From: Clostridium manihotivorum
GTDB lineage: Bacteria; Bacillota; Clostridia; Clostridiales; Clostridiaceae
Reading direction: 5' to 3'
Assembly (NCBI RefSeq): GCF_004015185.1
Contig: NZ_CP025746.1
Location: forward strand, 124,001 to 188,000
DNA length: 64,000 nt
Each line of letters begins with the position of its first letter. The first letter of the stretch is position 1. A model generated the notes under the pieces. It ran no database searches, was not told the DNA's origin, and saw only the letters and a program-made list of their open reading frames with translations. Shown here piece by piece: positions 1 through 64,000 of the stretch. A program made the position numbers and the translations under genes.

Positions 1-764
1 ACAAATAACACGCCTGACGAAGTAGGCTTTGAAGCAATAAAAAACTGGACAATTAAGTTAATATGTCAATGGGTTATGCTTAACTTTAAAATTATTATAA
101 AACATAGCAAACATGGCAGTTATACTTCATAGGCTAAATTTGAGTTATACAAGACCAACATACGTACTGAAAAAGGCTGATAAGGAAAAACAAGAAGTTT
201 TTAAAAGGGATTTTGAAACTCTAAAAAAAACACCTTGATGGCTTAGTTGATACTATATTATTTCAAGATGAATCAATGATAAGAGATTATCAGGCTATTC
301 AAAAGACATGGTTTGTAAAAGGTCAACAACGAAAGATACCTACTTATGGAAAGAATGCAGGCGTAAAATTAATAGGAATATTAGATTATGAAACCGGTCA
401 TGTCTATTGTGAAGAACATGATAAATATGATGCTGTAGTATTTCTTGAGTTTTTAAAGAAGGTGCTTTCGCAATACCCGAAGGGTAAAATAGTGATTGTT
501 CTTGACAATGCTAGGATTCATCATGCTAAGTTGATACAACCGTTTTTGGAAGAAATGAAGGATAGACTTGAATTAATGTTTTTACCACCATATAGTCCAG
601 AACTAAATCTAATTGAGGGGTTATGGGGATGGTTAAAATCATCTGTAGTGAATAATGTGTTCTTTAAGAGTGTGAATCGTGTTAAGGATTCAATACAAAA
701 TTTCATTAGAACAATAAATAAGGTTCCTACAGCAACAATAGACAGGCTATGCGTTAGAATGTAG
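1..764 (+). pseudogene. IS630-family transposase, truncated by window edge and frameshifted twice
   Basis: The 3' part (from 231) encodes a DDE transposase core: a VDTILFQDES-like first Asp region, then IVIVLDNARIHHA and the PPYSPELNLIEGLWGWLK signature typical of IS630/Tc1-like enzymes. Upstream coding continues in two other frames. Bases 1-110 encode a PDEVGFEAIKNWTIKLICQWV-like helix region in frame 1, and 113-235 encode MAVILHRLNLSYTRPTY in frame 2. The frames change near 110 and at a run of eight A at 223-230. Removing one A restores the downstream frame. A single shift could be programmed slippage, but two shifts argue for decay. The 5' end lies outside the window. Confidence 0.85.
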
Positions 765-807
765 AAACCTTATTAGAACTTATATATTAAATTTAGTGGG
801 TGATTTT

Positions 808-2346
808 ATGTCTAGAGATACTAATTGTTTTAATGATAATGTTAAGCTAAAAGATATTTTTATCGGATATGCTAACGGTGAAAGCGAATCCACTGAAAAA
901 AACTTCCTAAATCTATTCTATATAAATAATAATTATGATGAAATAATATCTAACAGAAACAAATTCATAATATCTGGACGTAAAGGCACTGGTAAAACCA
1001 TACTAGCTAAATATATCGAGAGGAATTACTCTAATAAAGGATATGTATGCACTACTAGGAAGATTAGCGATTTTAATCTTCAGACACTGATAGATCTTAA
1101 TGAAACTGTACTTCCTAAAAGTGAGATATCAGTATTTTGGAAATGGACAATCCTTCTTGAAATATGTAGGTTAATCTTATCTAGAAAGCCAGAACCATAC
1201 AATTTTAAAACTATGTTTCACCATAATAGGCTTAAACACTTTTATTGCAGCTTATATTCAGAGAAAATCTTTTCAATGACTTCCTTTACTAAAAGTAATA
1301 ATAACAAATTAAATACATTGTTAAAAGTTCCTTCTCCATTAAATGAAATAAACACTTCTGCTGAGATTGCCTATAATATAACAAAAAACTTTCAGAAAAA
1401 TAAATACTATAATCTATTAAGTAAATTAGATAATTTACTCAACAAGTGTCTCCCTCATTATAATATAATTTTAATCTATGATGACTTAGATGAGTTTCAA
1501 AGAAATATACAGGATGATTGCTCTTACATCGATTTGCTTCTTTCCCTAATAACAGTAAGCAATGATATCAACCTACAACTTATAAATGCTAATTCTTCTA
1601 ACAGTAGAATATTAATATTATTAAGGGATGACATATTAAATACCCTTCATTTATATTCAGCTAACTTAAATAGATTAATCGTAGATTGTGAAGTAAACTT
1701 GAATTGGCCAAAAATAGCTTGCAAAGAACCTTGGGAAAATCCCTTAATGGATATGATATTATCTAAGATTTCTGTTTCTGTAAAAGAGTTTTCTAATATG
1801 AGTAAAGAGTGCCTTTATCAAAGACTTTTCCCTGAAAAGATAAACCATCAAGAAGCTTCTGACTATCTTATGGATTACAGTTTTGGCAGACCAAGGGATA
1901 TAATTAATTACTTGAATATAATCAAAAACACCTATCCTAATGCCAAGTACTTTGGTTCTCAACTCTTTACAAGTTGTAAGTCAGTTTATTCAAACAAGTT
2001 TCTTAATGAACTAGAGAATGAACTATCAATCCATAACACCCCTAAAGTTGTTCAAGAATCGCTAAACCTCATAAGAGATCTTAAATATCAAACCTTTGAT
2101 TATGCAACAATAAAAGACTTTTATAATAAGAATATAACTAACTACCCTAATATAATAAGTCTAGATAATTGTCTAAACTTCTTATACAAATTTGGAGTTA
2201 TAGGCAACACCAAAAACATAAGTAAAAGTTTAAGAAAACCAAAGTATAAAATAACTTGGTGCTATGGAGAAGGCGGTTCGTCAAATCCAAACTTCTCAGA
2301 AAAGTTTATAGTACATTATGCTCTAAGAAAAAACTTCGGAATATAA
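808..2346 (+). CDS. P-loop ATPase, Sll1717-like family
   Basis: This is a 512-residue protein whose N-terminus (DIFIGYANGESES...NFLNLFY) is followed by a Walker A loop GRKGTGKT near residue 55 and a Walker B strand IILIYDDLDEF near residue 225. A later GRPRDIINYLN segment resembles the sensor/arginine-finger region of STAND/AAA-like ATPases. The layout matches proteins annotated as Sll1717-type P-loop ATPases, whose role is not established; some similar large solitary ATPases are defence genes. An in-frame GTG lies at 796, but ATG 808 follows a GGGTGAT ribosome site better. The gene stands alone between the IS630 remnant (44 bp upstream) and a terminator. Family call moderate, function unknown. 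Confidence 0.65.
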   Translation: MSRDTNCFNDNVKLKDIFIGYANGESESTEKNFLNLFYINNNYDEIISNRNKFIISGRKGTGKTILAKYIERNYSNKGYVCTTRKISDFNLQTLIDLNETVLPKSEISVFWKWTILLEICRLILSRKPEPYNFKTMFHHNRLKHFYCSLYSEKIFSMTSFTKSNNNKLNTLLKVPSPLNEINTSAEIAYNITKNFQKNKYYNLLSKLDNLLNKCLPHYNIILIYDDLDEFQRNIQDDCSYIDLLLSLITVSNDINLQLINANSSNSRILILLRDDILNTLHLYSANLNRLIVDCEVNLNWPKIACKEPWENPLMDMILSKISVSVKEFSNMSKECLYQRLFPEKINHQEASDYLMDYSFGRPRDIINYLNIIKNTYPNAKYFGSQLFTSCKSVYSNKFLNELENELSIHNTPKVVQESLNLIRDLKYQTFDYATIKDFYNKNITNYPNIISLDNCLNFLYKFGVIGNTKNISKSLRKPKYKITWCYGEGGSSNPNFSEKFIVHYALRKNFGI

Positions 2347-2387
2347 GATTATATTTTATAAACTATACCTATAGAAAATATCGTAAT

Positions 2388-2414
2388 AAAAGGCACCAGT
2401 AGGTGCCTTTTTTC
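2388..2414 (+). terminator. Rho-independent terminator of the P-loop ATPase gene
   Basis: The stem AAAGGCACC / GGTGCCTTT, with loop AGTA, is followed by T residues about 40 bp after the ATPase stop codon. Confidence 0.85.
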
Positions 2415-2456
2415 ACGGGCTCTTTCGTCCCAAATTTAACGGGCTCATTCGTCCCA
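2415..2456. repeat. Two 18-bp direct repeats, 24-bp period
   Basis: ACGGGCTCTTTCGTCCCA at 2415-2432 recurs with one mismatch at 2439-2456. The GC-rich units stand out from the AT-rich surroundings and directly follow the terminator. They could be the multiple terminal repeats of a lost insertion element; no transposase is attached. Function unknown. Confidence 0.7.
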
Positions 2457-2662
2457 GGATAATTATTTTATCCTTTTGATTTTCTCTATATACAATATAC
2501 TCTCATACATTTTAAATTGTTACCGCTTTATTGATTTATTATTATATAAATTTAATTTTTTATCTATAATTTATAAAACCACCATTTAAGATTATATCAC
2601 CTGCTAATTATATTATCTACCATAAATTTACACTTTATGTTGTCCTATTTTTTTCATACTAT

Positions 2663-2790
2663 ATCTATCCAGCTTCAACCATTAATTTATGCATGGCTTA
2701 TGATCCCAGGAAGCCAGGATCACCTAATCCCCAGAAGCCTAGATTATCGAACACCCATAAATTAAGTTTTCATAAAGGGTACCTATAGAG
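2663..2790 (-). repeat. Dispersed intergenic repeat A, copy 1
   Basis: Read on the minus strand, this segment aligns with 53291-53388: a GAAAACTTAATTT block, then GATAATC..GGCTTCTGGGGAT, then ATAAATTAATxGTTGAAGxTGG. Copy 1 carries about 26 extra bases (around 2700-2725) that look like a tandem duplication of the GGCTTC-TGGGAT unit. No ORF is present. The rest of 2457-2910 shows nothing else recognisable. Confidence 0.75.
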
Positions 2791-2913
2791 CCATTTCAAA
2801 TCACAACGTTATATTTATATTAACCAACTTCACTTAATATGAATCTTTTTTTTCACCTCTACCTTTCCAAATGCTATGAGGAAAATCTGGCAGACGAATA
2901 AGATTTCTTTTCC

Positions 2914-2990
2914 TACTGTTTATCCTAAAAAGCTATTCTAAACCTTTTATATCGCTAGGCTTAGCCAATAAAGAACTTTATACTTTTCTT
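2914..2990 (+). repeat. Dispersed intergenic repeat B, copy 1
   Basis: The segment from TACTGTTTATCC through AGCTATT, CCTTTATA and GCTAGGCTTAG to AACTTTATACT matches 50703-50780 in the same orientation at roughly three quarters of positions. No coding potential is seen. In both copies a terminator hairpin follows closely. Confidence 0.7.
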
Positions 2991-2996
2991 AACAGT

Positions 2997-3028
2997 AAAA
3001 AAACTACTATACAAATTAAGTATAGTAG
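2997..3028 (-). terminator. Terminator after tRNA-Ser
   Basis: A 9-bp stem (CTACTATAC / GTATAGTAG) read on the minus strand is followed by seven T residues, 13 bp past the tRNA 3' end. Confidence 0.85.
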
Positions 3029-3040
3029 CTTCTTCACTAA

Positions 3041-3130
3041 TGGCGGAGAGAGCGGGATTTGAACCCGCGGTAAGGTTGCCCCTACACTTGTTTTCGAGAC
3101 AAGCTCCTTCGGCCACTCGGACATCTCTCC
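3041..3130 (-). tRNA. tRNA-Ser (CGA anticodon)
   Basis: The minus strand folds as a class II tRNA. The acceptor stem is GGAGAGA/TCTCTCC with encoded CCA. The anticodon stem CTTGT/ACAAG encloses loop CTCGAAA, giving anticodon CGA. A long variable arm (GTAGGGGCAACCTTAC) and the T-arm GGTTCAAATCC follow. The long variable arm and the anticodon both indicate serine. The gene is 90 nt including CCA and has its own terminator. Confidence 0.97.
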
Positions 3131-3204
3131 AAATCAATAGTAGCCTTAACAAAGCAAGGGTATCTTTTAATTAATTTCCTCTGAATGGCTTACAATTTTA
3201 TATA

Positions 3205-3690
3205 CTATGCCTCTTCCTCTTGTCTTAACATCATACTTCTATACTTTTCATTTTTGCTATAAAAGTTTTCTTCTAAAAAAGCATGAGCCTTTTCCATATT
3301 TTCTTGACCATACAAAAAGCCTAACATCGAGCAAGTACTAGCTTTAAACCAAACAGCACAAAAAGATTCATCAAGAAGAAGATAATTTGTTTTATTTTCA
3401 TCTATGCCTCTTATTTCAACTTCATCCTTTGAATTTATTAGATAGTCAAAATGATTTAGCATACTTAGCATTATCTTATTTCCATTCTCATCACTGTCAT
3501 TAGCAATTTGTACAAAATAATATGCCCAAGCAAGAAGAACATTTTCTTCTACATTCATACCAGCTACCCTATCACCTATAGTAGACTTAAAAAAGTTATA
3601 CATAAAAGCTGATATCTTATTAAAATTCTCTTCAAACTTCTTAGAGTAAAGATTCATATCATACCCTACTAACATTTCTACCTTATCCAC
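3205..3690 (-). CDS. Hypothetical protein, 161 aa
   Basis: An acidic, soluble-looking protein with no signal peptide or membrane segment and no motif I recognise. Predicted mostly helical, with aromatic-rich stretches (LLAWAYYFVQIAND, SFCAVWFKAS). The start ATG at 3690 is preceded by a GGGGG purine run. The gene is monocistronic: the tRNA lies downstream and a divergent cysteine desulfurase-like gene begins 292 bp upstream. No function is proposed. Confidence 0.75.
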   Translation of the reverse strand: MDKVEMLVGYDMNLYSKKFEENFNKISAFMYNFFKSTIGDRVAGMNVEENVLLAWAYYFVQIANDSDENGNKIMLSMLNHFDYLINSKDEVEIRGIDENKTNYLLLDESFCAVWFKASTCSMLGFLYGQENMEKAHAFLEENFYSKNEKYRSMMLRQEEEA

Positions 3691-3982
3691 TTTTATTCCC
3701 CCTCATATATTCTATTATTGTATATACCCTTTCTCAAAAACTCATATTTGAAAAACCTCATCTTTAAACCCATAAGAGGTTAAAAATTTTATATCGAATT
3801 AGTATATATTTTATTATACCACTTATAAATTTAAACTGTATCAAAACTTGAATAACTTGGTTAAAAATAATCATAATTTCTTGAAAATGAGAACCTTAAA
3901 ATAAGTGTATCTAAACCTCATAAAAGCCAACACTTCTTAATATATTTAATATAAAGAGCTTTTTAAAAATTGGAGGTATGAA

Positions 3983-5122
3983 ATGAGAACGATTTACTTG
4001 AATAATGCCTTCTCTTCTTATCCAAAAACTCCTAATCTATATGACAATATATTCAAGTACTTTACAATACTAGAGTCTAATAGAAACTTTATAGAATATA
4101 TAGACGAAATAAAATCAATGATAGAGGAAACTAGAAATCTTTTATGTAGATTAGTGAATAATAAGAATAGTAGCAATGTAATATTTACCTCAAACTCCAC
4201 ATTAGCAATAAATATGATCCTAAAGGGTATATTAAACAAAAAAGACCATGTCATTGTTTCTTCCATTGAAAATGATGTTATTATGAAGCCAATAAACTCT
4301 ATGATATACAGCGGCTTAGACATATCGAAGATTCCTTGTAATGAATCAGGTCAGCTTGATACAACAATAATACCAAAACTTATAAATAGACATACAAAAG
4401 CAATAATTTTATCTCACGTTTCAAACATATCTGGGACAATCCTTCCGCTTGAAGAGATTGGACAAATCTGTGATAAGTATAACCTATTCTTTATAGTAGA
4501 TGCTTCTCAAAGCATTGGTACGGTGGAAATAGACAATGAAAAGTTACATGCAGATGCTATAATTTTTAGCGGAAATAAGTATTTGCTTGGGCCTGAAGGA
4601 ATAGGCGGCTTTATTGCAAGTGATAAGCTTATAAGTAATATGTCTTCAATAAGTACTATTAACAGTCAGAATTATTCAAATTATATGGAGTCAATAAACA
4701 ACAATCTTGAACTTGGTACTCTAAATTACATGGGCATATATGGTTTAAACCTCGCATTAAAATTCCTATTAAATATAGGAATAGCTAATATTAAACTTAA
4801 AACAGATGAGCTAACTTCATTATTTATAAAAGAGGTTTTAAATATAGGTGGTTTAAAGATTATAGGAAATAAAAACATAGAAGACCGAAGTTGTATAATA
4901 TCCTTAAAGCTTGATTCTATCAAACCTATAGAAATCCATGAAAAGCTCTTAGGAGATGGTATTTATACAGGCGTTGGCTTATTCTGCAACTCATCCTATA
5001 ACAAATTAATAAATACATTTCCGACTGGACTGCTAAGACTAAGTTTCAATTACTTTAACACTTTAGAAGATATAATCTTTACCATAGATAAGCTCAACAC
5101 AATTATTAGGAATATATCTTAG
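3983..5122 (+). CDS. Cysteine desulfurase family protein (class V aminotransferase fold)
   Basis: A 379-residue PLP enzyme. It opens with YLNNAFSSYPKTP, the substrate-side segment of this family. FIVDASQSIGTVEID supplies the PLP-ring Asp, and SGNKYLLGPEGIGGF supplies the Schiff-base lysine near residue 198. The C-terminal RLSFNYFNTLEDI matches the family ending. Members remove sulfur from cysteine, or act as related lyases, for Fe-S or thiolation pathways. It is monocistronic with no nearby Isc/Suf partner, so the acceptor is unknown. The start ATG 3983 follows TTGGAGGTATGAA; the ATG at 3979 is blocked by an immediate TGA. Confidence 0.85.
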   Translation: MRTIYLNNAFSSYPKTPNLYDNIFKYFTILESNRNFIEYIDEIKSMIEETRNLLCRLVNNKNSSNVIFTSNSTLAINMILKGILNKKDHVIVSSIENDVIMKPINSMIYSGLDISKIPCNESGQLDTTIIPKLINRHTKAIILSHVSNISGTILPLEEIGQICDKYNLFFIVDASQSIGTVEIDNEKLHADAIIFSGNKYLLGPEGIGGFIASDKLISNMSSISTINSQNYSNYMESINNNLELGTLNYMGIYGLNLALKFLLNIGIANIKLKTDELTSLFIKEVLNIGGLKIIGNKNIEDRSCIISLKLDSIKPIEIHEKLLGDGIYTGVGLFCNSSYNKLINTFPTGLLRLSFNYFNTLEDIIFTIDKLNTIIRNIS

Positions 5123-5210
5123 ACTCTTTATCATTTACTATAAGTTTCTATGCAATAAAAAAATCACTGATAATGATCATGCTGAACGTACAAAAATATA
5201 ACGTAATAAA

Positions 5211-5272
5211 AGCATCTTTAAAATTTCCTTTCTATGAAATAAGGAAGTTTTAAAGATGCTCGCTTTATTTTT
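5211..5272. terminator. Bidirectional terminator between the desulfurase-like gene and tadA
   Basis: An 18-bp interrupted stem, AGCATCTTTAAAATTTCC against GGAAGTTTTAAAGATGCT, has U/A-rich flanks. It sits between convergent genes and can serve both. Confidence 0.85.
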
Positions 5273-5332
5273 CAGCATACTATACTTTAAATATCATCGT
5301 GGATATGTATGAGTAGATATATTAAATAAAAA

Positions 5333-5779
5333 TCACTTCTTTCTTCTTTCTTTAAAAAAGTCAGTAATTATAGTACTACATCTTTCATCATAGCACCATG
5401 TTACGTCTACAAAAAAACTCAAGTTTCTATTCTGTACTAAATCAATAACAGACCCACAGGCCCCACCACTAGGATCAAAGGTTCCTATGTGAAGTTTTGA
5501 TATTCTACTTTGTATTATGGCTCCTGCACACATAACACAAGGTTCTAAAGTTACATAAAGCTCACATCCATTAAGCCTCCATGAATCTATATTCTTGCAA
5601 GCTTCTTCAATAGCAAGTATTTCAGCATGGGCTAATGGAGAATTATTTGTTTCTCTCAAGTTATGTCCTCTTCCTATTATTACATCGTTTTTAACTATAA
5701 CTGCGCCTACTGGTACTTCTCCTAGCTCTTTAGCTATAACAGCCTCTTTAACGGCTTCTTCCATAAAATTCATAAACAT
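5333..5779 (-). CDS. tadA: tRNA-specific adenosine deaminase
   Basis: A 148-residue zinc deaminase. HAEILAIEEA carries the zinc His and catalytic Glu, and EPCVMCAGAI carries the two zinc cysteines. Enzymes of this family convert A34 to inosine in tRNA-Arg(ACG) in the cytosol. Length and motif spacing are normal. The start ATG 5779 follows AAGGATGAT; a second ATG at 5773 is possible. The gene ends at the shared terminator. Confidence 0.95.
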   Translation of the reverse strand: MFMNFMEEAVKEAVIAKELGEVPVGAVIVKNDVIIGRGHNLRETNNSPLAHAEILAIEEACKNIDSWRLNGCELYVTLEPCVMCAGAIIQSRISKLHIGTFDPSGGACGSVIDLVQNRNLSFFVDVTWCYDERCSTIITDFFKERRKK

Positions 5780-5878
5780 ATCATCCTTACTTTAAAGAGT
5801 TCGTTTATTAATGTAAAATATAGTATATATTATATCATCCAATAAGACCACTAAGTTTTTAGATAGGGGGTAATTAAA

Positions 5879-6571
5879 ATATACAAACTACTACTAGTAG
5901 AAGATGATAGCGAAATAAGTGAGTTGGTGTTAAAACACCTTACAACAGAAGGTTTTCTTGTTACTGCAGCCAAAGATGGTGAAAGAGCCTTAGATGAATT
6001 CTACAAAAACACCTTTGATTTGGTACTTCTGGATATTATGCTCCCAAAAGTCAACGGTAAAGAAGTCTTAAGAAAGATAAGAGAAAATAGTACGGTTCCT
6101 GTAATAATAATTTCAGCTAAGGATAGCGAGCTTGATAAGATACTGGGCTTAGAGTTAGGTGCTGATGACTATATCACGAAGCCATTCTCACTCAATGAAT
6201 TAAACGCTAGAATAAATGCAGCCTTAAGGAGAATCAGCTACTATAAAAACCCTGTAATAAAAGAGAAGAGAGTACAAAGAGGAGATCTTATACTAGATAT
6301 AGATAACTATCAGATAATAAAAAATAATATTGTTATAGATCTTACCTCAAAGGAATTTGAGATATTAAAGTTGTTTTTAGAAAACCCCAAAAAGGTTTTT
6401 ACAAAGGCTCAGATATTTTCATCTATCTGGGAAGATGATTTTATGAATGATGAAAATACAGTTATGGTTCACATAAGAAGAGTAAGAGAAAAGATAGAAG
6501 ATAATCCATCAGAACCAAAATATATAAAAACCATTTGGGGCATAGGTTATAAGCTAGGAGATATCGTATGA
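5879..6571 (+). CDS. OmpR/PhoB-type response regulator with a non-AUG start
   Basis: Receiver domain plus C-terminal winged helix, about 230 residues. The strand-1 acidic pair (LLLVEDD), phospho-acceptor Asp about residue 52 (LVLLDIMLP) and Lys about 101 (YITKPF) are all present. The C-terminal domain includes LTSKEFEILKLF and VMVHIRRVREKIE. The only ATG/GTG/TTG available (TTG 5924) would remove the first strand and the acidic pair, so translation must begin upstream. The frame opens after a TAG at 5864, and the best-spaced codon, 8 nt after AGGGGG at 5865-5870, is ATA 5879 (ATT 5873 is too close). Either a rare AUA/AUU start is used or an AUG has been lost. The stop overlaps the kinase start (ATGA). 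Confidence 0.85.
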   Translation: MYKLLLVEDDSEISELVLKHLTTEGFLVTAAKDGERALDEFYKNTFDLVLLDIMLPKVNGKEVLRKIRENSTVPVIIISAKDSELDKILGLELGADDYITKPFSLNELNARINAALRRISYYKNPVIKEKRVQRGDLILDIDNYQIIKNNIVIDLTSKEFEILKLFLENPKKVFTKAQIFSSIWEDDFMNDENTVMVHIRRVREKIEDNPSEPKYIKTIWGIGYKLGDIV

Positions 6572-7503
6572 TAAGAATATTACTATCTATAATAGTTATA
6601 TTGATAATAATCGTTTGTTATCTAATAAGCAAAATTATTGAAAACAAAAAGAAACTTTCCTATATATCATCAATATGTGATAAGGTTTCTTCCGGAAATG
6701 TAAACTTAAGACTAAGATTAAGCAATACTACTCATGAAGAGAGATTGCTGTGCAACTCCATAAACAATATGCTAAATGAGTTTCATGGACTTCAAGTTAG
6801 TGAACTTGAATCTAAAGAGTCAATGAAGAAAATGCTGTCAAATATCTCTCACGACTTAAGAACTCCTTTGACGGTTATGCTTGGGTATATAGATCAGATA
6901 AATTATAATGAGAATCTTCCTGAACTAGATAAAAAAAACTACTTATTAAAGTTAGGAAATAAAACAAATGAAGTTATTAATCTAATTAATGAATTTTTCT
7001 CACTTTCTAAGCTTGAATCTGGAGATAAGGAGATATTATTAAGCAATATAAATATATCAGAAACCATTAGAGAAGTAATTTTAAACTTCTACGATATATT
7101 AACTGAAAAAGACCTTTCTACAGAAATAGTCATACCTGATAAAGATATCTACTGTCTTGCAAATAAGGAAGCCTTAACAAGAATATTAGAAAATCTTATA
7201 ACTAACTCTTTAAAATATGGATCTGATGGAACTTCAATAGGTATTAAGGTATATGAGGAAGAAAACTTAGTTTGGATAGAGCAATGGGATAATGGAAAAG
7301 GCATAGACTTATCAGATAAGGACAAAATATTCCAAAGACTTTACACCGTAGAAGACTCGAGAAACAAGGATTATAGCGGCAGCGGTCTAGGCTTAACCAT
7401 TGTAAAGGCATTGGTACAAAAAATGAATAGTGATATATTTGTGGAAAGCTTACCCTACAAGAAAACAACCTTTAAGTTTTACTTAAATAAGGAAACAAAA
7501 TAA
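6568..7503 (+). CDS. Membrane sensor histidine kinase, single TM
   Basis: A 311-residue kinase. One N-terminal hydrophobic helix (residues 3-21) with almost no extracellular loop is followed by a HAMP-like linker, the H-box SNISHDLRTPL (His95), N-box ENLITNSLKYG, and G-boxes WDNGKGI and GSGLGLTIVKAL. Short kinases lacking a sensor loop are typical of cell-envelope-stress and peptide-antibiotic detoxification systems, where the ABC transporter acts as sensor (established for Bce-type systems). It overlaps the response regulator by 4 bp and lies 220 bp before the ABC genes. Confidence 0.93.
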   Translation: MIRILLSIIVILIIIVCYLISKIIENKKKLSYISSICDKVSSGNVNLRLRLSNTTHEERLLCNSINNMLNEFHGLQVSELESKESMKKMLSNISHDLRTPLTVMLGYIDQINYNENLPELDKKNYLLKLGNKTNEVINLINEFFSLSKLESGDKEILLSNINISETIREVILNFYDILTEKDLSTEIVIPDKDIYCLANKEALTRILENLITNSLKYGSDGTSIGIKVYEEENLVWIEQWDNGKGIDLSDKDKIFQRLYTVEDSRNKDYSGSGLGLTIVKALVQKMNSDIFVESLPYKKTTFKFYLNKETK

Positions 7504-7725
7504 TCTTATTTCTTTATTTAAGAAATTTGTAAGATTTATTTTAAAAATTTTAAAGGTATCTTAACTATACTGTTATTAAAGGTTAGCACTTCAAGAAAAA
7601 ATTCGTCTAAGTTTAGATAGGCAGTGTTGAAGGTTTATATTCTGCTTTGAATTAATACATCCATGTATAATTTAGATTATTAGAAACTAACAAAAAATTT
7701 ATATAAGATTATGGAGGCTTTAATA

Positions 7726-8646
7726 ATGGTATATGCATTAAGAACTTTTAACCTTACAAAAGAACTTAAAAATAAAGTAATATTAGATAACCTAAACATT
7801 AATATAAAAAAGGGAGAAATATATGGTTTCTTAGGAGAAAACGGCTCTGGAAAAACTACTACAATAAAACTAATAGTAAATCTTTTAAAACCTACCTCAG
7901 GCTCTATAGAATTTTTTGGTGAACCTATAGAATTGAACAGAAATGAAGTTTTTAAAAGAATTGGTAGCGTAATAGAATATCCAGCCTTTTACGAAACTCT
8001 TACAGCTAGAGAGAATCTAGAAATTCATAAAACTTTAATGGGGTATGAGGATAAGAACTGCATTGATGATGCACTAAATATGGTAAAGTTAGAAAACTTT
8101 GAAGGAAAACTTGTTAAGGAATTCTCTTTAGGTATGAAACAGAGATTGGGTATAGCTAGAGCTATTCTTACAAAGCCTGAATTTTTAATACTTGATGAGC
8201 CTATAAATGGCCTTGATCCAATGGGAATAAAGCATATAAGGGATTTATTGATAACACTTTCAAAAAAACATGGTATTACAATACTTATATCCAGCCATAT
8301 TTTAAGTGAAATAGAGCAAATTGCTGATACCATAGGGATAATTCATAAAGGAAAAATGATTGAAGAGATTGACTATGAGGCTATTCAGTCAAAAAATAAG
8401 CATTCCATAGAGATTGTTGTAAATGATGTTAATAAAGCTTCATTCTTATTAACTGAAAAAATGAATATAACTAACTTCATAGTTGATGGCCCAAACAAGA
8501 TAAGGATATATGAGAAATTAGATGACAGCGTAGCAATCAATAGACTTCTTACAATGAATGAAGTAGAGGTTCAGTCCTTATCCATAAAAAAGGATTCCCT
8601 AGAAGATCACTTTATATCACTTATAGGAGGAAACAAAAATGCTTAA
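7726..8646 (+). CDS. ABC transporter ATP-binding protein, bacitracin/lantibiotic-resistance type
   Basis: A 306-residue ATPase: Walker A GENGSGKTT, Q-loop region, signature FSLGMKQRLG, Walker B FLILDEPINGLD and H-loop ILISSHIL, then an 80-residue C-terminal extension usual in BcrA-like proteins. ATG 7711 contains the ribosome site (GGAGG at 7713-7717), so the true start is ATG 7726, 8 nt downstream. It overlaps the permease gene by 8 bp. With the adjacent kinase/regulator pair it suggests inducible export of, or self-protection from, a membrane-active peptide. The substrate is inferred. Confidence 0.92.
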   Translation: MVYALRTFNLTKELKNKVILDNLNINIKKGEIYGFLGENGSGKTTTIKLIVNLLKPTSGSIEFFGEPIELNRNEVFKRIGSVIEYPAFYETLTARENLEIHKTLMGYEDKNCIDDALNMVKLENFEGKLVKEFSLGMKQRLGIARAILTKPEFLILDEPINGLDPMGIKHIRDLLITLSKKHGITILISSHILSEIEQIADTIGIIHKGKMIEEIDYEAIQSKNKHSIEIVVNDVNKASFLLTEKMNITNFIVDGPNKIRIYEKLDDSVAINRLLTMNEVEVQSLSIKKDSLEDHFISLIGGNKNA

Positions 8647-9313
8647 TCTCGTAAAGGTTGAATTGTTTAAATTAAAAAGAAGAACTAAATTTATAGGTAT
8701 ACTAATAACCCTATTATTAGCATCCTTCATTATACTTCCAGTGATTTACACAGAGAAAGGACTTCATAATTGGAACGAAATAACCACAGTATCTTTTGGT
8801 ATAATAAGCATAATAACTAATATCTTCACTTGTATCCTCTGTGGAGAACTATTCATGGAAAAATATAAAACAAAGACAATAAATATAATGTTTACTTATC
8901 CTATAAGCAGAACAAGGATATACTTCGCAAAACTAGTTGTCAACTGCCTATACTGCATGATTATATCAGCCTTAGGCGCTGTCATATTCTTCACTGTTTC
9001 TAGTATAGCAAACTATATTCACCCAGCAATTACGGATACCCTTAGTAGTCATATTTTAATTAAAATAGTTCTATCAGTAGTTTTCTACTCTATTTTTAAT
9101 TCATTTGTTTCTATTATATATTCCTTCTTTTCCACTGTTAAGGTGTCTATTCTCTTTATGGTAGTATCTTGCATATTAATTTTAAATGCAACTTCAAATA
9201 ATGATATAACTCAATTATGGCCTTATGGACTAATACCACTAGGCATATCTCTACTATCTACTATCCTCCTCTTGCCTATAATAAGACATATAAATGTTAA
9301 AGATGTTCTTTAA
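8639..9313 (+). CDS. ABC-2 type permease partner
   Basis: A 224-residue protein with six hydrophobic segments: about residues 19-37, 55-72, 100-122, 143-165, 170-185 and 195-215. The N-terminus MLNLVKVELFKLKRRTKFIG is typical of BcrB-like permeases. The start lies inside the ATPase gene after GGAGGAAACAAAA, so the two are translationally coupled. It is the membrane half of the predicted exporter. Confidence 0.88.
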   Translation: MLNLVKVELFKLKRRTKFIGILITLLLASFIILPVIYTEKGLHNWNEITTVSFGIISIITNIFTCILCGELFMEKYKTKTINIMFTYPISRTRIYFAKLVVNCLYCMIISALGAVIFFTVSSIANYIHPAITDTLSSHILIKIVLSVVFYSIFNSFVSIIYSFFSTVKVSILFMVVSCILILNATSNNDITQLWPYGLIPLGISLLSTILLLPIIRHINVKDVL

Positions 9314-9334
9314 TAAAAATCTATCTATAATAAG

Positions 9335-9377
9335 AAAAAGATTCACTGAAAAGGCTTTTTTCAGTGAATCTTTTTTG
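9335..9377. terminator. Terminator of the ABC exporter operon
   Basis: AAAGATTCACTGAAAA pairs with TTTTCAGTGAATCTTT and is followed by a T run. A/T runs on both sides make it bidirectional, serving the convergent CorC-like gene too. Confidence 0.88.
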
Positions 9378-9447
9378 CACATCAGCCTTTCAAATTATAT
9401 ATGATAAAGACCTTGCAGGCGCTATAAATTTTCTTTTTTACATCTAT

Positions 9448-10698
9448 TTAGGTGTGTATCCTCACCTTTTTTATTCTATTTCTCTCTACTTCTTCTACTA
9501 CAAATCTTATGTTTAAATATGCTACTTCTTCACCTTCCTCAGGCATCTTTCCTATCTGACCTATTATAAAACCACCGATAGAATCAAACTCCTCTGATTC
9601 TATTTTTACGCTAAGTAGTTCGCTTAGATCATTTATTCTCATACTTCCATCAACTATATACTCATCTTCTTTTATAACTTCAATAGGTTTATCTGGCTCA
9701 TCGTCATACTCATCTTCTATTTCTCCAACAATCTCTTCTACAAGATCTTCTATTGTTACTATGCCAACAGTTCCACCATACTCATCAAGAACTATAGCCA
9801 TATGATTTCTACTCTTCTTCATATCATTGAAAAGCTCTGTTATCTTTTTAAATTCAAAAGTATATAGCGGTTCCCTGATATAGGAACTTACAGAAAAGTC
9901 AGTATCTACATCCTCAGCTAAAATTAAATCCTTCACATTTAAAACCCCAACTATATCGTCAATGGTTTCTCCATATATCGGTATTCTAGAAAACTGTTCA
10001 TTTTTTATTATTTGAATTATTTCATCGTAGGTAACCTCAAGATTAGCAGCTATTATATCAACTCTCTGAACCATTACATCCTTTACCTGAAGATCTCCGA
10101 ATTCAAATACATTATATATCATCTCTTTTTCTTCGACCTCAAGAACACCTTCTTCTTCACTAACATTTACAATAGTCTTTAACTCTTCTTCAGTTATAAA
10201 AGGATGATTAATCTGATTGTCTCCACCTAATGCTTTCACAAAAAATAAAGAGATTTTATTAAATACTAATACAAATGGCTTAAGTATACTTACAACTAAG
10301 CTTATAGGTCCTATAACCTTCAAGGATATTGACTCAGAGTTCTGCTTTGCTAAGGTTTTAGGTGTTATTTCTCCAAATATTAATATTAAAATAGTCATTA
10401 CTGCTGTAGCAATAGCTACTCCCCAATCACTTTTAATAAGTTTTACAGTTAGGGTTGTTGCTATTGCAGATGCAGCAATATTGACAACATTATTGCCTAT
10501 TAAAATACTTCCTAAAAGCTTATTAGGTTCTTCAGTAAGCTTCTCTACTAGCTTTGCCCCTTTTATGTTTTCTTCAACAAGATGACGTATCCTTATCTTA
10601 CTAAGAGACATCAAAGCAGTCTCTGAAGCTGAAAAAAAACTAGACAGTGCTAGCAATATTATTAAGATTAAAAAGTCCCATTCAATACTAGAATCCAA
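9448..10698 (-). CDS. CNNM/CorC-HlyC family membrane protein with CBS pair
   Basis: A 416-residue protein. The N-terminal DUF21/CNNM membrane domain (four hydrophobic segments, residues 10-150, with [14 protein letters not shown] and [12 protein letters not shown]) is followed by two CBS domains (about 205-330, including [11 protein letters not shown] and [28 protein letters not shown]) and a CorC_HlyC C-terminal domain (about 345-412). Relatives are Mg2+ exporters or Co2+/Mg2+ resistance factors, often misnamed hemolysins. No Mg riboswitch is visible upstream. Length is normal. Confidence 0.93.
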
Positions 10699-10770
10699 AA
10701 AGCATCACTCTCCCATATAGTACAAAAAATGCCATACACTTTATTATATCATATTAGGGGTTATTTTATT

Positions 10771-10842
10771 AAAGATGTAACCCTCATATCCTAAATCTAT
10801 TTTCACAGCCCTCTGATTTCTGTGAGGATAACTTAAAATATA
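10771..10842 (+). repeat. Dispersed intergenic repeat C, copy 1
   Basis: AAAGATGTAA, then AAATCTATTTT and a CCTCTG..TTCTG.GAG core, matches 43561-43640 in the same orientation at about 70% of positions over the first 65 bases. The core CACAG(CCCTCTGATTT)CTGTG can fold as a short hairpin. It lies upstream of the CorC-like gene but is read on the opposite strand. Confidence 0.5.
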
Positions 10843-10906
10843 GATTCTACTAAGAAGTTATATCTTTGTACTAATCCCTATTGAATATAAAGCTATGGCA
10901 AATTAA

Positions 10907-11962
10907 TTATTTAACTATAAATGCTGTAGGCAAAGTTCTAGGCCCTGCCAATGATGAAGGGCTGTTTATTATTTTATCCTTATAATACATAGTTGTTGAT
11001 GCTCCACCATCTAGATTAGCAGCATTATATACATCATACTGAAGTAATATATCTTGAACATCTCTTAGGGTAGCCCCAACACTCTTAACCTGTCTACCAT
11101 CTATAACCAACATAACTACAGACCCATCCTTTCTCTGGCCTATAGCAGTTCTAGGTGCTATCCCCCAGCCTCCATTACCACTCTTTATAGTAGTCTCTCC
11201 ATTAACTATTAGAAAAGGTGAAAAGGATACAGCTTCTTTTATGTTGTTCTTTCTTATATCTTCTAAGGTATACTTTCCCAGTACCAAAACCCCATCTTTA
11301 TTAAATCCTATAACTGAATACTCGGTATCCTCTTTACCATAAAGAACTTTACCTTCATGTACTACTACACCTAAAGGCTTTCCGCCATTCCCTTTACCAT
11401 TCTCATCTTCGAATCCACCAGCATTTATACCTACAAGAGCATTATCCTCTTTTACTAATTGGTCCAATTTCATCCCAGTGCTCCCAAGCTTAGAGGATGT
11501 AGCCACTGTAATCCTTTTAGGATCATCTATTATCATTATGTATCCTTTGTATCTATCATTACTTATATCTATAAGTTTTATGCCATTATAAGGATCACTG
11601 ATATTGTTTTGTTTATTCTCTATTTGATCTGGTATAGCAGAAACCGGAGTGGCAACAGCTTGTACAGCTATTTGAGAAGTATCGCTATTAACATCATCTT
11701 CCACCTTCTGTTTAGCCATTATTCTATCTATTTCTGCCTTACTTAAAAATGGAGTAACTAAAAACTGATGTCTTAGAGTTGTCATTGCAGTAGTTACTAA
11801 CATTTCTTTTATATTAGTAAATGGTCCATAGTATACTAGTGGTACAGATAGAGCTAGTCCTATTACTAAATTTGCTGCTATGAAAGTTACAGTATGTTTT
11901 ATAAACTTCATTATTTTCTTTTTTTTCTTAATCTTAATTTTTTCAGTACGAGTTTGCCTCAT
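10907..11962 (-). CDS. Phosphodiester glycosidase (NAGPA)-domain membrane protein
   Basis: 351 residues: a very basic N-terminus (KIKIKKKKK), one TM helix (about residues 24-46), a 70-residue linker, then the NAGPA/DUF2233 domain. Its conserved segments are VGINAGGF, GFNKDGVLVLG, SFSPFLIVNGE, APRTAIGQRKDGSVVMLVIDGR and NLDGGASTTMYY. In uncovering enzyme and bacterial relatives this domain cleaves GlcNAc-1-phosphodiesters or acts on exopolysaccharide or teichoic-acid-like substrates; the substrate here is unknown. The domain faces outside the cell. ATG 11962 is preferred over ATG 11968 because of spacing from GCGAGGG. Confidence 0.85.
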   Translation of the reverse strand: MRQTRTEKIKIKKKKKIMKFIKHTVTFIAANLVIGLALSVPLVYYGPFTNIKEMLVTTAMTTLRHQFLVTPFLSKAEIDRIMAKQKVEDDVNSDTSQIAVQAVATPVSAIPDQIENKQNNISDPYNGIKLIDISNDRYKGYIMIIDDPKRITVATSSKLGSTGMKLDQLVKEDNALVGINAGGFEDENGKGNGGKPLGVVVHEGKVLYGKEDTEYSVIGFNKDGVLVLGKYTLEDIRKNNIKEAVSFSPFLIVNGETTIKSGNGGWGIAPRTAIGQRKDGSVVMLVIDGRQVKSVGATLRDVQDILLQYDVYNAANLDGGASTTMYYKDKIINSPSSLAGPRTLPTAFIVK

Positions 11963-12062
11963 ACGCATCCCTCGCTTCCAATTATATGTATGTACATAAA
12001 TTAAATATAAACCATATATATATTATTTGAAACATAAATATTACTAAAAAATCAACTTTCTA

Positions 12063-12115
12063 TTGATTTATATTTTATTTGTAATATAATAAAAATATAA
12101 ATGAACGTTGTTCAT
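12063..12115 (+). promoter_or_regulatory. Promoter and TetR operator of the tetR-mfs pair
   Basis: A -35 like TTGATT (12063-12068), 16 nt, then TATAAT (12085-12090). The perfect inverted repeat ATGAAC-GTT-GTTCAT lies at 12101-12115, over the expected transcription start. The same half-sites recur before the MFS gene, which points to self-repression by the TetR protein. Confidence 0.8.
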
Positions 12116-12136
12116 AAAAACAAGGAGTCCATATTT

Positions 12137-12667
12137 ATGCCAAAAATACTATTAGATGTTAGAGATAAACTGATTGAAGAAGGAAGAACTGTTCTTTCAA
12201 ATGCTGGTTATGAAGCCTTTAATATAAGAGATATAGCTAAATCCTGTAATATAGGAATTGGAACCTTCTATAATTACTTTTCTAATAAAGATTCTTTAGT
12301 TATACAAATAATATCTAGCGATTGGGATAAGGTTATTGAACTTTCTGAGAACCTAGTATATAAAGATATGCATATAAAAGATAAATTATTTCTTATCTAT
12401 TCTGAAATAGATAAATTCTTATCTACATATATTGATACTTTTATGATGATGGCGGCTGCTGGTTCTAAAGATTGTCCTAAGTACTCTATATATGATCCTA
12501 TGTATGAAGCTCTAGAAAAAACAATTAATATTTCTAAAGAAAAAGGGGAAATTAATCCTATAATAGACGCAAAAAAATTATCAAAGATTATAGTTAATTC
12601 TCTAACCTTCGCAATAAAACAGGAAGATATAACTTTTGATGACATATACTATTCATTAAACATGTAA
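12137..12667 (+). CDS. TetR-family transcriptional regulator
   Basis: A 176-residue repressor with an N-terminal HTH (FNIRDIAKSCNIGIGTFYNYFSNKDSL, about residues 30-55), the hallmark of TetR proteins, and a helical ligand domain. ATG 12137 follows AAGGAG at 12122-12127; the ATG at 12101 is part of the operator and is not used. It is immediately upstream of, and likely controls, the MFS exporter. The effector is unknown, probably a drug or hydrophobic compound. Confidence 0.93.
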   Translation: MPKILLDVRDKLIEEGRTVLSNAGYEAFNIRDIAKSCNIGIGTFYNYFSNKDSLVIQIISSDWDKVIELSENLVYKDMHIKDKLFLIYSEIDKFLSTYIDTFMMMAAAGSKDCPKYSIYDPMYEALEKTINISKEKGEINPIIDAKKLSKIIVNSLTFAIKQEDITFDDIYYSLNM

Positions 12668-12716
12668 CTATTATCATTTAGTTGTAAACAGCTAAATGAT
12701 TTATTTTAAATTTTAA

Positions 12717-12731
12717 ATGAACAAAGTTCAG
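12717..12731 (+). promoter_or_regulatory. Second TetR operator, in front of the MFS gene
   Basis: TGAAC-AAA-GTTCA is a perfect inverted repeat using the same arms as the operator at 12101-12115. It sits 14 bp before the MFS start codon, next to the AGAAAGGAG ribosome site. Confidence 0.75.
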
Positions 12732-12744
12732 AAAGGAGATTTTT

Positions 12745-14475
12745 ATGAACAAAAACAACAAAACTGTATTATTAATAATCTTTCTATTAGGTATATTCAT
12801 AGGTGCCCTTGATACTGGTATAGTATCCCCTGCTAGAACTGTAATAGCTTCAGGGCTTTCCATATCCTCCAGTAGCAGCGTATGGATAGTAACTATATAC
12901 ACTCTTGCCTATGCAGTATCTATGCCAATAGCAGGTAAGTTCTCTGATCGTTATGGAAAGAAAAAGATCTTTACTTTAAGCATAGCCTTATTCGGTGTAG
13001 GTTCTCTTCTTTGTTGCATATCAGACTATACCGGAAGCTTCTCCTTCTTGTTAGCTGCAAGAGTAATTCAAGCCTTAGGCGGTGGAGGTATTATGCCAGT
13101 AGCCACAGCTTATATAGGCGAAAGCTTTCCTCCTGAAAAGAAAGGTTCAGCCCTAGGCATGGTCGGAGCTATATATGGAGTTTCTACTACTCTAGGCCCT
13201 ACAGCTGGCTCAGCACTACTTAATTTAGTTGGAAATTCCAACTGGGGCATGTTATTCTTTATAAATGTTCCAATTTGTATAGCTGTAATAATAATAGCTC
13301 TTTTAGTTAAAGATGAAGAAGTTGTTAAAGCACCTAAAAAGATGGATGTTCTAGGTAGTGTTGTGGTAACCTTAGTGATTCTTTCACTAATGTATGCACT
13401 TACAAACCTTCAGTTTCATGATTTTGCAAACAGCGTAACTTCCGCTAAAGTATGGCCTTACCTTTTAGTATTTATAATTCTATTACCTATTTTTATAGTT
13501 ATTGAGAAAAAAGCATTAGATCCAGTATTAAACTTAAAATACTTTACTAATAGAGAAATCGCCTTAACACTTGTTATAGCATTTATAACTGGTGCAGGAA
13601 TGATGGGAATAGTATTTGTACCACAGTTTGGAGAAAATGTTCTAAAGCTAAAGACTGGTTCCGGTGGTTACTTAGTAACTCTCATGGCTGTATTCTCAGG
13701 AGTTTCTGCTCCTTTAGGTGGGAAACTTGTAGATAAATACTCTCCTAAGCTTGTATTAAGTATGGGATTTATATCTACATTAATAGGTTCTTCTACTTTA
13801 GCCTTTGTGGTGGCAACTCAGCCTTCATTTATAAGCTTATTGATTGGGTTAGCCTTTATAGGGCTTGGAATGGGCTTTTGCATGGGAACCCCGTTGAATT
13901 ATCTAATGCAAACCAATGTAGATGCTACTGAAACTGCTTCAGCGCAATCAACCTTATCTTTGATTAGATCTATAGGTGTGGCTATATCTCCAAATATATT
14001 AATTGGTTTTATATCTGAAGCTGGAAAGAACTTGGCTCCTAAATTGATGAATGTACTACCAAAGATAACTGTACCTGGTAGCAATACAGCTATATCTATG
14101 GCCCAAGGTGGTTCAGCATCAATATCTCCAGATCAGCTATCAGCACTACAAAATGCTGATGTTACCACTATTACAGATACCCTTAAGCAGTTTAGCAGTT
14201 CAATGATAGATAAATTTTCTCCTATGCTAAAACAGCAGATGCAAGGTAGTAAATTGCCTAAGGGGGTTACCGCTGATGCATTGATAGGTAAATGGAAAAC
14301 AGACTACCTTTCTCAAATAGATACTTCAAGAACAACTATAGAAAATGTCTTTCAAAGCACCTTAAATAATGGCTTTGCCAAGCTATTTATAGGCGCAGCA
14401 GTAATTGCTTTATTAGGGCTTATATTTACTCTTCTTTTATCAAGAAAAAAATCGATATCTAAAGCAAATTTATGA
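12745..14475 (+). CDS. MFS drug exporter, DHA2 (14-TM, EmrB/QacA) family
   Basis: A 576-residue protein. The first TM ends with the DHA2 motif GALDTGIVSPA. The loop 2-3 motif AGKFSDRYGKKK and the motif C-like GAIYGVSTTLGPTAGS are present. Fourteen hydrophobic helices are interrupted by a roughly 115-residue hydrophilic loop (about 435-550) before the last helix, as in other clostridial and actinobacterial DHA2 proteins. It probably exports a toxic compound by proton antiport under TetR control. Its 3' end faces the group II intron, so read-through would be antisense to the intron. Confidence 0.92.
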   Translation: MNKNNKTVLLIIFLLGIFIGALDTGIVSPARTVIASGLSISSSSSVWIVTIYTLAYAVSMPIAGKFSDRYGKKKIFTLSIALFGVGSLLCCISDYTGSFSFLLAARVIQALGGGGIMPVATAYIGESFPPEKKGSALGMVGAIYGVSTTLGPTAGSALLNLVGNSNWGMLFFINVPICIAVIIIALLVKDEEVVKAPKKMDVLGSVVVTLVILSLMYALTNLQFHDFANSVTSAKVWPYLLVFIILLPIFIVIEKKALDPVLNLKYFTNREIALTLVIAFITGAGMMGIVFVPQFGENVLKLKTGSGGYLVTLMAVFSGVSAPLGGKLVDKYSPKLVLSMGFISTLIGSSTLAFVVATQPSFISLLIGLAFIGLGMGFCMGTPLNYLMQTNVDATETASAQSTLSLIRSIGVAISPNILIGFISEAGKNLAPKLMNVLPKITVPGSNTAISMAQGGSASISPDQLSALQNADVTTITDTLKQFSSSMIDKFSPMLKQQMQGSKLPKGVTADALIGKWKTDYLSQIDTSRTTIENVFQSTLNNGFAKLFIGAAVIALLGLIFTLLLSRKKSISKANL

Positions 14476-14483
14476 GTTATTAA

Positions 14484-16396
14484 ATCGAGTAGGAGCTGAA
14501 TAATTATTTTATTCAGCGTCCTCTCACACCACCGTGCATACCGGTCTGGTACACGGCGGTTCTTTAAGTTGAATGAATTTTAATATATTGATGCGTTAGG
14601 CTTTTTAAGCCTAAGTCCGAGAAGAATTTATTTGTAAGAGTTGTGTTTAATATTGCACTATTTGCTACTCGCCAGTATCCTTTGCGGGTATTGGCAAACT
14701 TTATAGCTTCGTAGTGTTCAAGTCCCAGCTTCTTAAGGTTTTTATATCTAGTTCTAACTTTCTTCCACTGTTTCCATATACACATTCTTAATCTTTTCCT
14801 TATCCAAATATCTAAATGCTCCACTATTCCTTTGCATTTGGCTATTCCATAATAGTTAATCCAACCAATATTAATTTGGTTCAATTTTTCTATTCTTTGT
14901 TCCAAAGTTATCGGTTTTGATCTAGATAGGACTTCTCTGATTTTATCTTTGTATCTCTTTAATGATTGCTTTGATATAGATGAGTATGCTTTACCAAACA
15001 TTAGGTTTAGCGTGAATCCTAGAAACTTTCTCTTCCAAGGTCTATCTACTGCACTTTTATCTCTGTTCACCTTCAATTTGAGTTTGCCTTCAATGAAATT
15101 TGTTATATTTTCCATTACTCTTTTCCCAGCTCTCTCACTTTTAACATAGATATTACAGTCGTCCGCGTAGCGACAAAATTTATGACCTCTCATTTCTAAC
15201 TCTTTATCTAGTTCATCTAGCATTATGTTAGATAATAGTGGACTCAGCGGTCCTCCTTGTGGGGTTCCTTCTTCATTTCTGACCACTACACCATTTATCA
15301 TTATTCCTGACTGAAGATATTTCCTTATTAGGGATAATACCCTCTTATCCTTAATGCTTCTTGATAATTTATGCATTAAGATATCATGGTTAACCTTATC
15401 AAAGAATTTCTCTAAATCCATATCAACAACCCACCTATAGCCATCATTGATATACTGTTCTGCTTTCTTAATTGCATCTTTAGCTCCTCTTTGAGGGGCG
15501 GAAGCCAAAGCTACTTTCAGAGAATCTTCTATCATAAATACTATTTAATTCTTGAGCAATAGCTTGTTGGATAAGTCTATCCAAAACTGTAGGTATACCT
15601 AAGAGCCTAGTTCCACCATTAGGTTTTGGAATTTCTACTCTTCTAACTGGCATTGGTCTATACTCACCATTAAGAATACTTTCTCTAATAGATATCCAGT
15701 TTGTTTTCAAAAATTGTTTAAGTTTATAAACTGTCATTCCGTCCACGCCGTGGCTACCTTTATTAGAAATTACTCTTTTAAGAGCCAAGTTCATATTATC
15801 CTTGGATAATATCCTTTCTAGTGAGCCATATTCAAATCCACTGATTTTCTCCTTTGGAGTTGCCGAGAATTCTCTATGCACTCTTTGCTTATCTTCGAGT
15901 TCCACTCTATCTTGGGCACTAGAGCCTAAATATTTAGTTTTCTGCAATCTTTGAGTATTCTGCGAAACTTTCAAACTTGAAAAACCTCCTTAAAGTTCAG
16001 TCCTTCATCCGCTATCGCGATTAGCGGAGTTACTATGACTTCTGCTGACTTCTGATAGTTCAGTTACATATCGCTATGTAGGTTACCGCTTAGAAATTCA
16101 TCTTTGTTAGCGATGTATCTATCAGACCTCCCCAGGTAAGAACAACAACCTTCATCTCATATATCTGCTACATTTACTCCTAGGAATTGGGATAGTGTAG
16201 GACTTCGTTTTGTTTAGCAAACTCGTCCGTCCCTAGTAAGCCTTATATGTAGTTCGTGTCCCTCAGACCGAGACTTTGCCTTAGGCTTCCTTCAGATTCC
16301 ACCTCACGATGGACACCCTTGCCCTTAGCTAGTGGTTCCCACTACCAAGCCCACAGCGGACTTTCACCGCCAAGTTGTTGCCCATGCTGGGCACAC
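14484..16396 (-). mobile_element. Group IIC intron
   Basis: Read on the minus strand, the element begins GTGTGCCCAGCATGGGC at 16396. It has the conserved domain I segments (CAAGGGTGTCC, GGAATCTGAAGGAAGC) and ends with a group IIC-type domain V (14522-14560; ACCGCCG..GCACGGTGGTGTGAGAGG), a domain VI hairpin (14496-14516) and the 3' end CTCCTACTCGAT. These strings closely resemble the Oceanobacillus group IIC intron. The 5' splice site lies exactly after a terminator T-run, the known insertion preference of this class. The 3' boundary is given to within a few bases. Confidence 0.9.
14564..15974 (-). pseudogene. ltrA: Group II intron reverse transcriptase/maturase, frameshifted
   Basis: Two reading frames together give one intron-encoded protein. 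15974-15480 encodes RT0-RT2 up to ESSFGFRP. 15535-14564 encodes RGAKDAI, then YRWVVDMDLEKFFD, GTPQGGPLSPLLSN, the catalytic YADD, and the maturase X domain (WINYYGIAK...). Four bases instead of three separate the FRP codons from the RGA codons (about 15497-15505), so one extra base breaks the frame. There is no C-terminal HNH endonuclease, as usual for IIC proteins. The copy is probably immobile unless supplied with maturase in trans. Confidence 0.9.
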
Positions 16397-16433
16397 GAAA
16401 AAGGGGTACTGAAGAGAGTTTCTTCAGTACCCC
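16397..16433 (-). terminator. Terminator of the Ser/Thr-rich protein gene; intron insertion site
   Basis: A 13-bp perfect stem GGGGTACTGAAGA / TCTTCAGTACCCC with a 5-nt loop is followed on the minus strand by TTTTTC, where the intron begins. It starts three bases after the stop codon of the upstream gene. Confidence 0.95.
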
Positions 16434-16435
16434 TT

Positions 16436-17128
16436 CTAAGGCGTATTTCCTTGATCAGACGTTTGACTTTTACCATCCTGTGCTTGAGAGCTGGTGTCAG
16501 AGTTCGTACTTGCAGGCTGATCCGCTTTGGTATCACTGCTACTAGAAGTTGTACCAGCTGGAATATCCGTTTTTGGATTTGCTGTTTTTTCCGGAGTAGC
16601 TTGTTGTACCTCAGTCTTTGTTTCTGTCTTCTGGGTTGCATCATTATTAGGAGTTGATACATTATTACTTTGTTGAGCATTTGATGCAGAACCTGTATTT
16701 GCTTTAGCATCTGATGAACTAGTAGTTTTATTTGTATTAGATGTACTTGTATTGGTTTTTGAAGTAGCTTTATTGTTAGTTGTACTTGTTGTATTTTTCT
16801 TACTATCATTTGATGTCTTAGTAGTAGATGTAGTTTGAGTACTACTATCTGTAGAAGTAGCTTTTTGGGCATTATCATCTTTTTTGTTGTTAGATGCTTG
16901 GTCACTAGCTTCGCTACCCTTTGCCATATCACTTTTACTTGATTCTAAATCTACCTTTTCATATGATTCTTTACTTTCTTCTTTTTCTAAAGTTGTAGTT
17001 TCTATTTTAGCAGGCTTATCTTCTATGTTCGATTCCTTATATTTATGTATTCCTATTGCTATAGTTGAAATTATACCTATTCCAACTACTATGTTTGTTG
17101 CTATCAAAACCTTTTCCTTTTTGCCCAT
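16436..17128 (-). CDS. Low-complexity Ser/Thr/Asn/Lys-rich membrane-anchored protein
   Basis: 230 residues from ATG 17128, which follows GGAGGAAAT; an upstream in-frame ATG at 17158 lacks a site. A short basic N-terminus (MGKKEK) is followed by one hydrophobic helix (about residues 7-27), then about 200 residues dominated by S, T, N, K, D and A with no domain. It could be a surface stalk or linker protein exposed outside the membrane. There is no LPXTG motif. Function unknown. Confidence 0.75.
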   Translation of the reverse strand: MGKKEKVLIATNIVVGIGIISTIAIGIHKYKESNIEDKPAKIETTTLEKEESKESYEKVDLESSKSDMAKGSEASDQASNNKKDDNAQKATSTDSSTQTTSTTKTSNDSKKNTTSTTNNKATSKTNTSTSNTNKTTSSSDAKANTGSASNAQQSNNVSTPNNDATQKTETKTEVQQATPEKTANPKTDIPAGTTSSSSDTKADQPASTNSDTSSQAQDGKSQTSDQGNTP

Positions 17129-17158
17129 ATTTCCTCCTATAAGTGCGAAAAGTTGCAT

Positions 17159-17548
17159 TAACAGACTTAAAATATAATCCTAATTTACCCTTATTTTCTA
17201 TTAAGTTCATTATACTTAATGACTTAAAAAATATCTATAAACATATAAATTATTTTTTTACTTAATATGAAGATTAATTAACTTTATATAATGTCCTTAG
17301 GATTTAGAATTTTAGCTAATATAAGTTTGTATCTATTATACACATTTCCAATAGTAAATTTGTATCTTATCACAAAAGAAAAGTATACTCATAAAACTAA
17401 AAACATTTTCTAACACACAGATGCAAAGCGCTACAAATACTAGGCTTCATGCATGTTAAAATTTTATTAAATAAGTATATATTAAATAGGTATAATGTGT
17501 TATCATATAAGTATATACCTATAAACTTTTATAATTTAGGAGAATGTC
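17159..17548 (+). promoter_or_regulatory. GntR promoter region with two operator-like sites
   Basis: This gap between divergent genes contains TATAAT at 17491-17496 and two AAGTATATA sites: AAGTATATATTA (17473-17484) and AAGTATATACCT (17509-17520), flanking the -10. The same motif precedes other units of the sugar locus, so autoregulation by the GntR protein is inferred. Bases 17159-17460 hold the upstream promoter of the minus-strand gene; nothing further is recognised. Confidence 0.6.
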
Positions 17549-18259
17549 ATGACTAAATATATGCAAATAGCAAATGATATAAGAAATCAAATAGTTCAAG
17601 GTTCTCTTCAAGCCAACGAACAACTACCTTTTGAAAAAGATCTATGTGAAAAATATGAAGCTAGTAAGATGACTGTAAAAAAGGCTTTAGATATATTGGT
17701 GGCTGAGGGATTAATAGTTAAAAGAAGAGGTTCTGGTACCTTCGTAAAAAGTATCAGCAGTACTGACATGAGTAAACTTCTCGTTTCAAATCAATTTAGA
17801 GGGCTAACAGCGCTATATAGTAATAGAAAGGTTACAAGCGAACTTCTAAAATTTGAGGTAATAGCTAGTAATGAAGAAATTAAATCAAAGCTTAATCTTG
17901 AAAATGAGGAATTTGTGTATAGTATATTAAGAGTACGATATCTTGATAACAAACCTTTCGTAATGGAAAATACATATATGCCTATTAGCCTAATACCTGG
18001 ACTTAAGAGGCAACACGCACTAGATTCCATATATTCCTACATAGAAAACGATCTCGGCCTAAAAGTTCAAAGTTCGCACAGAACAATTAGGGTTAGAAAG
18101 GCAAGTGATATAGAACAAGACCATCTTAATCTGGAACCAAATGATCCTGTAGCAGTGGTTGAACAAGTTGCTTACCTTGAAAGCGGTAGCGCATTTGAAT
18201 ACTCAATCTCTATCCATAGATATGATGGTTTTGCTTTTGAAACAGTAATAGTTCGCTAA
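17549..18259 (+). CDS. GntR/HutC-family transcriptional regulator (UTRA effector domain)
   Basis: A 236-residue regulator. The winged-helix N-terminus (YMQIANDIRNQIVQGSLQANEQLPFEKDLCEKYEASKMTVKKALDIL, then VKRRGSGTFVK) is a textbook GntR DNA-binding domain. Residues about 90-236 form the UTRA sugar-binding fold (YSILRVRYLDNKPFVMENTYMPISLIPGL). HutC-type proteins bind a sugar or sugar phosphate. It lies convergent to the end of the glycan operon and is the likely regulator of it. Start after TAGGAGAATGTC. Confidence 0.93.
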   Translation: MTKYMQIANDIRNQIVQGSLQANEQLPFEKDLCEKYEASKMTVKKALDILVAEGLIVKRRGSGTFVKSISSTDMSKLLVSNQFRGLTALYSNRKVTSELLKFEVIASNEEIKSKLNLENEEFVYSILRVRYLDNKPFVMENTYMPISLIPGLKRQHALDSIYSYIENDLGLKVQSSHRTIRVRKASDIEQDHLNLEPNDPVAVVEQVAYLESGSAFEYSISIHRYDGFAFETVIVR

Positions 18260-18298
18260 AACACATTTTTAATAGCATTAGTTTAAAGTATTAAGCTT

Positions 18299-18357
18299 AA
18301 TATCTTAAACTTGTTAGAAGCTTCTAACTCTCACGCTTCTAACAGGTTTAAGATATT
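18299..18357. terminator. Strong bidirectional terminator
   Basis: A 23-bp near-perfect stem, AATATCTTAAACTTGTTAGA... against its complement, with a 13-nt loop and T/A runs, sits between the convergent gntR and GH113 genes. Confidence 0.92.
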
Positions 18358-19287
18358 TTATTTTTTCTTATAAAAGTCAAATACTATCTTTTCTGCTGGC
18401 TTTCCAAAAACACTATAATCACCATTATACATGGCATCATTTTCTCCATAAAGTCTAGCTTTCCAGTCCCATAAACCAAATCCTCTCACCCATTCTCTCT
18501 TACCAGCCTTTTCAAACATAGTCTTATAAAACGTTTCTTGTTCTTTAAGATCTATATCACCTTTAAGAGTCCAATCATTAGGTAAAAATGCTGATCCCGT
18601 CCTACTTGGGCATCCTGCTTCAGCAAAAAAGAATGGTTTATTAAAAGGACTTACTATAGCTTCTATCCTATCCAGCTCCTTATCCCACTTATCAATAGGA
18701 TAATATCCACTTGAGGAAATAACATCTACAGCATCCCACCAACTTACATTACCTTCTTGATACTTGTCAGTATTGTATGAAATTAGTCCATTATACTGCT
18801 TTCTAACATCCTTGATTAGATTTCTCCAGTACTGGTCTTTTCTTTCTGTCTGAACCATCTCACAGCCTATTATCAACATCTCACAGTTAGTCTCTTCAGC
18901 TATCTTTGAATAATGAACCATAAACTCACTATAGCGTCTAAACCAGTCACTCCACTTTGGTTCACATGGGGCCTCTATATCAAAAAAGTTTATGTGTGCC
19001 CTCCAAGTACCATCCTTACAGTTTAGTATAGGCTTTAAAATAACCTTAAGGCCTAACTCCCTAGCATAGTGAATTATATTATATAGGTCAGCATCCCTTA
19101 CAGTTTCATCATCATTGTAATAAATATTTGTTGATTGAGGTTTTTCTTGGATAGCTCCAACTGCTAAAATGACATGACTTGAATTTGTTCTTTCTTTAAG
19201 TAATCTTAACGATTGTTTTCCTTCATTGGAGGATAAATCTGAACTTTTATCCATAAATCCAAAGGTAAATCCCTTTATATAATCCAT
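18358..19287 (-). CDS. GH113-like glycoside hydrolase (beta-mannanase type)
   Basis: A 309-residue TIM-barrel protein without a signal peptide, hence cytoplasmic. Segments FTFGFMDK, LGLKVILKPILNCKDGTWRAHI, IGCEMVQTER (likely acid/base Glu), SSGYYPIDKW and FFFAEAGCPSRTGSA (likely nucleophile Glu) fit family GH113, whose characterised members cleave beta-1,4-mannan. It is the last gene of the ABC importer operon, so it would act on imported manno-oligosaccharides. Substrate by family inference. Confidence 0.75.
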   Translation of the reverse strand: MDYIKGFTFGFMDKSSDLSSNEGKQSLRLLKERTNSSHVILAVGAIQEKPQSTNIYYNDDETVRDADLYNIIHYARELGLKVILKPILNCKDGTWRAHINFFDIEAPCEPKWSDWFRRYSEFMVHYSKIAEETNCEMLIIGCEMVQTERKDQYWRNLIKDVRKQYNGLISYNTDKYQEGNVSWWDAVDVISSSGYYPIDKWDKELDRIEAIVSPFNKPFFFAEAGCPSRTGSAFLPNDWTLKGDIDLKEQETFYKTMFEKAGKREWVRGFGLWDWKARLYGENDAMYNGDYSVFGKPAEKIVFDFYKKK

Positions 19288-19456
19288 ATTAATCTCCCTA
19301 TACTTTTTAATATATCTTTCTATATGTATTTAGATTAGCTACATATACTCACCAACAGCTTTATATAAAATGTATTCTCCTACAAAAAAGACAAGCTTTT
19401 TTTATTATATTCTTATGAGAATTTTAGCTTTCACTATCTAACCCAAAAGAATAAAT

Positions 19457-19512
19457 TAAGTCTATACACTCATGTCCCTTATTTTAAAGAGAAAAGTCAT
19501 GCATAGACTTAA
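19457..19512 (-). terminator. Hairpin between permease and GH113 genes
   Basis: TTAAGTCTAT (19457-19466) pairs with ATAGACTTAA (about 19503-19512), extended by a CATG pair. It is 16 bp past the permease stop and may partly terminate transcription or stabilise the upstream mRNA. Confidence 0.55.
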
Positions 19513-19527
19513 CTTTGTTAACCTATC

Positions 19528-20415
19528 TTACTTAACGGATCCTTGCACTCCATTATAGATATGTTTTTGTAATGATATAAAAATGATTAAAGTTGGTATT
19601 ATAACTATCATTATACCAGCAGCAATGATCTCCCATTGAGAACCCATTGGCCCCTTAAAGTTGAAAAGTGCTGTGGATATTGTCCTAAGCTTTGGATCAG
19701 GCATATACAAGAAAGGTGTATAGAAATCATTATAGATTCCTACTCCACTTAGTATTACTACTGTAGCGATAGCTGGTCTAAGAAGAGGTAATATTATTCT
19801 TGTATATATTGTAAAGTAAGATGCTCCATCTAGCATAGCGGATTCATCTAAAGCCACTGGAATCTTATCTAAAAATTGTAGAAATATATACATTGATATT
19901 ACATCTGTTCCAAGGTTAAGTAATAATATTGAACCTAATTTATTAAACAATCCTATTTTAGCAATTATTTTAAATACAACTACTTGGTTAGATACTGTTG
20001 GCACTAGCATAGCGAAAAGAAACAAACCTAAAATTATGCTCTTACCTCTAAACTTAAACCTATGTAATACATAAGCTATCATAGTTCCAAGTAGTATTTT
20101 ACCGAATAATGACACAACAAGTATTATAGCTGTATTTTTAAATCCTGTAACCATATTGCCTTTAGTAAAAGCAGTGACATAATTACTAAAATTTAATCCT
20201 GAAGGTAATGTAAGTGGTCCTGTAGTCTGATATTCTGTACTTGTCTTAAACGACGTAAAAAGTACTACTAATATAGGAACTATAGTCATAGCTGCTCCTA
20301 AAATCAACGTAGCATACTTAAACACGTCTGAAGCAATATATTTAGCTTTGTATTTTAAGTCCATTCCATTTTTAGGTGATTTTGTTGCTGTGCTTAAAGC
20401 TTTATTATTTACCAT
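19528..20415 (-). CDS. Carbohydrate ABC transporter permease, MalG type
   Basis: A 295-residue protein with six TM helices and the EAA loop ALDESAMLDGASYFTIYTRIILPLLRPA near residue 190, which contacts the ATPase. It is the second of two permeases, 3 bp after the first. No ATPase gene is present in the locus, so a shared MsmK/MalK-like ATPase elsewhere must energise it, as is common in Firmicutes. Confidence 0.93.
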   Translation of the reverse strand: MVNNKALSTATKSPKNGMDLKYKAKYIASDVFKYATLILGAAMTIVPILVVLFTSFKTSTEYQTTGPLTLPSGLNFSNYVTAFTKGNMVTGFKNTAIILVVSLFGKILLGTMIAYVLHRFKFRGKSIILGLFLFAMLVPTVSNQVVVFKIIAKIGLFNKLGSILLLNLGTDVISMYIFLQFLDKIPVALDESAMLDGASYFTIYTRIILPLLRPAIATVVILSGVGIYNDFYTPFLYMPDPKLRTISTALFNFKGPMGSQWEIIAAGIMIVIIPTLIIFISLQKHIYNGVQGSVK

Positions 20416-20418
20416 AAA

Positions 20419-21300
20419 CTAATCCTCCTCACTTAAAAACTTCTTTTGGATTAAAGTTACGCTTATTGATATGATTAATAATACTATTGCCATTGAACAA
20501 GCAAGACCTAGCTTTTGATACTTAAATCCAGTATCAAGTGTTTGAATAACGAAAGTCTTACTTCCATTAGCTCCTTGAGTCATTATATATGGTATTTCAA
20601 ATACACTTAAGGCTCCATTTATACCTAAAACTATATTAAGTACAACTATTCTCTTTATGTTTGGAAGTATTATGCTTACAAATTGCCTCCATCTATTTGC
20701 TCCATCTATTTCTGCAGCCTCATATATTTCACCGTCGATAGATTGAATAGTACCAAGGAATATAATAAAGTTACCACCCATGTACCTCCAAATAGAAGTA
20801 AATGCTAGTGATATGTTTATTATATTAGGGTTTCCAAGCCATAATTGAGTGTGATTGCCCAATCCAACGGCTTTCATTATAGTATCTAAAGTTCCATTTG
20901 GTTGAAAGAAGTATAAGAATATGAATCCGATGGCAACGCCATTCAAAAGATATGGGAAGAAAATAGCACCCTTAAAGAAATTTTTAAACTTAACTTTGAA
21001 GCTTAAGACTGTAGCAAAGTAAAGAGCTATTCCCATTTGCACAAATGTAGCTAGGAAATAATAAATACTAGTTTTGAAAACTTTAAAATACTCTGGCTTA
21101 GAAAAAATAGTTTTATAATTATCAAAGGCTACAAAATTAAAATCCTTTGAGATTCCGTTCCAATCAGTAAAACTATATTCAAACATTCTAACTAGAGGAT
21201 AATAACAAAAAACTAATAGTAGAGCCACTGGTATCACTGAAAATAGTACAATTATTAACTTCTTCTGAGCACTATAACTCATCTTGCTGACTTTAAACAA
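20419..21300 (-). CDS. Carbohydrate ABC transporter permease, MalF type
   Basis: 293 residues with six TM helices; the EAA loop is IYEAAEIDGANRWRQFVSIILPNIKR near residue 190. It pairs with the following MalG-type permease. The upstream gap to the binding-protein gene is 160 bp, with a C-rich stretch (21420-21427) but no clear terminator. Confidence 0.93.
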   Translation of the reverse strand: MFKVSKMSYSAQKKLIIVLFSVIPVALLLVFCYYPLVRMFEYSFTDWNGISKDFNFVAFDNYKTIFSKPEYFKVFKTSIYYFLATFVQMGIALYFATVLSFKVKFKNFFKGAIFFPYLLNGVAIGFIFLYFFQPNGTLDTIMKAVGLGNHTQLWLGNPNIINISLAFTSIWRYMGGNFIIFLGTIQSIDGEIYEAAEIDGANRWRQFVSIILPNIKRIVVLNIVLGINGALSVFEIPYIMTQGANGSKTFVIQTLDTGFKYQKLGLACSMAIVLLIISISVTLIQKKFLSEED

Positions 21301-21460
21301 TAATATATCCCCCTTCTAATAATCTATTAAAACAAGAACTTTGTATTTTGTACTACAAAGTTCCTATTTTAGTAAAATATTTAAAACCTCTTTTTTAACT
21401 CTATTGTAATTATCTTAGCCCCCCCTATTACAGGATTTTACTAAGATTAAATTCTATTAA

Positions 21461-22762
21461 CTATTTTCCTGAAGCAACCTTTTCTCTTGCTGCTTTCCAC
21501 TTAGAGTTTAAGTCATTCATTATTTGATCATAAGTTTCCTTTGAGTTTCCTATAGCTGATTCAATAATTCTTCTTCTAAAGTCAGCTTGCCATAAACCAA
21601 TTTCAGCCGCTTTATCTATCTTATCATTCCATCCAGCCTGACCTTGCTTAGCAGAAGCTGGCATTAAGTACTCTACCCCTAGATCTTTAAATGCTTGTAA
21701 TGACTTTGGCATATCAGCTCCCTTTAGTGTTGGTACTGTACCACAATCTTGAGCATATCCTGATTTTTCTACAAACCAAGTAAGGAATTCTTTTGCTTCA
21801 GTAACGTGCTTGCTGTTCTTATTTACAGCTATTGGATAGTCAGCAGATAGATTAGAATAGAACTTACCATTCACTTGGTAAGGGAAAGGCATATAGCCTA
21901 TATCATCTGCATTTGAAGCTTGAGCTTGTATTTGAGCTATAGCAAAGCTTCCAAGCTCCATAGCGCCTATCTTTCCTTTTGCTAAAAGAGTCTTAGATTG
22001 TTCCCAATCTGTAGTAGTTGGATCTTTTTCTATAAGCTTCTTATTAGCTAAGTCGTACATAAGCTTGTACACTATATAGTGAGGCTTTCCAGCTGAGAAT
22101 GGGTCATCAGAATTAACCATTTCCTGATTAGTATATGTGTTCTTTCCGAATACAGATAATGTATCAGGCTCCCATTGTACTAGTGGCCATCCATCCTTGT
22201 AGTTTGTATAATAAGGAGTAACATCTGGTAGCTTGTCCTTAATTTTTTGCATATCGCTTAAGAATTCATCAGGTGTCTTAGGTAACTCTGTAATCCCTGC
22301 ATCCTTAAATACCTTTTTATTATAAACCATACCACTTACATTCATATCTGATGGTATACCGTATATCTTACCACCAAATTCATCTCCAACACCATCAAGT
22401 CCATAATACTTACCAGCTAAATCCTTTTCATTTCCAAGAGATTCAAAGTAATTTGGCCTTTCACTTATAGGAAGTGTATTAGGAATCATTAATACGTCGC
22501 CATATTCATTTGAAGTTATTCTTGTTTGAGTTTGAGCATCATAGTCTGTATAAGCTTCAAACTTTAATTCTATATTTGGATGATCCTTCTTATAAGCTTC
22601 GGCATAGTCTTTAAACTTTGTGTTCACAAAATCTGTTTTCTGACTAAGTATTGTAAGTGTTATCTTGTCTCCATCTTTTGAATCTCCCTTTGAACCACAG
22701 CCAGTAAATACTCCTACTGCTAAAACACAACTCATCACTAAAGCTAATGTCTTTTTATTCAT
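21461..22762 (-). CDS. Extracellular sugar-binding lipoprotein (ABC family 1)
   Basis: A 433-residue lipoprotein. Signal MNKKTLALVMSCVLAVGVFTGC has lipobox VFTGC with Cys22 as the lipid anchor. The mature part has the family 1 solute-binding fold (LTILSQKTDFVNTKFKDYAEAYKKDHP; GKIGAMELGSFAI; GYMPFP). It captures an oligosaccharide outside the membrane for the two permeases. Start ATG after GGGGGAATTTATAA. It is first in the importer operon and has its own promoter region. Confidence 0.93.
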   Translation of the reverse strand: MNKKTLALVMSCVLAVGVFTGCGSKGDSKDGDKITLTILSQKTDFVNTKFKDYAEAYKKDHPNIELKFEAYTDYDAQTQTRITSNEYGDVLMIPNTLPISERPNYFESLGNEKDLAGKYYGLDGVGDEFGGKIYGIPSDMNVSGMVYNKKVFKDAGITELPKTPDEFLSDMQKIKDKLPDVTPYYTNYKDGWPLVQWEPDTLSVFGKNTYTNQEMVNSDDPFSAGKPHYIVYKLMYDLANKKLIEKDPTTTDWEQSKTLLAKGKIGAMELGSFAIAQIQAQASNADDIGYMPFPYQVNGKFYSNLSADYPIAVNKNSKHVTEAKEFLTWFVEKSGYAQDCGTVPTLKGADMPKSLQAFKDLGVEYLMPASAKQGQAGWNDKIDKAAEIGLWQADFRRRIIESAIGNSKETYDQIMNDLNSKWKAAREKVASGK

Positions 22763-22834
22763 TTATAAATTCCCCCTTTGATTTTATGATCTAAAATCAT
22801 AATTCCATAGTTTTTTATACCTTAGTAGATTTAT

Positions 22835-22922
22835 TAATATCGTTTACATATATCTTACAACATTATTATATACTACACTTTTCCAAATGTCTATATACTT
22901 TTTAATAAAAATATATACTTTT
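22835..22922 (-). promoter_or_regulatory. Candidate cre site and paired GntR sites upstream of the importer
   Basis: On the minus strand, TGTAAACGATATTA (22835-22848) matches the CcpA cre consensus TGWAANCGNTNWCA at 13 of 14 positions. Upstream, two TATATACTTT sites (22892-22901 and 22912-22921) are 20 bp apart, about two helical turns, matching the proposed GntR operator. This arrangement fits catabolite repression plus substrate induction. Confidence 0.55.
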
Positions 22923-23062
22923 ATTTACTTTAGATATACGTTAAATAAATGATACTATTATTATTATATATGTTGTAATATAGTGGACTTTCCATAGTTC
23001 CTTATCCCTGTAAAATCATATATGACAACAAGCGGAAAACATATCTTTTGATTTAATTTAAA

Positions 23063-23120
23063 CTAATTAATATAATTATAAACTGCACCTATTAGATTTG
23101 CATCATTGAAATACTTACAT
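23063..23120 (-). pseudogene. Severed 3' end of the ROK kinase gene
   Basis: On the minus strand, 23119-23063 reads CKYFNDANLIGAVYNYIN and stop. This is the expected C-terminus of a ROK kinase, in the frame that continues from the truncated gene at 24819 once the insertion is removed. The codons are separated from their gene by the 1690-bp element 23121-24810. Confidence 0.92.
23112..23120. repeat. Left target-site duplication (9 bp)
   Basis: TACTTACAT directly flanks the element on this side and recurs at 24811-24819. Confidence 0.88.
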
Positions 23121-24810
23121 CAGTATCAACGATTAAATTAATTTATGTTTAGAAAATCTTCTTAAATTGATTTTTTCTTTTTCAGAAAATTAAGAAAATA
23201 TCTTTATTCCGATAATTTTAAAAATAATATCTTAGGTTGCTTTGCAACCAATAAAATTTTTTCTATTTTTTTGTTCCATAGTCTTTCTTTTTATCATCAC
23301 CTTTGTTAAAATTATATTGTTATAGGTCGCGTATTTTTATATGTTGATTTAATCGTGATATATCTTCAGATATTAGAGGTTCTCGTCGAAAAGATTCTAA
23401 TATTCTTGAAGATATTTCTTTTATACCAACTTTTAATTCTCTTATTGCTACGCTACCTTTTTCTAACAGTTGTCTTAATATGTCTGATATCTGTATTAAT
23501 AAATAGTGGTTTTTCATAGCTTGATAATTTAAACAACAAGCATGCTCTATGTCATATCTTATATTCTTCTGGTTATTAAAGCCTTCATTTTCAATTTTCC
23601 ACCTACTTCTACCAGCAGATACAATTTTGAACGCATTTCTTTTGGTAATCTGTATATTCGTAACAAAAACAAAGTTTTTGGTCGTTTTTTCACGGCTGTC
23701 TTTATCTTTAGATTTCTTAAAAATTGTCTCAGTAAAATCTACGGTATTAATAAATCTATGTTTATATGAGACTTCATTAATATAAGTTGCATCCCAACTA
23801 AACTCTTGTTTTTCAAAAGCCAATGTAGAAGTAATTTCGTTGTTTTCAAAGCTTTTTATAACCTGAATTTCTTCCCAGAGAGTTTTGGCTCTTCCTTCTT
23901 TAAATCTAAAGATAAATTCCCAATTATACTCATCACATAATTCATAAATCGGTTCACAAGCATAAAGACTATCCCCTAGAAGACAGATATTTAGCTTTCT
24001 AAACTTGTATTTTAATTTTTTCATTAGCCTTTTAGCTGCATTTATTTCACAATCCTGTTTGCTGACGCTCTCGTCCTCATTTTCAACAAATTCAGTTAAT
24101 ATACTAAATACCATATCTCCTAAGACTAACTTTGCTTCTAAAACCGTATGATAGTATACAGTTTTTTCTACTTCTCCAGTTTCTTTATTTTTATATTCTT
24201 TTTTTAAACAGTGATCACAATGCCTTTCGTTAAAAGAATATAGTTGTGAACCATCAATGGCAATACACCAGTATTTATCCATCAATCTATATTTCTCTAA
24301 TGATCTTTTTCTGAAAAGTTCTCTTATCATGTAGTCTCTAATTTTTTCTAATTCACTTACTTCTAACTCTTTTAGAAAGTTATTAATTGTATCATAATGT
24401 GGTATTTCTTCTAAAGAATCATATCCTAATGACGTCGCAATATTTTCTATTACGGCGTCATTATTAAAATCTTTGTCATTTTGTTCATGCTTACTATGCC
24501 TGAAACATTTTTCATTATTACCGTAAATAGTATTATTTCTGGTGTATAAGTAACATAATTCTGATTTCTTTTGTCTTTTACAATTGCTAATTTTTTATTT
24601 AGATCTTTAAAAAAGTGGTTTTTAATTTTCGAAAATTCTCCGAAATAATTTATTTCATTCTCTTTTTTTCTCTTTTGTTTTCTTGTCATTTTATCCATAT
24701 TTCATCCCCGCAAACGTAGTAAATTAGGCACTTTCCCTTATTATATTATACCATATTTTATTACATTTTTGGGTGTTTTTAACTCGAAATATATTTACTC
24801 CTTAATGCTG
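23121..24810 (-). mobile_element. Insertion sequence, 1690 bp, in the ROK kinase gene
   Basis: Bounds come from the 9-bp duplication TACTTACAT at both edges. The ends are imperfect inverted repeats: the left end starts CAGTATCAACGATTAAAT and the right end, read inward, starts CAGCATTAAGGAGTAAAT, agreeing at about 17 of the first 24 bases. It carries one transposase gene, now frameshifted. The element is absent from the reconstructed ROK reading frame, so it is a later insertion. IS family not named with certainty (IS4-like/ISNCY DDE type). Confidence 0.9.
23320..24698 (-). pseudogene. DDE transposase of the 1690-bp IS, frameshifted
   Basis: 24698-24450 encodes the N-terminus (MTRKQKRKKENEINYFGEFS...). 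The rest reads on in another frame from about 24490 (EQNDKDFNNDAVIENIATSLG, EIPHYDTINNFLKEL) into 24330-23320. Catalytic candidates are WCIAIDGSQLYSF (Asp), CLLGDSLYACE (Asp) and RSRWKIENEGFNNQK (Glu). The frame change sits at ATGAACAAAATGAC (24477-24490). A second tandem copy of this 13-bp unit would restore a smooth SMNKMNEQND sequence, so a slippage deletion is likely (inference). Confidence 0.85.
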
Positions 24811-25640
24811 TACTTACATTTTCTTATAGTAGGTCTAACCTTAGCAATACTAACAGTCTTCATAAGTTCGTCCATAGCTGCCTCTATATTTTGAAGAAGA
24901 TCTTCTCTTACGCTTATTCCTCCACCTATAATTATAACTTCAGGATCATACACATATTGAATATTATATATGCCAATAGCTATATTCCTATAGAATTTCT
25001 TTATCTCTTGTAAAGCTACTTCATCTCCAGATTGTGCAAGCTTAAATACTTGCTCACCATCAACAGAGCCTTCGCTAATTCCTTTTATTCTTGCATAGCT
25101 ATTTGCCATATGAACAGGTGTTGCCACCGTGCTTAAAGTTGTATAATCCTCTGATACAATCATGTAACCAAATTCTCCACCATGAAGATTGGCACCTTTA
25201 TGTATTCTCTTGTTCTTTATTACAGCTCCTCCAACACCAGACCCTAATATTACAAATAGCACATCCTTGTTATCTCTTGCTGCTCCAATCCAAACCTCTG
25301 CCAAAGCTGCACAGTTAGCATCATTATCCATTCTTATGTTACTTAATCCTGTAGCTTCTTTTATCTTTTTCTTAATATCAAATCCATGTATACAAGGTAC
25401 TGCACTAGCTCCGCCTATAACTCCAGAAACATCATCAACTGCTCCAGGACAGCTCATAGCAATCCCTTCAAATTCATATTTATCTTTATAACTATTTTTA
25501 ACTTCTGCTATTCCAGAAATCAGTGCATCAATATTATAATTTGGAGTTTTAAACTTGCCCTTTTCATATATATTACCAGCTCTATCTAAAACGCCATACT
25601 TTATAGACGTTCCACCTATGTCAAAGGTTAATATATGCAT
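24795..25640 (-). pseudogene. ROK-family sugar kinase, C-terminus replaced by IS sequence
   Basis: 281 residues as it stands. FDIGGTSIKYG (ATP phosphate loop), DNDANCAALAE (catalytic Asp), GSGVGGAVI and IIIGGGIS are intact. The Zn-binding CxCxxxxC loop of many ROK proteins is not seen. The IS enters after KCKY, so the last 14 residues (FNDANLIGAVYNYIN) are replaced by SIKE. The lost helix packs on the ATP domain, and activity may be reduced or abolished. In this locus it would phosphorylate mannose or glucose released by the glycosidases. Start ATG 25640, after TAGGTGAAAATA. Confidence 0.88.
24811..24819. repeat. Right target-site duplication (9 bp)
   Basis: TACTTACAT, identical to 23112-23120, lies at the edge of the interrupted ROK gene. 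Confidence 0.88.
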
Positions 25641-25931
25641 TATTTTCACCTACTCTATAAAAATAATTTAAAATAAACTTTTCACACCAATCAATATCAT
25701 TTAATTTTCTATCATTATTATTTGTAAGACATACTTATACATATAAATAATTCTACTGATATACAAATACTTCTTTGATATTAGTCCCAAAAGAGGTCAA
25801 CCTTTGGGACTACTTAACATTATGGGATTAATGTATGTTAAATTAGTTTTAAGCTTTCTATAAATATACTAATATACTTCCAAATCACTGCTATTTAGTT
25901 CTCTATTAATGAGATATATTTAAATATCTAA

Positions 25932-27323
25932 TTAAAAACCATTATTCTCAGCTACGTCTTTGAACCAATAGCCTGACTTCTTTATAGTCTTTATTTGAGT
26001 TGCTAGATCTAAAGATATGAATCCATATCTATTTCTATATGCGTTCATCCATGACCAGCAATCTATTGGTGTCCATAAATGATATCCAAAACAATTGGAA
26101 CCTTCTTCTATACCTTTATGAAGAAACTCTAGATGCTCTGTTACAAAGTCAATTCTATAATCATCTACAATCATTCCATTTTCATCTTTGAATTTTTCTT
26201 CACCATAAACACCCATACCATTTTCAGACACATACCATGGAATATTACCATAATTATCTCTTATATTTATAGCTATATCATACATAGCTTCAGGATATAT
26301 TTCCCAATTCTTATGTGGATTCACTCTTCTTCCTGGCATCTCATAATACTCATAGTACTTGTCTGGAAGCCAGCCAGTTTTTGACTCATCTAATTCATGT
26401 TCTCTAACCTTAACTCTTAACGGTTGGTAGAAGTTTACACCAAGAAAATCAACCTTATTATTTCTTATAAGCTCCATTTCTTCTGAACTTGACTGCCAAA
26501 GCACTCCATCTTTTTCAAAGACTTCTGCTAACCCCTCTGGGAAATGTCCTAAAACCGCTGGGTCTAAGAACATTCTGTTATGGAACTTATTTGCAAAATC
26601 TGATGCAGCCAAATCCTCTTCTGAATCAGATCTTGGGTATGCAGGGGTAAGGTTCAATACTATTCCTATTCTTCCACCCTTGTTATTTTCATTCTTTTTA
26701 AATTCTTCTATAGCCTTCGCTGATGCAAGGTTTAGATTGTAAGAAACTTGTACAGCTTTCTTACCATCTACTATATTAGGATAGTGGAACTGATTCAAGT
26801 ATTCACCTTGCACTATTACTATTGGCTCATTAAAAGTTGTCCAATGTTTAACTCTATCACCAAATAGGTCAAAGCAAACCTTAGCATACTTAGCAAATAG
26901 ATCAACAACATGTTTTGATTCCCATCCACCATACTTTTCATAAAGCTCTACAGGAAGATCGAAATGATGAAGATTCATAACCGGTATCATACCATTAGAT
27001 ATACATTCATCAATTACTTCGTTATAGAATCTAACTGCATCTGCTTCAACCTCCGCTGTTTCAAAGTCTTTTATAAGACGTGTCCATTGAATTGAAGTTC
27101 TAAAAGAGTTAAATCCTATTGACTTCATCATCTTAAAATCTTCACGGAAGCTATTATAAAAATTTGAAGCTACATTAGGCCCTACTCTATCAAAAAATGC
27201 ATCTGGTTCTGTATCATACCAATAATCGAATACACTTCTGTGCTTCTTATTAAATCTACCTTCTGATTGAGGGCCAGATGTAGCAGCGCCCCACCAGAAG
27301 TTCTCTGGAAACTTATGTTTCAA
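25932..27323 (-). CDS. GH1 family glycosidase (beta-glucosidase/beta-mannosidase type)
   Basis: A 463-residue TIM barrel. FPENFWWGAATSGPQSEG is the GH1 N-terminal signature, TTFNEP holds the acid/base Glu, and YVSENGMGVYGE holds the nucleophile. There is no signal peptide, so it is cytoplasmic. With ABC uptake (no PTS genes here), unphosphorylated disaccharides are expected; beta-mannosidase or beta-glucosidase activity on glucomannan fragments fits the locus but is inferred. TTG start at 27323, 7 nt after GGGGG. It is first in the unit containing the ROK kinase. Confidence 0.9.
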   Translation of the reverse strand: MKHKFPENFWWGAATSGPQSEGRFNKKHRSVFDYWYDTEPDAFFDRVGPNVASNFYNSFREDFKMMKSIGFNSFRTSIQWTRLIKDFETAEVEADAVRFYNEVIDECISNGMIPVMNLHHFDLPVELYEKYGGWESKHVVDLFAKYAKVCFDLFGDRVKHWTTFNEPIVIVQGEYLNQFHYPNIVDGKKAVQVSYNLNLASAKAIEEFKKNENNKGGRIGIVLNLTPAYPRSDSEEDLAASDFANKFHNRMFLDPAVLGHFPEGLAEVFEKDGVLWQSSSEEMELIRNNKVDFLGVNFYQPLRVKVREHELDESKTGWLPDKYYEYYEMPGRRVNPHKNWEIYPEAMYDIAINIRDNYGNIPWYVSENGMGVYGEEKFKDENGMIVDDYRIDFVTEHLEFLHKGIEEGSNCFGYHLWTPIDCWSWMNAYRNRYGFISLDLATQIKTIKKSGYWFKDVAENNGF

Positions 27324-27430
27324 ATTATATCCCCCATCTCTATTATTTTTCTAAACTATAATCTTTTAATTAAACATTTAATACTTTTGTATACGTTTCA
27401 CATTTTTATTATATAAATATATTAATTAAA

Positions 27431-27478
27431 TGTCTATACTTTTATTTAAAAAATATATTATATTCTAAAGTATATTTC
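27431..27478 (-). promoter_or_regulatory. Candidate GntR sites upstream of the GH1 gene
   Basis: TGTCTATACTTTTAT (27431-27445) closely repeats the site near 22888, and TAAAGTATATTTC lies at 27466-27478. Both contain the AAAGTATA core. The remaining bases of 27324-27732 contain only this region and the terminator at 27655. Confidence 0.5.
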
Positions 27479-27654
27479 ATATTATTTAGTTAGTATCCTT
27501 ATAAGATTCGGCAATTTACTAGCTTTATGATTTAACTTAAGTACTTTTAGGCATATACTTTTCAAGTACATATCTTCAAATTTAAGTTCTTCAAATACAC
27601 TTCCACATCTTAATATAAGAACTCTTATGAATAACATACTCTTATAAAACCTAA

Positions 27655-27702
27655 AATATAGGGGAGAATTGCGTTATTATTCAAACAACACAATTCTCCC
27701 CC
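27655..27702 (-). terminator. Terminator downstream of the esterase gene
   Basis: An 11-bp perfect stem GGGGAGAATTG / CAATTCTCCCC with a 19-nt loop follows the esterase stop at 27733. The minus-strand tail is only moderately T-rich. Confidence 0.7.
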
Positions 27703-27732
27703 TATTAATCAGTAAGATGTATACTTCTATTG

Positions 27733-29256
27733 CTAGTATTCGCTAAGTGTATTAAAAGGAGCTGCTGGTAGTCCCTTTGAATTAAATAGATTAATCTCTA
27801 CAAAGTTTTTCCACCCATAGGCAACTCCTATAGGATTGTCTATCTTATCATTATAAACTACAACCTTATCTTCAACTATCTCAGCTTTTGCAGCAACCCA
27901 CACTCTATCTTCCCCACAAATTTCAAACCCCTTCAGTTTTTCATCATACTTTACAACTAGATCCCCAGCTTCAACATGATCAAAACTTATTTCTATCTTG
28001 TTGTCCTTGATATTATAAGATTTATATATAGGAGAGTATCCATTTATGTTTTCCTTATATACATCCTGTCTTGCTACTAAGGACAACCTTTCACCTACCG
28101 GCTTTTTATTCTTAGGATGAACATCTTCTTTTTCTCCACAATCCACTGTTACTACTATAGAAGTATTTTTTACATTTTTATAAGTATATAGCTGAGCATC
28201 TCTTAAAATCTGCCAAGTATCAACCTTTTCTTCATTAAACATAGGTAATTGGACAAACGCAAAAGGAAGCTCAGGATTTTCTAAATCCTCTCTCCAGCTT
28301 CTTATTAATGAACTAAAAAGCTTCTTATATAAGTTTGCGTGTGAAGAATCCTGTTCCCCTTGATACCAGATGACACCTCTTGCTGTAAATGGAGTTATCT
28401 TTCTAAACTTTGTATAGTAAAGCCCACTAGGTCTTAGATATGACTTTCTACCAAACGGAGGCTCCCAAGGAGCAAAGCCTATATCAGCCTGCAACTGCTG
28501 AATAGATCATTCAGGATAATCTTTCATATACTGTTGCTCTTTTAATGCATAATCCTCTTGAGCTTTATGAAACTCATGGATTAATTTTTCCTCTTCTTCC
28601 TCTGTAAGATTATCTATAACCCTTTTGTAGGGATCTAGGTATGCTTCAGATAATTCTTTATCTTCAATTAGATACTTTTCATTCATCCAGCAAGAGGCAG
28701 AAGTTCCCCCTTTATTACAATTGATTATACCTATTGGAACTTTTAAGTCAGCATATAAGTTCTTAGCGAAGTAATAAGCAACTGCTGAATAATATCTTGA
28801 TGTATCTGGTGAAGATATACTCCAGCCATTATCAACAATTCCCTCAGGAATTATACATTTTTCATCTTCATAAGTTATATCCGGTACATTGTAATACCTT
28901 ATATCTGAACAATTAGAATTAGTAATTTCTTCTTCTGCACCTATAGAGTCCTTCAAGTTGAACTCCATATTTGATTGCCCCCCAGCAATCCAAACTTCAC
29001 CTACCAGAATATTTTTTAGTATAATTTCATGATCCTTTGATAAAACACTAAGTTCATAAGGCCCGCCTGTTTCAAGCTTATTAAAAATTAATCTAAACCT
29101 TCCGCCTTCAGTTATGGCCTTTACTTCTTGTCCACATAGTTTACCGAAAACCACTTCATTCTCATCAGCCTCACCCCAAATAACAACCTCAGAATTCCTC
29201 TGAAGGACCATATTGTCAGAAAAAATTGGAGCTAATTTTAATTTCAATACCATCAC
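27733..29256 (-). pseudogene. Sialate O-acetylesterase-like SGNH esterase, interrupted by in-frame TGA
   Basis: Two same-frame pieces make one roughly 500-residue esterase. 29256-28510 carries the catalytic Ser block (IAGGQSNMEF), PIGIINCNKGGTSASCW and the N-terminal beta domain. 28506-27733 carries IWYQGEQDS and the Asp-His block DVHPKNKKPVGERL. A single TGA at 28507-28509 separates them, between DYPE and SIQQLQ; a TGG-to-TGA change would explain it. Neither piece has a complete triad. The family removes acetyl groups from sugars, here plausibly acetyl-mannan. The best-spaced start is TTG 29247 after AGAGG, since ATG 29253 is too close. Confidence 0.85.
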
Positions 29257-29312
29257 CTCTTACTTACTAACATGATTACCTTTACAAAAATATGATAGCA
29301 TAACGTTTAACT

Positions 29313-29325
29313 AAAGTATATACTT
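29313..29325 (-). promoter_or_regulatory. Palindromic GntR operator candidate before the esterase gene
   Basis: AAGTATATACTT (29314-29325) is a perfect 12-bp palindrome 58 bp upstream of the esterase reading frame. It is the cleanest copy of the motif found near gntR and the other sugar units. Bases 29326-29524 show nothing else clear. Confidence 0.6.
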
Positions 29326-29524
29326 ATTGCAAAGTAATATATCTTAATAAAAAAAATCAGGAATACGGCATTATTACTATAAATTCTTAACAAGTTTACT
29401 TGTTTTAAAGTTTTATTTATAACTTTTTATATTTATATAAAGTTACGTATTTATTGTAGAGTTTAACCCTGTGGCTACTTAAATTAAGCTCTAACTTTGG
29501 CTTTATACTAAGATTTAAAGTAAG

Positions 29525-29560
29525 CAAAAATGGCTTAACCCTTAAAGTTAAGCCATTCTT
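29525..29560 (-). terminator. Original terminator of tRNA-Arg, displaced by the integrated element
   Basis: The stem TGGCTTAAC / GTTAAGCCA, read on the minus strand, is followed by TTTTTGCTT. It lies just outside the left att copy, where the tRNA 3' end would have been before integration. Confidence 0.75.
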
Positions 29561-29570
29561 TTACCATACA

Positions 29571-29589
29571 TGGTATCCCCAGTAGGAAT
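29571..29589. repeat. attL core: 19-bp copy of the tRNA-Arg 3' end
   Basis: TGGTATCCCCAGTAGGAAT is identical to 38980-38998, the CCA end and T-arm of tRNA-Arg, and no other tRNA sequence is here. This is the signature of site-specific integration into a tRNA 3' end. Confidence 0.93.
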
Positions 29590-29624
29590 TAAAATATGAA
29601 TTTATGAAGCTTGTCCTACTAATT

Positions 29625-29674
29625 AAAAACCCACTTTAAAGCCTTATTCCTAAAGGCTTTGAGTGGGTTTTGTT
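29625..29674. terminator. Bidirectional terminator at the left end of the element
   Basis: AAAACCCACTTTAAAGCC pairs with GGCTTTGAGTGGGTTTT, with T runs on both sides. It ends the capsid operon and insulates the element from the host locus. Confidence 0.92.
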
Positions 29675-29707
29675 TTAATCATAAAATTTAATTTTCAAAT
29701 CTGTTTA

Positions 29708-29734
29708 GCGACTTATTGTCGCCATGTTGTCGCC
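29708..29734. repeat. TTGTCGCC repeats, left end (candidate integrase arm sites)
   Basis: TTGTCGCC at 29716-29723 and 29727-29734 (11-bp period), with an inverted GCGAC at 29708. Related GTGTCGC and TTGTCGC sites lie at 38905-38923 beside attR, so both ends of the element carry the motif. Confidence 0.6.
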
Positions 29735-29735
29735 A

Positions 29736-30593
29736 CTAAACTTTAGGCTTTATTACTGAAAAAGCTTCATCTCTTAGTACTTGCGATGCAACTCTCATAG
29801 TAACTCTTAACCCCATAAGGTCTTCTTGTCCTAAATTAATACTTGTACCATCTTCTAATGTTAGTGTACTTTCTCTAAGTACCTCATATTGAATATCTTG
29901 TAATATACCAAGCCTTAGATAATTAAAATCTCCAGTAATTAAAGGTGTCTTTGTACTATCAAAATGTGTTGTGTATTCAACTGGTGTGGAATAGATATTA
30001 CTTACATCATTAACCAATTGAGTTCCCATAGTTGTTTTAAGATTTCTTAATTTTGTCTTTGTTTTTGGCGCTTGAATAAGTACAGTTGGTGTAAATCCAT
30101 ACTCTTCTACTTTTCCTAAAGTGTTAGATATGTCTGTCATTATATCATCTGTTTCGCTTACACCATTTGTTGTACCTATAGATAATAATGTCTTTGGAAA
30201 TGGATTTGAAGTATCTCCAGTTAATATAGTTCTATCAATTACACTATAAAAACTTTCTGCGATAGCATCTCTAAGATCTTCGAACAAACTTATTACTGGA
30301 TCTGAAAGAGCTTCTCTTGATGCAGTCATTATTATTGCTATTTTTTTAGCTTCTAATGTTACTGGAACTATTGAAGGTTTCCCAACCTTTATTTTTTCGC
30401 CTTCACCAACCCATGTAGCTCCTGGAACATTTATAACAACTGGTATCGTCTTTTTAGGTGTTGTCATAGGTTCAACTTTTGCATACTTCATACAAATTGA
30501 TCCTTGCATTATTTGTTGTACTATCTCATTACTTATTTCAGTGGGTATAACCCCATCTAATTGTTGACTTAAAATTAAATCTGTATCTGCCAT
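29736..30593 (-). CDS. HK97-fold major capsid protein
   Basis: 285 residues. Segments PTEISNEIVQQIMQGSICMKYAKVEPM, PGATWVGEGEKIKVGKPSI, KKIAIIMTASREALSDP, the domain MTDISNTLGKVEEYGFTPTVLIQ, and the C-terminal VTMRVASQVLRDEAFSVIKPK follow the usual order of phage major capsid proteins. Unlike HK97 it has no fused delta domain; a separate scaffold gene precedes it by 4 bp. It is the only shell protein of the element and is last in its operon, before a strong terminator. Confidence 0.92.
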   Translation of the reverse strand: MADTDLILSQQLDGVIPTEISNEIVQQIMQGSICMKYAKVEPMTTPKKTIPVVINVPGATWVGEGEKIKVGKPSIVPVTLEAKKIAIIMTASREALSDPVISLFEDLRDAIAESFYSVIDRTILTGDTSNPFPKTLLSIGTTNGVSETDDIMTDISNTLGKVEEYGFTPTVLIQAPKTKTKLRNLKTTMGTQLVNDVSNIYSTPVEYTTHFDSTKTPLITGDFNYLRLGILQDIQYEVLRESTLTLEDGTSINLGQEDLMGLRVTMRVASQVLRDEAFSVIKPKV

Positions 30594-30597
30594 ATAT

Positions 30598-31176
30598 TTA
30601 TCTTACTCCCTTTACTATACGCTCAAAGTCACTTATTTCTTTTCTACCGCTAATAGAAGAGCCTCCACCTGGAATATAAGAACCAAGTTTCATTCTATTT
30701 TCAACTTCTCCATTAACATATTGAACCATTAACCCTTTAAACGCTTCTATATTATTCATAGTTTCTTCTACATCTTTGCCCGCTAAATATTTAACCATTT
30801 CAACAGGTATATTTGATTTAACCAATAACTCTTGATATTGCATTTTTAATTCTAGCTGCCGCTTTTCTTCATTTGATTTTTCAAGAGCTTTATTCATTTC
30901 TTCAAGTTTTATTTCTGCTTCTGACTTTTGAGGATACCTTTTATCGATTTCCTCATTAATCAAATTTTCTAAGTTGTTAGTCTTCCACGACTCAATACTT
31001 TTATCAAGCCTTTTGCTAACAGTTTTATCTACAACGCTATCATAATAGCCTTTAATATCTAGATTATTTGTAATTGCATTTTGAAATTGTTCTAAGGTTA
31101 TTTCACCAACTGAATTAGTTTCCGTTGACTTTCCCTCTCCTTCAATTTCTAAATTTTGATCTTGTAAATTTTCCAT
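30598..31176 (-). CDS. Capsid scaffolding protein (DUF4355-like)
   Basis: 192 residues, acidic at the N-terminus, with a long central coiled coil (about residues 75-125; EIKLEEMNKALEKSNEEKRQLELKMQYQELL) and a Gly/Ser-rich tail. This composition and position, directly before the capsid gene, is typical of phage scaffolds that set shell size and are released before DNA entry. It would determine whether the satellite builds its own (possibly small) capsid. ATG 31176 follows GGGAG at about 10 nt. Confidence 0.85.
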   Translation of the reverse strand: MENLQDQNLEIEGEGKSTETNSVGEITLEQFQNAITNNLDIKGYYDSVVDKTVSKRLDKSIESWKTNNLENLINEEIDKRYPQKSEAEIKLEEMNKALEKSNEEKRQLELKMQYQELLVKSNIPVEMVKYLAGKDVEETMNNIEAFKGLMVQYVNGEVENRMKLGSYIPGGGSSISGRKEISDFERIVKGVR

Positions 31177-31224
31177 CTTTTGTTTACTCCCTTCACCATA
31201 GACTTATTACACCTATGACTTTTT

Positions 31225-31275
31225 AAAAATATTATAAAAATTGTGGAACTGGCCGACCGTGGTTTTACCTATTTC
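31225..31275 (-). promoter_or_regulatory. Possible activator-dependent promoter of the capsid operon
   Basis: On the minus strand, TATAAT lies at 31231-31236, about 55 bp before the scaffold start. No -35 hexamer is seen at the usual distance; instead a GC-rich stretch (ACGGTCGGCCAG, about 31249-31260) is present. This suggests a late promoter needing an activator from the element or from a helper phage. Confidence 0.4.
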
Positions 31276-31413
31276 TAGATTAGAAGACACCCCTCACTTA
31301 TGTATATTTATACTATATATTCTGTATATTATACATTTATATTCTATATAGGAATACCACTTCCGAATAACATTGGCTTAAACACTAGGTTAGTGTATAT
31401 CCATGTAATTTTA

Positions 31414-31439
31414 GGCGACAATACAAGCGACAACGCGAC
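31414..31439. repeat. Internal GGCGACAA repeats
   Basis: GGCGACAA (31414-31421), AGCGACAA (31426-31433) and GCGAC (31435-31439) are the reverse complement of the end motif TTGTCGCC. They lie in the noncoding centre, about 1.7 kb inside the left end. Confidence 0.55.
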
Positions 31440-31641
31440 TTGCAAGACTATTAATATACATTTATTATTCATTGTTGATTATCAGCCATATCACGCCTAT
31501 ATTATAGCACAAACCCAGTAATATAGCCACACTACACACTTTTTGCACTTTTTCGCATAGGTGTCGCCACCTGTCAAGGTCAGACTGTTAGCAATGTGAA
31601 TAAATATTCTTAACAGTTTAATAGTTTAGTTACAGTTAGGC

Positions 31642-31899
31642 AAACTATCCTAAGTAAGAAAACATGAGCTTTTACATGAAATCTAGGGATAGTTTAATAG
31701 TTTCATAGATGAAAACTATATATTTAATATTTTTAATGTGGTATATAGGTATATTTCTACCTTTTATACCTATATACTTGTATATATTTTTTTTACTAAT
31801 TTAAAAACTATCCCAACTATTACTGACTATCCCTAATATAGATGTATCAATACTTTAAACATAGGGATAGTTTAAAGATAACTCTCCTCAAACTATCCC
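31642..31899. other. Candidate replication origin with iterons around an AT-rich core
   Basis: Six copies of GGGATAGTTT or its complement occur: AAACTATCC 31642, GGGATAGTTT 31686, AAACTATCCC 31805, TGACTATCCC 31824, GGGATAGTTT 31864 and AAACTATCCC 31890. They flank an almost pure A/T stretch (about 31710-31800) between the capsid operon and the repressor. Two iteron clusters around an AT-rich core is the origin layout of satellite islands whose helicase binds the iterons. The whole 31177-32133 gap lacks a convincing gene. Confidence 0.65.
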
Positions 31900-32133
31900 T
31901 AAAATAAATAAATCAAGTGCTTATTATATAAAAGAAAAATCTACCTAGTAGAAAACTTTATAAATACATAGCTAATCACTTGGTAGAAAATTATATATTC
32001 AAAAATTTATATGACACCTTGACACTTTGTCTTATATTTGTCGAAAAATATTTTTTGATTATTACTGCGAAAAGTTCCGCAATGGTGGAAATAAAAAAAT
32101 CCCTTACTTTAGTAAAGGATCATAAATTAGCTT

Positions 32134-32643
32134 CTATTTATTTCTTGATTTAATTTCAGTAGTTTTTATTTTAAGCATATCATACATAAATCTAAATAGC
32201 TCATCTTGTTCAAAGCTAGAAAAGTCATTAAATTTATATCCAATATCTTTTTCAACAAGCTTATTAGATGCAAATTTATCAAAGTCATCTAATATAGTAT
32301 GCAATTCTTCTTTTATTCGTTTCTCCTTCTGTATTAATGATGGCTTCTTATGAAGTTTATCCAATGCATTTATAATTCCTTCGTCAGAATTATTAGCAAT
32401 CTCCACTTCTGAATCAACAAATTTATTTTGAATGTCAGACCCAATATCATCACCAATTATATCTGCCATTGGTATATCAAATTTTTCTGATATTTCATTT
32501 AATACATTTATTGGTGGTACTATATCGCCACTTTCATATCTTCTCACAGTTATTTCTTTTTTATTTATTTTTTCAGCAAATTGTCTTTGAGTTAATTTAT
32601 TATCTTTTCGTATCTTTTTTATATTATCTGAAATACTCACCAT
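32134..32643 (-). CDS. CI-like XRE repressor of the element
   Basis: 169 residues. The N-terminal HTH (LTQRQFAEKINKKEITVRRYESGDIVPPINVLNEISEKF, residues about 17-56) is a lambda-repressor-type fold. The C-terminal part is acidic and helical without a visible LexA-type Ser-Lys protease pair, so RecA-stimulated autocleavage is unlikely. Derepression by a helper protein, as in phage-inducible islands, would fit (inference). It is divergent from the Cro-like gene with shared operators between. Confidence 0.88.
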   Translation of the reverse strand: MVSISDNIKKIRKDNKLTQRQFAEKINKKEITVRRYESGDIVPPINVLNEISEKFDIPMADIIGDDIGSDIQNKFVDSEVEIANNSDEGIINALDKLHKKPSLIQKEKRIKEELHTILDDFDKFASNKLVEKDIGYKFNDFSSFEQDELFRFMYDMLKIKTTEIKSRNK

Positions 32644-32670
32644 TATTCACCTCAGCATTATAATATCACA

Positions 32671-32766
32671 ACCGTCATTAAAAATATATATTTTTGAATA
32701 ATATTATTGACATAGTCATTTATAATGACTATAATCAAAATATCAACAGTTACTTTAAATGACGGT
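32671..32766. promoter_or_regulatory. Lysogeny switch: strong promoter with three related operators
   Basis: TTGACA (32707-32712), 17 bp, TATAAT (32730-32735) drives the rightward operon. Between them lies the perfect palindrome TAGTCATTTATAATGACTA (32713-32731). Outer operators ACCGTCATT (32671-32679) and AATGACGGT (32758-32766) are inverted copies of each other and share the TCATT core. The repressor bound at the central palindrome would block polymerase directly. Confidence 0.88.
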
Positions 32767-32780
32767 GAGGTGAAATTAAT

Positions 32781-32981
32781 ATGGGAATTAATTTAAAAAT
32801 TGCTCGAATCAAAAAGGGCATTAAACAAATTGACCTAGCAAAAGAAATTCATGTTTCCCCAGCAACTTTAATTAAGTGGGAAAAAGGCATTGAATTTGAC
32901 AACATTAGACTTGGACAGATGAAGGCAATTGCAGCTGCTCTTAGCTCAACTGTAGAAGAACTTTTCTTATCTGAAAATTAG
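32781..32981 (+). CDS. Cro-like XRE regulator
   Basis: 66 residues, essentially only the HTH domain (LKIARIKKGIKQIDLAKEIHVSPATLIKWEKG...). It is the first gene of the rightward operon and lies directly behind the operator set, as Cro or activator proteins do. ATG 32781 follows GGTGAGGTGAAATTAAT. Confidence 0.9.
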   Translation: MGINLKIARIKKGIKQIDLAKEIHVSPATLIKWEKGIEFDNIRLGQMKAIAAALSSTVEELFLSEN

Positions 32982-33094
32982 TAAAGTGCTAATATGCAAA
33001 AATCATATCTATTAAATTCTAAAATAGACACTGCAGAGCAATGACAAAAATAAATCGCAATGATTTACAACAATAATTCAATGGAGTGATAAAT

Positions 33095-33355
33095 ATGAGC
33101 TACTCAAGGGAAGAAATGTTGAGAAACAATTATGAAACAGATAATGATTACATACTGGACGTATTGAAAGAAGCTGACGATAAAATTTTTTCTGATATGT
33201 ATGGAATGATTCCAGAAGGAAATCTCTTAGATTTATTCAGAAAATGGCTTTCAATTAGAAATAAAATTGAAGATATATATATTGAACAAGCCTATTCTAA
33301 CGGCTTTAATGCAGGTGCAGAATTAGCAAGAGTACAAAAAAGGAGGGGTCAATAA
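33095..33355 (+). CDS. Hypothetical small protein, 86 aa
   Basis: Charged helical protein (MSYSREEMLRNNYETDNDYILDVLKEADDKIFSDMYG...) with no recognised domain. ATG 33095 is 8 nt after GGAG; the in-frame GTG at 33086 is less well placed. Its stop overlaps the next start (TAATG), so the two are co-translated. Confidence 0.7.
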   Translation: MSYSREEMLRNNYETDNDYILDVLKEADDKIFSDMYGMIPEGNLLDLFRKWLSIRNKIEDIYIEQAYSNGFNAGAELARVQKRRGQ

Positions 33356-33759
33356 TGATTGATTCAGAATATATGAGAGCTTTTAATTTAGTAGAAAGTA
33401 CTTCAAAAACTCTTAATAAGATTTATACCCAGGTGAAAAATAATAGTTTTGAAGATATAAAAGCTTGTGAAGCTATGGAAAAGTTAATTCAAGACATTGA
33501 TATCTTTATGTGGAAGGTAAATCATTATTCAAAAAGTGCTAAGGAAGGTGTCTTAAAGCTAGGTAGTAATGATAGATATAGCATAAATGAAATTGAACTA
33601 ACTTGCGGCTATCCTTTAGAAGTTTATAACGCCGAATATGATCAGTGGGAAGCTGGTTGCGTAGAGCATAGTAATAATTTTGATGGATACTACTTTCAAA
33701 ATAATGATGGAAATAGCTTTGCATTAAGTAACGGTATGTATTGTAGAGTAAGAAAGTAA
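33355..33759 (+). CDS. DUF5348-like protein
   Basis: 134 residues. A helical N-terminal half is followed by a beta-rich C-terminal half: RYSINEIELTCGYPLEVYNAEYDQWEAGCVEHSNNFDGYYF, then a GNSFALSNGMYCRVR ending. This pattern fits the DUF5348 domain found in Firmicute mobile elements; function unknown. Start after AGGAGGGGTCAATA. Confidence 0.65.
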   Translation: MIDSEYMRAFNLVESTSKTLNKIYTQVKNNSFEDIKACEAMEKLIQDIDIFMWKVNHYSKSAKEGVLKLGSNDRYSINEIELTCGYPLEVYNAEYDQWEAGCVEHSNNFDGYYFQNNDGNSFALSNGMYCRVRK

Positions 33760-33805
33760 TAAATTTAATAAAAATAGTAGTTAAGAATAGGGGGATTTAT
33801 CTGTG

Positions 33806-34096
33806 ATGAAAGAAGAGCTTTTAGAGCTTATACAAGCGAGTCAAGAAACTGGAGTAACAGTTGAACAATTAAGAAAGGACATTGCTAGAGGACTGCTGAG
33901 GGGCAAAAAGATAGGACGTAAATTCTTAGTAGCAAGAAAAGACTTAAATTCATATTTAGGCCTAGAAAATAACAATGAAGTACTTGAACTTCAACTGGAA
34001 AATGAGAAATTAAGAAATAAGATTAAAGGATACGAAATGCAATTTGAAACCTTTAAAGGTCTATTAAAAACACTTGCTAATATTGCAGATGCTTAG
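33806..34096 (+). CDS. Excisionase-like HTH protein with coiled coil
   Basis: 96 residues. The N-terminal winged-HTH of the excisionase/MerR-like type (TGVTVEQLRKDIARGLLRGKKIGRKFLVARKDLNSYL) is followed by a leucine-rich helix (LELQLENEKLRNKIKGYEMQF). It may direct excision or control transcription. GTG 33803 is an alternative start; both follow AGGGGGATTTAT. Confidence 0.75.
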   Translation: MKEELLELIQASQETGVTVEQLRKDIARGLLRGKKIGRKFLVARKDLNSYLGLENNNEVLELQLENEKLRNKIKGYEMQFETFKGLLKTLANIADA

Positions 34097-34113
34097 TGAA
34101 GGAAGGTGTAAAG

Positions 34114-34215
34114 ATGAATTTTATTATACTAAAAAATTATGTAGAGCTATGTCAAAAGTTAAATAAACAACCGTCATTTAATGGACTAAAACACTTTAGA
34201 CTAGCCTTTAAGTAG
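34114..34215 (+). CDS. Small ORF, 33 aa, containing an operator-like sequence
   Basis: ATG 34114 follows GGAAGGTGTAAAG and the frame runs to TAG 34213-34215 (MNFIILKNYVELCQKLNKQ...). Bases 34170-34178 read ACCGTCATT, identical to the outer repressor operator at 32671. The ORF may be real, or just leader sequence to the primase gene. Low certainty. Confidence 0.35.
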   Translation: MNFIILKNYVELCQKLNKQPSFNGLKHFRLAFK

Positions 34216-34225
34216 GTGATTATAT

Positions 34226-36454
34226 TTGAGTATAAACATAAGAGAAATAGTTTCGTCTCATGAATTATTACCACTAGTTCCTCTAACTGGATATAGCAAA
34301 ACTCCATTTTGTCAATGGAGCAAAGAAGAAACTTGGATAAAAGATATTGATGGTTGTAATATAAAAAAATTCTCATGGATCAATAAAGAAGGAAATCAGA
34401 AGCAAGGTCAAGTTACTGGATTTTCACTTTTATTAGGTAAAAAAAGTAATATAACTGTCATTGATTTAGATATAGGCCATTCTGATACTGTTAACGGAGT
34501 TGAAAGTTTTAAAGAACTCATCAAAGACTTACCAAAAGAGGATATTGAAATAATTAATTCAACTTTTATAATTCAAAGCCCTAGAGGTGGTTATCATTTA
34601 TATTTTAAGTATGTTGAGGGAATAAAAGGTATTACAGATTATTTTAAGGGTGTTGGTAAACCTGGTATTGATGTAAGGACCGATGGCAACTTAGTTCCTA
34701 TTCCAGGCACTAAAATTCAACTTAACGGTCAAGGTAAAGCCTTAATTTATTCAATAAAAAATAATTCCGAAATTAAACCTATGCCTCAAAGTCTTATTAC
34801 CCTATTCAAACAGCATCAAGATAAGCCAGTAAAAAAAGCAAGCAATACAACAAAGATTTCCAACTCAAAATATTATAAAGTAGTTAATGAAGGAGAAGGA
34901 AGGGATAACACTTTACTGTCATGGTTAGGGTCACAAATTAAAAATAATCCTAATATGAGAAAAAAAGAGAATCTAATTCCATATGCTTTTATGTATAATC
35001 AATGTTACTTAAATCCACCATTAGAAACTGATATAGTTATTCAGAAAGTTGATAGTGTACTTAAGTATGCATTACCTCCTTATTGTGATGAAAAAGGAAA
35101 TGTTGACACTTGGTTATTAGTTCAATATGTAATGGAGAATAACCCCTGTTATGTTAAAGGAAATCTATGGTTCATTTACAATAAGCAAAAAGGGTGTTAT
35201 GACTTTTTAGAAACTGAAAAAGTTCAAAAATTATTTTTTCAATATGCAATAAATAGTAAAGATAAAACAGTAAATCATTCATTAGAATTTGCTAAAAAAA
35301 TCATGCTTACAAGTGAAGATGCACGAGAAACATTTGCTGAAAAAGATTATATTAATTGTTTAAATGGTGTAATTGATATAAAAAAAGACTCACTACTACC
35401 ACACGATCCAAAATACAAGTTATCAGTACAATTTAAAGCTAATTTAATAGAACATGACTTTAAAACAAAATTTAATAATTCTCATTTCAAAAGTTTTTTA
35501 GAAGGTATTTTAGATACTGAAAGTATTATAACCCTTCAAGAGTCATGGGGACTTATGCTATCACCACATGGAAAGGAAGTTCAGAATTGCTTTATTTATA
35601 AAGGGGAAGGCTCAAATGGAAAAGGAGCTCTGGAAGAAATACAGGAAGCTCTACTAGACGAAAAATATATTTGCAGTATAGGTTTAGGTGACTTTAATGG
35701 TGATTATGACATATCAAGTGCAGAAGGAAAACACGTTAATATAGTCCGCGATGATGAAACAGAAGGGAAAATGAACAGTAAGATATTTAAATCAATGGTG
35801 TGCTCTGAACCAGTAAAGGTAAATCGTAAGTTTGCCAATATAGTTAGAATGAGGTTTAATATAACTCATTTTTTTGGACTTAATCGTATGCCATATACCT
35901 CTGATAAATCTAAAGGCTTTTTCCGCAGACCTATAATAATACCTTTTAATCAATCTTTTGGGAACGAAGAAGAAGTAAGAAAAGGTATAGCAAATAAATT
36001 AAAAGATCCTCTCATATCAGATAAGATAATAAGAAATGAAATTGACATTGTTTTTACTTGGGCTTATGAGGGGTTAAAAAGGCTTAAAAAAAATAATTGG
36101 ACTGTAACGGTAAGTAATGCGGCTAAACAAGAACTCGAGAATTTTAAAGAAGAAGTTGATAGTGTCTATGCCTTTTATAAAAACTGTATTTCTCAAAGCA
36201 AAGGAAATCTTATAAATGCAACAGTACTCTATAACAGCTATAATGCTTTTTGCATTAAACAAAAAATAGTACCAGTAAGCCAGACTAACTTTGGCAGACA
36301 AATAAAAGGCTATGGTGTAAAAAAAGACAATGCAAATGGCAATAAGGTATACTATTTTGATATTTCTTTTAAAACTGAAAATACTGTTCAAGAAATACTA
36401 CCAAAAGAGCCTGTATATAATGGCGTAAAAGCTTGCAATGAAGTAAAAATTTAG
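34226..36454 (+). CDS. Primase-polymerase / SF3 helicase replication protein (P4/D5 type)
   Basis: 742 residues. The N-terminal AEP primase-polymerase domain (residues about 5-190) has VIDLDIG acidic residues, SPRGGYHLYFK and a GIDVRTDGNLVPIPGT segment. A D5_N-type linker is followed by the helicase: Walker A GEGSNGKGALEE (about residue 455), Walker B-like VNIVRDDETEG and sensor FFGLNRMPY. A winged-helix-like end (YNSYNAFCIKQKIVPVSQTNFGRQIK) may bind the iterons. It should initiate and unwind the element's DNA. TTG start 34226 after AGGTGATTATA. Confidence 0.92.
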   Translation: MSINIREIVSSHELLPLVPLTGYSKTPFCQWSKEETWIKDIDGCNIKKFSWINKEGNQKQGQVTGFSLLLGKKSNITVIDLDIGHSDTVNGVESFKELIKDLPKEDIEIINSTFIIQSPRGGYHLYFKYVEGIKGITDYFKGVGKPGIDVRTDGNLVPIPGTKIQLNGQGKALIYSIKNNSEIKPMPQSLITLFKQHQDKPVKKASNTTKISNSKYYKVVNEGEGRDNTLLSWLGSQIKNNPNMRKKENLIPYAFMYNQCYLNPPLETDIVIQKVDSVLKYALPPYCDEKGNVDTWLLVQYVMENNPCYVKGNLWFIYNKQKGCYDFLETEKVQKLFFQYAINSKDKTVNHSLEFAKKIMLTSEDARETFAEKDYINCLNGVIDIKKDSLLPHDPKYKLSVQFKANLIEHDFKTKFNNSHFKSFLEGILDTESIITLQESWGLMLSPHGKEVQNCFIYKGEGSNGKGALEEIQEALLDEKYICSIGLGDFNGDYDISSAEGKHVNIVRDDETEGKMNSKIFKSMVCSEPVKVNRKFANIVRMRFNITHFFGLNRMPYTSDKSKGFFRRPIIIPFNQSFGNEEEVRKGIANKLKDPLISDKIIRNEIDIVFTWAYEGLKRLKKNNWTVTVSNAAKQELENFKEEVDSVYAFYKNCISQSKGNLINATVLYNSYNAFCIKQKIVPVSQTNFGRQIKGYGVKKDNANGNKVYYFDISFKTENTVQEILPKEPVYNGVKACNEVKI

Positions 36455-36467
36455 AGGAGCAAAAACA

Positions 36468-36875
36468 ATGGCTAAATATATAAAATACAAAATAATAGAA
36501 GATAACTATAATACAAATTCACATTTTATCTATTGTGAGAATTCAAACATACCCTATATAACTATCAAAAGGCTAACCAAAAGATATTCCTATGTTGAAG
36601 TTGACATGGTTGCATTTAGGCCAAATCAAAAACTTATAAAAAAAATAATGTGTATATTAAACGATCATCACTCTATATATAAGGTACTTTCTGCACTAAA
36701 AATAATAAACAATCATGAATCCTTAGTTACTTCACTTGGAAGTGAAGTTTATGGGTTTAAAATCAAAAGACAATATGATGAACAATTTGCCTCAATATTA
36801 TTTGACTTATATTATGAAGCACTGGAAAAAGCAAAAGAAACATTAATGGAGGAATTAGAATGTATACAACAATAA
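36468..36875 (+). CDS. Hypothetical protein, 135 aa
   Basis: Basic N-terminal half with beta character (IKYKIIEDNYNTNSHFIYCENSN), helical C-terminal half. No recognised motif. It starts 13 bp after the primase stop with an AGGAGC site and overlaps the next gene by 16 bp, so it belongs to the replication operon. Confidence 0.7.
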   Translation: MAKYIKYKIIEDNYNTNSHFIYCENSNIPYITIKRLTKRYSYVEVDMVAFRPNQKLIKKIMCILNDHHSIYKVLSALKIINNHESLVTSLGSEVYGFKIKRQYDEQFASILFDLYYEALEKAKETLMEELECIQQ

Positions 36876-37096
36876 AAAACTTAACAGACCAGCTAAATGG
36901 ATTTACTCAAGAAGTAGAGCAAGTAGTAGCCGAAATAATAGAAAAAGGCTATAGCAAAAATCAAGCAATAGAAATAGTAAGAATAGGTGTTGAAGACATT
37001 AAAGTCGAAGTAATGCACCAAAGTAATCACTTAAAAGAATCTCAAAATGAATTACTAAATGATATTATTTCTATTTTACAGGGAGAGATTAATTAA
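36860..37096 (+). CDS. Hypothetical helical protein, 78 aa
   Basis: Predicted almost fully helical (LTDQLNGFTQEVEQVVAEIIEKGYSKNQAIEIVRIGVEDIKVEVM). It overlaps the upstream gene and abuts the downstream one. GGAGG lies 8 nt before ATG. Function unknown. Confidence 0.7.
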   Translation: MYTTIKNLTDQLNGFTQEVEQVVAEIIEKGYSKNQAIEIVRIGVEDIKVEVMHQSNHLKESQNELLNDIISILQGEIN

Positions 37097-37285
37097 ATGA
37101 ATAGAGACAATTTAAGAAAAGTTGAAGTATTTAATAATAAAGATCAAGTAGAATGTATCGCTTATTTCCATGAGTTTTATAAAGATACTCATTGGAATGG
37201 ACAAAGTACCCCTTGTGCACTTCTAGAGCTAGAAAATGGTGAAATGCTTATGGTGTCACTAGGTAAAATTAGATTTATAAGTTAG
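37097..37285 (+). CDS. Hypothetical protein, 62 aa
   Basis: Beta-rich small protein ending TPCALLELENGEMLMVSLGKIRFIS, reminiscent of small SH3-like folds. It starts directly at the stop of the preceding gene. No family recognised. Confidence 0.65.
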   Translation: MNRDNLRKVEVFNNKDQVECIAYFHEFYKDTHWNGQSTPCALLELENGEMLMVSLGKIRFIS

Positions 37286-37319
37286 TAGAATGCTTATAAA
37301 TCTTAACCAGGAGGAATTT

Positions 37320-37727
37320 ATGAATATAATTGATGAATACAGGTTTAATAAAGCTAGATGTGAAATTCTTAAATTAGATATAAAAACTTATGAAAATGAT
37401 TATGTCAATTTAGGAGATACAAAAGAACGTTTGGATACCTTAGAACGGCTAAACAGTGCCTATAAAGCTACACTAGATTTTATATCAGCATTTGAAAGTG
37501 CTTATGATCTGTTAACTGATGATGAAAAGTATTATATAGTTGAACATTATTACAATGAGAAACCACAAAAAGATATAGCACTTTATTACTTAAGCAATCC
37601 CGAAAAGATATTAAATATATCTCCATACAAAACACTAAGTGACAAAACATTAAATCTAATAACTATAATTAGATACTTAACTAACTTTAATAAAAGTATT
37701 ATGAAAAAATTAGAGAGGATCAAATAA
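37320..37727 (+). CDS. ArpU/sigma-region-4-like transcriptional regulator
   Basis: 135 residues from ATG 37320, which follows CCAGGAGGAATTT; the in-frame ATG 37290 has no site. The N-terminal half is helical. The C-terminal YDLLTDDEKYYIVEHYYNEKPQKDIALYYLSNPEKI...SDKTLNLI resembles the sigma-70 region 4-like HTH of phage ArpU/RinA late regulators, which switch on structural genes. Here it could activate the capsid operon or a helper promoter (inference). Confidence 0.6.
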   Translation: MNIIDEYRFNKARCEILKLDIKTYENDYVNLGDTKERLDTLERLNSAYKATLDFISAFESAYDLLTDDEKYYIVEHYYNEKPQKDIALYYLSNPEKILNISPYKTLSDKTLNLITIIRYLTNFNKSIMKKLERIK

Positions 37728-37728
37728 A

Positions 37729-38895
37729 ATGGCTTATTTCAAAAATAAAGGAACAAAAAACAAACCTAATTGGATAGTTGAAGGTAGTTTCGGAACTGGC
37801 AAAGATGGAAAAAGATTAAGAATAAAAAAAACTGGCTTCAGAACTCAGAAAGAAGCAGAAGCATACTTTAATGAATATGCTAACAGTGTAAATAAAGGAA
37901 CCATTAAGGTTGAAGCAAAAAATATTGTTTTTAGCGATTTTATAAATCAATGGTTTGATGAGCATAAAAGCAGAACTCTAAGTATTAATACCAGGACCAA
38001 TTATAAATCTAGGATAGAAACACATATACTTCCTTACTTAGGCCGATATAAGCTAACTGAAATTGACACAATGATAGTCCAAAACTTTTATAATCATCTT
38101 GTAGATGAAGGCTTAAAGCCATCGTCAGTAAAGAAAATTATAGAAATAATAAATAATTGCTTTAAGTATGCAATTAAAATGAGGCTGATAGCTATATCTC
38201 CTACAGATATTGAAAAATTGCCAGTAACAAAGCCTAGTATTGAATACTGGAGCAAAGAACAGGTCGATTTCTTTTTAAATCAGATAGAAGGAACATCTTT
38301 GTATACCCCAATATTTATAGATATACTTACAGGATTAAGAATTGCTGAATTATGTGGTCTTAGATGGCGTAATATCAACTTAGAAAAAGGAGAAATTGAA
38401 GTAAGTGGCCAAATTGTATTTGATAGAATTAATAAGGTGTTAATACCTACAGACATTCTAAAGACCGATACAAGCTACAGAATAATAACTATACCTAGAA
38501 TATTGGTTGAGCACCTAAGAGCCATTAAAGACGAATATACACCTAAAGAAAGTGATTTTGTTATTCAAAATAGATATGGTTTAATCTATAACCCCCGTAA
38601 CCTATCAATGAACTTTACACGTGCAGTGTCTCATTACAAGGAATCTATTGAAGATATTACAAAGAGAAAAGGACAAGCTCCTATTAATTATATGCAACTT
38701 CCACAAATAACCTTTCATGGATTAAGACATACTCACGCTACATTATTACTTCTAAATAATGAAAACATAAAAGTCATCTCTGAAAGGCTAGGACATAAGG
38801 ACATAGCTACAACATTAAACACCTATACCCATATCATGAAAGAATTTAAAGAAAGAACTGCTTCACTTTTAGATGAAATGTTTAAGAAGCCTTAA
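37729..38895 (+). CDS. int: Tyrosine recombinase integrase
   Basis: 388 residues. The N-terminal arm-binding domain (GSFGTGKDGKRLRIKKTGFRTQKEAEAYFNEY), the core-binding SAM-like domain (residues about 65-165) and the catalytic domain with Arg in GLRIAELCGLRW, HGLRHTHAT, GH in RLGHKD and Tyr in LNTYTHIM are all present. It lies 85 bp from attR at the end of the rightward operon, so its expression follows derepression. It catalyses integration into the tRNA-Arg 3' end. Confidence 0.96.
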   Translation: MAYFKNKGTKNKPNWIVEGSFGTGKDGKRLRIKKTGFRTQKEAEAYFNEYANSVNKGTIKVEAKNIVFSDFINQWFDEHKSRTLSINTRTNYKSRIETHILPYLGRYKLTEIDTMIVQNFYNHLVDEGLKPSSVKKIIEIINNCFKYAIKMRLIAISPTDIEKLPVTKPSIEYWSKEQVDFFLNQIEGTSLYTPIFIDILTGLRIAELCGLRWRNINLEKGEIEVSGQIVFDRINKVLIPTDILKTDTSYRIITIPRILVEHLRAIKDEYTPKESDFVIQNRYGLIYNPRNLSMNFTRAVSHYKESIEDITKRKGQAPINYMQLPQITFHGLRHTHATLLLLNNENIKVISERLGHKDIATTLNTYTHIMKEFKERTASLLDEMFKKP

Positions 38896-38904
38896 AGAAG
38901 TATT

Positions 38905-38923
38905 GTGTCGCTTAAATTGTCGC
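38905..38923. repeat. TTGTCGC-type repeats, right end
   Basis: GTGTCGC (38905-38911) and TTGTCGC (38917-38923) lie between the integrase stop and attR, matching the sites at the left end. They are candidate integrase arm sites. Confidence 0.55.
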
Positions 38924-38979
38924 ATTTCTAAAATCAAAAAAGCTACAAACAAGTTATACACTCATTTATAGCCTTTTTT

Positions 38980-38998
38980 TGGTATCCCCAGTAGGAAT
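38980..38998. repeat. attR core within tRNA-Arg
   Basis: A 19-bp copy identical to 29571-29589. It is both the tRNA 3' end and the crossover site. Confidence 0.93.
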
Positions 38999-39054
38999 CG
39001 AACCTACATCTGTCCCTTAGGAGGGGACTGTTCTATCCATTTAACTATGAGGAC
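38980..39054 (-). tRNA. tRNA-Arg (CCT anticodon), integration site
   Basis: The minus strand reads GTCCTCA (acceptor), D-arm TAGTTAAATGGATAGAACA, anticodon stem GTCCC/GGGAC with loop CTCCTAA (anticodon CCT), and T-arm GTAGGTTCGATTCCTAC, then TGGGGAT-A-CCA. It is complete despite carrying attR, because the element restores the 3' end. Its original terminator now lies at 29525-29560. Confidence 0.95.
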
Positions 39055-39118
39055 ATATCTAGTTATTTGAAAAATACATACTAATTTTAAACCTTTCTAA
39101 CATTAAAGTCAAGATATG

Positions 39119-39156
39119 AAAAAAACTGCTGATAGAAAACTCCATCAGCAGTTTAT
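39119..39156 (-). terminator. Terminator of the YhgE/Pip gene
   Basis: AAACTGCTGATAG and CATCAGCAGTTT form the stem; on the minus strand it is followed by TTTTTTTC. Confidence 0.88.
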
Positions 39157-39177
39157 ATTAAATATCCCTACTATATA

Positions 39178-42100
39178 CTATGCTGCTAATTCTTCCTTTT
39201 TACCTTCTATTAGCTTTACAAACTTTTCTCCTCTTTCTATGAAGAGAACAGCTACTGTTATAAATACTACCAGATATGCTAACATAACTAAAGAGCTATG
39301 TGCTATAACTGATATATCTGAGCCTGATATAGCCTCTCTTAAGCCTGAAATAGCATAAGTAAATGGAAGGTATGGATTTAGTACTGAGAAGAATTTTGGT
39401 ACTAACTCTAATGGGAATGTACCTGCACAGGTTGTTAAGTTAAATATAAGTAATACTATTGCAAGTAACCTTCCTGCATCCCCTAGCAAGGATATAAGTG
39501 CTTGTATTATAGCTATAAATGTGAAAGATAGTAGTATATTGAATCCAAAATAAGCTATCATATTCGTTGGCTTAAGACCTAAGAATAATACTACAACACT
39601 TACTAATACAGCTTGTAGGAAGCCTATAAAGGTATATGAGAAGTATTTACCCAAAACTCTTGAAGCAGAACCTGCATTCATTCCATCGGCAACCTTTGGT
39701 GATATTACAAAGAACATCATTATTGCACCAACCCATAAGGATAATGGGATAAAGTATGGGGTAAATCCACTACCGTAGTCTTTCACTGCATTTATAGCAT
39801 CTGTGCTTACCTTAACTGGTTCTGATACAAAGGCACCCATATCTTCACTTGAATTCTTAAGCTTAGTGTTTAGTTTTTCAGAACCTTCTCCTAACTTGTC
39901 TGATAATTCCTTAGAACCATCTGTAAGTTTAGTAACACCGTCTGAAAGCTCTGGCATCTTACCATTCAGCTGTCCTAAGCCATCATTTAACTTCGCTGAT
40001 CCATCATATAATTGGCCTACACCACTTATTAATGTAGGAACAGATCCATTAAGTTGACCTAGCCCTCCAGCTACTTGGCTTGATCCATCATATAATTTAT
40101 TTACAGCTCCATCTACAGTTTGGATACCTCCAGTTACTTGAGTAGATCCATCATATAACTTTTGGATACCTTGTGTTAACTGTGGAAGCGAAGCTATCAA
40201 GTTCTGTGCGGTTTCAAGATTTCCTTCTGTTAAAGTTCTATTAGCTATTTCCAATATATCTGCATTATTCTTCAAATCTTGTTGAAGTCCCTTAACTTGG
40301 TTTGCAAGCTCAGGTGCTTTTTCAAGCATAGCTAAAGTTTGAGGTGTACTAAGCTGAGCTATAAGAGGCTTAGCTGTATCAATATCATTCTTGACCTTTG
40401 CTAGCTTTGGAAGCAGTGCTTGAACCTTAGGATCTTGAGTACTTGATATTAAATCATTTATTAAGTTTAAGTTATCTTGATTCTTTGCCAAATCGCCTTG
40501 AAGTTCATTAGCTGTTTGAGTAAGCCCATATAAAGCTAATGCATTATCATCGGTCAATAAAGGTTTAATATTATTTGCTAAAGCTAAATTTTTATCTAAA
40601 TCAGCTCTTAAGCTTCCATAGTTAGACAATAGTCCTTGAATCGCTTGAACTTGGTCTGCACTAATATTATTTAGTGAACTAGATAGACTTAGTAAGTTAT
40701 TAGCATTTTGAGCAGAAGCTTGGGCTAAGCCTTGAATCAATTGGCTATACTTTTTCAAAGTATTTATATTATCTATATATGGCTTAACATTCATACTGCT
40801 CATCTTAAGGATTGCTGGAGCAGTCTTATTTATATAGTCTTTGTATGGTTGAGCTTGGCTATCAGTTAACTTTCCTGCTGCAACTAAAGCATCAAGTCCA
40901 TTTAAAAGCCCATCCTTTTGTTGTTTAAATGTATCTGTATTAATCTGACTTTGCATATTTTGTATGTCTTCTAAGCTTTGCTCTAAGTTTGGTAAGTCAT
41001 TCATAGTATTCTGTAAAGCTTGTTGAGCACTAGTATCTTTACCAAAGGCAGCCGAAGCTTGTAGAAGAGAGCTTAATTGTGCTTTGTTTGAAGCTACATT
41101 ACCTAGTGCCTGGCTTACTGCACCAGTATTTATAGTTCCAAAAGAGTTTATTGTTGCATTTAACTTGTTTACATTATCTATGGTAGCTCTCAAATCAGAG
41201 AAAGTTTTCTTCATAGCATCACTTGACGACATTATTCCTGCAAGTTCTTTAGGTAATTTGCTTTGTACTCCAGTGAGCATAGCTTGAAGCTTGTTTGCAT
41301 CATTAACTAACTTTGTAGCATTGGCAACTCTAGTCTGTAAGGCTTGTTGGTTTTCAGCCTTTGAGAAGTCCATTTGAGATAAAACGAGCTGTATTGAAGG
41401 TTTGCTCATTATAGTCTTTATGCCTTCATCACTAGCTAATTGCTGTACATCATCCATTGTGCTTTTAACTAACTTAACGTTAGTAGTATTTAGAGAGTTA
41501 AGTATTGAAAGATCTTCATTGGATACCTTTTTTCCTGCTGTTATTACAGCTCTAACCTTTTGTAGATTCTCAACATTTAGAACCTTTTTAGGATCAAGCT
41601 TGTTAAGACCTAGACTTACAATAGTATCTTGACCTTGCTTAACCTTATCATTTAACTGTCCTAGTGCATTAGTTATCTGACTTGAACCATCAATTAATTT
41701 AGGTACTCCAGCTGAAGCCTTTAACTGTCCAAGACCATCTGTTATTTGATTTGATCCATTATAAAGTTGAGATACTCCGCTTGGCATAGCAGATGTCTTA
41801 TCTTTTAATTGACCTATACCATTCTTTAGTGCAGTAGAACCATCATTAAGTTGAGCGATTCCATCCTTCATAGTAGGTACACTGCTACCTAAAGTATTTA
41901 TACCATCATAAAGTTTCTTACTTCCGTCTGCAGCTTGCTGCATTCCATCTTTTAGTTCATACATATTATCAAAAGTAACCTTAGTAAATTCTTTTGATAT
42001 ATTAGATGAAATTTTTTGTTGTATTGCTAGTTCAACTTTTCCTCCAATTTGTGAAGCAAGAAAATTCTTTTTATCGTTAGGCACAAACTTAATCTCTGGT

Positions 42101-42486
42101 GCTTCTGGTTTGTGATCCTTAGATCTTATTATTTTACTAGAAAAATCTTCTGGAATTACAAACATTGAATAATATTTGCTTCCACTTAGCCCATCCTTTG
42201 CATCTTGTAAGGTCGTAAAGTTCCACCCTACTTCCCTATTATCTTTTAGTTCTTTTACAATATCATCACCATAGTTTACAGCCTTACCATCATTCTCAGA
42301 ACCCTTGTCTAAATTGACAACAGCTATTGGAAGATCTTCTAATCTTGAATATGGATCCCAAAAGGCTGCTAGATAAAGTAAGCTGTATAATAACGGTACT
42401 ATGATGATTGCTACTACAGAAACTCTTATCAGCCTGTTTCTAAATATGCTAGAAATGTCTTTCCAAGCAATTTTAGCAAATTTCAT
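39178..42486 (-). CDS. YhgE/Pip family membrane protein
   Basis: About 1102 residues. TM1 near the N-terminus (RVSVVAIIIVPLLYSLLYLAAFWDPY) is followed by the YhgE/Pip head (LPIAVVNLDKG...WNFTTLQDAKDGLSGSKYYSMFVIPEDFS). A roughly 750-residue extracytoplasmic coiled-coil stalk is rich in repeated LYDGSxQ and GLGQL motifs, and five or six C-terminal TM helices of the ABC-2 type follow. Relatives include phage receptors and ESX/type VII-linked proteins; the exact role here is unknown. ATG 42486 follows GGGGTGGAAAT; an upstream ATG (42534) overlaps the operator and is rejected. It is controlled by the adjacent TetR. Confidence 0.88.
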   Translation of the reverse strand: MKFAKIAWKDISSIFRNRLIRVSVVAIIIVPLLYSLLYLAAFWDPYSRLEDLPIAVVNLDKGSENDGKAVNYGDDIVKELKDNREVGWNFTTLQDAKDGLSGSKYYSMFVIPEDFSSKIIRSKDHKPEAPEIKFVPNDKKNFLASQIGGKVELAIQQKISSNISKEFTKVTFDNMYELKDGMQQAADGSKKLYDGINTLGSSVPTMKDGIAQLNDGSTALKNGIGQLKDKTSAMPSGVSQLYNGSNQITDGLGQLKASAGVPKLIDGSSQITNALGQLNDKVKQGQDTIVSLGLNKLDPKKVLNVENLQKVRAVITAGKKVSNEDLSILNSLNTTNVKLVKSTMDDVQQLASDEGIKTIMSKPSIQLVLSQMDFSKAENQQALQTRVANATKLVNDANKLQAMLTGVQSKLPKELAGIMSSSDAMKKTFSDLRATIDNVNKLNATINSFGTINTGAVSQALGNVASNKAQLSSLLQASAAFGKDTSAQQALQNTMNDLPNLEQSLEDIQNMQSQINTDTFKQQKDGLLNGLDALVAAGKLTDSQAQPYKDYINKTAPAILKMSSMNVKPYIDNINTLKKYSQLIQGLAQASAQNANNLLSLSSSLNNISADQVQAIQGLLSNYGSLRADLDKNLALANNIKPLLTDDNALALYGLTQTANELQGDLAKNQDNLNLINDLISSTQDPKVQALLPKLAKVKNDIDTAKPLIAQLSTPQTLAMLEKAPELANQVKGLQQDLKNNADILEIANRTLTEGNLETAQNLIASLPQLTQGIQKLYDGSTQVTGGIQTVDGAVNKLYDGSSQVAGGLGQLNGSVPTLISGVGQLYDGSAKLNDGLGQLNGKMPELSDGVTKLTDGSKELSDKLGEGSEKLNTKLKNSSEDMGAFVSEPVKVSTDAINAVKDYGSGFTPYFIPLSLWVGAIMMFFVISPKVADGMNAGSASRVLGKYFSYTFIGFLQAVLVSVVVLFLGLKPTNMIAYFGFNILLSFTFIAIIQALISLLGDAGRLLAIVLLIFNLTTCAGTFPLELVPKFFSVLNPYLPFTYAISGLREAISGSDISVIAHSSLVMLAYLVVFITVAVLFIERGEKFVKLIEGKKEELAA

Positions 42487-42515
42487 ATTTCCACCCCACT
42501 TTTCATAAGTTTTGT

Positions 42516-42529
42516 ACTGACTGGTCAGT
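42516..42529 (-). promoter_or_regulatory. TetR operator before the YhgE/Pip gene
   Basis: ACTGACTGGTCAGT contains the inverted repeat CTGAC-TG-GTCAG, 30 bp before the start codon. A related site, ATTGGCTGGTCAAT on the minus strand, precedes the tetR gene at 43363-43376. Confidence 0.75.
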
Positions 42530-42718
42530 TTCATTTATACTACATAGTACAACTTTTTTCAAAGCCAATTACAGGCGATTATACTAATATAAACCTCGTA
42601 AACTAAATAGAACTCAATATTTCTCTCAATATCCTAAATATACCTATTTTGTATGTGTATTAAATAGTCCCGTATCTATTATATGAATCTTTATGGAAAA
42701 GATAGTTTTCTAGACGGT

Positions 42719-42752
42719 AAAAAAGGCTACTGACAAATGTCAGCAGCCCTTA
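42719..42752 (-). terminator. Terminator of the second tetR gene
   Basis: GGCTACTGACA / TGTCAGCAGCC stem with a T run on the minus strand. Confidence 0.88.
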
Positions 42753-42764
42753 AAGTATAATAGT

Positions 42765-43340
42765 TTAAGATTTATTAATTTGTAACCCTCTGAAATTATA
42801 ATCTATTAGGTTATCAATAATGTTCTCTAAGTTTATCTTATCTATATTCAATATCTCGTATATAGCAGCAGATATTAAACTTCCAAAAAAAGCATAGGCT
42901 AAAAAAGAAGTATCTCCCTTCCTTATAAGCCCTGTATCTGAAGCTTCTTTTATGTAAACTTCAATGCTATACACATACTTTTGCAATTGATTTCTAAGTT
43001 CAAACTGTCTTAGCTCTTGGCCCCACAACTGACTCATTATAACCTTAAAAAATTCCTTATTTTTATATAAAAATGAGAGTTGTATCTTACACACTTCTTT
43101 AAGCTTAAATAATGCATCCCCTTCCAAGTCTTTAACTTGATCTATTTCTTCATGCATAAGGTTTATACCCTCAGTAATTATGAAGTTAAATATTTCTTCT
43201 TTACTTTTAAAGTGATAATATAATGTGCCTTTTGCAACACCTGCTTCTAGAGCTATTTCATCCATAGTAGCACCATTATAACCAGCTTTTGAAAATATAC
43301 TTATTGCAGCTTCAAAAATTATTCTTTTGGTTTTATTCAT
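42765..43340 (-). CDS. TetR-family regulator of the YhgE/Pip gene
   Basis: 191 residues with the TetR HTH (ATMDEIALEAGVAKGTLYYHFKSKEEIFNFII, about residues 24-55) and a helical effector domain. It lies upstream of yhgE in the same direction, separated by its own terminator. Both promoters share the CTGGTCA operator core, so it likely represses itself and the membrane protein. Confidence 0.92.
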   Translation of the reverse strand: MNKTKRIIFEAAISIFSKAGYNGATMDEIALEAGVAKGTLYYHFKSKEEIFNFIITEGINLMHEEIDQVKDLEGDALFKLKEVCKIQLSFLYKNKEFFKVIMSQLWGQELRQFELRNQLQKYVYSIEVYIKEASDTGLIRKGDTSFLAYAFFGSLISAAIYEILNIDKINLENIIDNLIDYNFRGLQINKS

Positions 43341-43362
43341 CTTAACTCACTCCGTAATTTTT

Positions 43363-43376
43363 ATTGACCAGCCAAT
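43363..43376 (-). promoter_or_regulatory. TetR operator before its own gene
   Basis: ATTGACCAGCCAAT (plus strand) is an imperfect inverted repeat sharing CTGGTCA with the site at 42516-42529. Confidence 0.7.
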
Positions 43377-43560
43377 AAAAATATATAAATTTAGGTAAAC
43401 TACTTATATCTAAACATTATATACATATTTTATACATACTTATTTATCTTAAATATACAATATTTAGATAGTATTAACAATATCTATTTCAAGATATTAT
43501 TGTTGACCAAAAAATCTGATATGATACAATTAAGTGAAAATATGTGGTATATATTTATAT

Positions 43561-43640
43561 AAAGATGTAATACTTTGATCTGAAATCTATTTTAAAAGCT
43601 CCTCTGGGTTCTGAGAGAAGAATTTGAAACTATAAATTTT
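43561..43640 (+). repeat. Dispersed intergenic repeat C, copy 2
   Basis: Matches 10771-10842: AAAGATGTAA, AAATCTATTTT and CCTCTGGGTTCTGAGAG. It lies in the 366-bp gap upstream of psd; nothing else is recognised in that gap apart from the tetR operator. Confidence 0.5.
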
Positions 43641-43706
43641 ATTGCTAAGTGGTACATCTAATATGCTATATGTATCAAATATATATTTAAAAGGTGAGGT
43701 AAAACT

Positions 43707-44594
43707 ATGATTAAGATCTACGATAGAAAAACAAAAAACTATGAGGAAGAACAGGTTGCTGGATTAAACTATTTAAAGTGGTGTTATGAATCTCCTGTAG
43801 GAAAAAGCTTAACAGAGCTTTTTATAAAGCGAAAGCTTTTCTCAAAAGTGTATGGTTATTATTGTGATTCACCTTTAAGCAAGAAAAAGGTAAACGAATT
43901 TATAGATGAATTTAATATAGATATTAATTTAGCAGTAAAAAAGCAGTCTGAATTTACAAGCTTCAACGACTTCTTTTGTAGAAAATTAACCTCTGAAGCT
44001 CGTCCAACAGATATGAACAAAGATGCATTAGTATCTCCAGGTGATGGAAGACTATTTGTATATGAAAATATAGACTTAGATAATATAGTTCAGGTAAAAG
44101 GTCTTACTTATTCTCTAAAGGAATTAATAAGTGATGATGCTGTAGCAAATGAGTACGATGGAGGAACCTGCATACTGCTTCGTTTATGCCCTACTGATTA
44201 CCATCGTTTTCACTTTATAGACTATGGAACTTGTGGGGAAACAAAAAAAATAGATGGTAGCTACTATTCAGTAAACCCTATAGCTCTAGAAAAAGTACCA
44301 AAGCTATTCTGTCAAAACAAAAGAGAATGGTCTCTATTTAAATCAGAGAACTTTGGTGACATACTTCATATAGAAGTTGGTGCAACCTGTGTTGGTACAA
44401 TAATTCAAAGCTATACTCCTAATAAAAAGGTAGAAAAAGGAGCAGAGAAAGGCTACTTCAAGTTTGGTGGTTCCACTACTATATTATTCCTAAAGAAAGG
44501 CGTAGCTAAAGTCCATAATGATATAATAGACCAAACTAAGCTAGGCTTTGAAACAAAAGTAACTATGGGTGAAACAATAGGCATAAAACTATAA
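43707..44594 (+). CDS. psd: Phosphatidylserine decarboxylase proenzyme
   Basis: 295 residues. [25 protein letters not shown] and the self-cleavage site [11 protein letters not shown] (GGST; the Ser becomes the pyruvoyl group) define the family. It converts phosphatidylserine to phosphatidylethanolamine at the membrane. Processing yields a large beta and a small alpha chain near residue 257. No phosphatidylserine synthase gene is adjacent. Start after AAAAGGTGAGGTAAAACT. Confidence 0.96.
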
Positions 44595-44620
44595 CATCTA
44601 AATACGATCTTCTAAAGGAT

Positions 44621-44656
44621 AAAAAACCTCTCACTAAATTTAATGAGGGGTTTTAT
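44621..44656. terminator. Bidirectional terminator after psd
   Basis: AAAACCTCTCA pairs with TGAGGGGTTTT (44644-44654) with flanking A and T runs. It overlaps the last codons of the convergent CARF nuclease gene. Confidence 0.85.
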
Positions 44657-45801
44657 CTTAATACTATTTTTCTTAATTTCTCTTCAAAGCTATCTCTGTT
44701 TCCATCAAATATTACTACACTAATGCCCATTTCTTTCGCTCTTTCAAGCACAGGTTTTTTTAATGGCATTTTAGTAGCAACCAAAATCTTAATAACCTCT
44801 TCTCCACCTAACTGATGAGCATAAACATTTAGTTCATTCAATGCAACTTCATCATATTTCCCTGAGTCCTTACAAGAAATGCAAATCAAAACAGTATCCT
44901 TTATAGCTACTACATCTAATTCATTCTTTACCCTTGACTGTTCATCGTCCCATAGAAATAACATACCACTCTTAACATCATTAACTTGCTGTATTCTTTC
45001 GATTACCTTCCTTGTATAAGTTTCTAACCAAGATCCACTCTTAAAGATGAAGGTTTTTATATAATTATTTAGAAACTTTATATTTACATACTGTTCATGT
45101 TCTATAATATAATCGATTTGATTTTGATTTTTAAGAAGCTTTAGTATTGAATTATATATATTTATCTCTTCTTCTGTAAGAAGGCTCATATCTAGCCCCA
45201 TAACCGTAGGGTCTGCTTCATTGTGTATAAAAACCTTTGGATCGTATAGTCTATGTTTTAATCTTTCCCAAGTGTCTAAATTATTTGATATCAAGTCTAT
45301 TAATTTTTCTATTATATCATTGCTATTGCTTTCCATAGAATCAACTATTATGGATCCCCCTATGCTTTCAATCATATCCTTAATATTTAAATCTTCAAAC
45401 TCCTCATCCACTATATTTATAACATCTTCATTAAAGCTAGTGAGCTTCTTATTTTCAATATCTAAATATACGCAAGGAAAGTTATATTGCTTTGCCAAAT
45501 GTAGTAATATTAATGAATTAAGTCTTTGGCCTCTTGTGAGATTTATTAATACCTTATTATTTTTATATTTTTCAACAATAGCTTTGATTGATTCTATATC
45601 GAGCTTTTCTATTACCTTGGTTACAAATATAATGTTTGGAAAGTTCCTAGAATAGTATTTTCTTAATCCTTCTAATTGGATGTCAGTATCATTATCCTTA
45701 TCACATATAAAAACAACCTCTTTAGGTTGAAACCTCTTAGTTGCTATTATACTAGCCTCATTATGTGTATCAATTAAATTCAATAAAATATCATAATTCA
45801 T
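44653..45801 (-). CDS. Card1-like (DUF1887) CARF-domain nuclease
   Basis: 382 residues from ATG 45801, which follows AGAGGTGATTGT. The N-terminal CARF-type Rossmann domain (residues 1-140) has NLTRGQR (87-93) where Card1 proteins have an N-T-GGTK loop. A central linker/HTH region is followed by a PD-(D/E)xK nuclease domain: GSWLETYTRKVI (256-267), NELDVV (293-298) and CISCKDS, where Card1 has IECK, so Ser replaces Glu before Cys-Lys. Known Card1 nucleases are switched on by cyclic tetra-adenylate in type III CRISPR immunity. No CRISPR gene is in this window, so signal and role are unknown. Confidence 0.78.
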   Translation of the reverse strand: MNYDILLNLIDTHNEASIIATKRFQPKEVVFICDKDNDTDIQLEGLRKYYSRNFPNIIFVTKVIEKLDIESIKAIVEKYKNNKVLINLTRGQRLNSLILLHLAKQYNFPCVYLDIENKKLTSFNEDVINIVDEEFEDLNIKDMIESIGGSIIVDSMESNSNDIIEKLIDLISNNLDTWERLKHRLYDPKVFIHNEADPTVMGLDMSLLTEEEINIYNSILKLLKNQNQIDYIIEHEQYVNIKFLNNYIKTFIFKSGSWLETYTRKVIERIQQVNDVKSGMLFLWDDEQSRVKNELDVVAIKDTVLICISCKDSGKYDEVALNELNVYAHQLGGEEVIKILVATKMPLKKPVLERAKEMGISVVIFDGNRDSFEEKLRKIVLR

Positions 45802-45805
45802 ACAA

Positions 45806-45850
45806 TCACCTCTTAGGTGAAATATACCACCCCAAGTAATGAGGTGGTAT
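45806..45850 (-). promoter_or_regulatory. Leader hairpins, one occluding the ribosome site of the CARF gene
   Basis: On the minus strand, TCACCT-AAG-AGGTGA (45820-45806) folds the AGAGGTGA ribosome site into a 6-bp stem 4 nt before ATG. Just upstream, ATACCACC / GGTGGTAT (45850-45824) forms a second 8-bp hairpin. Together they suggest low or controlled translation. Confidence 0.55.
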
Positions 45851-45966
45851 ATTTCTTTAATATCCATAAAAGCTTTTCTATTTAACCATTAATGTATTTT
45901 TGAAGTTTATTACTTTACAAGTGAACCAATTAACCTTTAGGAAAGAAAGTTTCTAATAATATATTA

Positions 45967-46251
45967 TTAAAACATTCCGAATTTCTTGTGATTAGATCTT
46001 GTAAGTACATAAGCCACTGAAGCCACTGATACAGCAAAACCAACACTAGCATATATGCACTCCTTCATTCCCCAATCCTCAAACATATTATGATGCTTTG
46101 CATTATTAGAATGATGATCATACTCCTTTTGTTCGCAATGATCATATTCCATATATGCTGATTCTAAATCCTCTTTTGGAAAAGGTGCTCTCTTATATTT
46201 CATAAGATGTCTAAATTCTTTATTAAGATTTACTCCTACGCTTCTATTCAT
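45967..46251 (-). CDS. Small protein with one TM helix, 94 aa
   Basis: Hydrophilic His/Asp/Glu-rich N-terminal two-thirds (DHCEQKEYDHHSNNAKHHN) then a TM segment (CIYASVGFAVSVASVAYVL, about residues 65-83) and a basic tail. The His cluster might bind metal. The ribosome site before ATG 46251 is weak. Family not recognised. Confidence 0.6.
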   Translation of the reverse strand: MNRSVGVNLNKEFRHLMKYKRAPFPKEDLESAYMEYDHCEQKEYDHHSNNAKHHNMFEDWGMKECIYASVGFAVSVASVAYVLTRSNHKKFGMF

Positions 46252-46356
46252 TTCTACCGTTTTGTAAAACTAAAATACTCTGCAAATAACTTCTAGAGTT
46301 TAATTTTACTTCCTTATTCACCGTGTCCGATTTTGTATATTTAATACTATCTTCGT

Positions 46357-46472
46357 ATGGTCTGACACTCCAAAGGCGTAACTTCGGATGAAACTCACCC
46401 TACATATAAGCATATGGTCTATAAATATGCTCATTCCAACGGTTTTTCAGCTCCTTTCAAACTTATTGACCA
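46357..46472 (-). ncRNA. Candidate structured RNA
   Basis: In the 422-bp gap, the minus strand has three local hairpins in a row: AGCATAT/ATATGCT (about 46407-46431), GGGTGA/TCATCC (about 46385-46400) and CCGAAG/CTTTGG (about 46371-46388). The last two share bases and so could be alternatives. G+C is higher than the flanks. It matches no riboswitch consensus I know. It could be a leader of the 94-aa gene or an independent RNA. Confidence 0.35.
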
Positions 46473-46673
46473 TATTTTCAAATTAAAATGTTTTTTATCA
46501 TTATAAGTTTCAATATAAGGATGCCCTAAATATTAATATTTAAGTCATAAAAATCATGGTTTAGTTTAAATTTTATAATAATAGTTATTTCTATTTTATT
46601 TTTATAACTCTCATATAAATCGGATTTATGTAAATAATAATCTTATAACTTTAATAGAAAGGAGCAATTTATT

Positions 46674-46907
46674 ATGCCACAACATAGAATAATGAGCTTT
46701 ACTGATGAAGATGGCAATAAGGTAGAGTATAAGATCTTAGATCAAGTTTTAGTAAACTCTGCTGAATATGTTCTTATGTGTCCTGTTAATGATGAAAGTA
46801 GTGTGGAGATATATAAGATAAACTTCGATAAACACTGGAATGAATCTCTAGAAGAAGTGGAGAACCCTGATATAATTAACCAAGTAAAACAAAGCGCTCA
46901 CATATGA
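46674..46907 (+). CDS. DUF1292 family protein
   Basis: 77 residues: MSFTDEDGNKVEYKILDQVLVNSAEYVLMCP...VEIYKINFD is the DUF1292 pattern common in Firmicutes; function unknown. Start after AGAAAGGAGCAATTT. It is monocistronic with a strong terminator. Confidence 0.88.
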   Translation: MPQHRIMSFTDEDGNKVEYKILDQVLVNSAEYVLMCPVNDESSVEIYKINFDKHWNESLEEVENPDIINQVKQSAHI

Positions 46908-46912
46908 TAGCA

Positions 46913-46951
46913 TATTAGCCCAGACTAACTAAATCAATCTGGGCTAATATA
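46913..46951 (+). terminator. Terminator of the DUF1292 gene
   Basis: A 13-bp stem ATATTAGCCCAGA / TCTGGGCTAATAT with a 13-nt loop. Confidence 0.85.
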
Positions 46952-47067
46952 ATAATCTTATTCTCTTTATTTTTCAGGAAATAATTTATTACATAAACTG
47001 ATAAAATCTTTTTTACTAACTCTAACTTAATCTTTGGTGCCGCTAAAATCCTCTGTTATAATTAATT

Positions 47068-47892
47068 TTAAATAAGTTCTCTAATCAAGTCAGCATTTGC
47101 TAAAGGCAGTCCTTCCATTGGATTCAGGCCCTCATCATTTAGTATATTTATTGCTTTCTCTACAAGATTTATAGCTTTACAAACAGAGGTTTCTAAATCC
47201 TTTCCTTGAAGCATACTTCCTATGAGTACAGATGCAAAAGCGTCTCCTGTTCCAGGATAGTATCCATCTAAAGTATCTCTGCAATACTCTTTTATCGACT
47301 CTGAACTACTATCATATAAAAAGGTACTTATCCTCTCTCCCTTTAACACTGAAGTTAAGACAATCTTTTTAGGCCCAATTAAAGATAGCTTACTTAAAAT
47401 ATCTAAAACTTCACTATCTTTTGGATTTTCATTATACTCCCTTCCTAGCAAAAGGTAAGCTTCAGTAAGGTTAGGCGTTATGATATCAGCATATGGCAGA
47501 AGAGATTTTATATTTTCTATACTTTCATCACTTATAAAGCTGTACGGCTTTCCATTGTCACCCATTATAGGGTCCAATAAAACAATATTATCCTCAGCCT
47601 TGAACCTATTCAAAAACTTCTTAGCGAAAATAACTTGATTTAATGAAGTAAATAATCCTAAATATATTCCATTAAAACTTAGTTTCAGTTTATCCCACTG
47701 ATCAAGATATTCATCTAAAAAAGCATCATTTCCGATATTCTTTACACCTTTAAACCCACCATGACTTGTGAAAAGTGCTGTTGGAATAGGATTAACCTCA
47801 ATTCCCATATTGTACATTATAGGAATTGTATTCATTAAAGCTGCTCCACCAAAGGATGGTAGGTCATGCATTACAGCAATTCTTTTTCTCAT
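47068..47892 (-). CDS. Pyridoxamine/pyridoxal kinase
   Basis: 274 residues of the ribokinase fold. MHDLPSFGGAA (substrate loop), LLDPIMGDNG, DIITPNLTEAYLL, KIVLTSV and the anion-hole GTGDAFASVLIG with catalytic Asp match clostridial pyridoxamine kinases. It phosphorylates B6 vitamers in the cytosol. ATG 47892 lies 8 nt after AAGGAG. It is 16 bp after the ECF S-component gene, an uptake-plus-trapping pair. Confidence 0.92.
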   Translation of the reverse strand: MRKRIAVMHDLPSFGGAALMNTIPIMYNMGIEVNPIPTALFTSHGGFKGVKNIGNDAFLDEYLDQWDKLKLSFNGIYLGLFTSLNQVIFAKKFLNRFKAEDNIVLLDPIMGDNGKPYSFISDESIENIKSLLPYADIITPNLTEAYLLLGREYNENPKDSEVLDILSKLSLIGPKKIVLTSVLKGERISTFLYDSSSESIKEYCRDTLDGYYPGTGDAFASVLIGSMLQGKDLETSVCKAINLVEKAINILNDEGLNPMEGLPLANADLIRELI

Positions 47893-47910
47893 CACTTATG
47901 CTCCTTAAAC

Positions 47911-48426
47911 TTATAACCCAATATTAGCTTTCTTAGTTATTGGTTTTATTATTGATGTTACCACTAAGGAAAATATTATTCCTATTACAGAAGTTGCAAT
48001 AGATGTTAAAGTATGCTGAAGTGCCACTGGAAGGTTGTAGAAAACTAGCCAATCTACAAAGAAATATCCTATTAAAGAAACTATAGCCCCTACAAGGAAG
48101 GCAAAAAGATTCTGAATAGGACTCTCGCCCTTCTTGCTTCCTAAAAAAGCTATTTTGCCAGCGCTATAACCTTGAAGCCCCTTTATTATGAATGTAAATA
48201 TAGCATAAGATGCATAAGCTGGATCTAATAAATCAAACAACCCGCATCCTATAGCCCCAGCAAAGCCTGCTTCTGGTCCTATCATTACAGCAGAAATAAA
48301 GATAGCTGTAGTTCCTAGATGTATCATAGTTTTTGCTCCACCTAAGTTAAGTGGTATATTAATATAGGTAGCTACAAAACATAAGGCTGCTAATAAACCT
48401 ATATAAACAACATTCTTTGTCTTCAT
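47911..48426 (-). CDS. ECF transporter S component, probably for vitamin B6
   Basis: 171 residues from ATG 48426 (after AGAGGTGATTTT). Six TM helices with the Ala-rich surface motif AALCFVATYINI in TM1, and TMIHLGTTAIFISAVMIGP and AGAIGCGLFDLLDP segments, are typical of S components that share the EcfAAT energising module. Linkage to pyridoxamine kinase points to pyridoxine or pyridoxal as ligand (context inference; such S components have been called PdxU). Confidence 0.87.
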   Translation of the reverse strand: MKTKNVVYIGLLAALCFVATYINIPLNLGGAKTMIHLGTTAIFISAVMIGPEAGFAGAIGCGLFDLLDPAYASYAIFTFIIKGLQGYSAGKIAFLGSKKGESPIQNLFAFLVGAIVSLIGYFFVDWLVFYNLPVALQHTLTSIATSVIGIIFSLVVTSIIKPITKKANIGL

Positions 48427-48486
48427 AAAATCACCTCTATTAGTATATTTATACACTATTATAGGTGGTTGTTATCTTTTGTAAAG

Positions 48487-48498
48487 TGTATCGATACA
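48487..48498. promoter_or_regulatory. TGTATCGATACA palindrome upstream of the B6 genes
   Basis: A perfect 12-bp palindrome 61 bp before the S-component start, in the 80-bp gap after the hemerythrin gene. It could be an operator; the regulator is unknown. Confidence 0.4.
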
Positions 48499-48507
48499 AA
48501 AAGTCCT

Positions 48508-48906
48508 TTAATGAACATCCTTAACATACTGTTTATCTTTCTGGAGTATGTGCTGCTTTATCCATATAACAACAAAGTCTAAAATATCTGCTATATATTT
48601 ATCTTGATTATCTTTTAGCTCGTTAATGTCTATACTATCTATCTTTTCAATAAAATAATCATGCTGTAACTTGTGGCTAAATATCTGTTTATGCTTTATA
48701 CTTTCCATAAACTTTTCCTCTTCAGAAAAATGAAACTTAGTATAATATTTTAATTCATTTATTACTGATTGTATTTCTTTATACTTATCCTCATAGAAAC
48801 CGCCATTGACAATTTGATAACATTTATCAGCTATCTCAAATAACTTTCTATGCTCATTATCTATTTTATCTATTCCAGTTTCATATTCTTTAGTTAATTC
48901 GTACAT
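48508..48906 (-). CDS. Bacteriohemerythrin
   Basis: 132 residues in a four-helix bundle. Di-iron ligands are visible in order: IDNEHRKLF, HFSEEEKFM, HKLQHDYF and WIKQHILQKD. Such proteins bind O2 reversibly and may buffer or sense oxygen in anaerobes. Monocistronic. Confidence 0.93.
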   Translation of the reverse strand: MYELTKEYETGIDKIDNEHRKLFEIADKCYQIVNGGFYEDKYKEIQSVINELKYYTKFHFSEEEKFMESIKHKQIFSHKLQHDYFIEKIDSIDINELKDNQDKYIADILDFVVIWIKQHILQKDKQYVKDVH

Positions 48907-49012
48907 ATACTTCTCCCCTTTACTACAAGAATATTAGCTCTAAATAACTATACTACTACTTAAGTTATATCTGAGTTATTTATCTATAACATTGACAAAT
49001 AAACAAATTAAC

Positions 49013-49067
49013 TTAAGAGACGATTAGTTTGTTTTTAACTTCAAAAAAACTTCTTAAAGTCTCTTAA
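49013..49067. other. Long-loop inverted repeat in a 312-bp gap
   Basis: TTAAGAGAC (49013-49021) and GTCTCTTAA (49059-49067) are perfect complements 37 bp apart. The gap 48907-49218 otherwise contains only promoters and the terminator at 49181. It could be an operator pair or hairpin. Confidence 0.4.
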
Positions 49068-49180
49068 TATTTATTCTGTATTTAAATTATTTGTATTAAA
49101 TTGATCTTTTACGACCTTAAATACAAATATATTATTGCAGTATACATTATTATTTACTTCGTTGTATTTAATATGAAACA

Positions 49181-49218
49181 AAACTTCAGATTTATATTAA
49201 TAAACCTGAAGTTCTCTT
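49181..49218 (-). terminator. Terminator of the VOC gene
   Basis: AACTTCAGATTTA / TAAACCTGAAGTT stem directly after the stop codon. Confidence 0.8.
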
Positions 49219-49587
49219 TTATCTTGTTGGGATTATTTCTATCCAATATTCATCTGGATCATTTATAAAGTATATACCCATCGCTTTATTTTCAAAGCAT
49301 ATGCATCCCATTTTTTCATGAAGAGCGTGAGCAGCTTCAAAGTCATCTACCTTTAATGCAAGATGGAACTCATTATCTCCAAGATTATATGGTTCTTTCC
49401 AATCTCTAAGCCATGTAAGCTCTAAAGTATGAGCTGAAACTCCATCACCTAGATAAACCAATATAAAGCTTTCATCTGCTGCAACTTTTCTTCTAACTTC
49501 TTTTAAGCCTAATGCCTCTTCATAAAATGCTAAGCTTTTTTCAAGATCTAATACATTTATATTATTATGATCAAATCTAAAATTCAT
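49219..49587 (-). CDS. VOC-family protein, glyoxalase I type
   Basis: 122 residues with two beta-alpha-beta-beta-beta modules. FDHNNINVLDLEKSLAFYEEALGL, TLELTWLRDW, EFHLALKVDD and YWIEIIP provide the His/Glu metal ligands of glyoxalase I. It likely detoxifies methylglyoxal conjugates. Start ATG 49587 after GGGGAGGTTAACAT. The gap 49588-49923 shows no further gene. Confidence 0.88.
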   Translation of the reverse strand: MNFRFDHNNINVLDLEKSLAFYEEALGLKEVRRKVAADESFILVYLGDGVSAHTLELTWLRDWKEPYNLGDNEFHLALKVDDFEAAHALHEKMGCICFENKAMGIYFINDPDEYWIEIIPTR

Positions 49588-49932
49588 TATGTTAACCTCC
49601 CCAAAATTTAAATAATAACTATTTCAATATATAAGTTTATTTTCTTAATTATAATTATATTATAAAAATTAGTGGTAATAAATATTTATGATAAGCAAAA
49701 ATAACTAATCATCTTTTATTATCAACTTTTGCTTACTTTAAAATATAAAGTCTTTATAAAAAGTATGGCTGAAGTTAGCTTTTTATAAATTAGATATTAC
49801 TTGATAATTAGCAAGATGTCCTTATTTACATATATTATACATAGTCCTATAATATGGTATATAGCACGTTTAATTTAAACAATTTTATGCATAATAAAAT
49901 TGAAGCAAAATTTATAGGAAAGAGTGATATAT

Positions 49933-50667
49933 ATGAGCAACTTTAACATAAGAGCAAATTACCTTTTTAATAGTGGTTTTTCAGTAGAAACAGAAAACTA
50001 TCTTTTAATCTTTGACTACTTTAAAAATACAGTAGATAATGATATAAAAGACAGAACTACTGGTGCTATAAGTGAAGACGACCTACAAACTTCTAAAAAA
50101 TTAATAGTCTTTTCTTCTCATAGTCATGCAGATCATTTCAATCCAGTCATCCTTGAATGGGAAGGAATAAGGCCAGATATAAGATATGTACTAAGCAGTG
50201 ACATTCAACCAAATAGCAATAGTAAAAACATAAATATTATGAATCCTTATGAAACCTTAAACCTTCTGGGAATAGAAATAAAAAGTTTTGGCTCCACAGA
50301 CCTCGGAATATCTTTTTTAGTTAAGGTAGATGGAGTGAGTATCTTCCACTCTGGAGACTTAAATTGGTGGTATTGGTGGGATGACACTAAAGAAGATATA
50401 GCTGAAGCTGAAAGATTATTTAAAGAAGAGATTTCTAAAATAAAGGGCAATCAGATAGATATTGCTTTCTTCCCAGTAGATCCAAGACTAGAACACAACT
50501 ACTGTGCAGGTGGTGAATACTTTATAAAAGAGCTTTCACCTAAAGTCTTTATACCAATGCACTTTGGTGAAGACTATGCTACCACTGAAAAGTTTAAAGA
50601 AAAAATGGCTGACTCTGATGTTGATGTAAAAACAATTAGCGGTAGAGGAGAAGAGTTTAATCTATAA
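49933..50667 (+). CDS. Metallo-beta-lactamase-fold hydrolase
   Basis: 244 residues. SSHSHADHFNP is the HxHxDH motif, followed by FHSGDLNWW and PMHFGEDY metal-ligand segments. Similar to UlaG/RNase Z-like uncharacterised hydrolases; substrate unknown. ATG 49933 is preferred over GTG 49924 by spacing from AGGAAAGAG. Confidence 0.85.
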   Translation: MSNFNIRANYLFNSGFSVETENYLLIFDYFKNTVDNDIKDRTTGAISEDDLQTSKKLIVFSSHSHADHFNPVILEWEGIRPDIRYVLSSDIQPNSNSKNINIMNPYETLNLLGIEIKSFGSTDLGISFLVKVDGVSIFHSGDLNWWYWWDDTKEDIAEAERLFKEEISKIKGNQIDIAFFPVDPRLEHNYCAGGEYFIKELSPKVFIPMHFGEDYATTEKFKEKMADSDVDVKTISGRGEEFNL

Positions 50668-50702
50668 CTTCGGTTAATACAGGCGAAATAAGTTCATTTT
50701 TT

Positions 50703-50780
50703 TACTGTTTAACCCAAATAGCTATTGTAAATCCTTTATACTGCTAGGCTTAGATAACAAAAAAACTTATACTGGTCTCA
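50703..50780 (+). repeat. Dispersed intergenic repeat B, copy 2
   Basis: Matches 2914-2990 in the same orientation (TACTGTTTA, AGCTATT.TAAA, CTTTATA, GCTAGGCTTAG). It lies just after the hydrolase gene. Confidence 0.7.
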
Positions 50781-50784
50781 ATAG

Positions 50785-50818
50785 AAAAAAGTCGCTGAAG
50801 GTCTTCAGTGACTTTTTT
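50785..50818. terminator. Terminator after the metallo-hydrolase gene
   Basis: AAAAAAGTCGCTGAAG / CTTCAGTGACTTTTTT stem with T run. It may also serve the convergent oxidoreductase. Confidence 0.88.
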
Positions 50819-50961
50819 GGGCCTATAAGCTTTTCCTGAACATGCGTTAAGAAATTCAATTAGTCAACATAATTTTATTTTTTTTAAATTAGGCTACATT
50901 TAATAATATTATTGAAATTAAGTGGTTAAGAAGGAGATGCTATATGAGCGAGCAATTATAA

Positions 50962-52521
50962 TTAAAATATATCTGGTTTTACCTTATTCTCTATTTCACC
51001 ACTATTGCCTAACTTATTAAAGGCAGGTCCTTCAACATTATCACCATCATAATTAAACCTAGAGCCATGGCAAGGACAGTCCCATGTTTTTTCGGCTTCA
51101 TTCCATTCTAATTCACAGCCTAGATGAGTACATGTAGTATTAACAACATGAAGGTTGCCATCTTCATCGCGATATGCCCCTAATCTTTCTCCATTCACCT
51201 TTACAACCTTAGCTTCTCCATTTTTCACTTCAAGTTCTTCAGGTAATGCTTCAAGCTTTCCCTTTATAAGATTTTTAGCCACATCTAGATTTGTTTCTAC
51301 TATCTTAGGTACCGAAGATATATCAAATCTCGAAGGACTATATACCTCCTGCCATTTATTCTTTCCGTCAGCAATTAAATCTGTAATAATTATTGCTGCA
51401 GCAGTACTGTTAGTCATGCCCCACTTACCAAAGCCGGTTGCAACAAAAACTCTAGATGTATTAGAATTGATAAGACCAACGTATGGCAGGTTATCTATAG
51501 TTATACAGTCTTGAGTAGACCACCTATATAGTACACTTTGCAAGTTAAAGTTATCCTTTGCAAACTTGCCTAAGTTATCATAATGAACATTAGTTTTATT
51601 TTCCGCTCCTGTCTTGTGGTGTTCCCCTGCTATTATTAATATTTCACCGTCATCAAACCTTTGAGAGCGTATAGATCTTAGTGGCTTTTCTGCTGTTATA
51701 AACATTCCATCAGGCGATGGTACATTTGATTTAACTCCTATTGCATAAGACCTTTCAGAATGCATTCGTGCAAAGTACAATCCAAGTCCATCATAGCAAG
51801 GAAAATGTGACGCTACTATAACTTTAGAAGCAAAAACCTTTTTGCCATCATCTGTTTTAACTATGCATTTATCACTGCTATCATCAACATCAACAACCTT
51901 TGTATGTTCGAAGATACTACTTCCGTCTCCTGGTATATCCTTAGCTAATGCAAGTAAGTATTTTAATGGATGAAATTGTGCTTGATTATCAAAGCGAACA
52001 GCCGCCTTTGTATCAAAAGGTAATGGAGCCTTATCTAGATAAGTGGCTTTTATTCCTAAGTTTGAAGCCGCTTTAACTTCATTCTCAATCTTCTTTATAT
52101 ATTCATCAGACTGAGTATATATATAAGCTTGCTTCTCTTCAAAATCACAATCTATATTCTTTTCTTTAATTAAATCAGCGATGAAATGAATAGCATGTTC
52201 ATTTGCTTCCGCATACTTCCTAGCCTTATCATGTCCTACACTTTTTGTAATTTTGTCATAAATTAACCCATGCTGTGAAGTTATTTTAGCAGTTGTGTGC
52301 CCAGTAGTTCCATGGGCTATATTATTAACCTCTAAAATAGCTACCTTAAAGCCTCTTCTCTTTAAAAGAAACGCAGAGGTTATGCCAACCATTCCCCCTC
52401 CTATTATTGCAACATCTACATTGATATCTTCAGCCAAAGCTGGATATTCAGTTTTATCAACTGAGGCAATCCAATAGGGCTCATGATTGCTTAAAAATAC
52501 ATCCATGTTATTGTTACTCAT
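50962..52521 (-). CDS. FAD-dependent oxidoreductase with C-terminal Rieske domain
   Basis: 519 residues. The DadA-like FAD domain (DVAIIGGGMVGITSAFLLKRRG; GTTGHTTAKIT; VFVATGFGKWGMTNSTAAA) spans residues about 27-410. A Rieske [2Fe-2S] domain has CTHLGCEL and CPCHGSRF, the Cys-His pairs of the cluster (about 465-505). Such fusions are common in Firmicutes; substrate unknown, and electrons probably pass from the flavin to the cluster. Monocistronic. Confidence 0.92.
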   Translation of the reverse strand: MSNNNMDVFLSNHEPYWIASVDKTEYPALAEDINVDVAIIGGGMVGITSAFLLKRRGFKVAILEVNNIAHGTTGHTTAKITSQHGLIYDKITKSVGHDKARKYAEANEHAIHFIADLIKEKNIDCDFEEKQAYIYTQSDEYIKKIENEVKAASNLGIKATYLDKAPLPFDTKAAVRFDNQAQFHPLKYLLALAKDIPGDGSSIFEHTKVVDVDDSSDKCIVKTDDGKKVFASKVIVASHFPCYDGLGLYFARMHSERSYAIGVKSNVPSPDGMFITAEKPLRSIRSQRFDDGEILIIAGEHHKTGAENKTNVHYDNLGKFAKDNFNLQSVLYRWSTQDCITIDNLPYVGLINSNTSRVFVATGFGKWGMTNSTAAAIIITDLIADGKNKWQEVYSPSRFDISSVPKIVETNLDVAKNLIKGKLEALPEELEVKNGEAKVVKVNGERLGAYRDEDGNLHVVNTTCTHLGCELEWNEAEKTWDCPCHGSRFNYDGDNVEGPAFNKLGNSGEIENKVKPDIF

Positions 52522-52784
52522 ATTAATCCTCCAAACTAATATATTTATAAACTACATTTATAATTTACTAGTTGGGAAAATTTATGTATTAATCTAGATT
52601 CATTAAATATTTATACGTTAATATTAATTCACTTTTATTTGCAACGCTTGTACCAATATCCCCTTACCCTTCATATAATATTATATAAACTCCTATATTA
52701 CATAGGAAATCTAGCTTAATAATACACTTGTTGAAAGTTACTAAATTGGGTTTCCTAAAAAATTTATAGGAGGATTTAAATACT

Positions 52785-53180
52785 ATGGAAAAATGCAATC
52801 TTTGTGCAGAATTTGCGAAAACTCTTGGTGCAGAAATATTGATATCTAACAAGAGATTATGTACCGTTACCTTTATGAGAGATATAGATGCAGAAATACT
52901 TGGAAGACCAACCCATTCACCATTGGCTTTAGCAGCCATGTTCTCTTTCGAATCTATGGATAGAGAAGGTAAAGCACTTAACCTAGGTGAAACAGTTATC
53001 TTACAAAGAGAAATTAATGATTTTATCAGTGTTCTTAGAAAGTATGGAATAATTGTAACGGCCCTACACAATCACTGGCTGTTTGAGGATCCAAGACTTA
53101 TGTATATTCACTTTGAAGCTATAGATCATCCTTTAGCTTTTGCAAAGAAGGTAGCTGAAGCTCTTAAGGTTTTAAAATAG
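52785..53180 (+). CDS. DUF1259 (LppY/LpqO-like) protein
   Basis: 131 residues without a signal peptide. Domain pattern: HSPLALAAMFSFESMDREGKALNLGETVILQREINDFISVLRKYGIIVTALHNHWLFEDPRLMYIHFEAI. The conserved TALHNH and HFEA histidines could bind metal. Function unknown. Start after TAGGAGGATTTAAATACT. Confidence 0.88.
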   Translation: MEKCNLCAEFAKTLGAEILISNKRLCTVTFMRDIDAEILGRPTHSPLALAAMFSFESMDREGKALNLGETVILQREINDFISVLRKYGIIVTALHNHWLFEDPRLMYIHFEAIDHPLAFAKKVAEALKVLK

Positions 53181-53290
53181 ATTAACTTTTCTATATACAA
53201 ATAATAAAGAGTTCCTATAGCGAAACTTAATTTATACTTGCTTTGAAATTGGACTCTCGCTAATTTTAATAGTTCGGTTAGGAACTATAT

Positions 53291-53388
53291 ATATAGGTAT
53301 CCTTTACGAAAACTTAATTTTTATATGTTTGATAATCCCGGCTTCTGGGGATTTTGTGGCATGTATAAATTAATAGTTGAAGTTGGTT
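53291..53388 (+). repeat. Dispersed intergenic repeat A, copy 2
   Basis: Aligns with the minus strand of 2663-2790 except for about 26 bases missing after GGCTTCTGGGGAT. It lies in the 360-bp gap after the DUF1259 gene. Upstream (53213-53287), GTTCCTA / TAGGAAC can pair around an AT-rich loop. Confidence 0.75.
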
Positions 53389-53440
53389 CCCTATAGCCAT
53401 AAAAAGATTTTAAGTTTAACTTTATTTAATCATAATATAT

Positions 53441-53490
53441 TAAAGAGGTTGAAGCATAGATTTTTATATCTAACTTCAACCTCTTAATTT
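53441..53490. terminator. Bidirectional terminator
   Basis: A perfect 12-bp stem AAGAGGTTGAAG / CTTCAACCTCTT between the convergent DUF1259 and adhesin genes. Confidence 0.8.
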
Positions 53491-53540
53491 ATTTGTGTTC
53501 TAGCTATATTTCTTTAAGAAGCAAATTCTAATATATACTT

Positions 53541-56500
53541 TTACCTTCTTTTTCTTCTGGCTAGTACAATTCCACCGATAATAATAACAATTATCCCTAT
53601 AACTAATAGTAGATTAGAAGATATTAAACTACCTGTCTTAGGAAGGTTAGTTTGCTTAATAGTTTTATCTGGTGCATTAACCGGTGTTATGGTTTTACCT
53701 GTACCAACTTTGTCAGTTACAACTGTATTTGGGGTAGCTTTAACTACTTCAGTCTTATCTGGTGTTACTGGTACCACAGGTTTAGCGGTTCTATTCATGG
53801 TCACATCAAATCTTACTATTTCATTATCTACAGATATAGTAGGACTCTTAAATGTATCATAGCCCTCTTTATCTGCTTTTACATAATAGTCTGTACTTGG
53901 GAATACCATAAATGCATATTCACCATCAACATTGCTTTCTTGAGGATTGGCATTGTCAGATGGTTTAAATCCCTTAACTTCTGGTAGATTTACTATACTA
54001 TCTGGCTTTATTCCTTTAGCTATATTTCTAGCTGTATTAGCATAATAAAGAACGACATGTACTCCATCAATTACTTTTCCTGTAGCACTATCAGTGATTG
54101 TTCCATATGGGTCAATTAATACATTAGTTATATTAATCTGGCCACTTTCTGCTACATTAACATTTGCAGTACCAACAATTATCTTTTGACCACTTGCAAA
54201 AGTATAATAAACAGCTAAAACATATTGCTTTCCAACTGAAAGTCCATCAGCCTGGAAACCACCTTCATTTTGGTTATTATCCATAGTTGCTAGCATCTCT
54301 GGCTTAACATTTGATATGTCTTGTCCTTTCTTTATGTCAGTCTTAGAGCTATCAAATACAGCCATATTTAAACCACTAAATGATGTAAGTACACTTGTTT
54401 TTCCATTAGTATCTTTAGTAAGTAATAGTCCAGCAACGGTATTATTTGAGGCATAAGTTTCCTTCTTATCTCCAGTTATATCTCCTGCTACACAGTTCTG
54501 TTTGAAAGTCTTTAATTGTACAGCATCACCTATCTTTACTGGCTTTGTAATATTAACATCATAACCAATATTACCTTTAGGTACTGCAATCTTATACTTT
54601 CCAGTTTCATCAGTAACCATCTTAGAATAGAAGTCTACTATTCCATCATTGTTAAAGTCCTTAGAAACCACAATCGCTGCTCCACTTACAGGCTTTCCAG
54701 TTTCATTATCCACAACGATACCTTGGATACTTCCAGGTTCAAAGGTTACAAGAATTTGCCTACTTGTGCTTAAGCCATTTTTAGCGTCTGTGATAGTAGC
54801 CTTTACAGGTATTACTTCACTTGTAGTGCTTTCTATTTTATCAGATTTATAATCTACATAAGCTGTACCATTATTATCTGTCACAGCTGAATTCCCATTA
54901 GGGAAGCTACCCTTTGACGCATCAAAATCAACCTTTAGTCCCTTTAGAGTGTTTCCATTCTTGTCCTTAACAACTACGCTAAGCTTCGTTGTTGAAACGC
55001 CATCTCCAACTATTGTATTTGGATTAGAATCCATCTCTATGTTGTAATTAACTAGAGCTATATCTTTTTTCATAGTAGGATCTAAGACACTATTAGGTTT
55101 AGCATCAATCTGTACTGATGTAACGTTGTTATTGCTATCATGAGCTTCTAATATATACTGACCTAACTTAACATTAGGTAATGAGTAAACTCCCTTTGAA
55201 TCAGAAGTAGTTTTGTATATAAGTTTTCCTTCTAGATCATAAAGGCTTATATCTGCTCCTGCAATTAATGAATTATCTTCCTGTTTCACTACTTCACCTG
55301 ATAGACTAATGCTCTCTATCTTATCTATAATATGAACGTTTCTAACAACCTCTTTGGCAGCATTGCCACTTGCGTCCATAACATTATACTTTACAAAATA
55401 GTTGCCTTTAACATTAGTGTTAACATTACTATCCATAGCTATCTTACCAGTGATATCACCATCATAGTTATCTTTAGCAACAGCACCTTGGTCCTTATAT
55501 TCTGTTCCTACCTCTAATGTTATATCAGAATCACCCTTCATCTCTATGATAGGCTTTTTCGTATCTACAACTTTTACTATTCTCTTAGCTGTATCAGCTT
55601 TATTCCCAGATAAGTCAGACACATCGTATGATATAGTGTATTCACCTATTTTATTAGTATCAACTACTCCCTTAGTTTTAATACTATCTGTAAGATTACT
55701 GTCATAGTTATCAGTTGCAGTAGCACCACCATCAGTATAAATGTTCTGAGCTTCAACTGTAACAACTGAATCCCCTACTATATTTATAACTGGCTTTGTT
55801 GTGTCTTTTACATGAATTGTTCTTACTATTGTATCAGCAGCATTTCCTGATCCATCTTTAACATTGTAAACTATTGTATAATCTCCAAGCTTATCAGTGT
55901 TAACTGCTCCTGAAACAACCAATTTTGAATTTATGTCATTATCATAATTATCACTTAAAGCAACGCCAGGGTCTACATACTTACTATGAACTTCTATTGT
56001 TTGTTCAGCATCACCCTTTAAGGCAATAACTGGTTTAGTTGAGTCTACTATGTGTATTGTTCTTTTTACAGTACTAGCACTATTATTAGCAGCATCTTTT
56101 ACGTTATAAGTTATAACATAATCACCTAGCTTATGAGTATCAACATTTCCGCTAATAACTATATCCTTGGAAATATCTCCACTATAGTTGTCAGTAGCAG
56201 TTGCACCCTTTTCCACGTAATCATGATTAACTTCTAAAGTTTCATCTGAATCGCCCTTTAAGGCTATTATAGGATTGGTAGTATCAACTACATGTATAAC
56301 TCTTTTAGCCGTATCTGCAGCATTATTTGAATTATCCTTAACATCATAGTTTATACTATAATCTCCAACCTTATCAGTATTTACTTCTCCAGACTTAATT
56401 ATCTTAGAAGTTATATCCTCATCATAGTTATCAGTTGCAATAGCACCTGGATCTACGTAAGAAGCATGTACTTCAATAGTTTTATCTGTTTCTCCCTTTA

Positions 56501-59500
56501 AGCTTATGATAGGTTTAGTAGTATCTAATACATGTATAGTTCTTTTTACTGTATCAGCCACATTACCTGAGCTATCTTTAACATCATAGCTTATAATATA
56601 TTGTCCAATTTTATCAGTATTAACTTTTCCACTAACAGTTACATTTGAAGTTATATCATTATCATAGTTATCAGCTGCGCTTACCCCTTCATCAGTATAC
56701 CCTTTGTGAACTTCAACATTTATATCAGAATCACCCTTTAAGGTAATTACAGGCTTAGTAGTATCCACTACATGTACTGTTCTTTTTAAAGTAATAGCAG
56801 TGTTATTTGAGCTGTCTTTAACGTCATAACTTAAAGTATAATCACCAAGCTTATCAGTGTTAACTGCTCCTGAAACTGAAACCTTGGATGTTAAATCATT
56901 GTCATAATTATCATTAGCTGTGAATCCAGCTTCTTCATAATTCTTATGAACCTCTATAGTTTGGCTTTCCTCACCTTTTAACTTTATAACAGGTTTTGTT
57001 GTATCTACTACATGGATGGTTCTTAATATTGTATCAGCTTTATTTCCCGAACTATCTTTAACATTATAAGCTATAGTGTAATCTCCAAGCTTATCTGTAT
57101 TTAAGTTTCCATTTACATCAATTGCTGAGCTTAAGTTCTCGTCGTAGTTATCACTTGCAACAGCCCCTAGATCTACATATAAACTATGAACTTCCAATGT
57201 TATATCTGACTTTCCTACTAAACTAATATTAGGTTTTGTAGTATCTACCACATGTATGTTTCTCTTTACTGTAGCAGCAACATTATTTGAGCTGTCCTTA
57301 ACATCATAGGATATAACATAATCTCCAAGCTTGTCTGTATTAACTTCGCCAGATTTTATTGCCTTTGATTCTATATCTTGATCATAATTATCTTTAGCTG
57401 TTACACCTTCATCTAAATAATTATTATGAACTTCTACAGTAATATCTTCCTTACCATTTATGCTTAGTACAGGTTTAGTTGTATCTACTACATGTACTGT
57501 TCTTTTTACTGTATCAGCAGTATTATTTGATATATCTTTTACATTGTAATAAATCGTATAATCTCCAAGCTTATCCTTGTCAACAGTTCCTGTTACTGAA
57601 AGTCTTGAAGCAATTTCCGGGTCATAATTATCACTTGCTATAGCACCTGCATCTACATATTCATTATGAACTTCTAAAGTAACTTCTGAGTCACCGTTGA
57701 TAGTTATCACAGGCTTAGTTGTATCTACAACATGTACAGTTCTTTTAACCGTATCGGCACTGTTATTTGATGAATCTTTAACATCATAAGATATAACATA
57801 ATCACCTAGCTTATGAGTATCAACCGTTCCACTAATAACTATATCCTTAGAAATATCTCCATTATAGTTGTCAGTAGCAGTTGCACCTTTTTCTACGTAA
57901 TCATGATTAACTTCTAAAGTTTCATCTGAATCACCCTTTAAGGCTATTATAGGCTTAGTTATATCTACTACATGAACATCTCTTACTACAGTAGAAGTAT
58001 TTCCTGCAGCATCAGATACAGTATATGTGATAGCATAGTCACCTACCTTGCTGGTATCTACTGATCCTGTTTTGACAAGCTTGTCATTCAAATCTCCGTC
58101 AAAATTATCAAAGGCAGTTGCACCTTCTTCAGTATAGGTTAACCCAACTTGTATCGTTCTAGATTGCATTCCTATTAGTCTAATAACAGGTTTTTCGCTA
58201 TCTTGAGCAAATGGTTCTGAATAAGTATAACCAGATTCTAACTTACCTGGATCCACAGCTTTTACTCTAAATGCTGAATGTGGTGATGAATATCCACTAG
58301 GTAATGTATAAGTGTACTCTAAATCATTACCAGAGTATATTGTGGTCCAGTTATCATCAGCACCATATTCTAAAACATAGGTCAATTTATCATTATCTGG
58401 GTCAACAGAAGCTGCCCATTTAGGCGTTATTACATCACCAGCTTTATGATGCTGATCAAAAAGACTAGTTGTAAATCCTCCTGGTGTTGAAGGCGCATGA
58501 TTTACCGCTGAAATAGATAAGGTTTCTGTAGCTGTATTAGAGATAGCCCCTATAGAACTTCTAGCAGCCCAGTCAAATGATGTGTTCCCATGCCAATACT
58601 TATTCGGTATAAAAGTTAACTTATCTATATATGAAATAGGTATTTCTTGTGATACTCCTACAGGTACCCCGTCATAAGCAAGGACCCCATTATCCGGACG
58701 TGATTTAATAATTACACTGGCTAAATTGCTAAACATTGAAGTATATGTTACTAAAAAATCAGATTTAGTAAAATTCATTAATGCATCACCAACGCCATTT
58801 TTGGTGAAGTTACTTATTCTAGGAACTCCAACATAATTAATAGTACAAGAATTATATGCCCCACCTTGAGCTACAGCCTTAACTACAGCATTTCCTGGGC
58901 TATAATTACTGTTGTTAAATGTTACCGCAGCATTTCCATTGCCATCTGTTATTACATTATATCTATCTAATGTCCCATAGTCAGTTGTAAGGGTAACAGG
59001 TATATTGGCAGCATTACTTCCATCTGCATTCTTTACATTTATATTTACAGTACTATTATTAGTAACTTCTGTAGAAGGTGCCGCAGATACAGAGACCGTT
59101 GTAGGTGCTGATATATATGTATTTTTTGTAGTATCTATAGGATTATATTTTGAATCAAAATACCACGATACTATGTCATGTTCTTCATAGCTTCCACCAG
59201 TAGCTGCTGTAAAGCCAGAATAAACTTCATTAGAACCTAGAGTCTGAGATAGATTTATTGTATAAGCTAGTGTTGGTAGTTCTGGTCTTGAATTAATGTT
59301 ACTTATTCTGACCTCCAACTGATTAGTATCTCCTTTATAGTCAACCCAAGCATACTTGGTAGCACCATCAGCTAAATCTATCCCCAATGGTTTTAAGCTC
59401 TTGGAAGCTACTGATACAGGGCTACCATTGACATTTATACCTATATGATTATTGTCAGGATCATTCATGTTTGCAGTTTTTGTTACATCATAATAGCCAG

Positions 59501-59942
59501 TATTTTGATAAGTATCAAATTCAATACCTATACTATTTTGAATACCTCCATATCCTATAGCTGCTCCAGTAGATCCTATGCTATTTGTATTTGTATCAAG
59601 TACGAATACTATTCCGTCTGCTCTTGACCCAGTGCTCTTCATCTGAAAAGTGAAGAATGAGCTAAAGGATTTATCACTAGCTACCGAAACCTTTTGCTTA
59701 TAAAAAGCACTTCCTGCTAAATTGCCAGAGTTTCTAGTAAGTCTTATTTGTCCATTCACAAGTGCTGCATCACTTTGTAAGGTAAGCATATTGTTCATAG
59801 CTAAGGCATTGAAATCTTGATAAGCAAAGCTTATCAATTGATTTGTAAGTGCATAAGCAACGGTATTTGCATTCGATAAAATAATCTGAAAGGCAAATAA
59901 AAAACTTAAAAGAAAACTTATTGGCTTAAGTCTTTTCTTCAT
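53541..59942 (-). CDS. Giant LPXTG surface adhesin: L-type lectin head and 12 Ig-like repeats
   Basis: 2133 residues. Signal peptide (MKKRLKPISFLLSFLFAFQ...VAYA). An L-type lectin-like domain (about 32-265; DGIVFVLDT, IGIEFDTYQN, NHIGINVNG). An invasin-like Ig domain (about 280-375). A cadherin-like/fibronectin region (to about 580). Twelve 79-80-residue DUF5011-type Ig repeats (about 584-1542). A carboxypeptidase-like domain, another invasin-like Ig domain, further regulatory-like domains and a Pro/Thr stalk follow. It ends with sortase signal LPKTGS, a TM helix and RRKRR. It is exported, wall-anchored and likely binds glycans (inference from the lectin fold). Confidence 0.93.
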   Translation of the reverse strand: MKKRLKPISFLLSFLFAFQIILSNANTVAYALTNQLISFAYQDFNALAMNNMLTLQSDAALVNGQIRLTRNSGNLAGSAFYKQKVSVASDKSFSSFFTFQMKSTGSRADGIVFVLDTNTNSIGSTGAAIGYGGIQNSIGIEFDTYQNTGYYDVTKTANMNDPDNNHIGINVNGSPVSVASKSLKPLGIDLADGATKYAWVDYKGDTNQLEVRISNINSRPELPTLAYTINLSQTLGSNEVYSGFTAATGGSYEEHDIVSWYFDSKYNPIDTTKNTYISAPTTVSVSAAPSTEVTNNSTVNINVKNADGSNAANIPVTLTTDYGTLDRYNVITDGNGNAAVTFNNSNYSPGNAVVKAVAQGGAYNSCTINYVGVPRISNFTKNGVGDALMNFTKSDFLVTYTSMFSNLASVIIKSRPDNGVLAYDGVPVGVSQEIPISYIDKLTFIPNKYWHGNTSFDWAARSSIGAISNTATETLSISAVNHAPSTPGGFTTSLFDQHHKAGDVITPKWAASVDPDNDKLTYVLEYGADDNWTTIYSGNDLEYTYTLPSGYSSPHSAFRVKAVDPGKLESGYTYSEPFAQDSEKPVIRLIGMQSRTIQVGLTYTEEGATAFDNFDGDLNDKLVKTGSVDTSKVGDYAITYTVSDAAGNTSTVVRDVHVVDITKPIIALKGDSDETLEVNHDYVEKGATATDNYNGDISKDIVISGTVDTHKLGDYVISYDVKDSSNNSADTVKRTVHVVDTTKPVITINGDSEVTLEVHNEYVDAGAIASDNYDPEIASRLSVTGTVDKDKLGDYTIYYNVKDISNNTADTVKRTVHVVDTTKPVLSINGKEDITVEVHNNYLDEGVTAKDNYDQDIESKAIKSGEVNTDKLGDYVISYDVKDSSNNVAATVKRNIHVVDTTKPNISLVGKSDITLEVHSLYVDLGAVASDNYDENLSSAIDVNGNLNTDKLGDYTIAYNVKDSSGNKADTILRTIHVVDTTKPVIKLKGEESQTIEVHKNYEEAGFTANDNYDNDLTSKVSVSGAVNTDKLGDYTLSYDVKDSSNNTAITLKRTVHVVDTTKPVITLKGDSDINVEVHKGYTDEGVSAADNYDNDITSNVTVSGKVNTDKIGQYIISYDVKDSSGNVADTVKRTIHVLDTTKPIISLKGETDKTIEVHASYVDPGAIATDNYDEDITSKIIKSGEVNTDKVGDYSINYDVKDNSNNAADTAKRVIHVVDTTNPIIALKGDSDETLEVNHDYVEKGATATDNYSGDISKDIVISGNVDTHKLGDYVITYNVKDAANNSASTVKRTIHIVDSTKPVIALKGDAEQTIEVHSKYVDPGVALSDNYDNDINSKLVVSGAVNTDKLGDYTIVYNVKDGSGNAADTIVRTIHVKDTTKPVINIVGDSVVTVEAQNIYTDGGATATDNYDSNLTDSIKTKGVVDTNKIGEYTISYDVSDLSGNKADTAKRIVKVVDTKKPIIEMKGDSDITLEVGTEYKDQGAVAKDNYDGDITGKIAMDSNVNTNVKGNYFVKYNVMDASGNAAKEVVRNVHIIDKIESISLSGEVVKQEDNSLIAGADISLYDLEGKLIYKTTSDSKGVYSLPNVKLGQYILEAHDSNNNVTSVQIDAKPNSVLDPTMKKDIALVNYNIEMDSNPNTIVGDGVSTTKLSVVVKDKNGNTLKGLKVDFDASKGSFPNGNSAVTDNNGTAYVDYKSDKIESTTSEVIPVKATITDAKNGLSTSRQILVTFEPGSIQGIVVDNETGKPVSGAAIVVSKDFNNDGIVDFYSKMVTDETGKYKIAVPKGNIGYDVNITKPVKIGDAVQLKTFKQNCVAGDITGDKKETYASNNTVAGLLLTKDTNGKTSVLTSFSGLNMAVFDSSKTDIKKGQDISNVKPEMLATMDNNQNEGGFQADGLSVGKQYVLAVYYTFASGQKIIVGTANVNVAESGQINITNVLIDPYGTITDSATGKVIDGVHVVLYYANTARNIAKGIKPDSIVNLPEVKGFKPSDNANPQESNVDGEYAFMVFPSTDYYVKADKEGYDTFKSPTISVDNEIVRFDVTMNRTAKPVVPVTPDKTEVVKATPNTVVTDKVGTGKTITPVNAPDKTIKQTNLPKTGSLISSNLLLVIGIIVIIIGGIVLARRKRR
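55317..58193 (-). repeat. Coding tandem array: 12 repeats of about 240 bp
   Basis: Repeat 1 is 79 codons and repeats 2-12 are 80 codons each, with no gaps. Each unit begins KPxIxLKGDS, contains DNYDxDI and LGDYxIxYxVKDSSxN, and ends RTIHVVDTT. Repeats 2 (57717-57956) and 9 (56037-56276) are nearly identical while neighbours diverge. Confidence 0.93.
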
Positions 59943-60078
59943 AATGTTCCTCCTTTATTTAATAATTTACAAAAAATATAATTAATACATAAATTTTATC
60001 AACTTCATCTAAACAAAATCTAAACATATAAAAAAGTGATTAAAATGCATATTAAAAGTTTTATATTTTCTTATGCAG

Positions 60079-60133
60079 TAAAAAGCACTACTATAATTTG
60101 ATACTTAATATCAATTTATAGTAGTGCTTTTCT
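60079..60133. terminator. Terminator of the SARP-type regulator gene
   Basis: A 16-bp stem AAAAGCACTACTATAA / TTATAGTAGTGCTTTT lies between the regulator stop and the adhesin promoter. Bases 59943-60078 hold the adhesin leader. Confidence 0.9.
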
Positions 60134-60135
60134 AA

Positions 60136-61251
60136 TTATTGAAATATTGAATATAATAATTTCTTCATCCTTGAACCAGGCTCTATTCCAAGCTCCTCAA
60201 TAACAATGTCATAATAATGTCGGTATTGATTCTCAGCTGACTTAAGATCTCCCATCAAAGCATACACCTCCATAACAAGTTCATTTACTTCTTCAAGAAG
60301 TGGATTTTTAATTAGTATGCTTTTTAAACTAACTAAAGCCTTGTTATACTCTGCCTTATTAACATAATAATTAGCCATCTTTTTTAAAGTATTAATATAT
60401 AAGTTTTTTAATCTCTCCTTCTCAAAGATTGCCCATACAAAATCATTATCTTCGAAGTAATCGCCAGTATATAATTCTATAGCACCTTCTAATGCATTAA
60501 TATTGTCATCATAAACTTGATCAAAGCCACTTATAACTTCCTCAAACTCAATAAAATCGCATTTAACCTTATTGGTTAAAAACTTATAACCCTTACTTGA
60601 AAACTCGAAGTGATCTTCAATTCTTAAGTTCTTTACAAGTTGTCTCATATTATAAATTGTAGTAGATAATAAAGCAGCTGCTTTATCTTTACTCATATAA
60701 GGCCACAAAATTTCTAGCACTCTATTTCTTGGCACCATAGTATCTCTGTTATGAACTAAAAAACAAAATAGTTCCTTAGTCTTTGAAGTTCTCCACTTTA
60801 TATTATCACTAGGTTCTCCATTAAAAATAATATCTATATCACCAAAGCATCTTATTAACTTCAATTTGCTGATACCAACACTGGATACCAAACTAAGTTT
60901 AAGTTTAAGCCTATCTAAGGTCTTCTCAATTCTTTCCTCAGATACTGGTTTTAATATATAGTCTATGTCATTAATTTCGTAAGCTGTTACAGCAAACTTT
61001 CTATGACCTGTTACAAAAACCACTTCTATACCAGGCTTGATAGTTCTAAAGACGTTAGCTGCATCAATTCCTTTAATTTTAGGCATCTCTATATCTAAGA
61101 ATACAGCATCAACTTCATTATGCCTTGTAAACTCAATGGCCTTCATAATATCAGTATATGCACCAACTATTTCTACAAATTCAAAATCATTTAATATCAT
61201 TTTAAGTGATTCTACCGCTAAATTCTCATCATCAGCAATTAATATCTTCAT
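60136..61251 (-). CDS. Response regulator with SARP/BTAD output domain
   Basis: 371 residues. The receiver domain (MKILIADDENLA; phospho-Asp in AVFLDIEMPK; Lys in YILKPVSEE) is followed by a winged helix (about 140-225; SKTKELFCFLVHNRDTMVPRNRVLEILWP) and a helical BTAD domain (about 235-371; WAIFEKERLKNLYINTLKKMANYY, EELGIEPGSRMKKL). It is an orphan regulator with no kinase adjacent. The position directly upstream of the adhesin suggests control of surface genes (inference). Confidence 0.9.
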   Translation of the reverse strand: MKILIADDENLAVESLKMILNDFEFVEIVGAYTDIMKAIEFTRHNEVDAVFLDIEMPKIKGIDAANVFRTIKPGIEVVFVTGHRKFAVTAYEINDIDYILKPVSEERIEKTLDRLKLKLSLVSSVGISKLKLIRCFGDIDIIFNGEPSDNIKWRTSKTKELFCFLVHNRDTMVPRNRVLEILWPYMSKDKAAALLSTTIYNMRQLVKNLRIEDHFEFSSKGYKFLTNKVKCDFIEFEEVISGFDQVYDDNINALEGAIELYTGDYFEDNDFVWAIFEKERLKNLYINTLKKMANYYVNKAEYNKALVSLKSILIKNPLLEEVNELVMEVYALMGDLKSAENQYRHYYDIVIEELGIEPGSRMKKLLYSIFQ

Positions 61252-61529
61252 CCCTTTTTACTCCAAAATCATAGCATTTAATTCAGCCCTTTATTATTTG
61301 GTAAATAAACTTATTTTTTCACCTTATTATATACTAACATTTTCTTACACTATTAGACATATTTTTTCATATAATCCATTAAACTTTTTATAATCACCTT
61401 AATATGACTAAACTTATATCAACAAAATATCAAATAATGGCTATATATAATTTCAACATAGCACTTTAGCAGAGTACAAATAACTGATATAACTTTTACA
61501 GAAGTATATACTAAAATGAAAACATCAAA

Positions 61530-61581
61530 AAACATACATGCAAGTAGCAATTTACTGCTATTACATGTATGTTGTATTTTT
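61530..61581 (-). terminator. Terminator of the GT39 gene
   Basis: AACATACATG and CATGTATGTT plus inner AGTAGCA/TGCTATT pairing form a long hairpin; the gap 61252-61529 shows no gene. Confidence 0.75.
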
Positions 61582-61595
61582 ATTACCCCACTATA

Positions 61596-63917
61596 CTATT
61601 TTGAAGATACACTATCTGTATATGCTTGTAAATCATATAGAGTTCCAGAGTTTCTTCCAAACCCTCCATCTCTTTGATTAGTCTGGTCATCTTGCGTTGA
61701 TGAATTGCTATTAGCTTTTGAATTACTTGATTGATCAGCAGTTGAGTTGTTATCTGTTGGTGCATTTTCATCTGTTGAGTTACTGTATTCGCTAGAAGAA
61801 ACTACTGTACCATTTTGCTGTACCCAGCTCATTATTTCACTGCTAGCACTTGAGTTTCCTCCACCACCCATTCCACCAGTCATTACATATCGTACTTCAC
61901 CCTTCTTAACTAATTCCTTAAATTGATCTAGAGTGATTGATTTATCATTACCTAAGAAGCCACCTATTGCCATAACAGGTTCTCCAGTTTGAATTATTAT
62001 CTCAGATGCTGAATTTGCATTAGCTACAACAAGTAGGTATTTTTGATTAGCTGTTTTATTCTTCTCTAAGAAGCTAACTAAAGCTGAATCCTTGGTGTTC
62101 TCCATACCTTTCCCCATCATTCCTTCTCCTGATGAACTTCCAGATAAAAGCTCTAGGCCTGCTGCCGGGAAAGAGTTGTTTACAGGATAAACTAAAGTTG
62201 CCGCTGATCCTACAAAAGGAGTCACCATAAGGCCTGCTACTGCTAAACTCACTAGTATTTTCTTTAATTTAAGTACCTTACTATGTTTTTTACTACTAGC
62301 TTCATCTTCAAGCTCCTTTTTACCTATGTTCATAAGGTTTAATATTAAAAGGACTATTGAAGAACCAAAACATAACACTATAACTAACGCTGCTAATATC
62401 TTTATTATGCTTGAAGTATCTACAAAGTAGTAAAGCATAAGCATTTGAGCTAATCCATTTGCAAGAAGTGCTACTGGCAAGAACCAGGACTTCCATCCTC
62501 CTTCTTTATGCATCTTCCACATATAGGTTATTCCAATGCCTGCTAAAGCGGCTGTTGGTGGAGCTAACATAGTTAAGTAGTATGGATGAAAAGTTCCTGT
62601 ATTAAAGCTAAAGTATACAAACACTGGCAAGAACCACATTGCCCATAAAACTAGTTGTTGTTTTTTGATGTTGTCTAATCTAAAGCTTAGTTTTTCCTTG
62701 ATAGCTGCTGCTAGGAATCCAAACATAGCAAGTGGTATAAACCAAACTATTTGATCTGAAAGTATGTTCTTTGAAAATAATCTTGTTATGCTAGAAGTAG
62801 TTTGACCTCCAAAGGAGCCTTGTAGTCCTGAGCCTCCGCCCATTCCTCCTCCGCCTTGCATGTTACCTCCTGGTCCCATACCTCCACTTGGCGGTGTAAA
62901 CTGTCCATTTCCTCCTGGTGCCATCTGACCATTTCCATCCTGTGCATTACTGTCTGTTCCTTGATTATTGCTTCCACTTTGGTTACTTTGCGTAGAACTT
63001 GAAGTATTTCCACTTTGATTGTCGGTTGTAGCTGAAGATGAATTAGAATTACCCTGTGGCATTGAAGGACGCTCGCCTTTTGCACCAGATCCACCTCCTG
63101 GACCGCCATTTCCGTTGCTACTACTACTTAAACTAACTCTCTCTAATCCATTGTGCCCTACTATAAGTTCCATAACAGTGTTGTTAGTACTGCTATCCAC
63201 ATACGGCCTATTGCTTGCAGGTACTAAATCTACAACTACTGCCCAGGATAGAGAAACTGCTATAAGTATAAATGTACTTATTATCAAGTTTATTATTCTC
63301 TTCTTTATTGAAGTTGCAGTTGAAAGAAGATAAGTTATATAAAGTGCTGGAGCTATCATATATGCTTGTAGCATCTTTATATTAAAACCTACACCTACTA
63401 AAACCATACTTAATATAAGATATTTAAGCTTCCCTTTTTCAGCTGCCACTGTTAGCGCCCAGCATGCTAGTAAAAGCACCATAACAAGTGTATTATCAAC
63501 TGAATTATTCCTACTTACCGCAACAAATACTGGTGTTATTGCTAGTGCTAAGGCTGATATAAGACCAGCTGCACTTCCAAAGCTTCTCTTGACTATGTGG
63601 TATATTAATACCACCGATATTACTCCAGCAAGAGCTTGAGGTAATATTATACTCCAACCACTATATCCAAATATCTTCGCTGATATGGCTTGAAGCCAGA
63701 ACCCTAAAGGTGGCTTATCTATAGTTACAAACCCAGCTGGATCAAAGGATACAAAGAAGAAATTCTTAAAGCTCATAGTCATACTCTTTACTGCTGCTGC
63801 ATAATAAGAATTGGCTGTTCCCTCAATACTTAAATTCCATAAGTTAAGTACTGCTGATAATATTGTTATTAAAGCTAAAGCTATATTTTCTTTAGTAGCT
63901 TTTATCTTTTTCATCAC
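61596..63917 (-). CDS. GT39-family membrane glycosyltransferase (YkcB/ArnT-like)
   Basis: 773 residues. The N-terminal GT-C fold has the loop-1 acidic motif (NSYYAAAVKSM; DPAGFVTIDKPPLGFW) and SRNNSVDNTLV, with about 8 TM helices by residue 235. A roughly 125-residue Gly/Asn/Ser/Gln-rich low-complexity insert (about 262-385) precedes four or five more TM helices. The extracytoplasmic C-terminal domain (GGFLGNDKSITLDQFKELVKKGEVRYVMTGG) ends in a Ser/Asn/Asp-rich tail. Relatives move sugars from polyprenyl phosphates to surface acceptors; the acceptor is unknown. Complete in the window; upstream 63918-64000 is its promoter. Confidence 0.88.
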   Translation of the reverse strand: MMKKIKATKENIALALITILSAVLNLWNLSIEGTANSYYAAAVKSMTMSFKNFFFVSFDPAGFVTIDKPPLGFWLQAISAKIFGYSGWSIILPQALAGVISVVLIYHIVKRSFGSAAGLISALALAITPVFVAVSRNNSVDNTLVMVLLLACWALTVAAEKGKLKYLILSMVLVGVGFNIKMLQAYMIAPALYITYLLSTATSIKKRIINLIISTFILIAVSLSWAVVVDLVPASNRPYVDSSTNNTVMELIVGHNGLERVSLSSSSNGNGGPGGGSGAKGERPSMPQGNSNSSSATTDNQSGNTSSSTQSNQSGSNNQGTDSNAQDGNGQMAPGGNGQFTPPSGGMGPGGNMQGGGGMGGGSGLQGSFGGQTTSSITRLFSKNILSDQIVWFIPLAMFGFLAAAIKEKLSFRLDNIKKQQLVLWAMWFLPVFVYFSFNTGTFHPYYLTMLAPPTAALAGIGITYMWKMHKEGGWKSWFLPVALLANGLAQMLMLYYFVDTSSIIKILAALVIVLCFGSSIVLLILNLMNIGKKELEDEASSKKHSKVLKLKKILVSLAVAGLMVTPFVGSAATLVYPVNNSFPAAGLELLSGSSSGEGMMGKGMENTKDSALVSFLEKNKTANQKYLLVVANANSASEIIIQTGEPVMAIGGFLGNDKSITLDQFKELVKKGEVRYVMTGGMGGGGNSSASSEIMSWVQQNGTVVSSSEYSNSTDENAPTDNNSTADQSSNSKANSNSSTQDDQTNQRDGGFGRNSGTLYDLQAYTDSVSSK

Positions 63918-64000
63918 TAATCCTCCCCTAATATAAAACTAATGTAATTTATTTGCACTATCATAATTCATTGTGCTTTCTACTATATAAGTAGGCCTAT

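What the first reader, a model, noticed from the sequence alone, without database searches (positions are those of the whole stretch)
29571..38998. Minimal phage satellite that encodes only a capsid shell and scaffold
Seen: exact 19-bp att repeats, an integrase, a CI/Cro-like switch, a primase-helicase, an iteron region, and just two morphogenesis genes, major capsid and scaffold, transcribed away from the rest. Known: Gram-positive phage-inducible islands steal helper virions, either by redirecting capsid size or, in capsid-forming islands, by supplying a larger set of head genes. Inference: this element would supply its own shell and scaffold, setting capsid volume for a roughly 9-kb genome, and borrow portal, terminase and tail from a helper. 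A two-gene shell-swap strategy would be a distinct and, to my knowledge, little-described design.
Basis: partly seen in the sequence, partly recalled or inferred. Interest (0 to 1): 0.85.

Follow-up and report, generated by a model that had tools for sequence, protein, structure and literature searches.

The report
Phage satellite bringing its own shell
A 9.4-kb mobile element sitting in a tRNA gene of a clostridium carries an integrase, a repressor switch and a replication primase but only two recognisable virus-particle genes, a capsid protein and its scaffold, so it would likely build its own small shell and borrow the portal, packaging motor and tail from another phage.

Summary
A 9,409-bp element (29571-38979) lies between exact 19-bp att repeats at the 3' end of tRNA-Arg(CCT); four of four congeneric genomes have the uninterrupted empty site. 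It encodes an integrase, CI/Cro-type switch, excisionase-like protein, Prim-Pol/D5 primase-helicase and ArpU-like regulator. Its only recognised morphogenesis genes are an 80alpha-type scaffold and major capsid protein (MCP). No portal, terminase or tail gene was recognised; the portal test rings in 76 of 77 control phage/prophage loci. It is not a lone wreck. A complete 9,170-bp element with the same gene order sits in another clostridial tRNA-Arg. Two closed Terrisporobacter plasmids (9,281 and 8,218 bp) carry MCPs of the window's own clade behind a scaffold-like gene. Both head genes are under purifying selection. Of 119 tabulated scaffold relatives, 22 lie on longest contigs of 8.0-9.5 kb and none of 9.5-13 kb. 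I read it as a phage satellite that likely swaps in its own shell (perhaps T=3) and takes portal, motor and tail from a helper. A Ccm-like mixed shell is the main rival. No helper was found and I have no particle data. It differs from cf-PICIs, which bring portal and terminase, and from SaPIbov5 Ccm, which brings no scaffold.

The parts
29571..29589 (.). attL core, 19 bp
   Evidence: Exact repeat of 38980-38998; uninterrupted single site in 4 of 4 congeneric genomes
29705..29737 (.). GTCGC repeats just inside attL, possibly integrase arm sites (inferred)
   Evidence: TTGTCGC: 5 of the window's 6 copies lie in the element, two here (family D3)
29736..30593 (-). major capsid protein, HK97 fold, 285 aa, no room for a delta domain
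   Evidence: PF05065 E 2.7e-33 over residues 15-282, phrog_10; profile match to 80alpha/SaPI1 capsid protein 6b0x E 1.7e-78; AlphaFold2 model pLDDT 86, Foldseek top matches Muddy 8edu E 1.3e-22 and SaPI1 8vd4 E 1.4e-22; dN/dS 0.07-0.085
30598..31176 (-). capsid scaffolding protein, 192 aa
   Evidence: PF14265 (DUF4355, Gp46) E 1.2e-20, phrog_172; 80alpha scaffold 6b0x_a E 6.6e-5; C-terminal RIVK; dN/dS 0.20 and 0.24 against L139 and L140
31177..31572 (-). leader with likely late promoter (minus-strand TATAAT at 31501-31506) and TTGTCGC repeats; candidate packaging site (untested)
   Evidence: Partly conserved with Clostridium sulfidigenes L139, ribosome-binding stretch also in L140 (read by eye, no statistic); repeats
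31686..31899 (.). iteron-like ACTATCCC repeats in both orientations, likely replication origin (inferred)
   Evidence: 5 copies here of 7 in the window; 1.4 expected in the whole 64 kb, 0 of 100 shuffles reach 7
32134..32643 (-). CI-like repressor, 169 aa
   Evidence: HTH_3 E 4.5e-11
32781..32981 (+). Cro-like HTH protein, 66 aa
   Evidence: HTH_3 E 8e-11, phrog_3 E 1.4e-11; 82% identical to its counterpart in L142
33803..34096 (+). HTH_17/excisionase-like protein, 97 aa
   Evidence: phrog_1840 E 6e-4; counterpart in L142
34226..36454 (+). Prim-Pol/D5-type primase-helicase, 742 aa
   Evidence: PF09250, PF08706, PF03288; 50-57% relatives in other clostridial genomes
37290..37727 (+). ArpU-like regulator, predicted late activator (the name ArpU for phrog_36 is recalled)
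   Evidence: phrog_36 E 3.4e-7, 'transcriptional regulator'; counterparts in L142 and L207
37729..38895 (+). tyrosine integrase, 388 aa
   Evidence: PF00589 E 4.5e-22, PF14659; phrog_1 E 3e-73
38901..38930 (.). GTCGC repeats just inside attR, possibly integrase arm sites (inferred)
38980..38998 (.). attR core, 19 bp, inside the 3' end of tRNA-Arg(CCT) 38980-39054

Best explanation
The 9,409-bp element is a precisely integrated mobile element that likely moves as a phage satellite: it is predicted to build its own small capsid shell from its scaffold and major capsid protein and would borrow portal, terminase, connectors and tail from a helper phage. Shown: borders, empty site, gene content, absence of a recognisable portal or terminase, purifying selection on both head genes, and recurrence of the set in a second complete integrated element and, with a weaker scaffold match, in two closed plasmids. 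Inferred: a helper lifts CI repression; the excisionase-like protein and the integrase excise the element; the primase replicates it from the iteron region; the ArpU-like protein switches on the leftward scaffold-capsid operon; the satellite scaffold binds satellite MCP through its C-terminal RIVK hook, as the 80alpha scaffold does with RIIK, and closes a shell around the helper's portal; helper terminase fills it and helper tails attach. Shell volume then sets the genome size.
For: Exact att and empty site. Gene set, all 13 ORFs scanned in both libraries. No portal or TerL in the element; the same references find a portal in 76 of 77 control phage/prophage loci with at least 5 kb upstream, many of them near-copies. 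L142: 19-bp att at 247/9417, tRNA-Arg(ACG), 9,170 bp, order INT-ArpU-PRIM-XIS-CRO / CI-SCAF-MCP. Closed plasmids pTPDSL2 9,281 bp and pTM2 8,218 bp with MCP at 52% and 49% and a scaffold-like gene directly upstream, no portal or TerL. MCP clade of 14 rows at 100/100 with a long stem, no verified phage inside. dN/dS 0.07-0.085 (MCP) and 0.20-0.27 (scaffold) over three pairs. Scaffold relatives: 22 of 119 tabulated longest contigs fall in 8.0-9.5 kb and none in 9.5-13 kb. The head pair belongs to the 80alpha capsid/scaffold family that SaPI1 remodels (PMC5644958 passages).
Against: No helper identified: the two resident prophages with HK97-type capsids share no DNA with the element above a control (10 hits against 10), and the own genome has no other match to the scaffold profile. 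No satellite TerS (only a chance-like HTH match of the Cro-like protein to a TerS family, E 3.4e-4) and no recognised packaging site. No particle or excision data. MCPs at 90% or more occur in 3 of 206 family genomes including the window's own; in an even draw of 391 class genomes no other match exceeded 228 bits against 495 for the window's own. Only 5 of the 16 tree rows labelled satellite were seen on complete elements. Scaling geometrically from 80alpha alone gives 12.3 kb for T=3, a poorer fit.
Confidence: 0.62

Rival explanations
1. Mixed shell: the satellite MCP and scaffold are likely co-assembled with the helper's capsid protein and force a smaller head, as SaPIbov5 Ccm does by occupying the pentamers.
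For: Ccm is a satellite-borne HK97 capsid homologue that makes pentamers while helper protein makes hexamers; Ccm alone forms no shell (PMC8569155 passages). Satellites with the same primase carry an MCP (397-411 aa, with a delta-sized N-terminus) and no recognised scaffold (L207, L210).
Against: The window element brings a dedicated scaffold directly upstream of the MCP, and the pair persists in a second complete element; a scaffold points to autonomous shell assembly. No phage capsid whose context I saw is closer than about 40%.
Confidence: 0.22
2. Interference or defence cassette: MCP and scaffold likely act only to poison helper assembly, without building particles for the element.
For: Several known satellites reduce helper yield (PMC6893505 passages); no TerS or packaging site was recognised here.
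Against: The narrow size range and closed plasmids of the same size suggest a packaging limit rather than pure interference.
Confidence: 0.08
3. Decayed prophage: a larger phage lost portal, terminase and tail and left this segment.
For: Scaffold followed by MCP is the normal phage order, as in IME197.
Against: Exact att and clean empty site; no broken ORF noticed in the element; purifying selection; the same set in a second bounded element and a similar one in closed plasmids; MCP clade separate from the phage rows.
Confidence: 0.04
4. Reduced cf-PICI: the element descends from a capsid-forming PICI that shed portal and terminase, making it a deletion derivative rather than a separate design.
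For: The same primase family sits in full cf-PICI-like elements (L206, L208 with portal, MCP and TerL by Pfam) and in L143 with MCP, TerS and TerL.
Against: The portal-carrying relatives use an MCP of 402-417 aa with a delta-sized N-terminus, and no scaffold match was seen in them. Exchange of head cassettes fits better.
Confidence: 0.04

Closest known systems
SaPIbov5 Ccm-type capsid redirection (Staphylococcus aureus PICI)
   Same: Satellite-borne HK97 capsid homologue expected to yield a smaller head; works beside a helper phage
   Different: Ccm carries a cleaved delta domain, has no separate scaffold and needs helper capsid protein (PMC8569155 passages); here the MCP has no delta domain and comes with its own scaffold
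SaPI1 CpmA/CpmB with helper 80alpha
   Same: Same capsid/scaffold protein family; the scaffold's C-terminal R-I-V-K resembles the RIIK of SP and CpmB (PMC5644958 passages)
   Different: SaPI1 brings a competing internal scaffold and uses the helper's capsid protein; this element brings a capsid protein too
Capsid-forming PICIs (cf-PICI)
   Same: Satellite supplies its own major capsid protein
   Different: cf-PICIs also encode protease, portal, connectors, TerS, TerL and HNH (definition as given in PMC10690885 passages); none of these was recognised here
MulchRoom/MiniFlayer satellites of Streptomyces phages
   Same: Satellite-encoded capsid and scaffold
   Different: They also carry terminase, portal and head-tail adapter and lack obvious replicases (PMC10690885 passages)
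PmCI172 and EcCICFT073 (Gram-negative PICIs)
   Same: PICIs with a capsid-like gene of unsettled role (PMC6893505 passages)
   Different: The passages seen mention no scaffold partner; other hosts. Not compared by sequence

Membership tests
Phage-inducible chromosomal island (PICI), general | Integrase with specific att site in the chromosome | tested here: met
   19-bp att at tRNA-Arg(CCT), empty site in 4 of 4 congeners
Phage-inducible chromosomal island (PICI), general | Divergent repressor switch and primase/replication module with origin | tested here: met
   CI/Cro pair, Prim-Pol/D5 protein, ACTATCCC repeats; origin function inferred
Phage-inducible chromosomal island (PICI), general | Induction and packaging by a helper phage | not testable with these tools
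   No helper found; needs experiment
Phage-inducible chromosomal island (PICI), general | Own TerS or other packaging redirection gene (frequent, not universal; recalled) | tested here: not met
   No convincing terminase match among 13 ORFs in Pfam or PHROGs; one HTH-type match of the Cro-like protein to a TerS family at E 3.4e-4, far below its regulator matches
Capsid-forming PICI (cf-PICI) | Major capsid protein | tested here: met
Capsid-forming PICI (cf-PICI) | Portal and large terminase | tested here: not met
   13 ORFs in Pfam/PHROGs; reference search with control 76 of 77 for portal but only 49 of 77 for TerL
Capsid-forming PICI (cf-PICI) | Protease, head-tail connectors, HNH endonuclease | tested here: not met
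   No match in Pfam/PHROGs (same calls); no control of their own
SaPIbov5 Ccm type | Satellite-borne HK97 capsid homologue | tested here: met
SaPIbov5 Ccm type | Delta-domain capsid protein without separate scaffold | tested here: not met
   The capsid match spans residues 15-282 of 285, leaving no delta domain, and a DUF4355 scaffold lies beside it
SaPIbov5 Ccm type | Mixed capsid with helper capsid protein | not testable with these tools
   needs particle analysis
PICMI | No genes for capsid remodelling | tested here: not met
   Capsid and scaffold present; definition from the start of the abstract of PMC10803314 (search listing)
Prophage or prophage remnant | Portal, terminase, tail or their remains | tested here: not met

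The most novel reading that the evidence does not exclude
A clostridial satellite lineage, integrated or as free 8-9.5 kb plasmids, carries a private capsid protein plus scaffold that self-assemble an unusually small tailed-phage-type shell (T=3, about 9-10 kb) and hijacks only the helper's portal vertex, motor and tail: a two-gene shell swap in which the helper's portal accepts a foreign head.
Probability: 0.35. Interest if true: 0.88.

Novelty: new variant of a known kind. Interest (0 to 1): 0.72.

Why it matters
If true, capsid shell and portal vertex are separable modules in nature: a satellite could bring the shell and scaffold and plug them onto another phage's portal, motor and tail. 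It gives a natural test of what sets capsid size, since scaffold, MCP and genome size can be compared across elements of 8-9.5 kb. It also offers an identity for closed small plasmids with a phage capsid gene that are typed non-mobilizable, and perhaps for some of the 107 small terminally redundant gut sequences reported to encode an HK97 capsid (PMC8530359 passages; that link is my inference and untested).

Tried and rejected
Ordinary prophage remnant: rejected on borders, empty site, selection and recurrence. Membership in cf-PICI: rejected because portal and terminase are missing. A resident helper: local blastn with word 7 of the element against both resident prophage regions with a second PF05065 capsid gave 10 hits at E 0.5 or less, as did an equally long control stretch of the window, so no shared packaging site was seen; prophages without PF05065 were not looked for. 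EfCIV583 as a precedent with capsid genes (my recollection): contradicted by PMC6893505, which says it has no recognisable capsid or scaffold genes. IMG/VR scans: with two MCPs the best relatives were at 40% and 37%, with the window scaffold none, with the scaffold alignment 33% at best; lists capped at 80 in two of the four scans. The DNA of the 8-9.5 kb metagenome contigs could not be fetched. The 762-aa and 785-aa ORFs beyond the MCP in L139 and L140 looked like possible element genes but are a chemotaxis receptor and a helicase, unrelated to each other; I take them as lying beyond the element. Papers: passages only or outline with abstract; search listings. The listings and passages seen from these nine searches of one open-licence library showed no description of a scaffold-plus-capsid-only satellite or of these Terrisporobacter plasmids as satellites. 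The cf-PICI discovery paper itself was not read. After the filing check I validated the labels of the portal, terminase and capsid references: the portal and capsid labels held; the L141 large-terminase label rests on a weak match (E 6e-4).
Full report
Observation. The element runs from 29571 to 38979 (9,409 bp), bounded by exact 19-bp repeats; the right copy is the 3' end of tRNA-Arg(CCT). The four other genomes of the genus held by the tool show the core uninterrupted in the 4.5-kb stretches read. In G002 the left flank (90% over 1,502 bp) and right flank (95% over 1,521 bp) meet exactly at it; in the other three the left match is 65-68 bp and also abuts it. This is an intact integration, not an eroded region. 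Element GC is 29.6% against 31.9% for the rest of the window.

Gene content. Leftward: MCP (PF05065), scaffold (PF14265, the Gp46 family) and a CI-like repressor. Rightward: Cro-like, an 89-aa ORF with no confident family, a DUF5348 protein, an excisionase-like HTH, a Prim-Pol/D5 primase-helicase, small ORFs, an ArpU-like regulator (phrog_36) and a tyrosine integrase. All 13 ORFs that I took as genes were scanned in Pfam and in PHROGs; no portal, terminase, connector, tail or lysis gene was recognised, apart from one HTH-type match of the Cro-like protein to a TerS family at E 3.4e-4, far below its regulator matches. As a control, portal and TerL references were run over 97 phage/prophage loci with a related MCP; 20 with less than 5 kb upstream were set aside, and of the other 77, 76 gave a portal and 49 a TerL. 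Many of these loci are near-copies and one reference portal comes from L141, itself among the 77, so the control is weaker than its number; TerL references are only moderately sensitive. The window element, L133, L134, L139, L140 and L142 gave neither; L139 and L140 are cut by contig ends.

The head pair. The MCP profile's best solved match is the 80alpha/SaPI1 capsid protein (6b0x, E 1.7e-78); the scaffold profile's only match under 0.01 is the 80alpha scaffold (E 6.6e-5). The AlphaFold2 model (pLDDT 86, pTM 0.81) matches mycobacteriophage Muddy, SaPI1 and other HK97-fold capsids. The scaffold ends in SDFERIVKGVR. In 80alpha the C-terminal RIIK hook binds the capsid protein (PMC5644958 passages). 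A loose form of the motif ends 34 of the 120 listed scaffold proteins (the window's own included), against 0 of 6,000 random internal windows; the scaffolds of L142, L133 and L134 lack it, so it is not universal. dN/dS over three pairs is 0.07-0.085 for MCP and 0.20-0.27 for scaffold.

Relatives. L142, a 9,996-bp contig of another clostridial species, holds a complete element between 19-bp repeats at 247 and 9417, the first inside tRNA-Arg(ACG): 9,170 bp, with integrase, ArpU-like, primase, excisionase-like and Cro on one strand and CI, scaffold and MCP on the other, the same order as the window. Two closed Terrisporobacter plasmids carry MCPs at 52% and 49%, with a scaffold-like gene directly upstream. 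In pTM2 (8,218 bp) that gene matches a scaffold family (phrog_172 E 1.2e-5; PF14265 E 3e-4, below its cut-off) and a VapE/primase gene follows; in pTPDSL2 (9,281 bp) the scaffold call is weak (PF14265 E 0.014, nothing in PHROGs) and the replication gene is primase-like at E 0.003. Neither has an annotated or matched integrase, portal or terminase. Clostridium sulfidigenes (L139) and a MAG (L140) have MCPs at 91% and 90% with scaffolds, cut by contig ends.

Spectrum. Elements with the same primase family show partial head sets in between: L143 (38-bp att, 8,877 bp) has MCP, TerS and TerL and a 108-aa ORF that reads to my eye like a shortened scaffold (no family match); L207 (33-bp att, 9,303 bp) and L210 (border weak) have an MCP but no recognised portal or terminase; L206 and L208 have portal, MCP and TerL like cf-PICIs; in L209 and L211 I recognised no capsid.

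Tree. In a 40-row MCP tree the window falls in a 14-row clade at 100/100 on a long stem. L142 and L143 pair elsewhere (100/99). The drawn tree needs two changes of the satellite label, but its well-supported branches force only one, and 7% of bootstrap trees have one. My label 'satellite' rests on complete elements for 5 of 16 rows (window, pTPDSL2, pTM2, L142, L143) and on a cut contig for P0001; the rest were labelled by clade or contig length, and P0003 (46-kb contig) and P0004 (406-kb contig) were not seen in context. The five 'phage' rows with P numbers were likewise not seen in context.

Size. Of 119 scaffold relatives tabulated (120 listed, 167 found), 22 have a longest contig of 8.0-9.5 kb and none of 9.5-13 kb; no control family was tabulated. 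In the MCP table 8 of 27 rows lie between 8.3 and 9.9 kb. That is a prediction, not a result; dimers in a T=4 shell would also fit.

Against. No helper was found. The own genome's two other PF05065 capsids are only remotely similar (one reaches E 7e-5 at 25% over 113 residues, the other no match) and those prophages share no DNA with the element above control. MCPs at 90% or more are rare in species-level genomes: 3 of 206 in the family, the window's own included; in an even draw of 391 of the class no other match exceeded 228 bits against 495. Scaffold matches are common (43 of 206, own included), but the five I annotated beyond the satellites (L141, L212-L215) sit in ordinary prophages with portals. 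No near DNA match exists among 50,697 phage records.

Verdict. A real, recurring, minimal satellite design. The most likely mechanism is a two-gene shell swap; a Ccm-like mixed shell is the main alternative. New variant of a known kind.

Noticed in passing
L143 (G191:C1:394501-414400), 7489-16403: Complete 8,877-bp element at tRNA-Arg(ACG) with integrase, CI, primase, a 108-aa ORF that reads like a short scaffold, MCP, TerS and TerL but no recognised portal: another partial head set.
   Followed up: partly
L207, 181-9516: Complete 9,303-bp element at a tRNA-Arg with an MCP of 411 aa and an ArpU-like gene but no recognised scaffold, portal or terminase.
   Followed up: partly
L211, 513-10780: 10,220-bp bounded element with the same primase family split into two ORFs and a DNA-invertase-like gene, no recognised capsid.
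   Followed up: no
L133 and L134 (pTPDSL2, pTM2): Closed small plasmids typed non-mobilizable that carry phage capsid genes; possible plasmid-form satellites. The contig title of the same sequence in L038 states coverage 768; chromosome coverage not seen.
   Followed up: partly
window 29716, 29727, 31415, 31427, 38917: TTGTCGC repeats near both att ends and again upstream of the scaffold operon, as if the head cassette sat between att and a former arm region.
   Followed up: partly
window 27733-29256: Two adjacent minus-strand ORFs that look by eye like one esterase gene in two frames, just left of the element; no family search was run.
   Followed up: no
G000:C1:210353-211303: A second, distant primase-like gene in the host genome, possibly another small element.
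   Followed up: no
L042 (Lacticaseibacillus porcinae): The one control locus of 77 with a related MCP and 5 kb upstream in which no portal was detected; TerS and tape-measure matches are present, so likely a divergent portal.
   Followed up: no
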